Below are positions 1 to 64,000 of a DNA stretch of 64,000 nt, piece after piece. The number at the start of each line of letters is the position of its first letter. The stretch's first letter is position 1. The stretch lies in contig NZ_FOAP01000004.1 in assembly GCF_900109545.1 (NCBI RefSeq), positions 124,001 to 188,000 of the forward strand, read 5' to 3'. The notes below the pieces were generated by a model. That model was not told the origin of the DNA and made no database searches. It worked only from the letters and a program-made list of their open reading frames with translations. Position numbers and translations under genes: made by a program. Source of the DNA: Stigmatella aurantiaca (GTDB lineage: Bacteria > Myxococcota > Myxococcia > Myxococcales > Myxococcaceae).

Positions 1-1036
1 CGGGGTTGCCGCGGACGTCAGCAACAGGGAAGAGATGCGGGCGTTGTTCGCGCGAATCGACGCCACGCACCCCCCGCTCAAGGGTGTGTTGCATACCGCG
101 GCCGTGCTCGATGATGCGCTGCTGCCTGATCTGGGCCACGAGCGCATCCAGCGTGTCATGGCCCCCAAGGCCGGCGGCGCGTGGATCCTCCACGAGCTGA
201 CGCAGGACCGCCCGCTGGACTTCTTCGTCCTGTTCTCCTCGGTCGCCGCCCTGATCGGCAATCCCCGGCAGGGCAACTACGTGGCCGCGAACAGCTTCCT
301 CGACGCGCTCGCGGAGCACCGCGCCGCGCGAGGTCTGGCCGCGACCAGCATCCACTGGGGGGTCCTCGGAGAGATCGGAATGGCGCAGGAGGAGGCAGTG
401 CGTGCCTACCTCGAGTCTCTCGGCCTCCACGCCATGCCCCCAGCCTCGGTGCTGGCGGCGCTCAAGCGGGTGCTTCGAATCCGCCCCCCCCAGATCGGGA
501 TCTTCGATGTCAACTGGCCCCAGCTTGGGCGCGCTGCTCCGAACCTCGGCCGGACTCCGAGGACGGCGCACCTGATCGGATCCTCCCAGGGAGGCGTGCA
601 GAGCGATGCAGAGGGCCTTCGCCGTCACCTGGCGGAGCTGAGCCCAGAGGCCCGGCAGACTGAGATTGAGCGCTTCCTCGCGCAGCGCATCTCCCTCATC
701 CTCCAGGTCCCCATCGACCGCGTGGATCCGCAGAAGTCTCTGTCGATGTTGGGGGTGGACTCCCTCCTGTCGATGCAGGTCCAGGGGGCCATCCGCGAGG
801 CGCTCGGCGTCGAGATTCCAGCGCTTGAGCTTCTTCGAGGAGGAAACCTGGTGCAGGTTGCCAGCACCGTGTCCGCGAAGTTCGACAGGCCAGCCGCCGT
901 GGTACCCGCGCCGGCGCCTGTCACTGCAGAAGCTCAGATCGAGCAGCAAGTGAACAACATGTCAGAGAGCGAAGTGGAGACGATCCTCCGTGCCATGCTG
1001 GAAGCCCAGGCAGGACAGGGGGAGGTCAAGTCATGA
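1..1036 (+). CDS. mchA: Polyketide synthase, 3' end (KR-ACP-docking tail), MchA-like, truncated by window edge
   Basis: This is the C-terminal part of a type I PKS; the reading frame is open from base 2 and the start lies outside. It shows the second half of a ketoreductase: an LDD motif (B-type) near base 107, the catalytic Ser in LFSS near 236, and the Tyr/Asn in NYVAAN near 277. An ACP follows with GVDSLL, its phosphopantetheine Ser codon at 761. The last 40 residues carry a docking tail with MSESEVETIL. The gene overlaps the next NRPS gene by 4 bases (ATGA). In myxochromide clusters MchA is a single PKS module used iteratively to build the polyene acyl chain that the first C domain of MchB attaches to Thr. 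The position fits, but KS, AT and DH are not visible here. The name rests on the downstream NRPSs. Confidence 0.8.
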   Translation, partial: GVAADVSNREEMRALFARIDATHPPLKGVLHTAAVLDDALLPDLGHERIQRVMAPKAGGAWILHELTQDRPLDFFVLFSSVAALIGNPRQGNYVAANSFLDALAEHRAARGLAATSIHWGVLGEIGMAQEEAVRAYLESLGLHAMPPASVLAALKRVLRIRPPQIGIFDVNWPQLGRAAPNLGRTPRTAHLIGSSQGGVQSDAEGLRRHLAELSPEARQTEIERFLAQRISLILQVPIDRVDPQKSLSMLGVDSLLSMQVQGAIREALGVEIPALELLRGGNLVQVASTVSAKFDRPAAVVPAPAPVTAEAQIEQQVNNMSESEVETILRAMLEAQAGQGEVKS

Positions 1037-4000
1037 GCACCCCCCGCGACAACATGAGCGGCCTCAGCCTGGAGGAGAAGCGCAAGCTCCTCGCTGAACT
1101 CCTGGCGAAGTCAGGGAAGAGTGCCCCCCGCATCTTTTCGCTCTCCTCGGGGCAGAAGGCGCTCTGGCTTCTCCAGCAGCAGGATCCGGACGGAGCCGCC
1201 TACAACACGCCTTTCGCGCTCCGCATCCGGTCCCAGGTCGATGTGGGGGCATTGAAGCATGCCTTCGAGATGGTGGCCGCGCGCCACCCGAGCCTGCGAA
1301 CCACGGTCTCGCCGACTGCGGACGGCCAGCTCCTCCAGACGAGCCACCCCGTGCTCGAGCCGCACTTCGCTCACATCGATGCGGCAGGCTGGAGCGCCGA
1401 GCAGCTCCAGGCTGCGGTCGTTCGCGCCTATCGCCAGCCGTTCTCGTTGGATCGTGGTCCGCTCCTCCGGGGCGATCTGTTCAGTTCCCAGCCTGATGAC
1501 CACGTGCTCCTGATCACTGTTCACCACATCTTCTACGACGGGTGGTCGGCAGGGATCGTTCAGCAAGAGCTGACGCAGCTCTATCAGGTGCTCTCGCGTG
1601 GCGAGCAGCCGTCACTGGCGCCCGTCACGGGCAGCTATGCCGACTTCGTTGCACAGCAGGCGGAGATGCTTTCGGGTGCGGTGGGGCGCAAGCACTGGGA
1701 CTACTGGCAGAAGAAGCTTTCCGGAGAGCTGCCTGTCCTGACGCTCCCTGCGGATCGGAGCCACTCAGCCCTCGCGGCGAATCGGAGCGGAGCGTGCTCG
1801 CTCAAGCTCCAGCCCGAGCTGACGAACCGGATCAAGGAACTCGCGCAGAGTTCAGAGGCCACTCCCTTCGTCGTGCTCTTGTCCGCCTATGCAGCCCTGC
1901 TTGGGCGCTTGGCCCGGCAAGACGACGTCCTGATCGGCTCCCCGACAGCCGGGCGCCCGGACACGGCCTCGCATGGGGTGGTGGGCTACTTCGCCAACTC
2001 CGTGGCGCTTCGAGCGGACCTCTCCGGCGCTCCGTCCACCCGGACGCTGATCGCGCGGATGCGCGATGTGGTGCATGAGGCGCTGGAGCACCAGGACTTC
2101 CCGTTCGCGTCGCTCGTGGAGCGGTTGGGAATCGAGCGCCGACCTGGAGTGTCGCCCATCTTCCAGGCGTCCATGACGTTCCACTCCTCGCGCGAGGGTG
2201 GGGGCGCCATGGCGCTCTGGGCCACGCCTGATGAGGTAACCCGCGTCCGTTGGGGTGTCCTGGAGCTTGAGCCCTATCCCCTCAGCGATCAGGAGACCCA
2301 GTTCGATCTCACCCTTGAGATGTGGGAGGTGCGCGGCGCGTTCGCTGGCGCGTTGCGCTTCAACCGGGCGCTTTTCAACGACAGCACGGTTGGCCTGTGG
2401 CGCGGCTACTTCGAGAAGCTCCTCGAACAGATGGTGCGCGCTCCGGATGAGCCGATTGCCCGGCTGGCGCTGGCAGCTCATGCCCCGGCCGTGCAGCTCC
2501 GGGAGGACACGCAACCTGCGGCCCGGCGGGACCGCGCTGGCGGGAGCACCATCACCGCTTGGTTCGAGGCGCAGGCTGCGCGAACCCCAGAAGCGATCGC
2601 ACTCAGCTTCGGGGACGTGCACCTCAGCTACGCCGAGCTCAACGCTCGCGCGAACGTTCTGGCACATGAGGTTCGAAGTCGCGGCGTCGGACCTGAGTCG
2701 CTGGTGGGCATCTGTGTCGAGCGGAGCGCGGAGCTGGTCATCTCCATCCTGGGCGTGCTCAAAGCCGGCGGAGCGTATGTCCCGCTGGATCCGGCCAGCC
2801 CGAGAGAGCGGCTTGCGCTGATCCTCGAGGACGCGGATGTCTCCGCACTCGTTACCGAGACCCAGCGCACTGGTGAGCTTCCTACGGAGAAGGTGCCCAC
2901 GATCTTCGTGGACTCGCTCCAGTGGCATGGAGGGCCGCGTGCTCCGAATCCGGCCCCTGGCCTCACGCCGGACAATGCCGCCTATGTCATCTACACCTCC
3001 GGATCCACTGGGCGTCCCAAGGGAGTGATTGTCACCCACGCCAACGCCACGCGCCTGTTCACCACGACCGAGGCGCTCTTTGGTTTCGGGCCAGACGATG
3101 TCTGGACGCTGTTCCACTCCGCTGCTTTCGATTTTTCTGTCTGGGAACTCTGGGGGCCGCTTTTCTATGGAGGCCGCCTGGTCGTCGTCCCTCACTGGAT
3201 GACCCGCTCTCCCGAGGCCTTTGGCGAGCTGATCGCACGCGAAGGGGTGACGGTCCTCAACCAGACGCCGTCCGCATTCCGGGCACTCGTTCGTGCGCCC
3301 TCGATCGAGGATGGGGTAGGGGGCCAGGGGCTCAAGTGGATCATCTTCGGCGGTGAAGCGCTCGATGCCTCGACCGTCCGTCCATGGTTTGAGCGGTATC
3401 CGGGTGTGGGCACACAGCTGATCAACATGTATGGCATCACCGAGACCACGGTGCATGTCACGTACCACCGGGTGACCGAGGCAGACCTCGCATCCGCTGC
3501 GAGCCCAATCGGCCGTCCGATCCCGGATCTCATGATTCGCCTACTCGATGAGCACGGCCAGCCCGTTCCGGACGGCGTTCCTGGAGAGATGTATGTGGGT
3601 GGGGCCGGGGTCGCGAGGGGTTATCTGAAGCGGCCGGAGCTCACCGCGCAGCGCTTCATCGAGGACCCGGTCTCTCCTGGAGAGCGCCTCTACCGCTCGG
3701 GCGACCTCGCCATCCGCCAGCAGGACGGAACCTACTCGTACCTCGGCCGCATCGACGATCAAGTCAAGATCCGCGGCTTCCGCATTGAGCTCGGCGAGAT
3801 CCAGTCGGTGATCGCCCGCCACCCAGCCGTCGCCAGTGCCTACGTCTCCACCTATGAGCGGAGCGCGGACGACCGGCGGATCGCCGCCTACGTGGTGCCC
3901 AGGCCGGGAGCGGCGGAGACACTCCTCTCCTCCAGCTCGGACGGGGGAATCGGTGACACCCACGTGGGCGAGTGGAAGGCGCTCTACGACGAGCTCTACG

Positions 4001-7000
4001 CGCGCTCCGCTGGCGAGGCACAGACGGATCCCAGCTTCAACATCGCAGGCTGGAACAGCAGCTACTCCGGCGCTCCGCTCAGCGCCGAGGCCATGAAGGA
4101 GTGGGTCAACCATACCGTTGAGCAGATCCTCGAGCGGAAGCCGTCGCGGGTGCTTGAGATCGGATGCGGGACGGGCCTCCTGCTCACGCGGATCGCACCC
4201 TCCACGGCCGCGTACTGGGCGACTGACGTCTCCGGCGTCGTGGTCAACATGCTCCGCGGGGTGACGAAGAAAACCCCGGGCCTCGAGCATGCGCAGCTCT
4301 TCCACTGTGCTGCGGACCAGCTTGAGGGCATCGACTTCGGCGGCGAGCGCTTCGAGGCGGTGATCTTGAACTCGGTGGTTCAGTACTTCCCGAGCGCGGA
4401 GTACCTCGCCCGTGCACTGGAGTCTGCCTCGGCGCGCGTGAGCACGGGGGGCTTCATCTTCGTTGGAGACGTGAGGAACCTCCGTCTGCTCGAGGCGTTC
4501 CATGCGTCGATTGTCCTGGCACAGAGCTCTGGCACCCTCGATCCCCACACGCTGAAGGGGCTCGTGGCGCGGCGGCTGGCCGGAGAGGAAGAGCTGGTAC
4601 TCGATCCAGGCTTCTTCTGGGCCTTGAAGCAGCGCATTCCCCGGCTGAGCCATGTGGAGATCCGCCCGAAGCGTGGCGAGTGCCTGAATGAACTCACACG
4701 CTTCCGCTACGATGTGCTCCTCCACCTGGATACCTCACCGGCCTCCGCACCCGACGTGGCCTGGGGTCCGGGCAACGTGAGCCTGCCTGAACTCCGGGCG
4801 CGTCTCGGCCGGGAAGGCACCCAGCGCATCGGTCTGCGCGGCATCAGGAATGCCCGCGTCGAGGCGGCCCTCGAGGCCCTGGTGAGCCTGAGCGAGCAGG
4901 CTCCCGTGCGGCCAGGCTCGTTCGAGAAGCTCCGCAGGCGCCTGTTGGATCGCGACGGCTCGGTCCCCACCAGCGAGCCCGAGCCCGGGGTTGATCCGAT
5001 GGCCCTCGAGCAGCTTGCCCGGGAGGCCTCATGCACCGTCACCCTGGACTGGTCTCGTGGAGGGGTGGACGGCTCCTTCGACACGGTCTTCACGCGCCGG
5101 AGCCCTTCAAACGAGCCCGCAGCCCCAGGACGCTCGGCCGAGCCGATCGCGCTCTTCGGGCCAGCGCCGGATGCCGTGCCGGGTGCACGCCATGCCAACG
5201 ATCCACTCCGTGGGCGCCTGGAGCGCCGCTTGGAGAGCGACCTTCGGAAGACGGCGCAGGAGCACCTCCCTGAGTACATGGTGCCGGCGAGCATCATGGT
5301 GATTGACGAGCTCCCGCTGACCGGGAACGGCAAAGTGGACCGGCGAGCCCTGCCGGTTCCTGCGGCTCCGCATGGCCTGGAGATCGCGTACGTCGAACCC
5401 AGGACCGGCGAAGAGGAGATCCTGGTGAGCATCTTCGCCGAGCTGCTCGGCGCGGAACGGGTAGGCGTGCGCGAGAGCTTCTTTGACCTGGGGGGGCACT
5501 CGCTTCTGGCCACGCAGGTGGTCTCGCGCGTCCGCGCGGTCTTTGGTGTCGATGTTCCGCTGCGCACGTTCTTTGACAACCCGACCGTCGGGGGGCTCGC
5601 GGCGGTGGTGCAGCAGCTGCGCAAGCGCTCGGGCTCTGCTGTGCTCGACTTCACCTCGCCGATGAAGCGGCCGCCTCAAATCCCGCTCTCCTCCTCTCAA
5701 GAGCGGTTGTGGATCCTCGACCGCATCGTGGAGACGCGGGCGCCCATCTACGTCATCCCCCTGGTGCTTCGGCTTCGTGGCCCGCTCCAGCAGGACGCGC
5801 TCCGTCAAAGCCTTGACGGGAGCATCCAGCGCCACGAGGTGTTGCGCACCCGCTTCTCCGTAGTGGAGGGACAGCCCATCCAGGAGATCGCCGGAGAGCT
5901 GCACGTTGAGCTTCCGCCTGCTGAGGCGCTCGGCAACGGCCCGGGGGCTACCGAAGCGGAACTCACGAGTCTCATTCAAAACGAGGTGGGACTCGAGGTC
6001 TCCCGTCCGTTTGATCTCGAGCGCGGCCCGCTGATCCGGATGCGCCTCTTCCGCATCGCGGAAGGCGACCACGTGCTCGTCCTGACGATGCATCACATCG
6101 TCTCTGACGGTTGGTCCGTTGGGATCCTCGCGCGTGAACTCTCGGCTGGTTACAACGCGCTTTGTTCGAGGCGCGAGGTGGTGCTGCCAGCGCTCCCAGT
6201 CCAGTACGCGGACTTCGCCCTCTGGCAGCGGCAGCTCCTGCGGGACGGTGCGCTCGCCGAGTCCATCGAGGCCCACAAGCAGCGGCTCACCGGGGCACCC
6301 ACCTCCCTCAACCTTCCCACGGATCGGCCCCGGCCAGAGACCCCCTCGTACAGGGGTGGGGTGGTCCGCTTCGCTGTGGATCGGGCCCTCTCGGCACGTC
6401 TCAGGGAGATGAGCCGCCGCGAGGGTGCCACGCTGTACATGACCCTGCTGGCTGCCTTCTCGGCGTACCTTTCGCGTCTGAGCGGTCAGAAGGACTTGAT
6501 CATCGGCTCGCCGGTGGCGAACCGGAACCGCGCCGCAACGGAGCCGCTGATCGGCTTCTTCGTCAACACGCTCGCGCTCCGGATGGACCTGTCCGGAGAC
6601 CCGACCTTCCTCGAGCTTCTGGCGCGCGTCCGGCGGACGGCGCTCGACGCGTACGCTGACCAGGACGTGCCCTTCGAGAAGCTGGTGGAGGTGGCCGCGC
6701 CCGAGCGGAGCGTCAGCCGCCAGCCCCTGGTCCAGGTGATGTTCGCGCTCCAGAACGCGCCGTTCTCGCCTCCTGCGCTCGATGGCCTCCACGTGGATCT
6801 CCTCGAACTGGACAGTGTCACCTCCAAGTTCGATCTGACGCTGTCCATGCAGGAATCCGCGGATGGTCTGGCGGGCCTCCTCGAGTACAGCGCGGAGTTG
6901 TTCGACCGGGAGCGCATCGAGCGGATGGCCGAGCACCTCGTGGTGTTCCTGCGTGAGGCCGTGGAGCACCCGCAGCGGCATGTGCATGAGCTCGACTTCC

Positions 7001-10000
7001 TCGGCGCGCGTGAGGCCGGACTGCTGGCGGAGTGGGCCATGGGCCCCAGCGCCCCGTCCGCTCCCGCTTCGGTGGTGGAGCTGTTCCAGGCCCAGGCCCA
7101 GCGCACGCCGGACGCGATTGCGCTTGAGCAAGGGGACGTCAGGCTCAGCTACGCGGAGCTCGATCAGCGCTCCACACGTTTGGCACGGCACCTCGTCTCG
7201 CTGGGCCTGGGACCGGAGAAACGGGCCGCGCTCTGCCTTCCGAAATCGGTCGAATTCATCGTCGCCTTGCTGGGCGTGTGGAAGGCCGGTGGGGCGTATG
7301 TCCCGCTGGATCCGGAGTACCCCGAGGCGCGTCTCAGCCACATGCTGGAGGACTCGGGCTCGGAGCTTTTGCTCACGGTGCGCGCGTTGGGCGAGCGGCC
7401 AGGCTTCCGAGGGCGGATGCTGTGGATGGACGAGGCGCTGCCAGACGGTGCGGAACCATCCACCCTGGCGCTCCCGAGCGCGGGCTCGATGGCCTACATC
7501 ATCTACACCTCGGGCTCGACGGGGAAGCCGAAGGGTGCGGTGCTGGAGCACCGTGGGGTGGCGAACATCGCCGTCGCCTCGCGGGAACTCCTGTCGCTCG
7601 GCCCGGACAGCAGGGTCCTCCAGGCGGCCTCCACGTCCTTCGATGTCTCGGTCTGGGACATCGTGATGGCGTTCGCGAGCGGCGCCAGGCTGGTGCTGCC
7701 CATGGACGAGACTTCCCGTGCTGGCGAGGGCCAGGCGGCGCTGCTGCGGGAGAAGCACATCACCCATGTGTGCCTGACGGCGTCGGCGATCGCGGCGCTG
7801 CCGGAAGGCCCGTATCCGGATCTCCGAGTGCTCACCACCGCGGGAGAGGCCTGCCCTGCGGAGCTGGTGAAGAAGTGGGCCACGGAGTCGCGGCGCTTCG
7901 TCAATGCCTACGGCCCGACGGAGACGACCGTCATCGCGACGCTCACCGCCGTCCAGAAGGGTGAGACGGGAGCTCCGCCCATCGGCCGCCCCCTTCCAGG
8001 ACTGGTGGCCCGGATCCTCGATGCCAACCAGCGTCAGGTTCCTATCGGTGTCCCCGGCGAGCTGCACGTGGGAGGGCTCGCCGTTGCGCGCGGGTATCAC
8101 GGGCTTGATGAACTCACCCGTGAGCGCTTCATCCAGGATCCGTTCTCGAGCAGCCCCGGCGCTCGGCTCTACCGCACCGGCGATCTCGCGCGCTGGAGGA
8201 GCGACGGCAACATCGACTTCCTCGGCCGCCTCGACCACCAGGTGAAGCTCAGGGGCTTCCGGATCGAACTGGGTGAGGTGGAAGCGGTCATCGACGGCCA
8301 TCCCGGAGTCCAGCGGTCGCTCGTCATTGTCTACAAAGGCCAGCTCGCCGCCTACGTCGCGGGCCGTGGCGGCGCCGCAGTCACGGTCCAGGCGCTCCGG
8401 GAGCACGCGAAGAGCCAGCTCCCCGGATACATGGTGCCAGCGCACTTCATCCTCCTCGAGGCGTTTCCCCTGACGCCGAGTGGGAAGATTGATCGCAAGA
8501 AGCTGCCGGATCCCGTGGAGGCCCAGGAGCCCACCACCTTTGCCGTTCCCCAGTCCCGCGAGGAGCAGATCCTCGCCGAGATCTGGGCCACGGTGCTGAA
8601 GAAGGGCCCAATCGGAATCCACGACAACTTCTTCGCGCTCGGAGGGGACTCGATCCTCGGCTTGCAGATCATCTCAAGAGCCACCCAGCGAGGGCTCCGC
8701 CTGAGGCCTCGCCAGCTTTTCGATCATCAGACGATCGCGGAGCTGGCCCGAGTGGCTTCCAGCGCTCAAGTAATTCACGCCGAGCAAGGGAAGGTGACGG
8801 GGAGCGCGCCGCTCACGCCCATCCAGCACTGGTTCTTCGAGCAGGAGCGCGCTGAGCCACAGCACTTCAACATGGCGGTGTTGCTCGACGTTGAGCCTGG
8901 CATCGATCTCGCCGTGCTCCGCCGCGCGCTCGATGCGGTGGAACTCCACCATGACGCGCTCCGGCTCCGCTTCCGCCGGGACGGCACGGCCTGGAGCCAG
9001 TATCACGCGGAAGGCGAGGCTCTGGGGATCCCCCTGGAAGAATGGGACATCGCCGGAAGCGACGCGGTGGAGGGGGCGCTCGCCAAGCTCCACGGGGCTC
9101 TTGATCTTGAGCGTGGCCCGCTCCTGCGTGCCGCGATCCTGCGCCTGGGCCCCGGCTCCACGCGGCTCGCCCTGGTGGCCCACCACTTGGTGGTGGACGC
9201 CGTCTCGTGGGGAATCATCTTCGAGGATCTGCTGACCGCGTACGGCCAGCTAGCAAGCGGCCAGCCGGTCGGGCTCCAGCCGAAGACGACGTCCTTTCAG
9301 CACTGGGCGAAGCGCCTTGAGGCCTACGCCGGCTCGCCGAACGCCCGGGCCGAGTTCGATGCGTGGCTCGCCGCCTCCCATCGGGATGCCTCGCATGAGT
9401 TTCCGCTGAATGATCCCTCCGCCTCGGACACGGTCGCCGATGCATCCAGGCTTGTGTCCTGGATCGAGGAAGACGAGACGCAGCTCCTGTTGAACGAGGT
9501 GCCCAAGGCTTACGACGTCCAAGTCAACGAAGTGCTGATCGCCGCACTGGCCCGGACGCTCTCGGTCTGGACTGGCCACAGCACTGTCCGGATTGATCTG
9601 GAAGGCTACGGGCGTGAGTTCCTGTTCGAGGACGTCGACGTGAGCCGCACGGTGGGCTGGTTCACCGCGCTCTTCCCGCTTCGCCTGCATGTCGGAGCCA
9701 AGGAGAGCGTGCGAGAGGCGCTCGCCCGCGCGAAGGATGCTGTGCGCCGCGTTCCCCGAGGCGGGGCCGGCCATGGAATCCTCCGCTATCTGTCTCCGGA
9801 CGCGTCGATCCGCTCGAGACTCCAGGCCGCTGGGCATGCGGGGGTTGTCTTCAACTACCTCGGGCAGATGGGCTCCGTCCCGGCGCAGGGGGTGATCCGC
9901 GGTGCCGCCAAAGAGGGTTTGGGCCCGATCCACTCACCTCGCGCCGCCAGGTCCCACCGCATCGAGCTCAACGCCGTCATCGAGGCGGGGCAGCGCCTGC

Positions 10001-10206
10001 GCTTCGACTGGACCTTCGGCGCCAAGGTCCTCCGCAAGGAAACCCTTGAGAGCCTGAACCAGGCGTTCATCTCCAACCTCCGCGAGCTGATCCGGGATCG
10101 CGCGCAGCCAGCCGCAACGGTCCGCGTGGCCGCGGACTTCCCAGCCGCGCGCCTGAGTGCCAAGGACCTGAAGAGCGTCCTCAAGCAGACGAAGAAGCCG
10201 CGATGA
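1033..10206 (+). CDS. mchB: Nonribosomal peptide synthetase, two modules: C-A(Thr)-NMT-PCP-C-A-PCP-E (MchB-like)
   Basis: The 3057-residue protein attaches the first two amino acids of a lipopeptide. Domains: C (aa 35-470, HHIFYDG at 164), A (505-960) with an N-methyltransferase inserted after core A8 (about 975-1365, VLEIGCGTG at 1040), A10 Lys1434, PCP (Ser1490), C (HHIVSDG at 1687), A (2010-2500), PCP with GGDSI (Ser2540) typical before an epimerase, and E (HHLVVDAVSW at 2717, EGYGRE, TVGWFT). By-eye specificity residues of A1 are DFWNIGMVHK, the classical threonine code. A2 reads DVWCTAAVIK, not a textbook code; in myxochromides this position is D-Ala. The ATG overlaps the PKS stop as ATGA and is preceded by GGAGGT at 1021-1026. 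The E-domain tail continues as the familiar E-C linker, whose second half begins the next gene. N-Me-Thr followed by a D-residue matches the myxochromide core. Confidence 0.87.
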   Translation: MSTPRDNMSGLSLEEKRKLLAELLAKSGKSAPRIFSLSSGQKALWLLQQQDPDGAAYNTPFALRIRSQVDVGALKHAFEMVAARHPSLRTTVSPTADGQLLQTSHPVLEPHFAHIDAAGWSAEQLQAAVVRAYRQPFSLDRGPLLRGDLFSSQPDDHVLLITVHHIFYDGWSAGIVQQELTQLYQVLSRGEQPSLAPVTGSYADFVAQQAEMLSGAVGRKHWDYWQKKLSGELPVLTLPADRSHSALAANRSGACSLKLQPELTNRIKELAQSSEATPFVVLLSAYAALLGRLARQDDVLIGSPTAGRPDTASHGVVGYFANSVALRADLSGAPSTRTLIARMRDVVHEALEHQDFPFASLVERLGIERRPGVSPIFQASMTFHSSREGGGAMALWATPDEVTRVRWGVLELEPYPLSDQETQFDLTLEMWEVRGAFAGALRFNRALFNDSTVGLWRGYFEKLLEQMVRAPDEPIARLALAAHAPAVQLREDTQPAARRDRAGGSTITAWFEAQAARTPEAIALSFGDVHLSYAELNARANVLAHEVRSRGVGPESLVGICVERSAELVISILGVLKAGGAYVPLDPASPRERLALILEDADVSALVTETQRTGELPTEKVPTIFVDSLQWHGGPRAPNPAPGLTPDNAAYVIYTSGSTGRPKGVIVTHANATRLFTTTEALFGFGPDDVWTLFHSAAFDFSVWELWGPLFYGGRLVVVPHWMTRSPEAFGELIAREGVTVLNQTPSAFRALVRAPSIEDGVGGQGLKWIIFGGEALDASTVRPWFERYPGVGTQLINMYGITETTVHVTYHRVTEADLASAASPIGRPIPDLMIRLLDEHGQPVPDGVPGEMYVGGAGVARGYLKRPELTAQRFIEDPVSPGERLYRSGDLAIRQQDGTYSYLGRIDDQVKIRGFRIELGEIQSVIARHPAVASAYVSTYERSADDRRIAAYVVPRPGAAETLLSSSSDGGIGDTHVGEWKALYDELYARSAGEAQTDPSFNIAGWNSSYSGAPLSAEAMKEWVNHTVEQILERKPSRVLEIGCGTGLLLTRIAPSTAAYWATDVSGVVVNMLRGVTKKTPGLEHAQLFHCAADQLEGIDFGGERFEAVILNSVVQYFPSAEYLARALESASARVSTGGFIFVGDVRNLRLLEAFHASIVLAQSSGTLDPHTLKGLVARRLAGEEELVLDPGFFWALKQRIPRLSHVEIRPKRGECLNELTRFRYDVLLHLDTSPASAPDVAWGPGNVSLPELRARLGREGTQRIGLRGIRNARVEAALEALVSLSEQAPVRPGSFEKLRRRLLDRDGSVPTSEPEPGVDPMALEQLAREASCTVTLDWSRGGVDGSFDTVFTRRSPSNEPAAPGRSAEPIALFGPAPDAVPGARHANDPLRGRLERRLESDLRKTAQEHLPEYMVPASIMVIDELPLTGNGKVDRRALPVPAAPHGLEIAYVEPRTGEEEILVSIFAELLGAERVGVRESFFDLGGHSLLATQVVSRVRAVFGVDVPLRTFFDNPTVGGLAAVVQQLRKRSGSAVLDFTSPMKRPPQIPLSSSQERLWILDRIVETRAPIYVIPLVLRLRGPLQQDALRQSLDGSIQRHEVLRTRFSVVEGQPIQEIAGELHVELPPAEALGNGPGATEAELTSLIQNEVGLEVSRPFDLERGPLIRMRLFRIAEGDHVLVLTMHHIVSDGWSVGILARELSAGYNALCSRREVVLPALPVQYADFALWQRQLLRDGALAESIEAHKQRLTGAPTSLNLPTDRPRPETPSYRGGVVRFAVDRALSARLREMSRREGATLYMTLLAAFSAYLSRLSGQKDLIIGSPVANRNRAATEPLIGFFVNTLALRMDLSGDPTFLELLARVRRTALDAYADQDVPFEKLVEVAAPERSVSRQPLVQVMFALQNAPFSPPALDGLHVDLLELDSVTSKFDLTLSMQESADGLAGLLEYSAELFDRERIERMAEHLVVFLREAVEHPQRHVHELDFLGAREAGLLAEWAMGPSAPSAPASVVELFQAQAQRTPDAIALEQGDVRLSYAELDQRSTRLARHLVSLGLGPEKRAALCLPKSVEFIVALLGVWKAGGAYVPLDPEYPEARLSHMLEDSGSELLLTVRALGERPGFRGRMLWMDEALPDGAEPSTLALPSAGSMAYIIYTSGSTGKPKGAVLEHRGVANIAVASRELLSLGPDSRVLQAASTSFDVSVWDIVMAFASGARLVLPMDETSRAGEGQAALLREKHITHVCLTASAIAALPEGPYPDLRVLTTAGEACPAELVKKWATESRRFVNAYGPTETTVIATLTAVQKGETGAPPIGRPLPGLVARILDANQRQVPIGVPGELHVGGLAVARGYHGLDELTRERFIQDPFSSSPGARLYRTGDLARWRSDGNIDFLGRLDHQVKLRGFRIELGEVEAVIDGHPGVQRSLVIVYKGQLAAYVAGRGGAAVTVQALREHAKSQLPGYMVPAHFILLEAFPLTPSGKIDRKKLPDPVEAQEPTTFAVPQSREEQILAEIWATVLKKGPIGIHDNFFALGGDSILGLQIISRATQRGLRLRPRQLFDHQTIAELARVASSAQVIHAEQGKVTGSAPLTPIQHWFFEQERAEPQHFNMAVLLDVEPGIDLAVLRRALDAVELHHDALRLRFRRDGTAWSQYHAEGEALGIPLEEWDIAGSDAVEGALAKLHGALDLERGPLLRAAILRLGPGSTRLALVAHHLVVDAVSWGIIFEDLLTAYGQLASGQPVGLQPKTTSFQHWAKRLEAYAGSPNARAEFDAWLAASHRDASHEFPLNDPSASDTVADASRLVSWIEEDETQLLLNEVPKAYDVQVNEVLIAALARTLSVWTGHSTVRIDLEGYGREFLFEDVDVSRTVGWFTALFPLRLHVGAKESVREALARAKDAVRRVPRGGAGHGILRYLSPDASIRSRLQAAGHAGVVFNYLGQMGSVPAQGVIRGAAKEGLGPIHSPRAARSHRIELNAVIEAGQRLRFDWTFGAKVLRKETLESLNQAFISNLRELIRDRAQPAATVRVAADFPAARLSAKDLKSVLKQTKKPR

Positions 10207-10225
10207 GCCCAGTGAAAGGTGCAGC

Positions 10226-10233
10226 AGAGGGGA
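10226..10233 (+). promoter_or_regulatory. Ribosome binding site of the second NRPS gene
   Basis: AGAGGGGA lies 7 bases before the ATG at 10241, inside a 34-base gap after the stop of the first NRPS gene. It fixes the start at 10241. The resulting protein opens with the residues expected for a C domain that follows an E domain (IEDIYELAPMQ). Confidence 0.6.
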
Positions 10234-10240
10234 CCGTGCA

Positions 10241-13200
10241 ATGACTGAGGCGGAGTTGATTGAGGACATCTACGAGCTCGCGCCCATGCAGCACGGCATG
10301 CTCTTTCACTCGCTGCTGGAGCCCAGCGAGGGCATGTATGTAGAGCAGTTGAGCTGTGAGGTTCGAGGCAAGCTGCCGCTGGAACGGTGGAAGGCGGCCT
10401 GGCAGCACGTCCTCGGGCGGCACGCCATCTTGCGCTCTTCTTTCCTCTGGGAAGGGCTTGAGAAGCCAGTCCAGGTCGTGGCGGTGGAGGCAGAGCTTCC
10501 ATGGCACATCGAGGATCTGAGGAGCGCCAGCGGGGAAGAGCAGGATCGCCGCATCGAGAGCTTCCTGCGCGAGGATCGTCTCCGGGGCTTCGATCTGGCC
10601 TCTCCGCCTTTGCTCCGGTGCGCGCTGCTCCGGCTGGGCGAGGAGCGCTACCGCTTCGTGTGGACCTACCACCACCTCTTGCTGGACGGATGGTGCTTCT
10701 CGATCGTCCTGAGTGAGGTGCTGGAGTCCTTCGCGGGGGGCCTGGAGGCCCTGCCGCCACCGGCACGCCCCTACCGCGACTACATTACCTGGCTGCAGGA
10801 GCAGGATCCTACCCGTGCCGAGAGCTTCTGGCGTGACATGCTGCGCGGCTTCGAGCAGCCCACGCCTCTGCCTTTCATGGAGCGCCGGCAAGCCGGCAAG
10901 TCCGACTCCGGTGCGCAGCCAGAAGTCGTCAGGCACCTGCCGCGCGAGCTCACGGCTCGCCTGGTAACGTTCGCCAAGGAGCACCGGCTGACGCTCAACA
11001 CGCTCGTCCAAGGCGCCTGGGGGCTCGTCCTTGGGCGGACGACGGGCACGGACGACGTCATCTTCGGTGTCACCGTCTCCGGCCGCCCCTCGGATTTGGC
11101 CGGCTCCGAGTCCATCGTCGGGCTCTTCATCAACACCGTGCCACTGCGGGCGCGTCTAGAAGACACCGCGACGGTCCCCGCGTTCCTGTCGGCCCTGCAG
11201 GTCCAGCAGAGTTCCTTCGAGCCCCATGGCTACGTCTCGCTCGCGGACATCCAGCTCTGGTCGGATGCACCGCATGATCGCCCGCTCTTCGAGAGCCTCC
11301 TCGTATTCGAGAACTATCCGATCGACCGGTCGACGCTCCTTGAGCGCAGCGGTCTTGAGATCAGCTCCATCCACGCGCACGAACGCATCAACTACCCACT
11401 GGCGGTGGTTGCCATCCCAGGCGAGTCCCTCGAGCTGCGGGTGATGTACCAGGAGGACACGTTCTCGCGCGCGGCGGCCGAGCGGATCGGACGCTTGCTC
11501 GAGGTAGCGCTTGGGACGCTCACGACCGCCAAGACGATCGGCGAGATCAACTTCCTGGATGAGGCGGCCCGGAGGGTGCTGGCGGAGTGGGGGCAAAACC
11601 CCCGCACGTTTGACTTTCGCGCCCCGGTGCACGAACTCATTGCAAGGGTGGCCCGCGATACCCCTGGCGCTCTGGCCTTGGTGGGCGCGGACGGCCAGAA
11701 GCTCAGCTACCGTGAGCTCGACGAGCGAGCCGATCGCGTCGCACGGGGTCTTCGCCTGCTCGGCGCTGGACGAGAGACCATCGTCGGAGTGTGTATCAGC
11801 AGGTCCGTGGAGTTGGTGGTAGGCCTGCTGGGCGTGCTCAAGGCGGGGGCGGCCTACATGCCGCTCGATCCCAACTACCCGCGGGAGCGGCTCACCTACC
11901 TCGTGGGTGACGCATCCCCTGCGGCGATCCTCAACACGGGCGCGGATCCCGTCCCGGACACCCGCCTCCCACGGATCGATATCTCGCGGGCCTCCCTTGA
12001 TGCGGGGGCGCTCGATGCGCCTGCGAGGGAAGCGTCTCACCTGGAGGATCTCGCCTACGTCATCTACACCTCCGGCTCGACCGGAGCGCCTAAGGGCGTC
12101 CTCGTTTCGCACCGGAACCTGCTCAACCTGGTCTCCTGGCACACGGAGGCGTTCGGGCTCACGGCGAAGGATCGGACGACGCAGCTTGCCAGCGTCGCTT
12201 TTGACGCTGCGGTCTGGGAGATCTGGCCGACGCTCACGGTAGGCGCCACGCTTCACCTCGTCCCGCCTGAGCTGCCCGCGGCTCCCGCCGAGCTCTCGCG
12301 CTGGCTGGTGGAGCGGCAGATCACCATCAGTTTCCTTCCGACGGCGGTCGCTGAGGCCGCGCTCTTGCTGCCTTGGCCCGGGAATTGCGCGCTCCGCTTC
12401 ATGCTGACTGGCGGCGACCGGCTCCACGTCGTACCTCCGCCGGATCTTCCGTTCCGGCTCGTCAACAACTACGGCCCGACGGAGACGACCGTCGTCGCGA
12501 CCTCCGGTACCGTCGGCACGGAGAGCCGGAACGGCCTGCCCTCCATTGGTAGGCCGATCGCGAACGCCCGTATCTACATCCTGGATCGCATGCGGCGGCC
12601 GGTCCTCCCCGGCGTCATCGGCGAGCTGTACATCGGCGGCGCTGGCGTCACCCGGGGATACCTGAACCGGCCGGAGCTGAGCGCTGGCCGGTTTTTCCCC
12701 GATCCCTTCTCGGAAGTGCCCACGGCGCGCATGTACGCGAGTGGAGATCTCGCGCGGTTCCTTCCGGATGGAACCCTCGCGTTCCACGGCCGTGTGGACC
12801 GTCAGCTCCAGGTCCGGGGTGTCCGCATCGAGCCCGGAGAGATCGAGGCCACTCTGGCCGAGTATCCGGGCATCAGCGCCGCCGCCGTGGTGGGGGAAGA
12901 TGTATTGGGTAACGGAGACATCCGGCTGGTCGCCTTCACGGTCTGCGCCAGCCAGAGCCCGCCCGACGCTGCCGCCCTCGCGAGCTACCTGGGGAAGAAG
13001 TTGCCTGAGGTCATGATCCCCAAACAGATCATCTCCCTCAGCGAACTCCCACTCACGCCGAACGGCAAGGTTGACTACGCCGCGCTCCAGGCGCGCGCCA
13101 AGCAGGAGCAGGTCCACACAGAGCACATCGCCCCCAGGACTCCCCACGAGGAGATCCTCGCAGGGATCTGGAGCGCGGTGCTGGGGCTGGAGCGGATCGG

Positions 13201-16200
13201 GGTCGAGGAAGACTTCTTCGCGCTCGGCGGCCACTCGCTCAAGGCGACCCAGGTTATCGCCCGCGCTCGTGAAGCCTTCGGCATCGACCTGCCGGTGCGG
13301 ACGATCTTCGAGCGAAGGACGATCGCGCTGCTGGCCGAGGCAGTCGCCGGGCAGGGCGGCTCCACGGAGCCGATTCCCCGCCTTGAGCTGTCAGGTGACG
13401 GGCCCCTTTCCCCGGGACAGGAGAGCCTGTGGTTCATTGATGCGTTGGGCGGTAACACCGAGGCCTACAACGTACCTCTCGTGATCCAGCTCAACGGCAC
13501 GCTGGACTCCGCGGCTGTCACCCGGTCGCTCGCGCTCCTTGTCGAGCGCCATGAGGCGCTGCGCACCACCTTCCACGAGCGCGGGGGGACTCCCGTCCAG
13601 AGGATCGGGCCGCCCCCTTCCTCCGTGCTCTCGTACGAGGACATCACTCCCGAACTTCTTGATCAGCGGATCTCCGAGGAGATCACCACTCCCTTCTCGT
13701 TGACAACAGGTCCGTTGTTCCGGGCCCGGCTCTTCCGGCTGGCGCCCGACACGCACACCCTCGTCATCAACCAGCACCACATCATCGTGGATGCCTGGTC
13801 GCTCGGTGTCCTGCTCCGCGAGTTCTGCATCGCGTACGCCGCGTTCGTGAGCGGTGAACGGCCGGAACTGCCGGAGCTGCCGAACCGTTACACCGACTGG
13901 GTCGCTTGGCAGCAGCAGCGCCTCGGGGCTGGCCGGACCGAGGAGGGCCTCGCCTACTGGAGACAGGCCCTGAGGGGCGCTCCCCAGGTGCTCACGCTGC
14001 CGAGTGATCGTCCTCGCCCCACACGCCAGAGCTTCCGCGGGAAGACGCTGTCCTTCGCCCTTGAGGGTTCGATCGGCCGCAGCCTTGAGGCGCTCTCGCG
14101 GGGCTCGGGCGCGTCGCTGTTCATGACCCTCCTCAGCGCCTTCGCCGCATACCTCGGTCGGCTCAGCGGCCAGGATGAGGTCGTGATCGGCTCGCCCACG
14201 GCCAACCGGGACCGGCGCGAGACGGAGAATGTGGTCGGCTACTTCCTCAACACGATCGCACTCCGCATCGATCTCTCCGGAGATCCGTCCTTCACGGAGC
14301 TTCTCCAGCGTGTGCGCAAGGCGGCACTGGATGGCTATACGTACCAGGACATTCCCTTCGAGAAGGTGGTCGCGGCGCTCGAACTGCCGCGAGCCCTGTC
14401 GCACAACCCCCTGTTCCAGGTGATGTTCTCCCTCCAGGGACAGAGCGGAGGTGAGATTCAGCTTCCGGGCGTTCGCGTCACGCTCCCCACGCCCGAGAGT
14501 CCGACGTCGAAGTTCGATCTCACGCTCTTTGTCGAGCCTCGGGAGGACGCCTTTGCGTGTCTCCTCGAGTACAACACCGACATCTTCGATGAGGATCGGA
14601 TCCGCCGGATGGCCACGCACCTTGTCCGGGTGCTTGAGGCCGTGGCCGAGGATCCTGAGCTGCGCATCTCGGAGGTCCCCCTCCTGTCCCCCGAGGAGCG
14701 GCAGCTGATCGCTCAGCTCGGTCAGCCGGGGCGCCCGGACGGCAGCCGGACCCTGCTGGAGCTATTCGAGAGGCAGGTAGAAAAGACACCCGAGGCCACC
14801 GCGATCGAGCACCGCGGCGAGGTGAGGACCTATCGCCAGCTCAATCAGGAGGCCGGAGCCCTTGCTGATCGGCTCGCCGTGCTGGGCGCCGGTCCGGACG
14901 TCCGGGTGGCCATCTGTCTGGAGCGTTCGATCACGGCCCCAATTTCTGTCCTTGCGGTTCTCAAGGCCGGTGCCACGTGTGTCCCGCTCGATTCCACCGA
15001 GTCACCCGAGCGCCTTCAATCCGTTCTCGAGGACGCGAAGGCCTGCGTCCTCATCACGGAGAAGAAGTACCGCGGCCTGAGCCTTCCACACGGCACCGAG
15101 GTCATCTGGGTGGATGACAGCGCTGCACCTGCGGTGAAGGCTTCGCGGCCCAGGATGGAGCCCCATCATCTCGCTTGCGTCCTCTACGCCTCTGGATCGG
15201 GCGGCGAGCCGAAGGGCGTCGCCATGCCGCACCGGGCGCTGCTCAACCTGGCCACCTGGCACCTCGCGCAGTCCCGGCCCTTGCGGACGCTCCAGTACGC
15301 CTTGCTCAACACCGGGGCTTCGCTCCAGGAGTTCTTCTCGACCTGGTGCTCGGGAGGCACGCTGGTGCTTGCCGGTGATGCGAACCGGCTCGCCCCTCAC
15401 GCGCTCGTTCAGCTGCTCGAAGAGGCTCACATCCAGCGCCTCTTCCTGCCTGCGGGAGCGCTCCATCCCCTCGCGCGTGAAGCCGTGAACGCCCCCCGGC
15501 CGGTGCCTGGCCTGGAGGAGATCATCGCCGCGGGCGAGCAGCTCCGGATCACCGAGCCGATTCGCCAGTGGTTCGCGGCCAGCAAGAAGAGGCTTCGCAG
15601 CCAATACACCGTCGCGGAGGCCTTCGTCGCCGCGGAGCATGAGCTCACCGGCAGCCCCGAGAGTTGGCCGGGGCTCCCCCCCCTTGGCCGGCCGATCCCC
15701 AACACGGCCGTCCACCTGCTGGACACCCACCATCGCCCTGTTCCCGTTGGCGTTCCTGGAGAGATCTATGTCTCTGGGGCCTGCCTTGCCGAGGGCTATC
15801 TGTCACGGCCAGAGCTCACCGCTGAGCGCTTCCTCGAACTCAGCATCGATCCTCCCGTGCGCGCGTTCCTGACGGGTGATCTCGGGCGGCTGTGCTGGGA
15901 CGGGACGGTCGAATTCTGCGGGCGTGCGGACGGCCAGATCCTGGTCCGCGGCATTCACGTCGAGCCCGGTGAGGTCGAGCGTGTGCTATGCGCTCACCCC
16001 AGCATCCTGGATGCCGTGGTTGTTGCCGCCGGAGACCCGTCGCGGGAGCAGCGCCTCGTCGCCTACCTAACGCCCGAGACCGCGCGGATCGAGGAGTTGC
16101 CAGCGTTCCTTGCGGCGCGAATCCCCGAGTACATGGTGCCCTCGCAGTTCGTGGCGCTCCCCGAGCTGCCCCGGACGCCGGGCGGCAAGCGGGATCGCCG

Positions 16201-19200
16201 CGCGCTCCCTGTGCCTGGCCAGACGGGGAGGGGAGAGGCTGCTACTGGGCCTCGCACGCCCATGGAGGCTCTCGTTGCTCAGGCCTTTGAACAGGTGCTG
16301 GGGCGGAGCCCTGTGGGCCTTCACGAGGACTTCTTCCAGCTCGGAGGCAATCCACATCTGGCGTTGCAGGCCGTCGCGCGCATCAGCGCTGCTGTGAATG
16401 CGGAGGTCCGGGTTGCGGATCTCCTCAAGAACCCTGCCGTTGCGCCTCTGAGCCGTGCGCTCAACGAGCGCCAGGGCAGCCGGACAGCGTTGCCCTCCGC
16501 AATCGAGCCCGCTCCGGAGAGCGCCCGCGCGGCCTTGTCGTTCTCGCAAGAGCGGCTCTGGTTCCTCGACCAACTCTATCCGGGCACTGCGGTCCACAAT
16601 CTCTCCATGGCGCTCAGGCTGAAGGGCGCACTGGATACGGGCGCGCTCATGGAGAGCCTGGCTGGGCTGATCCAGCGGCATCCAGTTCTGGGGATGCGCT
16701 TTGTCGAGCGGGACGGCCGTGTCTGGCAGGAGCCTCGGGTGAAGGGCGAAGTGCCCTGCGAGCTGTCCGTCCCCGGTCCTCTCTCGGCCACGGAGCTTCG
16801 CCGCCTCCTCCACGAGGAGGCGGTGCGTTCCTTCGATCTGGCCAACGGTCCGCTCTTCCGCGCACGGCTCTTCCGGATCGATGACAGCGAGCACATCCTT
16901 GTCACGACGATGCACCAGGCCGTGAGCGACCATGCGTCGCTCCGCGTCTTCGTACGGGAGTTCTCTCAACTCTACGCCGCGCACGTCTCTGGACGGTCCG
17001 CCCAGCTCCCCGCGCTGCCCATGGACTTCCTGAGCTACGCGCGTGAGCAGCGGCACTCCCTCCAGGGGGAAGCCCTGGAGGAGCGGCTGGGTTACTGGAG
17101 GCAGAACCTCCATGGCGCGCCGGGAGCGCTGGGCTTGCCAGCGGATCGGGTTCGGCCACCCCAGCCTGGCTTCCGGGGCGCCACTCAACGGCTCGCGCTC
17201 AGCCGTGGGCTCAGCGAGGGGCTCAAGACGCTGAGCCATCGCCTGGAAGTGGCGGGCCTTGAGGTTCTCTTGAGCGGCTTCGCGGCCTATCTCGCGCGCA
17301 TCACGGGTCAGGAAGACATCGTCATCGGCCTGCCAGTGGCTCACCGTGACCGTGCGGAACTCAAGCCCCTGATCGGGCGTTTCGAGGGGGCCCTGCCGAT
17401 CCGCATCGACCTGTCCTCAAACCCCACCTTCGAGGAGCTCGTTGCCCGCGTTCACCGTGCCACCCTCGGCGCGTACGCCCATCAGGACGTTCCGCTCGAG
17501 AAGATCGTCGAAGCGGTCGATGCTGAGCGCGACCTGAGCCAGACGCCCCTGTTCCAGGTCATGCTCTCACTTCAGGACGCGTCTGAGGGCAGCGTGGCCC
17601 TCCCGGGGCTGAACGTGGAGCCGCTCAGCCTGGAACTCGGGACCGCGAAGTTCGACCTCGCGCTCATCTTCGAACCTGTGGTCGGCGAGCTGACAGGGAT
17701 GATCGAGTACGGCACGGACCTCTTCGACCCGGATCGTATCGAGCGGATGGCCGGGCACCTCTTGACGGTCTTCGAGGACGCCATGGCCTACCCAGGCAAG
17801 CGGATCTCGGAGCTGTTGCTCCTCCCCGAGGAGGAACGAAGGACCGTCTCCGCGTTCGCCAAGGGGCGTGTGCTTCCTCCGGCCCGCGAGGTCCCTGTCC
17901 ACAAGCTCGTGGAGGAGCACGCGCGCCGTGCGCCGGACTCGATCGCGCTTGAGCTGGGCGGAGCGGTGTTGACGTATGGTGAGCTGAATGAGCGGGCGAA
18001 TCGCGCCGCGCATCAGCTCATGGACATGGGCGCTGGGCCCGAGAAGTTGGTCGCGCTGGCGGTTCCGCGCTCCTTCGAGCTGCTCATCGGCCTGCTCGCG
18101 ATCTGGAAGGCGGGCGCCGCCTACGTTCCGCTTGATCTGTCGTATCCCAAGGCCCGGCTCGACACCATCTTCGAGGACTCGGGCGCCAGGCTCCTCGTGA
18201 GCACCCGTACCGCCGAGTCCCGGTGGCGCGTCCCACACGTGAGCACGCTCTGGCTGGATGAGCCCTCGAACTCCGAACTCAGCGGCAACCCGGACAGCGG
18301 CGTCCGCATGGAGAATGCCGCCTACGTCATCTACACGTCCGGATCCACGGGACAACCGAAGGGCGTCATCCTCGAACATCGCGGCCTTGCGAATGTCATC
18401 GAGATGCAGCGGCACGAGCTTGGCGCGGACTCCAACTGCGTCATGCTCCAGTTCTCCTCGATCTCCTTTGACGTGTCGGTGTGGGAGATTGTCATGGCCC
18501 TCACCAACGGGGGGAGGCTCGTGCTCGCCCCTGCGGACACGCTGCTCGCGGGAGAGGAGCTGGCCAAGGTACTGATCACCCATCGGGTGACGCACATGGT
18601 GCTGCCACCGACCTCCTATGCGGTGCTCCCCGCCGACCGTGAGTACCCCTCGCTTCGGCTCCTGCTCGCGGCGGGTGAGGCCCTCCCTCCAGAGGTCGTG
18701 AACACGTGGGCCAAGCCTGGCGTGCAGTTCGTCAACGCGTACGGCCCGACCGAGGTGACCATCATCTGCACGCTCGGCCAGTGCAAGCAGGGCGAGCCCA
18801 GCGCCCCACCGATCGGGCGGCCCGCCTTGAACCTGGAAGGGTATGTCTTCGACAGCCACGGCGCGCTCCTTCCCATTGGCGTCCCGGGCGAGCTGTACCT
18901 GGGGGGCGTGGGTGTCGCCCGGGGCTATTTGAACCGTGAGGGGCTCACGCGGGAGAAGTTCATCCCGCATCCGTTCGAGCCCGGCGCGCGGCTGTACCGC
19001 AGCGGAGATCTGGTGCGATGGCGCAAGGACGGAAACCTGGAGTACCTCGGACGCATTGATCACCAGGTCAAGCTCCGCGGCTACCGGATCGAGCTGGGCG
19101 AGATCGAAGCGGTGCTCGCCACCCACCCAGGGGTCGCGAAAGCGGTGACGATCGTCCACTCCGCGGGCAACTCGGGTGGTGTGAAGCTCCTCGTCGCCTA

Positions 19201-22200
19201 TGTCGTCCCGGCTGGTCCGGTGGACGCGCACTCCATTCGCGATCACGCCAGGAAGCGTCTCCCGGAGTTCATGGTTCCCGCTGAGATCATCCTGCTGGAA
19301 GAGCTCCCCCTTACCTCCAGTGGCAAGGTGGACAAGAAGCGCCTGCCTTCGCCGCGTCTTGAGGAGCACGAGGCGCGCGCGTCCTTCGTGGCCCCCCACA
19401 CGCCCACGGAGAAGACCCTGGCGGCGCTCTGGGAAGAATTGCTTGAGAAGCGTCCGATCGGCACTGGGGATAACTTCTTCCAGCTGGGGGGACACTCGCT
19501 CCTGGCGGCCCAGGTCATGAGCCGTGTCCGAAGGACGCTTGGCGTCGAGGTGCCGCTCTCCGCCATCTTCGAGCAGCCAACGCTTGGGGCGCTGGCCTCG
19601 GTGATCGCCGCCAAGGAGGCCGCACCTCAGCTTCCGCCGCTGGTGCGGCTGAAAGGAGAAGGTGATCGCCCGCTCTCCTTCTCGCAGGAGCGCCTGCGCT
19701 TCCTCGCGGAACTCGAGGGTGACAGCGCGGCGTACAACATTCCGATTGCGTTCTCCCTGCGAGGGCCGCTCCACGAGGGCGCGCTGTCGCGAAGCCTCGC
19801 GCGGGTGGTGGATCGCCACCAACCCCTCCGCACCTGCTTTCCGCTCGTGGAGGGCCAGCCCGTGGCCCGTCTGATCGAGGGAGGCATTCCCCTGGTGACC
19901 GAGGATCTCCGCCGCTCCGGAGCGCCGACGCTCGACAGGCGTCTGAAGGAGGAGTCCTCCCGTCCCTTCTCACTCGATCGCGGCCCCGTCGTTCGTGCGC
20001 ACCTGTTCAAGGCCGCCGAGCAAGAGCATGTACTCCTGGTGGTGATGCACCACATCGTGTCCGACGGCTGGTCGTTCGGCATCATGATGCGCGAACTCTC
20101 GGAGATCTACGCAGCGGAGGTTCGCGGAGAGAAACGGGAACTTCCGGAGCTCCCGATCCAGTACGCGGACTACGCGGCGTGGCAGCGGAGCTGGCTCGAG
20201 GGACATGTCCGTGATCAGCAGCTCGCCTACTGGCGGAGCGCCCTGGCAGGTGCCCCGGCCGTGCTGGAGCTTCCGGCGGATCGGCCCCGGCCCATCGTCC
20301 GGAGCCACCGTGGCGCGGTTGAGTCCCTGGAGTTGGACCGTGGCGTGGCACAAGCGCTCACCGCCCTCTGCCGCCAGGAGGGTGTGACGTCTTACATGGC
20401 GCTCCTCGCGGCATTCGGTGCATGGCTCGGCCGTGTGAGCGGACAGGATGATGTGGTCATCGGCTCGCCCTTCGCGGGCCGCCGGATCGCCGAGACAGAG
20501 CCGCTGATCGGCTTCTTCGTGAACACGCTGCCACTCCGTGTCGATCTCGGTGGGGATCCGTCCTTTCTTGAGCTCCTCCAGCGGGTGCGCCGCCAGGTGC
20601 TCGCGGCCCACGAGAACCAGGACGTCCCCTTCGAGAAGCTCGTCGAGAAGCTCAACCCGGAGCGTGTTCTGGGAACCAGTCCGCTCTTCCAGGTCATGCT
20701 CGCGTTCCAACCGGCGCAGCCGGACGGGATGGAGTTGCCGGGCCTCGAAGTCAAGCCGGTGCCCATGCCGACCGGGACCGCCAAGTTCGATCTCACCCTC
20801 TCGCTGGAAGAGACGGGCCAGGGAGTCCGGGGTTGGCTTGAGTACGATCTCGACCTGTTCGACGCCTGGCGCGTCCAGGCGATGGTGCGCCAGCTGACCT
20901 GTTTCATCACCGGCCTCACCACCGCCCCGAAGGCGAGGATCTCGGAGGCGGAGCTGCTGAGCGCCGAGGAGCGCGTGAAGCTTATCCCCAGCGCTCCCGA
21001 GGAGATGCCTCGTCTCCCGGCTGTTCACGAGGTCATCGCGGCGCAGGCAAAGAAGACACCTGCGGCCATTGCTGTCGAGGCCGAGGATGGCACGCTCCGC
21101 TACGATGAACTCGAGGCCCGCGCGGGTGCCATCGCCCACGAGCTCGTCCGGCGAGGTGTCACTCCGGGGACGTTGGTGGCCATCGCGGTGGAGCGATCCT
21201 TGGGAATGATGGCCGGGCTGCTCGGAATCCTCAAGGCAGGGGCAGCCTACGTCCCGCTTGACCCTGCGTATCCGCGAGAGCGGCTGGCTTTCATGCTCAA
21301 GGACAGCGGCGCCCGGGTGGTCATCACTCAGGAGCACCTCGCGCCGATGTTCCCGGAGGCCGAGGTGCTTGTCCTCGACGCGGCCAGAAAGGGTTCGTCC
21401 GAGCCGCGGAGCGGAGCGCTCGCCTACTGCCTGTTCACCTCGGGATCGACCGGCCAACCGAAGGGAGTGCTGATCGAGCACTCAAGCCTCGCCAACCACA
21501 TGGAGTGGATGAACGAGGCCCTGCCGCTCGGTCCAGAGGACCGCGTGCTCCAGCGCACGTCGCTCAGTTTCGATGCCTCGGTCTGGGAGTTGTTCGCGCC
21601 GCTGATGGCCGGGGCCCGCCTCGTGCTAGCGCCACACGGCCTTGGCGCGGACACGGAGCACCTGGTCCGCGTGTTGCGTGAGCGCGGAATCACCGTGCTT
21701 CAGCTGGTCCCCTCGCTGCTGACGGCGTTGGTGGAGGAGCCCGGGCTTGCAGGCGTCTCCACGCTCCGGCGTGTATGCGTGGGCGGCGAGCCCCTGCCGT
21801 CGGCCACGGTGAAGAAGCTCTTCAGTGTCTGCAACGTGGAGGTCTGGAACCTCTACGGCCCCACCGAGGCGACCATTGATGCGATCGCGCACCGGTGCCG
21901 ACCTGAGGAGGTGGGAGCACATGGCGCGACCGAGCCCATCGGCTTGCCCATTCGTCGCATGAAGGCGCTGATCCTGGACGGTAGGCTTCGTCCTGTTCCG
22001 GATGGGCTGCCCGGCGAGCTCTACCTTTCCGGGCCAGGACTGGCGCGCGGGTACCTGAACCGGCCTGAGCTGACCGATTCACGTTTCATCGAGCACTCGT
22101 TCCCAGGAGGCCCGAGGCTTCGGATGTACAGGACGGGCGACGTCGTCCGGCGCCAGGCGGATGGGACGATCCTCTTCACCGGCCGCGCTGACAGGCAGGT

Positions 22201-23650
22201 GAAGTTGCGCGGCTATCGGATCGAACTCGGGGAGGTCGAAGCCGCGCTCGCTCGCCATCCGGCCGTGCGGGAAGCGGTCGCACTGGTAAGCGGCACGAGC
22301 GGGGACGCCCGCTTGGTGGCCTTCGTGGTACCCAAGGCTGGCGCGAAGCAGCCGGAGGCTTCCGAGCTTCGGGGCTTCGTGGAGCAGCAGCTCGCGGCGC
22401 ACATGGTGCCAGGACAGTTCGTTCTCTTGGCGGAACTCCCCCATGCTCCCAACGGCAAGGTGGACTTCCGTGCGCTGGGGACGATGGAGCTTGCCGAGGA
22501 GCGTGTCACCTCAAGTGGTGGCATCCCGCGCGACGCCATGGAGCTCGAACTCGTGCGGTTGTTCGAAGAGATCCTCGGCGCCCGCTCTGTGGGGATCCAC
22601 GACAGCTTCTTCGAGCTCGGCGGCCACTCGTTGCTTGCGCTCAAGCTGAAGCTCGCGGTCGAGAAGCGGCTCAAGCGCCCGCTCCCCTTGGTGTCCCTGT
22701 TCCGGAATCCGGCGCCCGCGCAGCTCGCGGAGCTCCTTCGGAGCGGCACCTCGGCGGTGTCCCCACTGGTGCCGCTCACGCCGTCCGCCCGCGCGCTTCT
22801 GGCCTCCGAACCCGTGGGCAGTGGCGCTCGACGTCCGCCCACGCTCTTTCTGGTTCCGGGCGGTGGCTCCACGCCGTTCTACCTTCTCTCCCTGGCGCGT
22901 CATCTGGAGGGATACGCCGTGTTTGGCCTCCAGCCGCGCGGGCTCGATGGGGAAGCGCCACCTTTCGAGAAGCTTGAAGACATGGCTGCTTGGTACGCGG
23001 ATGCGATTCTCTCCGTACAGCCCGAGGGGCCTTACTTCGTGGGTGGCCACTCGATGGGTGGGCAGATCGCCTATGAGATCGCGCAACAGCTCCAGGCGCG
23101 CGGGCATGAGATTGGCGTCGTGGCCCTCCTGGACGCCCTGGCGCCTCACCCGGAGGCGACAAGGCCGATGGGGGAGGGTTGGGACACCTCACAATGGCTG
23201 ATTCACCTCGCCGGAGTCATGGAGGCCTTCTTCAACGTCAAGATTGGCCTTGGGCTGAGCGAGGTGCGCGCGATGGGCGATGCCGAGCGCCTCGACGCTT
23301 TCGTGGTACGCCTTCAGTCCGCCGGAGTCCTTCCGGCCGGAGCGCAGCCAGGCCATGTGATGGGGATCCTCAACGTCACGCGAGCCCTGGACGCAATGAA
23401 TTATCAGCCACGCCGCAGGCAGCCTGTTCCTCTTGCCGTGTTCCGGGCCGAGGACAGGGATGGACCCACCTCACCTGAGCTTGATGCGCTCTTCGCGGAC
23501 GATACGCTCGGCTGGGACCGCCTCACGCAGGGCTCCAGCACGGCCTACCGGGTCCCAGGCTCGCATCTGACGCTGATCCGGGAGCCCCACGTCGGGATCC
23601 TCGCCCGGCACCTGTTGACGCTTCTGACAGGCCGTACTCGTGACTTATGA
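10241..23650 (+). CDS. mchC: Nonribosomal peptide synthetase with thioesterase: C-A(Leu)-PCP-C-[dead A-PCP-C]-A-PCP-C-A(Gln)-PCP-TE (MchC-like)
   Basis: The 4469-residue terminal NRPS begins with a C domain of the D-to-L class (HHLLLDG at aa 144), fitting its position after an epimerase. The A domains, by eye, read DAWFLGNVVK (Leu), GAQFIAQVA (degenerate proline type), DVWVLAAIIK (unassigned; like the second A domain of the preceding protein, Ala by analogy) and DAWQCGLIDK (probably Gln). PCP serines are Ser999, Ser3086 and Ser4130; at the second position Ser is replaced by Pro2038. C domains 2 and 4 keep the motif (HHIIVDA at 1179, HHIVSDG at 3270), while the third reads HQAVSDH at 2225. The TE has GHSMGG (Ser4271) and a late His, and should release the chain, in myxochromides by closing a lactone on the Thr hydroxyl. 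Five working amino-acid positions agree with S-type myxochromides. The stop overlaps the next ATG. Confidence 0.87.
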   Translation: MTEAELIEDIYELAPMQHGMLFHSLLEPSEGMYVEQLSCEVRGKLPLERWKAAWQHVLGRHAILRSSFLWEGLEKPVQVVAVEAELPWHIEDLRSASGEEQDRRIESFLREDRLRGFDLASPPLLRCALLRLGEERYRFVWTYHHLLLDGWCFSIVLSEVLESFAGGLEALPPPARPYRDYITWLQEQDPTRAESFWRDMLRGFEQPTPLPFMERRQAGKSDSGAQPEVVRHLPRELTARLVTFAKEHRLTLNTLVQGAWGLVLGRTTGTDDVIFGVTVSGRPSDLAGSESIVGLFINTVPLRARLEDTATVPAFLSALQVQQSSFEPHGYVSLADIQLWSDAPHDRPLFESLLVFENYPIDRSTLLERSGLEISSIHAHERINYPLAVVAIPGESLELRVMYQEDTFSRAAAERIGRLLEVALGTLTTAKTIGEINFLDEAARRVLAEWGQNPRTFDFRAPVHELIARVARDTPGALALVGADGQKLSYRELDERADRVARGLRLLGAGRETIVGVCISRSVELVVGLLGVLKAGAAYMPLDPNYPRERLTYLVGDASPAAILNTGADPVPDTRLPRIDISRASLDAGALDAPAREASHLEDLAYVIYTSGSTGAPKGVLVSHRNLLNLVSWHTEAFGLTAKDRTTQLASVAFDAAVWEIWPTLTVGATLHLVPPELPAAPAELSRWLVERQITISFLPTAVAEAALLLPWPGNCALRFMLTGGDRLHVVPPPDLPFRLVNNYGPTETTVVATSGTVGTESRNGLPSIGRPIANARIYILDRMRRPVLPGVIGELYIGGAGVTRGYLNRPELSAGRFFPDPFSEVPTARMYASGDLARFLPDGTLAFHGRVDRQLQVRGVRIEPGEIEATLAEYPGISAAAVVGEDVLGNGDIRLVAFTVCASQSPPDAAALASYLGKKLPEVMIPKQIISLSELPLTPNGKVDYAALQARAKQEQVHTEHIAPRTPHEEILAGIWSAVLGLERIGVEEDFFALGGHSLKATQVIARAREAFGIDLPVRTIFERRTIALLAEAVAGQGGSTEPIPRLELSGDGPLSPGQESLWFIDALGGNTEAYNVPLVIQLNGTLDSAAVTRSLALLVERHEALRTTFHERGGTPVQRIGPPPSSVLSYEDITPELLDQRISEEITTPFSLTTGPLFRARLFRLAPDTHTLVINQHHIIVDAWSLGVLLREFCIAYAAFVSGERPELPELPNRYTDWVAWQQQRLGAGRTEEGLAYWRQALRGAPQVLTLPSDRPRPTRQSFRGKTLSFALEGSIGRSLEALSRGSGASLFMTLLSAFAAYLGRLSGQDEVVIGSPTANRDRRETENVVGYFLNTIALRIDLSGDPSFTELLQRVRKAALDGYTYQDIPFEKVVAALELPRALSHNPLFQVMFSLQGQSGGEIQLPGVRVTLPTPESPTSKFDLTLFVEPREDAFACLLEYNTDIFDEDRIRRMATHLVRVLEAVAEDPELRISEVPLLSPEERQLIAQLGQPGRPDGSRTLLELFERQVEKTPEATAIEHRGEVRTYRQLNQEAGALADRLAVLGAGPDVRVAICLERSITAPISVLAVLKAGATCVPLDSTESPERLQSVLEDAKACVLITEKKYRGLSLPHGTEVIWVDDSAAPAVKASRPRMEPHHLACVLYASGSGGEPKGVAMPHRALLNLATWHLAQSRPLRTLQYALLNTGASLQEFFSTWCSGGTLVLAGDANRLAPHALVQLLEEAHIQRLFLPAGALHPLAREAVNAPRPVPGLEEIIAAGEQLRITEPIRQWFAASKKRLRSQYTVAEAFVAAEHELTGSPESWPGLPPLGRPIPNTAVHLLDTHHRPVPVGVPGEIYVSGACLAEGYLSRPELTAERFLELSIDPPVRAFLTGDLGRLCWDGTVEFCGRADGQILVRGIHVEPGEVERVLCAHPSILDAVVVAAGDPSREQRLVAYLTPETARIEELPAFLAARIPEYMVPSQFVALPELPRTPGGKRDRRALPVPGQTGRGEAATGPRTPMEALVAQAFEQVLGRSPVGLHEDFFQLGGNPHLALQAVARISAAVNAEVRVADLLKNPAVAPLSRALNERQGSRTALPSAIEPAPESARAALSFSQERLWFLDQLYPGTAVHNLSMALRLKGALDTGALMESLAGLIQRHPVLGMRFVERDGRVWQEPRVKGEVPCELSVPGPLSATELRRLLHEEAVRSFDLANGPLFRARLFRIDDSEHILVTTMHQAVSDHASLRVFVREFSQLYAAHVSGRSAQLPALPMDFLSYAREQRHSLQGEALEERLGYWRQNLHGAPGALGLPADRVRPPQPGFRGATQRLALSRGLSEGLKTLSHRLEVAGLEVLLSGFAAYLARITGQEDIVIGLPVAHRDRAELKPLIGRFEGALPIRIDLSSNPTFEELVARVHRATLGAYAHQDVPLEKIVEAVDAERDLSQTPLFQVMLSLQDASEGSVALPGLNVEPLSLELGTAKFDLALIFEPVVGELTGMIEYGTDLFDPDRIERMAGHLLTVFEDAMAYPGKRISELLLLPEEERRTVSAFAKGRVLPPAREVPVHKLVEEHARRAPDSIALELGGAVLTYGELNERANRAAHQLMDMGAGPEKLVALAVPRSFELLIGLLAIWKAGAAYVPLDLSYPKARLDTIFEDSGARLLVSTRTAESRWRVPHVSTLWLDEPSNSELSGNPDSGVRMENAAYVIYTSGSTGQPKGVILEHRGLANVIEMQRHELGADSNCVMLQFSSISFDVSVWEIVMALTNGGRLVLAPADTLLAGEELAKVLITHRVTHMVLPPTSYAVLPADREYPSLRLLLAAGEALPPEVVNTWAKPGVQFVNAYGPTEVTIICTLGQCKQGEPSAPPIGRPALNLEGYVFDSHGALLPIGVPGELYLGGVGVARGYLNREGLTREKFIPHPFEPGARLYRSGDLVRWRKDGNLEYLGRIDHQVKLRGYRIELGEIEAVLATHPGVAKAVTIVHSAGNSGGVKLLVAYVVPAGPVDAHSIRDHARKRLPEFMVPAEIILLEELPLTSSGKVDKKRLPSPRLEEHEARASFVAPHTPTEKTLAALWEELLEKRPIGTGDNFFQLGGHSLLAAQVMSRVRRTLGVEVPLSAIFEQPTLGALASVIAAKEAAPQLPPLVRLKGEGDRPLSFSQERLRFLAELEGDSAAYNIPIAFSLRGPLHEGALSRSLARVVDRHQPLRTCFPLVEGQPVARLIEGGIPLVTEDLRRSGAPTLDRRLKEESSRPFSLDRGPVVRAHLFKAAEQEHVLLVVMHHIVSDGWSFGIMMRELSEIYAAEVRGEKRELPELPIQYADYAAWQRSWLEGHVRDQQLAYWRSALAGAPAVLELPADRPRPIVRSHRGAVESLELDRGVAQALTALCRQEGVTSYMALLAAFGAWLGRVSGQDDVVIGSPFAGRRIAETEPLIGFFVNTLPLRVDLGGDPSFLELLQRVRRQVLAAHENQDVPFEKLVEKLNPERVLGTSPLFQVMLAFQPAQPDGMELPGLEVKPVPMPTGTAKFDLTLSLEETGQGVRGWLEYDLDLFDAWRVQAMVRQLTCFITGLTTAPKARISEAELLSAEERVKLIPSAPEEMPRLPAVHEVIAAQAKKTPAAIAVEAEDGTLRYDELEARAGAIAHELVRRGVTPGTLVAIAVERSLGMMAGLLGILKAGAAYVPLDPAYPRERLAFMLKDSGARVVITQEHLAPMFPEAEVLVLDAARKGSSEPRSGALAYCLFTSGSTGQPKGVLIEHSSLANHMEWMNEALPLGPEDRVLQRTSLSFDASVWELFAPLMAGARLVLAPHGLGADTEHLVRVLRERGITVLQLVPSLLTALVEEPGLAGVSTLRRVCVGGEPLPSATVKKLFSVCNVEVWNLYGPTEATIDAIAHRCRPEEVGAHGATEPIGLPIRRMKALILDGRLRPVPDGLPGELYLSGPGLARGYLNRPELTDSRFIEHSFPGGPRLRMYRTGDVVRRQADGTILFTGRADRQVKLRGYRIELGEVEAALARHPAVREAVALVSGTSGDARLVAFVVPKAGAKQPEASELRGFVEQQLAAHMVPGQFVLLAELPHAPNGKVDFRALGTMELAEERVTSSGGIPRDAMELELVRLFEEILGARSVGIHDSFFELGGHSLLALKLKLAVEKRLKRPLPLVSLFRNPAPAQLAELLRSGTSAVSPLVPLTPSARALLASEPVGSGARRPPTLFLVPGGGSTPFYLLSLARHLEGYAVFGLQPRGLDGEAPPFEKLEDMAAWYADAILSVQPEGPYFVGGHSMGGQIAYEIAQQLQARGHEIGVVALLDALAPHPEATRPMGEGWDTSQWLIHLAGVMEAFFNVKIGLGLSEVRAMGDAERLDAFVVRLQSAGVLPAGAQPGHVMGILNVTRALDAMNYQPRRRQPVPLAVFRAEDRDGPTSPELDALFADDTLGWDRLTQGSSTAYRVPGSHLTLIREPHVGILARHLLTLLTGRTRDL
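14745..17850 (+). other. Fossil NRPS block inside the second NRPS: inactive A, PCP and C domains
   Basis: Three successive domains in an otherwise intact reading frame have lost defining residues. The A domain has YASGSGGEPKG instead of the YTSGSTG..PKG loop (aa 1649). Gly1692 stands where the amino-group-binding Asp belongs, and YTVAEAF (aa 1789) replaces YGPTE. The PCP has GGNPHL, so the phosphopantetheine Ser is Pro2038 (codon CCA at 16352). The following C domain has HQAVSDH (aa 2225), with the catalytic second His replaced by Gln and the usual GFFVNTL segment changed to GRFEGAL. Remaining specificity positions (-Q-IA--V) resemble the proline code DVQLIAHVVK. The C domain before the block and the A-PCP after it look intact and could form one working module. 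Confidence 0.85.
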
Positions 23651-24120
23651 GCTTCCAGGTCCTGCTCAGACTCCTGCACCTCTTCGCCGTTGTGGCGTTC
23701 CTGGGCGACATTGCAGTGACCGCCATCTGGAGATTGCTGGCGGACCGGACCCGGGAGCCACGGGTGATTGTTTATGCCCTGCGCTTGGTGCTGATCACCG
23801 ACAAGTATCTGCTGATGCCGAGTTCCCTGGTGCTCGTCGTCACGGGGCTCCTGCTCGCCCACCTTCGCGATATTCCGATCTGGTCAATTCCCGCTTACGC
23901 CGTGGCGCAGATTCTTTTCATGTTGTCCGGCGTGCTCTGGAACCTGGTGCTTCGTCCCATTCAAGGTAAACAGTTGGCCATCGCCGAGTCCCTTGGCGCC
24001 TCGGGTGAGCGCTTCGATGAATACCTGCTGCTCACGAAGAGGTGGCTCCGCTGGGGCATCCTGACGATGGTGTGCGCCTTCGGGTCCATGGCCCTGATGG
24101 TTCTTGCGAGAGACACATAG
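23647..24120 (+). CDS. Small integral membrane protein, DUF2269-like, coupled to the lipopeptide NRPS
   Basis: The 157-residue protein starts on the ATGA overlap with the NRPS stop, so it belongs to the same transcript and is probably translationally coupled. Four hydrophobic segments are visible, at about residues 4-28, 53-72, 78-101 and 132-153. They are separated by basic or acidic loops, with no signal peptide beyond the first helix and no known catalytic motif. The size, the LLHLF..VAFLG start and the four-helix layout resemble DUF2269 membrane proteins. That assignment is by eye and unverified. A role in export, self-protection or membrane placement of the lipopeptide would fit the position, but nothing in the sequence proves it. 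A terminator-like hairpin follows the stop by about 10 bases, so this appears to be the last gene of the operon. Confidence 0.75.
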   Translation: MSFQVLLRLLHLFAVVAFLGDIAVTAIWRLLADRTREPRVIVYALRLVLITDKYLLMPSSLVLVVTGLLLAHLRDIPIWSIPAYAVAQILFMLSGVLWNLVLRPIQGKQLAIAESLGASGERFDEYLLLTKRWLRWGILTMVCAFGSMALMVLARDT

Positions 24121-24130
24121 GAAGCGTAGC

Positions 24131-24169
24131 CGTGCCCGTGATGTGCGGCTTCAGCGCCTCACGGGCACG
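24131..24169 (+). terminator. Terminator-like hairpin after the membrane-protein gene
   Basis: A perfect 10-base inverted repeat, CGTGCCCGTG (24131-24140) and CACGGGCACG (24160-24169), is extended by one A-T pair, with an inner GGC/GCC pairing possible in the 17-base loop. It starts 11 bases after the stop at 24120. There is no clear T-run behind the stem (TCTCTCACCCC follows), so it may act with Rho or as a mRNA 3'-end stabiliser rather than as a classic intrinsic terminator. Confidence 0.6.
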
Positions 24170-24324
24170 TCTCTCACCCCCCGGATGGAACACCGGGTCT
24201 TTGGGGATTTGACACCAAAATCAATGCCGTCAGCGAACTGCGGTGCCGCGTTTTGTGACTTGCAACGGCGGGCCGGATTCGTAATGTGGTCGACATATTC
24301 CTTGTTGGTGGTACTTGAGTAGAA

Positions 24325-24341
24325 AACGGGTTTAACCCGTT
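24325..24341. promoter_or_regulatory. 17-base palindrome, operator candidate
   Basis: AACGGGTT-T-AACCCGTT is a perfect dyad with 8-base arms around one central T, in the leader 61 bases before the GTG of the first PKS gene. Size and symmetry are those of a dimeric repressor site (TetR- or MarR-like); which regulator would bind is unknown, and none is encoded in the window. With an 8-base arm and a one-base centre it would not form a good RNA hairpin, which favours a DNA-binding site over a terminator. Confidence 0.5.
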
Positions 24342-24392
24342 ATCGCGGTAATGGGCCGGGGGTGGGGTCGTCGGCTTGTTCGCTTGCTAGGC

Positions 24393-24397
24393 AGAGG
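24393..24397 (+). promoter_or_regulatory. Ribosome binding site deciding the GTG start of the first PKS gene
   Basis: AGAGG lies 5 bases before the GTG at 24403. An in-frame TAG occupies 24400-24402, so translation cannot begin further upstream. The GTG gives an N-terminus that leads directly into a complete ACP domain. Confidence 0.6.
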
Positions 24398-24402
24398 TCT
24401 AG

Positions 24403-27400
24403 GTGTCGGCGAAAGACAAAGTGCAGAAGGATGCTCCGGTTGAGGTACAGGCGCGTCTGGTGGGGGTTCTCGCGCAAAGGTTGGGGCTCGATGTGCGCAA
24501 GATCGATGTGCGCGAGCGCTTCAGCCGGTACGGGCTTGACTCACTGAAGGCCACGGGCTTCATCGCTGAACTCGGAGCGATGCTCGGGCGTTCGTTGTCA
24601 CCCACGCTCGTCTGGGAGTACCCGACCCTCGATTCCCTGGCGCGGCACCTCGCCGGAGAGCAGGAGGCTCCCGCCTCGCAGCCCGTGACCCGTGTGGCCC
24701 GGCAAGATGAGCCCATCGCGATTGTCGGCCTGTCGTGCCGCTTTCCGCAGGCACCGGATCCCGAGGCCTTCTGGCGCCTGCTCGCGGGAGGGACCCATGC
24801 CATCACAGAGGTCCCCGCCGGCCGGTGGGATGTCAACCGTCTTTACGATCGCGACGCCACCGCAGCCGGCAAGGTGACCTCCCGCTGGGGGGGATACCTG
24901 GACCGGGTGGATGCGTTCGATCCGCTCTTCTTCGGCATCTCGCCCAAGGAGGCGCTCCACATGGATCCGCAACAGCGGCTCATGTTGGAGCTGACCTGGG
25001 AGGCGCTGGAAGATGCGGGGATCGCTGCGGATCGCCTGCAGGGCTCGCCTACATCGGTCTGCTTTGGGGTGATCTGGACGGACTACGAGACCCTGTTGCA
25101 GCGGCTTGGCTTGCGGCGCATCTCTTCGCACACTGCGCCAGGGTTTCATCACAGCATCATTGCCAACCGCGTCTCCTATGTGCTGGGGCTCAGGGGCCCC
25201 AGCATGGCCATCGACACGGCATGCTCCTCCTCGCTCTCGGCGGTGCATCTGGCCTGCGAGAGCCTGCGCAGGGGCGAGTCGACGCTCGCCATCGTGGGGG
25301 GCGTGAACTTGAACATCGCGCCCGACAGCACGGTGTCAATGTCCAAGCTGGGGGCCCTCTCACCGGATGGGCGCTGCTATAGCTTCGATGCACGCGCCAA
25401 CGGGTACGTGCGTGGCGAGGGGGCGGGCGTGGCTGTGCTCAAGCCCCTCTCCCAGGCCATCTCGGATGGCGATCCCATCTACTGCGTCATCCGCGGCAGC
25501 GTCATCAACAACAACGGTGGAAGCAACGGCCTCACAGCGCCCAACCTCCAGGCACAGGCGGAGATGCTTCGCCAGGCCTATGCTCGCGCCGGCATCGAAC
25601 CGGCCAGCGTGCAGTACGTCGAGGCGCATGGCACGGGCACACCGCTGGGGGATCCCCTGGAGGCCCGGGCCTTGGGCGAGGTGCTCGGTGCAGGGCGGCC
25701 CTCCGAGCAGCCACTGCACATCGGTTCCTGCAAGACCAACGTGGGTCATCTGGAGGCCGCCGCAGGCATTGCGGGGCTGATCAAGGTCGCGCTGTCCATC
25801 AAGAACCGGGCGCTCCCGCCAAGCCTCCACTTCGAGACGCCCAATCCGCTCATCCCCTTTGGGGACCTGCGTCTGAAGGTCCAGAGCACCCTCAGTGACT
25901 GGCCCGAGCCAGACCGGAAGCTCATCGGGGGCGTCAGCTCCTTCGGATTCGGTGGCACGAACTGCCATGTCGTGCTCGAGGAGCCGGACGCGCCCCGGGC
26001 GGAGCCCGTGCACATGTCGGGCGGCGATCCAGAGGCCCTTCGCGCGGCAGCACAGCGGTTGCTCGCGCGCGTGGATTCCGTCGAACACGTACCCCTGGCG
26101 GAGCTTCTCCACACAGCCGCTGCTGAAGACGGTGGGCACGCCCATCGCCTGGCGATGACCGTCCGGTCCCGGAAGGAGCTTCGGGAGGGCCTCAAGAGCT
26201 TCCTGGCAGGTGAGGCCAGGGCGGGGGTGATGACGGGAACGGTGGAGCCCGGGCACCCTCAGAAGCCGGTCTTCGTCTTCCCGGGACAGGGCTCGCAGTG
26301 GCCCAGCATGGGGCTTGCCCTGGCGCGAACCGAGCCAGTGTTCCGGGCTTCATTGGAGCAGTGCGACCGGCTCATTCAAGAGAACGTAGGCTGGTCGCTG
26401 TTGGCCATATTGGGGGCCGATGACGCTGCGGCGCAGCTGGGCCGGATCGACGTCACCCTGACCGCAGTCGTGGCCCTGGAGATCGCCTTGACGGAGCTCT
26501 GGCGCTCCTGGGGAATCGAGCCCGCTGCTGTGGTGGGTTACAGCAGCGGTGAGGTCGCGGCGGCGTACGCCGCGGGCATCCTGAGCCTTGAGGACGCCCT
26601 CCGCGTTGTCTGCACGCAGTCGCGGCTGATGGCCCGGCTCAGGGGCCAGGGCGCGATGGGGCTCGTCGGGATCTCCTGGGAAGAGTCCGCCAAGGTGCTG
26701 GCGGGCTACGAGGGCCGTCTGTGCCGCGCCATCGATGCGGGCGCGGGTTCGACGGTGTTGTCCGGCGAGCCAGCCGCGCTCGATGAGGTGCTCGCCACCT
26801 TGCAGTCACGCGGCGTGTTCTGCCGCCGGGTGGATACCGACGTGGCGGTGCACAGCCCTCAGATCGAAATGCTGCGTGACGAGCTTTCCGAGGCTCTGCG
26901 GGAGATTCGCCCCAGCCAGGCACGCATTCCCCTGATCTCCACGGTCACCGCCTCGGTGCTCGCGGGTGGGAAAGCCGATGCCTCCCATTGGGTGAACAAC
27001 ATCGCGATGCCCACGCTCTTTACGGGCGCGCTCTCCCACACCCTCGGCGATGGACATCGCGTCTTCTTGGAGGTCGGCCCGCACACGATTCTCAAACATT
27101 CCATGGAGTCGACCCTGCGGCACGCAGGGCAGGAGGGGCTCGTTGTCCCCTCGATGAGGCGGCAGGAGGACGAGCGGGGCACGATGCTCGACACCCTGGG
27201 GGCCCTGTATGTCCGTGGCCAGCAGGTCCCGTGGGAGGCGATTTCCACGGGAGGGGGAGATCGTGGAGCGCGTCCTGCGCCGGGTGAGGAGCCGCCGGTG
27301 CGGCTGCTGCCCCTGTCGGCTCGCAGCCCCGAGGCGCTGAAAGCGCTGGCTGCGGCTTGCCGTGACTTCATGGAGGGCGGTGCGGCCCAGGGAGCAGCGC

Positions 27401-30400
27401 TCGAGGACATCACCTACACGGCTGGAGTGCGGCGGAGCCATCACTCCCATCGTTTGTCGGTAGCGGGCAGCTCGCGGCGGGAGATCGCCGAGGCGCTGGA
27501 TGCCTTCGCGCGGGGCGAAGTCCGTCCTGGCGTGAGCCAGGGCAGGGTGAGCCTCGAGGGACGGGCCAAGGTGGCCTTCGTCTTCCCGGGACAGGGCTCA
27601 CAGTGGCTCGGCATGGGGCGCCAGCTCCTGCGCGAGGAGCCTGTGTTCCGGGCAAAGATCGAGGCCTGTGAGCGGTCGATGCGGGCCCATGTGGACTGGT
27701 CCCTCACGGCGGAGCTCCGCGCGGACGAGCAGCACTCGCGCCTGCAAGAGATCGACGTCGTGCAGCCGGTGCTGTTCGCGATGCAGGTGGCGCTGGCGGA
27801 GATGTGGCGCTCGTGGGGGATTGCGCCCGATGCGGTGGTGGGCCACAGCATGGGCGAGGTGGCCGCCGCGCACGTGGCGGGCGCACTGAGCCTGGAGGAT
27901 GCGGTCAGGATCATCTGCCGCCGCAGTCTCCTCCTGCGCCGCATGAGCGGGCAGGGGGCGATGGCCGTGGTGGAGCTTGGCCTGGAGCAGGCCCGCGAAG
28001 TGCTGGCTGGCTACGAGACGCGGCTCTCCATCGGCGTGAGCAACAGCGCTCGCTCGACGGTGCTCTCGGGTGACCCCGGCGCCTTGGAAGAGGTGCTGGC
28101 GCGGCTTGAGGGGCAGGGGGTGTTTTGCCGCCGGGTCAAGGTGAACGTCGCCTCTCATAGTCCGCAGATGGACCCGCTGAAGGATGACCTCCTGCGCGTG
28201 CTGGAGGGGATCTCCCCCGTGAGCGCGGCGGTTCCCATCTACTCCACGGTCACGGGGCAGACGAGCGACGGGGGTGGCTTCTCTCCGTCTTACTGGGTCA
28301 GCAACCTGCGCGAGCCCGTACTGTTCCATGGCGCCGTCGAGCGGCTCTTGGAGGACGGCTACAGTGTGCTCCTCGAGGTGAGCCCGCATCCTGTGCTGCT
28401 GGCCCCCATCGAGGAGACGCTGCGCGAGTCGAAGCGGGAGGGGCTGGTGCTGGCGTCGCTGCGGCGGCAGGCGCAGGAGCGGCGGAGCCTGCTGGAGTCG
28501 CTCGCGGCGATGTACGCGTGGGGCTGCTCTGTCGACTGGAAGCAGCTGCACCCCTCGGGGGGGCGTGTGGTCGCGCTGCCCAAGTACCCGTGGCAGCGGG
28601 AGCGGTACTGGCTCCTGGATGAGGCGCAGGCGGATCCGCAGCAGGCGAGCGCCGCGCGCGAGGGCAGGGCAGGACATCCTTTCCTGGGAAGTTCGCTCTC
28701 CTCGTCCTTGCAGCCCGGTACTCATTTCTGGGAACGGGCCGTGAGCACGGAGGCGTTCCCGTATCTCTCCGACCACTGTGTGTGGGGTGAGGCCGTCTTC
28801 CCAGGGGCGGGGTACGTGGAGATGGCCCTCTCCGCCGGAGTGGAGGTGCTGGGGGAGGCGGGGCTCGTGCTCGAGAATGTCTCGATCAGCGAGATGCTCA
28901 CGCTCAAGCCAGGGGGTGCGAGGCGCGTGCAGATGGTGCTGAGCGAGGAGGGGGCGGGCCGTGCCTCCTTCCAGATCTCCAGCCGCGCCGAGGGAGACAA
29001 CACCTGGCGCAAGCACGCGGCGGGGAGCCTGCGCCGGGAGGAGCGCGCGGCCCTGGAGCTCTCCGCGGAGCCGCCTGAGTTGCTGCGGGAGCGCCTGGAC
29101 GTGGAGATTTCCTCCGAGGCGCACTACCGGAGCAGGCAGGAGCAGGGTCTCATGTACGGCCCCGCGTTCCAGGCACTGCGGCAGCTCTGGCGGAGCGAGC
29201 GAGAGGGGTTGGGGCGTCTGGAGCTTTCCGCCGAGGTGTCTTCCGAGAGCGGGGAGTACCGGCTTCATCCCGCGCTGCTGGATGCGAGCCTTCAGGTCGC
29301 GGTGGAGCTGGTCGCCCCGAAGGAAGGCAAGCCGGCAAAGGCGGAAACCTATGTGCCGGTGGGGCTCGGCCGGATACGGCTCTTCCAGCAGCCCGGGCGT
29401 GCGGCCTGGGTGTGGGTGAAGGCCAGCGGCGACGGATCCGCGAGTGAGCGGGAGCGCACCTTCGACGTCCGGCTCCTGGATGACCAGGGCCACGTGCTGA
29501 TGGAGCTTGAGGAGCTGCGCCTCTACAGGCTCGAGGCGGGCGCCGCGGTGCGCAAGGAGCTCGGTGAGTGGATTTACCAGGTGGACTGGGAGGCGCAGCC
29601 CCTGGCGGCGGAGCTGCCGTGGCCTGCGCGCTCACCGGGCAGCTGGTTGATTTTCAGCGATAGCGGTGGCGTGGGTCAGCGGCTCTCCGCGTTGCTGCGG
29701 GCGCGTGGCGAAACCTGCGTGCTCGTTTCCCCGGCGGAGAAGTACCGGTTCTCGGATCCTGGGAGCGCGGAGGTGGATCCTCGGAGCGCGGATCATCTGC
29801 GCCGGTTGTTCGGGGACGCGCTGGGCGCAGGGGCGCCTCCCTGCCGCGGGGTGGTTCACCTGTGGAGCCTCGATTGCGCTTCGAATGACGCGCTCACGCC
29901 GCCGGCGCTGGAGGCCTCGCGGCGTCTCGGTTCCACCAGTGTGCTGCACCTCGTGCAGGTGCTCTCCCAGGCTGGTTGGAGAGATCCCCCCCGGCTCTGG
30001 CTGACCACGCGCGGCGCGCGATCCGTCGGCAAGGAGCCAGAGCGGGTCAACGTGGCACAGGCTCCGCTCTGGGGGTTGGGGCAGGTGCTGGCCCTGGAGC
30101 AGCCTGAGCTGAGCTGCACCCGCGTGGATCTCGAGGGAGGCGCGGAGGCCTGCGCCGAAGCGCTGCTGAAGGAACTGTCGTCCAAGGCGTTCGAAGACCA
30201 AATCGCCTGGCGCGGGGGCAAGCGGCATGTGGCCCGGCTGTCACGGGCGGCGGACGTGCTGGCCGCCAGGGATCCGGCGGCGATCCTCCGCGCCGATGGC
30301 ACCTACCTCATCACAGGTGGGCTCGGCGGCTTGGGCCTCGAGGTTGCGCGCTGGCTGGTTTCGCATGGGGCGCGCCACCTGTTCCTGCTGGGGCGCCGTG

Positions 30401-31506
30401 CCCCATCTGCGGAGGCCGAGCACACGCTCGCGGAGCTGCGTCAGGCGGGCGCCCAGGTGGAGCCCTTCCAGGCTGATGTCGCGAGCTCGAACGATGTGGC
30501 GCGAGCGCTGGCCCGGGTGGGCGAGTCCATGCCACCGCTGCGCGGCGTGTTCCACGCGGCGGGTCTCCTCGAGGACGGCTTGTTGCTCAACCTCACGGAG
30601 GAGCGCTTGGCCGCGGTGATGGCGCCCAAGGTTTCGGGCACCTGGAACCTGCACACCCAGACGCGCCATCTGCCGCTGGATCTCTTCGTGCTCTTCTCCA
30701 GTGTGGCCGCCTCGTTGGGCATACCGGGCCAGGCGAACTACTCCGCGGCCAACGCGTTCATGGATGCGCTGGCCCATGCGCGCCGGGCGGAGGGCCTGCC
30801 CGCACTGAGCATCAACTGGGGTACTTGGACGAGCGTCGGCCTCGCGGCGGCGCAAGCCAACCGTGGAGAGCGCCTCGAGGCGCGCGGCCTGCGAGGCATG
30901 GCACCGGACATGGCCCTGATGGCGCTCGGCATGCTGCTGGGGCAGGGCCGGCCGCAGGTGAGCGTGATGTCGTTCGAGCCGAGGCAGTGGCTAGGGTTCT
31001 ATCTGGCCGCGGCACAATCGCCCTTCTTCACGCGTCTGGCTCAAGAGCAGGTAGGCAAGCCCTCCATGGCCCCGGGCCAGAGCCGGATCCGCGAGCAGCT
31101 CGAGGCTGCCCGTGGCTCCGAGCGCCGCGCCCTGCTCGATCAACACCTGCGCGCGCTGATTGGCGGGGTGCTGAGGATGGAGCCAGCGCGTATCGAGCCC
31201 CGCGTCCCACTGGGGAGCCTCGGTCTCGACTCGCTGATGAGCATGGAGATCCGTAACCGCCTGGAGGCGGCCTTGGGTCTGAAGCTCAGCTCGACGGTGG
31301 TTTGGACCTATCCAACCCTTGCCGCGCTCACACCGTACCTAGCAGAGAAGATGGAGCTTCCGCTCGAGGACAAGGGCAGTGAGCTTCGGATTGCCGCAGT
31401 GCAGGCGCCAGCACCGCTGAGCGTCGCGCCGGGCAGTGAAATCGACGAGATGTCAGAAGAAGAAGTCGAGCGGCTGTTCGCTCAAAAGGTGGCTCAGGGC
31501 AAATGA
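24403..31506 (+). CDS. Type I PKS, loading plus first extension module: ACP-KS-AT-AT-DH-KR-ACP
   Basis: The 2367-residue enzyme should start a polyketide chain. Domains: ACP (GLDSLKA, Ser47), KS (aa 103-530, DTACSSS with Cys274, HGTGT, KTNVGH), a first AT (615-935), a second AT (1055-1380), DH (His1458 in DHCVWGEAVFP, Asp1627), KR (catalytic core from about 1966, LED motif, FSS and Tyr present), ACP (GLDSLMS, Ser2277) and a docking tail (MSEEEVERLF). The first AT has GYSSGE (Ser714), Gln739 in place of the carboxylate-binding Arg, and VAVHS; it probably loads a monocarboxylic, perhaps branched, starter onto the N-terminal ACP. The second has GHSMGE (Ser1149), Arg1174 and VASHS, typical for methylmalonyl. 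The same order is known from myxothiazol- and myxalamid-type loading modules of myxobacteria. Expected result is starter plus a methyl-branched double bond. The stop overlaps the next gene as ATGA. Confidence 0.88.
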   Translation: MSAKDKVQKDAPVEVQARLVGVLAQRLGLDVRKIDVRERFSRYGLDSLKATGFIAELGAMLGRSLSPTLVWEYPTLDSLARHLAGEQEAPASQPVTRVARQDEPIAIVGLSCRFPQAPDPEAFWRLLAGGTHAITEVPAGRWDVNRLYDRDATAAGKVTSRWGGYLDRVDAFDPLFFGISPKEALHMDPQQRLMLELTWEALEDAGIAADRLQGSPTSVCFGVIWTDYETLLQRLGLRRISSHTAPGFHHSIIANRVSYVLGLRGPSMAIDTACSSSLSAVHLACESLRRGESTLAIVGGVNLNIAPDSTVSMSKLGALSPDGRCYSFDARANGYVRGEGAGVAVLKPLSQAISDGDPIYCVIRGSVINNNGGSNGLTAPNLQAQAEMLRQAYARAGIEPASVQYVEAHGTGTPLGDPLEARALGEVLGAGRPSEQPLHIGSCKTNVGHLEAAAGIAGLIKVALSIKNRALPPSLHFETPNPLIPFGDLRLKVQSTLSDWPEPDRKLIGGVSSFGFGGTNCHVVLEEPDAPRAEPVHMSGGDPEALRAAAQRLLARVDSVEHVPLAELLHTAAAEDGGHAHRLAMTVRSRKELREGLKSFLAGEARAGVMTGTVEPGHPQKPVFVFPGQGSQWPSMGLALARTEPVFRASLEQCDRLIQENVGWSLLAILGADDAAAQLGRIDVTLTAVVALEIALTELWRSWGIEPAAVVGYSSGEVAAAYAAGILSLEDALRVVCTQSRLMARLRGQGAMGLVGISWEESAKVLAGYEGRLCRAIDAGAGSTVLSGEPAALDEVLATLQSRGVFCRRVDTDVAVHSPQIEMLRDELSEALREIRPSQARIPLISTVTASVLAGGKADASHWVNNIAMPTLFTGALSHTLGDGHRVFLEVGPHTILKHSMESTLRHAGQEGLVVPSMRRQEDERGTMLDTLGALYVRGQQVPWEAISTGGGDRGARPAPGEEPPVRLLPLSARSPEALKALAAACRDFMEGGAAQGAALEDITYTAGVRRSHHSHRLSVAGSSRREIAEALDAFARGEVRPGVSQGRVSLEGRAKVAFVFPGQGSQWLGMGRQLLREEPVFRAKIEACERSMRAHVDWSLTAELRADEQHSRLQEIDVVQPVLFAMQVALAEMWRSWGIAPDAVVGHSMGEVAAAHVAGALSLEDAVRIICRRSLLLRRMSGQGAMAVVELGLEQAREVLAGYETRLSIGVSNSARSTVLSGDPGALEEVLARLEGQGVFCRRVKVNVASHSPQMDPLKDDLLRVLEGISPVSAAVPIYSTVTGQTSDGGGFSPSYWVSNLREPVLFHGAVERLLEDGYSVLLEVSPHPVLLAPIEETLRESKREGLVLASLRRQAQERRSLLESLAAMYAWGCSVDWKQLHPSGGRVVALPKYPWQRERYWLLDEAQADPQQASAAREGRAGHPFLGSSLSSSLQPGTHFWERAVSTEAFPYLSDHCVWGEAVFPGAGYVEMALSAGVEVLGEAGLVLENVSISEMLTLKPGGARRVQMVLSEEGAGRASFQISSRAEGDNTWRKHAAGSLRREERAALELSAEPPELLRERLDVEISSEAHYRSRQEQGLMYGPAFQALRQLWRSEREGLGRLELSAEVSSESGEYRLHPALLDASLQVAVELVAPKEGKPAKAETYVPVGLGRIRLFQQPGRAAWVWVKASGDGSASERERTFDVRLLDDQGHVLMELEELRLYRLEAGAAVRKELGEWIYQVDWEAQPLAAELPWPARSPGSWLIFSDSGGVGQRLSALLRARGETCVLVSPAEKYRFSDPGSAEVDPRSADHLRRLFGDALGAGAPPCRGVVHLWSLDCASNDALTPPALEASRRLGSTSVLHLVQVLSQAGWRDPPRLWLTTRGARSVGKEPERVNVAQAPLWGLGQVLALEQPELSCTRVDLEGGAEACAEALLKELSSKAFEDQIAWRGGKRHVARLSRAADVLAARDPAAILRADGTYLITGGLGGLGLEVARWLVSHGARHLFLLGRRAPSAEAEHTLAELRQAGAQVEPFQADVASSNDVARALARVGESMPPLRGVFHAAGLLEDGLLLNLTEERLAAVMAPKVSGTWNLHTQTRHLPLDLFVLFSSVAASLGIPGQANYSAANAFMDALAHARRAEGLPALSINWGTWTSVGLAAAQANRGERLEARGLRGMAPDMALMALGMLLGQGRPQVSVMSFEPRQWLGFYLAAAQSPFFTRLAQEQVGKPSMAPGQSRIREQLEAARGSERRALLDQHLRALIGGVLRMEPARIEPRVPLGSLGLDSLMSMEIRNRLEAALGLKLSSTVVWTYPTLAALTPYLAEKMELPLEDKGSELRIAAVQAPAPLSVAPGSEIDEMSEEEVERLFAQKVAQGK
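26260..28540 (+). other. Tandem acyltransferases (starter AT and extender AT)
   Basis: Two complete AT domains follow one KS without an ACP between them. The upstream one (about 26260-27200) has GYSSGE, Gln at codon 26617, and VAVHS. The downstream one (about 27570-28540) has GHSMGE, Arg at codon 27922, and VASHS. In both, that residue lies exactly 25 positions after the active Ser, as in FabD (Ser92/Arg117). The pair implies that one AT charges the N-terminal ACP with a starter acyl group and the other charges the module ACP with methylmalonyl. Confidence 0.82.
27832..27930 (+). repeat. AT active-site DNA segment repeated in several PKS modules
   Basis: The stretch coding for [20 protein letters not shown] recurs with only scattered base changes at about 33445-33530 and 39061-39160, and less closely at 60226-60310. 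By eye the first three copies share most bases over roughly 70. It marks recent duplication or gene conversion among the methylmalonyl AT domains. Confidence 0.6.
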
Positions 31507-34500
31507 CGAGTTTCGCCGAGAAGATCGCGCAGTATTCCCCCAAGCGGCTCGCGCTCCTTGCGATGGAGCTCAAATCCCGGCTCGATGCGGTGGAGGGGAC
31601 ACGTTCGGAGCCAATAGCGATCATCGGGATGGGGTGCCGCTTCCCCGGAGGGGGGAATGATCCAGAGTCGTACTGGAACCTCCTGTGCAACGGTGTGGAT
31701 GCCGTCACCGAGGTGCCTTCCTCGCGGTGGACGCGTGAGGACATGGCGCGGATGGACCCCGAGGCCCTGGAGAAGCTGGGGGCGCGGTGGGGGGCTTTCA
31801 TCAACAAGGTGGACCAGTTCGACGCGGACTTCTTCGGGATTTCGCCGCACGAGGCGCACCGGATGGATCCGCAGCAGCGCATCCTGCTCGAGGTGGCATG
31901 GGAGGCGCTGGAGCGCGCTGGGCAGGATATGACGCAGCTCGCGGGCAGCCGCACGGGCGTGTTCGTGGGGCTGTACAGCGACGACTACGCGTTGCTGCAG
32001 ATGGGCAATCCCTCCGCCCGGGATTCGAGCAGCGTGACGGGGGCGCTCAACTGTGTGGTGCCGGGGCGCCTGTCCTACCTCCTGGATCTCCAAGGGCCCT
32101 GCCTGGCGGTGGACACCGCGTGCTCATCGTCACTGGTGGCGCTGCACCTGGCGTCCCAGAGCCTCCGTAACCAGGAGTGCTCGATGGCGCTGGCGTGCGG
32201 GGTCAACCTCATCCTCTCGCCGCACTCGTCGAGCAGGGTTTCGCGGGCGCAGGCGCTCGCGCCGGATGGGCGGTGCAAGACCTTCGATGCGCGCGCCAAT
32301 GGCTTCGTGCGTGGCGAGGGTTGCGGCGTCGTCGTGCTCAAGCGCCTGTCCGACGCGATCGCAGCGGGGGATCCCATCCTGGCGCTCGTGCGGGGCTCGG
32401 CCGTCAATCAGGACGGGAAGTCAGCGGGGCTGACCGCGCCCAACGTGCTCGCCCAGCAGGCGCTCATCCGTCAGGCGCTGCAGAGCGCGGGCCTCGAGCC
32501 TTCCGAGATCGACTGTGTCGAGGCGCATGGGACCGGGACCTCGCTGGGAGACCCCATCGAGATGGAGGCGCTCCATGAGGTCTACGGCAGTGGACGTTCC
32601 GCACAGCAATCGCTGGTCGTGGGCGCGGCGAAGACCAACATCGGCCACCTTGAGTCTGCCGCGGGAATCGCGGGCATCATCAAGATGGTCCTTTCCATGC
32701 AGCACCAGGCCGTCCCCCCGGTCGCGCATTTCCAGCGGCTCAACCCGCGGATCGATTTTAGCGGCGAGTCCATCACCATCCCGACGGCACTCCACCCCTG
32801 GCCAGCGCGGGAGGAGCGGAAGCGCCGTGGCGCGGTCAGCTCGTTTGGGATCAGCGGGACGAACGCGCATGTGATTCTTGAGGAGCCGCCTTCGGGTCAG
32901 GCAGCGCCGGTCCCCCACGCGCCGGGTGCGCACCTGCTGCCGCTGTCGGCACGCTCGCCCTCCGCGCTTCAGGAACTGGCCCAGAAGTACGCGGAGTACC
33001 TCGTGTCGTCGCCAGAAGTGTCGCTCCGGGAGGTTTGCTACACGGCGGCACTGCGGCGGACGCACCATGAGTACCGCTTGGCTGTCGCGGGCGAGTCCCC
33101 GGCTGCCGTTGCCGAGAAGCTCCGGGAATTCGCCGCTGGAGGGCCCGCTCCGGCCGTGAAGGGCGCGGACGGGCAGCGCAAGGTGGTCTTCGTATTCCCA
33201 GGTCAGGGCTCGCAGTGGCTCGGCATGGGACGGCAGCTCCTCGAGCAGGAGCCGGCCTTCCGTGAAGCCATCGAGCGCATCGATGAGGCCATGCGGCCCC
33301 ACGTGACGTGGCGGCTGCTCGACGTGCTCCGGGCGCCGTCCGAGGCGTCGCGGCTCAATGAGATCGATGTCGTACAGCCGGTCCTGTTCGCCATGGCCGT
33401 GGCGCTCTCGGCGCTCTGGCGCGCGTGGGGCATCGAGCCCGACGCGGTGGTGGGCCACAGCATGGGCGAGGTGGCCGCGGCGCACGTGGCGGGCGCGCTC
33501 AGCCTGGAGGATGCGGCGGCTGTCATCTGCCTCAGGAGCCGGCTGCTCAAGCGCATCAGCGGCCAGGGAGCGATGCTGGCGGCGGAGCTGTCCCTGGCAG
33601 AGGCGCGGAAGGCCGTCGCAGGGCGCGAGGCTCGCGTCGCGATCGCGGTGAACAACAGTCCGACCTCGACGGTGCTGTCCGGGGATGCCGCAGCGCTCGA
33701 GGAGATCCGCGCCTCGCTTGAGGCTCGCAATGTGTTCTGCCGCTGGGTGAAGGTCGACGTGGCCTCGCACAGCCCACAGGTTGACTCACTGCGTGCGGAT
33801 CTGCTGTCCGTGCTCTCGGCGGTGCGGCCGCGGCCTGCCTCCGTGCCCATCGTCTCGACCGTGACCGGCGCTCCCTGTGACGGTTCTGGCTACGATGCCG
33901 CGTACTGGGTTCGCAACCTGCGCGATCCGGTGCTCTTCTCCACAGCCGTGCTCGAGCTTGCCCAGGGCGGGCACACGGTCTTCATGGAGATGAGCCCGCA
34001 CCCGATCCTGTTGCCCGCCGTTGAGCGGTGCGTGCAGCACGCGGGCCGCGAGGGCGTGACGATTCCCTCCATGCGGCGCGAGGAAGCCGAGCGGGCAGTG
34101 ATGCTGGAGTCCTTCGGCGCCCTGTACCGCGTGGCTTACCCCGTGGAATGGAAGCGGCTCTTCCCGGAGAGCGGGCGGATGGTCCCGCTGCCGACGTATC
34201 CCTGGCAGCACAAGCGGTTCTGGATCGATGTGGCGGCATCGGCCGTCCTCCCTGCCGCCGAGCACGTGACGTCCCTGCGCGGCCGTCCGGTGAGCGTCGC
34301 GCACGGAGTCGAAGGTCAGATCTTCGAGCTGGAGCTGAGCAGTACCTCCCTGCCATGGCTCGGCGCGCATCGGCTGGGGGGCGTCGCCGTCGTCCCGGCC
34401 TCGGCGTTGGTCGAGCTTGGGCTGAGCGCGGCGGCCGAGGCGCTGGGGGCAGGGGCGCGTCAGATCTCGGACGTGGAGTTCGAGCGCGCGCTGGTGTTGA

Positions 34501-37088
34501 CGGAGGCAGAGAGGCGCCTTGTGCAAGTGCACCTCTCTCCGGCTTCTGGTGGGCAGCACGTGTTCCACATCCACAGCCGCGCTGCGGGTGGAGCGTCGTC
34601 TGAAGCGGGATGGGTGCGGCACTGCAAGGGTCAGCTCCGGGCTGTGGGCGCGCCTTCGGGAACCCCTGAGGCTGTCGATGCGGTGCGCTCGCGTTGCACG
34701 CAGCAAGTGCTGGGGCCTGCTGTTTACGAGGAACTCGAGCGTTGCAACGTCCAGTACGAGGCTCCGCTGCGGACGCTCGGCGAGGTCTGGAGGCGGCCGG
34801 GTGAGGCGCTCGGACTCCTCGCGCTCGGACCCGAGCTGGTTCAGGAGTCGGTGCGCTACCAGCTCCACCCGGCGTTCTTGGATGCGGGGCTTCAGACCCT
34901 GGCGATCGCGCTTGCGGCGGAGCAGGGGGAGGCTGCGCTGTTCATGCCTCTGAGCATCGAGTCGCTCGAGTGCGTTCCAGGCCGTGCCGGTGTCAAGTGG
35001 GCCCATGTGTCCATCGCTCCCGCAACCCGCCCGGAGGACCGGGTGGGCACGCTGGAGTTGCTGGATGGAGAGGGCCGCCGGGTGGCCGTGGCGCGCGGTG
35101 TGCGGCTGCGGCGTGTGGCGGCCGAGCGGCTCCTCGAGGTGCTGGGAGAGGCCCGTTCGCAGGATTGGTTCCATGACGTGTCGTGGGAGCCCAGGCCCGT
35201 GGGGGCGGCCCAGCCGGGGCCCGCGGACTGGCTTGTGTTTCTCGACCGGGGCGGGTGGGGGACAGCGCTGGTGGAGGAGATTGGCCGTCAGGGCCACCCG
35301 TGCATCACCGTGACGGCGGGGGAGACCTTCCAGCGGCTGGACGCGCGGCGCTTCGCGGTGAATCCGAAGCGGCCGGAGGACATGGAGCGCCTGTTGCGCG
35401 AGCTGCCGGCGCTGCCGGCCGGGCATGAGGGCCGCGCCGTCTACCTGTGGGGCCTCGATGCGGTGCTCGACGAGCAGACGGGCACGCCAGAGTCCTCCGT
35501 GGCCGCCCTGCATTTGGTGAAGGCACTCATGGGCTCACCTGGCCGCGCGCGGCTCTGGGTGGTGACCCGGGGCGCCCAGGTGACGGGCGTGGGGGCCGAG
35601 CGTGTGTCGTTGGCCCAGGCGCCGCTGTGGGGCATGGGCCGGAGTGTGTCTCTGGAGCAGCCGGGCGTGTGGGGCGGCCTCATTGATTTGGCTCCGGGCG
35701 GGGCTCCCGGGGAGACCGTTGAGGTGCTTCGCGAGATCGCCGCGTTCGGCGGGGATGGTGAAGATCAGCTTGCGCTCCGCGAGAAGCGTCCCCTGGTGCC
35801 TCGCATCACCCGCGCACGGGTGAACGCGCCTGCGGAGCCGCTGCGCTTGCGGCCGGATGCGGCCTACCTCGTGACGGGTGGGCTGGGAGGACTGGGCCTG
35901 AAGGTGGCGAAGTGGCTGGTGGAGCGGGGCGCGCGGCACCTCATGCTGCTGGGCCGGAGTGGAGCCTCCGGCGCCGGGGATGCGGCTTCTGCGCGGCGCC
36001 GCGAGGGCATCGAGTCGCTTCGGGCACTCGGCGCGTCTGTCACCACGCTGGCCGCCGACGTGGCGGATCGCGAGAAGATGGCGGCGCTCTTGCGTGAGAC
36101 AGCCGCGACGCTTCCCCCGTTGCGAGGGGTGATCCACGCCGCTGCGCTGCTGACGGAGAGCCGCTTGGAGGACCTGGACCTTGCGGCGATGACGGCGATG
36201 ATGCGCCCCAAGGTGCTCGGCACCTGGGTGCTTCACGAGCTGACGCGCGAGTTCGAGCTCGATTTCTTCGTGATGTTCTCGTCGACGTCGACCCTGTGGG
36301 GTGCCTCTGGGTTGGCACACTACGCGGCGGGCAACCAGTTCCTGGAGGCACTCGCGCACCACCGCAGGGCAATGGGGCTGCCCGCGGCCACCATCCACTG
36401 GGGAACGTGGGACGAGATCGGCGGCGAGCGGGCTGACAGCGAGCGAGGCTTTGCGCGCTTCGGACTGAATCCCATGTCCTCGGAGCGGGCGCTCGATGCG
36501 ATGGGCCAGATCCTGCAGGCGGGAGTGAGCCACAAGACGGTCGCGTCCGTGAACTGGACGGTGTTGAAGCCGATCTGGGAGGCGCGGCGGAGCCGGCCCT
36601 TCCTGCGGAATGTGGGCGAGTCTTCGCCGATGCTGGGAGCGGCGTCCTCGCGGGCACGGCTTCTCACGGAACTCAAGTCGCTTCCGCCCGCCCGTCGCTT
36701 CGACACACTGGTGCAGCGTATCCAGAGCGAGGTGGGGCGGATCCTCGGGTTCTCCTCCACCGAGTTGCCCTCCACGGAGCGGGGGTTCTTCCAGATGGGC
36801 ATGACCTCGCAAATGTCCGTGGAGTTGCGCAATACGCTGCAGCGGGGCCTTGAGAAGGAACTGCCCGCGAGCGTCGCGTTCGATCACCCCACGGTCATCG
36901 CGTTGGCAAAGCGCCTGGCCTCGAGTGTTACCGCGGTGGAGATCCCACTGCCCACCGTGGCAGTGGCTCAAGAGCCGCGGCCACAAGCCGCGCAGGCGGA
37001 TGCCGGCGGTCTCGCCGAGCGCCTGTCGCAAGTGACAGAACTGTCCGACGAAGAGGTCGAGCGGTTGATTGCACAAAAGCTGAGCTGA
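31503..37088 (+). CDS. Type I PKS module: KS-AT-DH-KR-ACP (methylmalonyl, A-type KR)
   Basis: The 1861-residue single module carries an N-terminal docking helix (about aa 1-35). KS has DTACSSS, Cys207. AT has GHSMGE, Ser653, with a VASHS box at His756, methylmalonyl-like. DH has His956 in HRLGGVAVVP and Asp1127, but the usual YGP.F segment reads YEAPLRT. The KR core starts at about aa 1454, and the ACP Ser is Ser1769. The tail carries LSDEEVERLI. The KR lacks the LDD motif and has Trp eight residues before the catalytic Tyr, the marks of an A-type reductase; together with a working DH this predicts a cis double bond. The ACP motif reads GMTSQM, with Thr where Asp normally precedes the Ser. 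The start shares ATGA with the preceding stop. It should take the chain from the loading protein by class-2-like docking. Confidence 0.88.
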   Translation: MTSFAEKIAQYSPKRLALLAMELKSRLDAVEGTRSEPIAIIGMGCRFPGGGNDPESYWNLLCNGVDAVTEVPSSRWTREDMARMDPEALEKLGARWGAFINKVDQFDADFFGISPHEAHRMDPQQRILLEVAWEALERAGQDMTQLAGSRTGVFVGLYSDDYALLQMGNPSARDSSSVTGALNCVVPGRLSYLLDLQGPCLAVDTACSSSLVALHLASQSLRNQECSMALACGVNLILSPHSSSRVSRAQALAPDGRCKTFDARANGFVRGEGCGVVVLKRLSDAIAAGDPILALVRGSAVNQDGKSAGLTAPNVLAQQALIRQALQSAGLEPSEIDCVEAHGTGTSLGDPIEMEALHEVYGSGRSAQQSLVVGAAKTNIGHLESAAGIAGIIKMVLSMQHQAVPPVAHFQRLNPRIDFSGESITIPTALHPWPAREERKRRGAVSSFGISGTNAHVILEEPPSGQAAPVPHAPGAHLLPLSARSPSALQELAQKYAEYLVSSPEVSLREVCYTAALRRTHHEYRLAVAGESPAAVAEKLREFAAGGPAPAVKGADGQRKVVFVFPGQGSQWLGMGRQLLEQEPAFREAIERIDEAMRPHVTWRLLDVLRAPSEASRLNEIDVVQPVLFAMAVALSALWRAWGIEPDAVVGHSMGEVAAAHVAGALSLEDAAAVICLRSRLLKRISGQGAMLAAELSLAEARKAVAGREARVAIAVNNSPTSTVLSGDAAALEEIRASLEARNVFCRWVKVDVASHSPQVDSLRADLLSVLSAVRPRPASVPIVSTVTGAPCDGSGYDAAYWVRNLRDPVLFSTAVLELAQGGHTVFMEMSPHPILLPAVERCVQHAGREGVTIPSMRREEAERAVMLESFGALYRVAYPVEWKRLFPESGRMVPLPTYPWQHKRFWIDVAASAVLPAAEHVTSLRGRPVSVAHGVEGQIFELELSSTSLPWLGAHRLGGVAVVPASALVELGLSAAAEALGAGARQISDVEFERALVLTEAERRLVQVHLSPASGGQHVFHIHSRAAGGASSEAGWVRHCKGQLRAVGAPSGTPEAVDAVRSRCTQQVLGPAVYEELERCNVQYEAPLRTLGEVWRRPGEALGLLALGPELVQESVRYQLHPAFLDAGLQTLAIALAAEQGEAALFMPLSIESLECVPGRAGVKWAHVSIAPATRPEDRVGTLELLDGEGRRVAVARGVRLRRVAAERLLEVLGEARSQDWFHDVSWEPRPVGAAQPGPADWLVFLDRGGWGTALVEEIGRQGHPCITVTAGETFQRLDARRFAVNPKRPEDMERLLRELPALPAGHEGRAVYLWGLDAVLDEQTGTPESSVAALHLVKALMGSPGRARLWVVTRGAQVTGVGAERVSLAQAPLWGMGRSVSLEQPGVWGGLIDLAPGGAPGETVEVLREIAAFGGDGEDQLALREKRPLVPRITRARVNAPAEPLRLRPDAAYLVTGGLGGLGLKVAKWLVERGARHLMLLGRSGASGAGDAASARRREGIESLRALGASVTTLAADVADREKMAALLRETAATLPPLRGVIHAAALLTESRLEDLDLAAMTAMMRPKVLGTWVLHELTREFELDFFVMFSSTSTLWGASGLAHYAAGNQFLEALAHHRRAMGLPAATIHWGTWDEIGGERADSERGFARFGLNPMSSERALDAMGQILQAGVSHKTVASVNWTVLKPIWEARRSRPFLRNVGESSPMLGAASSRARLLTELKSLPPARRFDTLVQRIQSEVGRILGFSSTELPSTERGFFQMGMTSQMSVELRNTLQRGLEKELPASVAFDHPTVIALAKRLASSVTAVEIPLPTVAVAQEPRPQAAQADAGGLAERLSQVTELSDEEVERLIAQKLS

Positions 37089-37104
37089 ATCGGACACGAC
37101 CGCA

Positions 37105-42678
<5,574 letters not shown>

Positions 42679-42688
42679 GAGATCCGAC

Positions 42689-58263
<15,575 letters not shown>

Positions 58264-58267
<4 letters not shown>

Positions 58268-61200
58268 GCAAGCAGGAAAAACCAGCCGAGCTCTCCGCGC
58301 TTCAGCGCGCCGCGTTGCTCGTGGAGAAGATGCAGTCACGCCTCGATGCGGTGGAGCGGGCCCGGACCGAGCCGATCGCCGTCATCGGGATGGGGTGCCG
58401 CTTTCCAGGCGGCGCCGTCGATGGGCCGTCGTACTGGAGGATCTTGCGCGACGGCGTGGATGCGCTGCGCGAGGTGCCCGAGTCCCGATGGGACGTGCCC
58501 GGCCATTTCGATTCCACCCGGGGGGTTCCCGGCAAGATGTACGGAACCCGGGGCGGCTTCCTCGATGACGTGGAGCATTTCGATGCCGAGTTCTTCGGCA
58601 TCTCTCCCCGGGAGGCAGCGAGCCTGGATCCGCAGCAGCGGCTCGTCCTGGAGGTCGCGTGGGAGGCGCTGGAGAACGCGGGCATGGCCCCCGATCAGCT
58701 CGTGGGCAGCAAGACGGGCGTCTTCATGGGCGTGATGTCCAGCGACTACATGGCGCGCCTGTTGAAGGAGAACGATGCGACCCGCTTCGACGGGTACATG
58801 GCGACGGGCAACGGCTACAGCTTCGTGCCAGGCCGCGTCTCGTACGTGCTCGGACTGCAGGGGCCGTGCATGCCGGTCGACACCGCATGCTCGTCATCGT
58901 TGGTCGCGCTCCATCTGGCCAGCGAGAGCCTCCGGGCGGGGGAGTCCAACCTGGCGCTGGCGGGCGGGGTCAACCTGATCCTCTCGCCGGAGACGATGAT
59001 CTGCTTGTGCAGCATGCAGGCGCTCGCGAGCGATGGCCGGTGCAAGACGTTCGATGCGTCCGCGGACGGGTACGTGCGAGGAGAGGGGTGCGGCGTCCTC
59101 GTGCTCAAGCGCCTCTCGGATGCGCAGCGGGATGGTGATTCCATCCTTGCGTTGATCCGCGGCTCCGCCGTCAACCATGACGGAGCCAGCGGTGGGCTGA
59201 CCGTGCCCAATGGGCCTTCGCAACAGGCGGTCGTTCAGCGGGCGCTCGACAACGCGCGCATTGCTCCGGCCCTTGTGGGGTATGTCGAGGCCCACGGGAC
59301 CGGCACACCGCTCGGGGATCCGATTGAACTCCGGGCGCTTGGCGCCGTGCTCGGCAAGGGACGTCCGGAGGACAGACCCTTCTTCATCGGGTCGGTGAAG
59401 ACGAACATCGGACACCTGGAGCCAGCCGCGGGAATCGCCGGGGTCATCAAGACGATCGTCTCGCTTCAGCACAAGGAGATCCCCCCGCATCTGCACTTCC
59501 GTACCCCCAACCCGCATGTGGAGTGGGATCGCATTCCAGCGCGAGTCCCCGTCGAGCGCGTCCCCTGGCCAGCCCATGAGGGACGGCGCATCGCCGGCGT
59601 GAGCTCCTTCGGGCTGAGCGGAATCAACGCGCACGTGGTGTTGGAGGAGGCTCCTGCCCCCACCGGCACGACCGCGCCGGCCGAGGACGGCAAGGCGCAG
59701 CTCGTCGTCCTGTCTGCGAAGACACCGCGGGCGTTGTCTGCTCTGGCAGAGACATGGGGCTCGTTCCTGAAGGGCGAGGAGGTGGGATCGCTCGCCGACA
59801 TCAGCTACACGGCGGCCCTCTTCCGAACCCATTACGAGCACCGGCTCGCCCTCGCGGCGAAGTCCAAGCAGGAGCTCATCGAGCAGCTCAAGGCCTTCGC
59901 CGCAGGAGAGAGCCACGCAGGGCTGTCCGCAGGGCGCCGGGGCGCTGGGCAGGCACAGAAGATCGTCTTCGTCTTTCCGGGCCAGGGGTCTCAGTGGCTC
60001 GGAATGGGACGGAGGTTGTACGCGGAGGACGCGACGTTCCGGGAGGCCATCGACCGCTGCCATGAGGCGATACGGCATCACGCCGATTGGTCCTTGCGCG
60101 ACCTCCTGACGCATCCCGAGCAACAGCCCCGCTGGAATGACATCGACGTCATTCAGCCAACGCTGTTTGCCTTGCAGGTGGCGCTTGCTGCGGTGTGGCG
60201 CTCGTTGGGGCTGGAACCTCATGCCGTGGTGGGACACAGCATGGGAGAGGTCGCCGCGGCGCATGTCGCGGGGGCGCTCTCGCTGGAGGACGCGGCGCGC
60301 ATCATCTGCGAGCGGAGCAAGCTGCTCAAGCGCGTCAGTGGCCAGGGAGCCATGGCCGTCGTGGAGCTCTCCCGGGAGCAGGCGGAGGCCGAGATCCGAG
60401 GAGCGGAAGACCGGATTGCCATCGCCGTCAGCAACAGTCCGAAGTCGACGGTGCTCTCGGGAGACCCAGCTGCGCTGAAGGAGGTGCTGGAGCGTCTGGA
60501 ACGGCGCGAAGTGTTCTGCCGTTGGGTGAAGGTGGACGTGGCCTCGCACAGCCCGCAGATGGATCCGCTGCGGCAGGAACTGCTGGAGCGGATGGCGGCC
60601 ATTCGCCCCACCGGAAGCACGGTCACGCTCTATTCCACGGTGACGGGGGCACCCATCGATGGCCGCGAGCTGGGCGCCTCGTACTGGGTGCGCAATCTCC
60701 GTCAACCCGTGCTGTTCGGCGATGCGGTGCAGCGCCTCATCAAGGATGGGAACGTCCTGTTCATCGAGCTGAGCCCCCATCCGATCCTCGTGCCCTTCGT
60801 GGATGCGATGCTGCGGGAGGGGGACACGTCCGGGCGGGGGCTCGTGGTGCCGAGCTTGCTCCGGGATCAAGAAGAGTGGCCTTCCTTGCTCTCCTCCCTG
60901 GGCGCGCTGGCCACCCGCGTGGACCGCGTGGACTGGCTCCGGTTGCATCCGAACAAGCGTCGCCGGGTCGCGCTCCCCGCGTATCCGTGGCAGCGCGAGC
61001 GGCACTGGCTGGAGTTGCAGGCCACCGCTTCGCGGGGCCGAGCCTTGCGCGCGGGCGCTGGAGACCATCCGCTCCTGGGGGGCTCGTTCACGACTTCCGT
61101 GCAGAAGGAGAGCCGCTTCTGGGAGTCCGCGCTGAGCGCGCGGGAGCCTTCCTATCTGGTGGATCACCGCGTGGGTGGAGCGGTGGTGGTGCCGGGCGCG

Positions 61201-64000
61201 GCCTATCTGGAGATGGCGCTCTCGGCGGCGCGGGAGATGTCCGGAGAGACGGCGCACGAGCTCGTCGACACCTCCTTCAAGGAGGGGCTGCTGCTGCCCG
61301 AGGGCCAGGAGCGCGTGGTCCAGATGGCGCTGAGCGACGAGGGCGGGGGAGCCCTCTCGTTTCAGCTGTCGAGCCAGAAAGCGAGTACGGACGCGAACGC
61401 TCCGGCGGGCTGGATGGCGCACGTCGCGGGGCGGATTCGTCCCATGGAGGGAGGGCAGTCGGCGCAGGCGCCCGAGTCACTCGATGCGGTCCGGGAGCGT
61501 TGCACCGAGGTAATCGCCCAAGCGGCGCATTACGAGGAGCTGGCACGCCGTGGGGTGGCCTACGGCCCCGCGTTCCAGGGCGTGCAACAGGTGTGGCGTG
61601 GCCGTGCGGAGGCGCTCGGGCATGTGCGGTTGCCGGAGCCGCTCGTGGCGCGGGCTTCGGCGTATCGAATCCACCCTGCCTTGCTCGATGCGTGCTTCCA
61701 GTTGGTGGCCGCGGCCGTTCCCCAGGAGGAGATCGCTCCTGACGCTGGTCCCGCCGTGCCAGTGGCGCTCGCCTGCCTGAGGGTCCATGAGCAGCCGGGG
61801 ACAGAGGCTTTCTGTCACGTGCGGCTGCGGACGCCGGAGGGTGCGCGGAACGGCGTATACGAGTTCGACCTTGTGTTGCGCGACGCATCCGGTCGGCTCC
61901 TGGTGGAGGCTCTCGGGTTGCGAATCCAGCAGCTGGATTCCCCGGTGGCGGAGCGTGAGGGCAAGGATCTCTTCTTCTCGCTCGAATGGCGGCATGAGCC
62001 CGCCGCCCAGCCTGTCCTGCCCGAGGATTCCGAGGCGAACGGGCGCTGGTTGCTCGTCGCCGACGGCAGCGAGCTTGCCGATGCGGTCGAGTCCCTGCTT
62101 CGGACGCGCAAAGGTGATGTCATCCGTGTCGAGCTCCCGGGGACGGCGGCCTCGCCCCAGGCATTCGACGCCGTGCTGGCGGAGGCATTCGGCGCGGGCT
62201 CGGTTCCCCGTGGGGTGATCCACCTCACGGGCCAGGAGCCTCGCGAGGTGGATCCAGTCATGGGATGCGGCGGCTTGCTGCATCTCGTTCAGGCACTCTC
62301 CCGGGCAAACCTGGCGAGCCCGCCCAGGCTTTGGATCGTCACGCGAGGCGTCCATCATGGCGCTGCAAGCAGGTCGGCCTCGGATGTGGTGCAGGCACCG
62401 CTGTGGGGCCTGGGCCGCACGATCGCGCAAGAGCACTCCGAGCTGAAGTGCACGCGTGTGGACGTGTCCGCCGCGATGGGCCCGGGTGACGCCGGGGCAG
62501 CGCTGGTGCGCGAGCTGCTCGTGGCGGACGAGGAGGAGGAGCTGTCCCTTCGGATGGATGGCCGCCATGTCGGCCGCATCGTGCGTGGCTCTCCTGGCAG
62601 GTCTCCCAGCGAGGCCGTGGTTCCAGTGGGGGGAAGGCCCTTCCGCCTGGAGCGCGACGCGCAAGGCCGGTTGGAGTTCAGAGCGGGTGCGCGGCGTCCG
62701 CCTGGGCCGGGCGAGATCGAACTCGAGGTTGAAGTGGCTGCTCTGGGAGGACCCAGCGAGGGTTCTGGACCGGAGCGGTGGGAGGGCGGTGAGGGCGTTA
62801 TCGGGTGCAGTGGGCGGGTGGTGGCCCTTGGCGAGAGAGTGAAGGACGTCACGGTGGGCGAAGAGCGGATCGCCCTGGTGACGTCGGGCCTGGGCTCCCA
62901 CGTGAATGTTCCCGCCGGGTGCACTGCCAAACGCCCGTCATCGTCGTCGCACGGAGAGTCCGCCGCACTGGCGGCGACTGTTCTGCCTGCCTGGTACGCA
63001 CTGTTCCACCTGGGGCGGATGGAGAAGCGAAGCCGAGTGCTGGTCCTCGGGGCCACCAGTGGGCTCGGGCGGGCCGCGGTCAAGTTGGCCAAGAGGGTGG
63101 GGGCGGAGGTCTTCGCCGCCGCCACGACGGACGAACAGCGGGCGTCTCTGCGGGAGCTTGGAGCCGATCAGGTCCTGGATCCGAGCGATGCCTCGGCCGT
63201 CACGCGGCTCCTGGACATGACGGGGGGACGTGGGGTGGAACTGGCGGTCGTCGCGCCGGGCACTGTCGAACTCGAGCGAAGCCTGTCCGTGCTGAGCGAA
63301 GGGGCTCGTGTCCTCGACCTGCGTGCGTCAGGCTCGGCGGCCCACACCGGTGATGCGAACGTTGCCTGGTGCGTGGTCGACGTGCAGGACTTCGCCCGCC
63401 GCAGGCCCGAGCGGTTTGCCCGCCTCTGGCAGGAAGTGAGGGAAGCATTCGAGGTGGGAGGGCTGCCGCCGGCCGCGGGGGATGCGAGCCTCCTCACCCT
63501 GAACGATTCGAAGGCGCGCGTCGTGGTGCCTGCGGCGGAGGCTCGCCGCCTTCGTGCGGATGGGACCTACCTCGTTACTGGCGGGCTCGGTGGGCTCGGT
63601 CTCGCAGTGGCGAAGTGGATGGTGGATCAGGGCGCGGGGCACCTGGTGCTCGTCGGACGTGACACCACCCTGACACCGGAGCAGCAAGAGGTGGTGACCG
63701 CGCTCGAAGCCACAGGCGCGCGAGTGCGGGTGGCCCGGGCCGACGTGTCCGACCGGGCGCAGCTCGCCCGGGTGCTCTCGGAGATCGCGGAAGGGGAGCC
63801 TCCGCTGCGAGGCATCATCCACTCGGCGGGTGTGCTGGACGACGGTGTCCTGGTGCAGCAGACGGTAGAGCGGTTCCGGCGCGTGATGGCCCCCAAGGTT
63901 CTCGGTGGCTGGAACCTGCATGTCCTGACGCGTGAGGCGCCGCTCGACTTCTTCGTCCTGTACTCGTCGGCGGCCTCTCTGTTCGGAGCACCGGGGCAGG
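58264..64000 (+). CDS. Type I PKS module, 5' part: KS-AT-DH-ER-KR..., cut by window edge
   Basis: The frame stays open from the ATGA overlap at 58264 to the last base (at least 1912 residues). Visible are a docking helix ([15 protein letters not shown]), KS (Cys209, HGTGT, KTNIGH), AT (GHSMGE, Ser659, VASHS, methylmalonyl-like), DH (His968 in [11 protein letters not shown], Asp1142), an enoyl-reductase region (about aa 1455-1755) and the first part of a KR ([17 protein letters not shown]). The ER has the right place and length. However, it lacks the conserved GLNFRD stretch near its start, and its nucleotide loop reads GATSGLGRA where ERs usually have HAAAGGVG. It may be inactive, so whether this extension is saturated is open. 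The Tyr of the KR, the ACP, the tail and any later domains lie outside. The substrate should come from the preceding three-module protein. Confidence 0.85.

Follow-up and report, generated by a model that had tools for sequence, protein, structure and literature searches.

An inactivated-looking A-PCP-C block in a probable S-type myxochromide synthetase and its probable bridging by the upstream condensation domain

Introduction

Module skipping in natural NRPSs has been described as extremely rare and still poorly understood (PMC12192607). The skipping of module 4 in S-type myxochromides is a long-known case, and an HQ motif in C5 of the mch cluster, given as HQxxxDPAS, was noted in 2025 (both PMC12192607). 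The A-type hexapeptide synthetase of Myxococcus is another of the closest known systems, and the literature on A-type and S-type products is our basis for the amino acid accepted after the skip. In NRPS engineering, the XU exchange unit is an A-PCP-C unit lying between C-A linkers (PMC11546977). From a survey of recombination among natural NRPSs it has been argued that C domains do not act as stringent selectivity filters; in the same survey most natural exchanges hit the A core and not A-PCP-C (PMC8097286).

Here we analyse an MchC-type NRPS in a 64,000-nucleotide stretch of Stigmatella aurantiaca DNA (the window), which resembles the S-type MchC of that species in domain order and in its predicted inactive fourth module. 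Whereas the S-type accounts cited here speak of a skipped module 4, our analysis places the loss at A4-PCP4-C5. The literature searched yielded neither the three-domain extent of this loss across species, nor HHxxxDA as an ancestral state, nor the deletion of A5-PCP5-C6 that two Myxococcus-like enzymes show in parallel. A statement that C5 is dead may already exist in Wenzel 2005 and 2006, Burgard 2017 or Yan 2018.

Results

The locus (Table 1) matches the S-type layout of a PKS, an NRPS of two modules that include a methyltransferase and an epimerase, and a four-module NRPS with TE, the PKS part being present in the window as its KR-ACP end. In the MchB-type NRPS, the HHxxxD motif (3/3), the PCP Ser (2/2) and the A3 motif (2/2) are present and the A5 pattern occurs in A2 only; its last C-type domain was labelled E by its place and the published architecture. 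Domain limits in the MchC-type enzyme were set by hand from motifs, with a Pfam check on slices of C4, A4, PCP4, C5, A5, PCP5 and C6. Twelve orthologues were found in other genomes, and three further genomes of the window's genus (G002, G003 and G006) were without one. Within the window's own genome, no other match above 41% identity was seen among those listed, with 13 of 136 candidates scored; a scan of genome contigs, from which records near the window were possibly omitted, turned up 21 loci with identities of 28-43%, and we took none of them as an orthologue.

Table 1. Features of the myxochromide-type locus, in window coordinates
Feature	Position	Strand	Remarks
KR-ACP end of upstream PKS (MchA-type)	35..1036	+	frame extends beyond window start
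MchB-type NRPS, 3057 aa	1033..10206	+	read as C1-A1-MT-PCP1-C2-A2-PCP2-E (Pfam)
MchC-type NRPS, 4469 aa	10241..23650	+	C3-A3-PCP3-C4-A4-PCP4-C5-A5-PCP5-C6-A6-PCP6-TE (translation and motif scan)
PCP3	13142..13345	+	intact, GGHSLKA; donor of chain
C4	13388..14710	+	intact, HHIIVDAW; Pfam 373.6 bits; proposed condensation across dead block
A4	14738..16216	+	putatively inactive; D1692G, broken A3 and A5 motifs; ancestrally Pro-type code
PCP4	16253..16465	+	predicted inactive from sequence; GGNP, with Pro for Ser2038
C5	16523..17830	+	putatively inactive; HQAVSDH, W2232A, Y2119H, T2338A, E2375K
A5	17858..19366	+	intact; code DVWVLAAII; Ala assigned via published A-type and S-type products
PCP5	19403..19606	+	intact, GGHSLLA; Pfam 60.5 bits; proposed acceptor for C4
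C6-A6-PCP6-TE	19661..23620	+	last module and release domain, intact

The initial annotation had marked positions 14745-17850 (about residues 1502-2537 of the 4469-aa frame) as an inactive A-PCP-C block. Direct reading of the frame and motifs bears this out for A4, where Asp1692 is Gly (codon GGG), the A3 motif reads YASGSGGEPKG with its Lys retained and the A5 motif reads YTVAE, and for PCP4, where Pro stands in place of the phosphopantetheine Ser in all four species of the window's genus. The residue after this Pro is Ser in G005 only (AGT) and His or Arg in the others. In C5, the second His (His2226) is Gln, the motif Gly is His and the next Trp is Ala; the Gly and Trp changes are found in 4/4 sequences of the genus, and the HQ claimed for C5 is present in three of the four, the window's enzyme among them, but G004 retains HH (HHAVGDHT). 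The C5 of G005 (HQAVGDPAS) fits the published mch motif HQxxxDPAS (PMC12192607), unlike that of the window (HQAVSDHAS), which has 81% identity to G005 over the block. Pfam scores are lower in the window than in the G028 orthologue for A4 (AMP-binding, 207 vs 284 bits), PCP4 (33.7 vs 52.5 bits, on slices slightly wider than the coordinates in Table 1) and C5 (303 vs 361 bits).

A4, PCP4 and C5 are all broken in the four sequences from the window's genus (G000, G001, G004 and G005) and intact in all nine of the Myxococcus-like genus, so the lesions are not a sequencing slip. The A4 code is DVQFIAHVV in 9/9 Myxococcus-like enzymes and GAQFIAQVA or GTQFIAQVA in 4/4 of the window's genus, consistent with an ancestral Pro-type code in a module 4 that is now predicted to be inactive. 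The numbering in the earlier description needs correction: the module in question is the fourth of the assembly line and the second, not the fourth, within MchC. Seven of the Myxococcus-like orthologues represent the A-type, sharing the domain order with 60-62% identity over the block, and differ from the window's enzyme in their intact A4, PCP4 and C5 and their Pro-type A4 code. The other two (G093 and G110) are one module shorter; at residue ~2490-2498 their sequence passes from C5 into A6 context, which indicates a deletion of A5-PCP5-C6 that spared the upstream C. This C-type-like synthetase resembles the window's enzyme in having lost an A-PCP-C unit while keeping the upstream C, but its unit is physically deleted whereas A4-PCP4-C5 was lost by point mutation.

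HHxxxDA has been suggested as a mark of module skipping (PMC12192607). It is kept in the C4 of 13/13 orthologues, including 9/9 with an intact, presumably non-skipping module 4, and we therefore rejected it as such a mark; in C4 it is, by this comparison, ancestral. Among a small number of external domains, non-Gly residues at its last position are commoner with Pro-type acceptors (7/15 vs 10/51, p=0.048). Since C4 keeps HHxxxDA and non-Gly favours Pro-type acceptors, a switch to Ala would have left no mark at that residue.

Counts of conserved positions set C4 apart from the block. Positions were called conserved at ≥90% in external domains, drawn from 29 loci hand-chosen from 98 (orthologues and others excluded) and filtered for an intact motif, and lost if kept by all Myxococcus-like enzymes and absent from one or more of the four sequences of the window's genus. 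Losses amounted to 20/77 in A4, 4/12 in PCP4 and 6/37 in C5 as against 0/40 in C4 (C5 vs C4, p=0.0098); other domains gave 1/38 (C3), 1/41 (C6), 3/70 (A3), 1/75 (A5) and 0/74 (A6). The reverse count, of positions kept by the four and lost in a Myxococcus-like enzyme, was 2/59 in A4, 0/8 in PCP4, 1/32 in C5 and 1/41 in C4. Removing the filter-motif columns left 5/34 for C5 and 0/37 for C4 (p=0.021), and the contrast was weaker at a 75% threshold (21/90 vs 11/93, p=0.051). C5 departs from the external consensus in intact enzymes too, at 7-8 of 45 positions vs 11-13 in the window's genus, and C4 at 3-5 vs 3. Among sites invariant in the seven Myxococcus-like sequences, 139/353 are changed in C5 vs 92/328 in C4 (p=0.002), C4 matching C3 (92/335, p=0.93). 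Fixed differences number 58/493 in A4, 11/71 in PCP4 and 48/436 in C5, and outside the block 33/441 in C4, 28/435 in C6 and 32/503 in A5.

The block had also been called a fossil, and a neutral, pseudogene-like segment should show dN/dS near 1. We found a crown dN/dS of about 0.12, and codon models, which left out the two short genes, gave crown omega values of 0.152 for A4, 0.081 for PCP4 and 0.122 for C5, with omega=1 rejected in each (p<1e-29); the block is under purifying selection and the fossil label is withdrawn. Crown-branch dN/dS was rejected as a deciding test between C4 and C5, both being up ~1.6-1.7 fold with free branch lengths (C4 0.107 against a background of 0.065, C5 0.122 against 0.071). 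With relative branch lengths fixed, the ratio of stem to background omega was 1.64 in A4 (p=4e-5) and 2.31 in C5 (p=2e-10), the highest of 13 domains, vs 1.01 in both C4 (p=0.94) and A5, which points to relaxed constraint on the ancestral branch for A4 and C5 but not for C4. Under the same fixed proportions stem omega was raised in TE too (1.63, p=0.008), and crown omega in C3, A3, C4 and C6 as well; C3 and A3 were given no weight because the A3 of G004/G005 looks recombined. With free lengths, stem omega did not depart significantly from background (likelihood-ratio 2.8 for A4, 1.1 for C5, 0.4 for C4), the signal being absorbed by a lengthening of the stem (to 1.78 in C5). The comparison of dN/dS inside and outside the block, proposed at the outset, therefore separates A4 and C5 from C4 only when branch proportions are fixed. 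PCP4, with 71 codons, had no raised omega under free or fixed lengths.

A scan from residue 1036 on, made without domain annotation, found raised change over 1112-2556, its left edge in C4; the left edge ranged over 1069-1129, inside C4 and not at the C4/A4 linker, and the right edge over 2510-2596, at the C5/A5 boundary, where an A-PCP-C loss would place it. On fixed differences the segment was 1339-2594. An annotation-free scan of all four sequences of the window's genus returned 199-1284, a segment probably caused by A3, and scans by pair returned 1483-1654 (G000/G001) and 1479-2453 (G004/G005); within the Myxococcus-like group they gave 404-495 (seven sequences) and 214-1252, 401-488 and 421-600 (three pairs). 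AlphaFold prediction of the block from a 13-row alignment was uninformative (mean pLDDT 53.7, pTM 0.31).

Discussion

The pattern of broken motifs in A4, PCP4 and C5 beside an intact C4 and A5 fits a natural A-PCP-C loss. We infer that the three domains are catalytically inactive, and we think it likely that this is an S-type myxochromide synthetase whose Pro step was lost by point mutation, C4 condensing onto Ala-PCP5 across the dead A4-PCP4-C5. A4 would no longer activate Pro, PCP4 could not carry a phosphopantetheine arm, and C5 would lack its catalytic motif. C4 would still receive the chain from PCP3, but would join it onto Ala-PCP5 in place of Pro-PCP4, so that one amino acid is skipped. 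C4 and A5-PCP5 would then act together as a single functional module, interrupted by a dead insert of ~1,030 aa that stays folded and under selection, probably in a scaffolding role with C5 as a platform for A5 and A4 lying against C4; PCP5 may reach C4 if the insert loops out, or may belong to a second MchC chain.

The textbook view has C4-A4-PCP4 bypassed and the chain passed from PCP3 directly to C5, working despite HQxxxDH or HHxxxDH. In favour of this view, A5-PCP5 has C5 as its natural partner, and C5 is still under purifying selection and in G004 retains HH; moreover some C domains can do without the second His, ORF18 of another system being an active HQ C domain (PMC11546977). A bypassed C4, however, should decay as A4 does, and it is C5 that has lost conserved positions and has the top stem ratio under fixed branch proportions. 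Because the losses span A4-PCP4-C5 and spare C4, C4 is most likely the domain acting on PCP5. The loose selectivity argued for C domains (PMC8097286) speaks for such a change of acceptor, and the preference of natural exchanges for the A core (PMC8097286) speaks against A-PCP-C as the unit. On balance the evidence favours a loss of A-PCP-C rather than C-A-PCP, as initially proposed, over skipping of C4-A4-PCP4, to which we give a small but appreciable chance.

It is improbable, at a lower level again, that the block is dead as proposed but C4 reaches the PCP5 of a second MchC molecule in trans, with no looping out. The size of the insert and the selection on it would suit this arrangement and a dimer is compatible with all our data, yet NRPSs of the MchC kind are usually taken as monomers. 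Passage of the chain to PCP4 first, to meet Ala from PCP5 afterwards, follows a mechanism summarised in a review (PMC4849084), but with Pro at the PCP4 Ser in 4/4 species and the neighbouring Ser in G005 only we regard it as very improbable. An assembly or sequencing artefact has a negligible chance, as three other genomes carry the block with its lesions (81-93% identity) in stop-free frames of 4474-4492 aa.

Returning to C4 acting across the dead block, we lean slightly towards a broader statement: that this family loses an amino acid by removing A-PCP-C and reusing the upstream C, once by deletion (A5-PCP5-C6, Myxococcus-like) and once by point mutation (A4-PCP4-C5, the window's genus), the dead unit here being a selected, folded scaffold and C working on a carrier that starts ~1,565 residues past its end, in an inherited 'split module'. 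The XU is a man-made design rule, whereas the window's enzyme would be a natural loss in place, with the acceptor of the upstream C changed.

This case indicates which condensation domain probably performs the skipping reaction, and offers a clean point-mutation test of it. For engineers, one enzyme family would offer two natural drops of A-PCP-C in which an upstream C has a new partner. Strong selection can persist on a block of domains that appear catalytically dead, and such domains therefore need not be safe to delete.

Results

By motif reading, the MchC-type lipopeptide synthetase has the domain order C3-A3-PCP3-C4-A4-PCP4-C5-A5-PCP5-C6-A6-PCP6-TE; it is preceded by the KR-ACP terminus of a PKS and by a methyltransferase-containing NRPS of two modules. 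The upstream NRPS retains HHxxxD (3/3), the PCP serine (2/2) and the A3 motif (2/2), with the A5 pattern in one of its two A domains, and the C-type domain at its end (HHLVVDA) is interpreted as an epimerase because the published myxochromide architecture, in the available text of PMC9581180, includes one at this place. From the MchC domain order, these upstream parts and the epimerase reading, we take the cluster to be of the myxochromide type. By eye, the small frame that overlaps the mchC stop codon appears to begin MSFQVLLRLLHLF and looks membrane-protein-like. Beyond it runs a separate series of large ORFs; the three scanned encode type I PKS proteins (KS, AT, DH, KR), and in the first of them AT appears as two stretches. 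GC skew is positive over this series, and the mch part has values close to zero or slightly below it.

Features of the synthetase region, in window positions
Feature	Position	Strand	Basis
MchC-type NRPS, 4469 aa, uninterrupted frame	10241-23650	+	translation
C4 motif HHxxxDA	13775-13795		
Block A4-PCP4-C5, aa 1502-2537	14745-17850	+	motifs
TE	22808-23620		
Small open frame, ~450 bases	from 23647		by eye
Series of large ORFs	24403-64000		

The lesions claimed in the initial annotation are present: A4 has Gly for Asp1692 and damaged A3 and A5 motifs (YASGSGGEPKG, YTVAE), PCP4 has Pro for Ser (GGNP) and C5 has HQ for HH (HQAVSDH). The C domain ahead of the block, C4 (HHIIVDAW), appears intact as claimed, as do A5, PCP5 and C6. 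Two genome sets, one of 59 and one of 96 from the family, each including the window's own genome, were queried with the block. Of the 96 family genomes, 21 reached E 1e-230, 8 of them at 43-45% identity and 13 at 60-100%; we took these 13 as orthologues, and a second query (last module plus TE) returned the identical 13 of 96 at E 1e-250. Four belong to the window's genus, namely its own genome, G001 (93% block identity), G004 (83%) and G005 (81%); no block orthologue was found in congeners G002, G003 and G006 in the 96-genome search. The remaining nine fall in a single other genus, which we take to be Myxococcus-like; in two of these, G093 and G110, MchC is one module shorter.

A4, PCP4 and C5 are broken in all four orthologues of the window's genus and intact in 9/9 Myxococcus-like ones. 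The A4 specificity code is DVQFIAHVV, a Pro code, in all nine, and GAQFIAQVA or GTQFIAQVA in the four. HQ occurs in three of the four; G004 keeps HH (HHAVGDHT), and the C5 motif Gly and Trp are lost throughout. Since the A4 and PCP4 lesions are common to all four, the loss would most simply predate the species split. No indel separates the four sequences within the block. Pfam scores fit this pattern of loss, the window against G028, a Myxococcus-like orthologue, giving 207 vs 284 bits (A4), 33.7 vs 52.5 (PCP4) and 303 vs 361 (C5); window C4 scores 373.6 bits. In module 3, the A3 code of the G004 and G005 loci (L075, L076) reads DVMAIGIVA, FDVSVMDIW, and that of G000 (the window's genome), G001 and the nine reads DAW.LGNVV; A-domain recombination has likely occurred there.

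Which C domain was lost was assessed at positions conserved at >=90% across an external panel of 80 C, 79 A and 57 PCP domains, chosen by presence of the motif, a position being lost if kept by all Myxococcus-like sequences and altered in one or more of the four. Losses were 20/77 in A4, 4/12 in PCP4, 6/37 in C5 and 0/40 in C4; elsewhere they were 1/38 (C3), 1/41 (C6), 3/70 (A3), 1/75 (A5), 0/74 (A6), 0/10 (PCP3), 0/12 (PCP5) and 1/11 (PCP6). The reverse count gave 2/59, 0/8, 1/32 and 1/41 for A4, PCP4, C5 and C4. With the motif columns used for picking removed, C5 had lost 5/34 vs 0/37 in C4 (p=0.021), A4 18/73 and PCP4 3/9 (p=0.052); at a 75% threshold, C5 had lost 21/90 vs 11/93 in C4 (p=0.051). 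C5 departs from the external consensus at 7-8/45 positions even in intact enzymes and 11-13/45 in the window's genus. Fixed differences between the genera occupy 11.8% of positions in A4, 15.5% in PCP4, 11.0% in C5, 7.5% in C4 and 6.4% in both C6 and A5.

An edge scan covered 2693 sites within 1036-4460 of the protein that are invariant in seven Myxococcus-like sequences; at 699 of these, one or more of the four sequences differ. Raised change was best captured by segment 1112-2556, which gained 53.4 log units, compared with at most 10.1 in 60 shuffles. Its right edge (2510-2596) is the C5/A5 boundary; its left edge (1069-1129) does not match the C4/A4 boundary. Changed sites number 92/328 in C4, equal to C3 (92/335), and 139/353 in C5, more than in C4 (p=0.002).

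For selection, a purpose-written F3x4 codon model with separate omegas for the Myxococcus-like background, the stem and the crown was fitted to 11 sequences, leaving out the short genes of G093 and G110; because the tree is unrooted, the stem class also includes the Myxococcus-like side. With free branch lengths, crown omega was 0.152 in A4 (background 0.067, p=2e-8), 0.122 in C5 (0.071, p=0.0017) and 0.107 in C4 (0.065, p=0.0018), and was raised in C3, A3 and C6 as well; in PCP4 (lengths of the four PCPs scaled from A5, C6 and A6) it was 0.081 against 0.097, not significant. In this fit C4 was not separable from C5 by crown rate, and the stem contrast was not significant for A4, C5 or C4. With relative branch lengths of all domains fixed from A5, C6 and A6, stem/background omega was 1.64 in A4 (p=4e-5), 2.31 in C5 (p=2e-10), 1.01 in C4 (p=0.94), 1.01 in A5, 1.27 in C6 (p=0.11) and 1.20 in PCP4 (not significant), and crown ratios were 1.65, 1.77 and 1.43 (p=0.0024) in A4, C5 and C4. 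Thus dN/dS sets A4 and C5 apart from C4 on the stem at fixed proportions, but not with free lengths. The TE stem ratio is also raised in the window's genus at fixed proportions (1.63, p=0.008), perhaps an adjustment to a shorter peptide. Omega = 1 was rejected for every block domain (p<1e-29) and for the block as a whole (crown omega 0.122).

Discussion

Skipping of module 4 in S-type myxochromides has been published since 2005, and a 2025 paper (PMC12192607, available text) remarked on the motifs that C4 and C5 carry in the published cluster. A limited literature search, which did not include the main papers, found no prior account of the cross-species comparison, the A-PCP-C extent, the continuing selection or the parallel deletion. 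The same part of PMC12192607 suggests a link between HHxxxDA and skipping. In C4 this motif is ancestral, being found in 13/13 orthologues, which speaks against such a link. In an external set of 66 distinct C-A pairs, the position after HHxxxD holds a non-Gly residue in 7/15 pairs with Pro-like codes vs 10/51 others (p=0.048), a weak sign that such residues may go with Pro acceptors.

The chain would most likely pass from PCP3 through C4 to PCP5, spanning the dead insert; PCP5 might meet C4 through looping, or might belong to another MchC chain. We read C4 as not bypassed because it keeps its conserved positions and C5 has lost some of its own; a bypassed C4 should decay with A4 and PCP4. The proposal that the loss runs A-PCP-C rather than C-A-PCP is thus favored by the conserved positions, although the left edge lies off C4/A4 and crown rates at free lengths do not separate C4 from C5. 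C5 may still be active, given that a C domain with HQ can be (PMC11546977, as far as its available text goes), despite the positions it has lost. Placement of the chain on PCP4, as the available part of a review has it (PMC4849084), does not fit, the Ser of PCP4 being lost.

G093 and G110 (L083, L084) are A-type-like through C5 and then C6/A6-like from residue ~2490-2498, near the C-domain end, against two reference enzymes. This pattern indicates that they lost A5-PCP5-C6 by deletion, keeping C5 ahead of A6. Natural NRPS exchanges mostly strike the A core, according to the accessible portion of a survey whose authors doubt C domains as strict filters (PMC8097286). A like A-PCP-C unit has probably been lost in the window enzyme, and by deletion in these two. 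The initial annotation's description of a dead segment holds for its motifs but not for its evolution: the block is dead by its motifs, yet under continuing selection.
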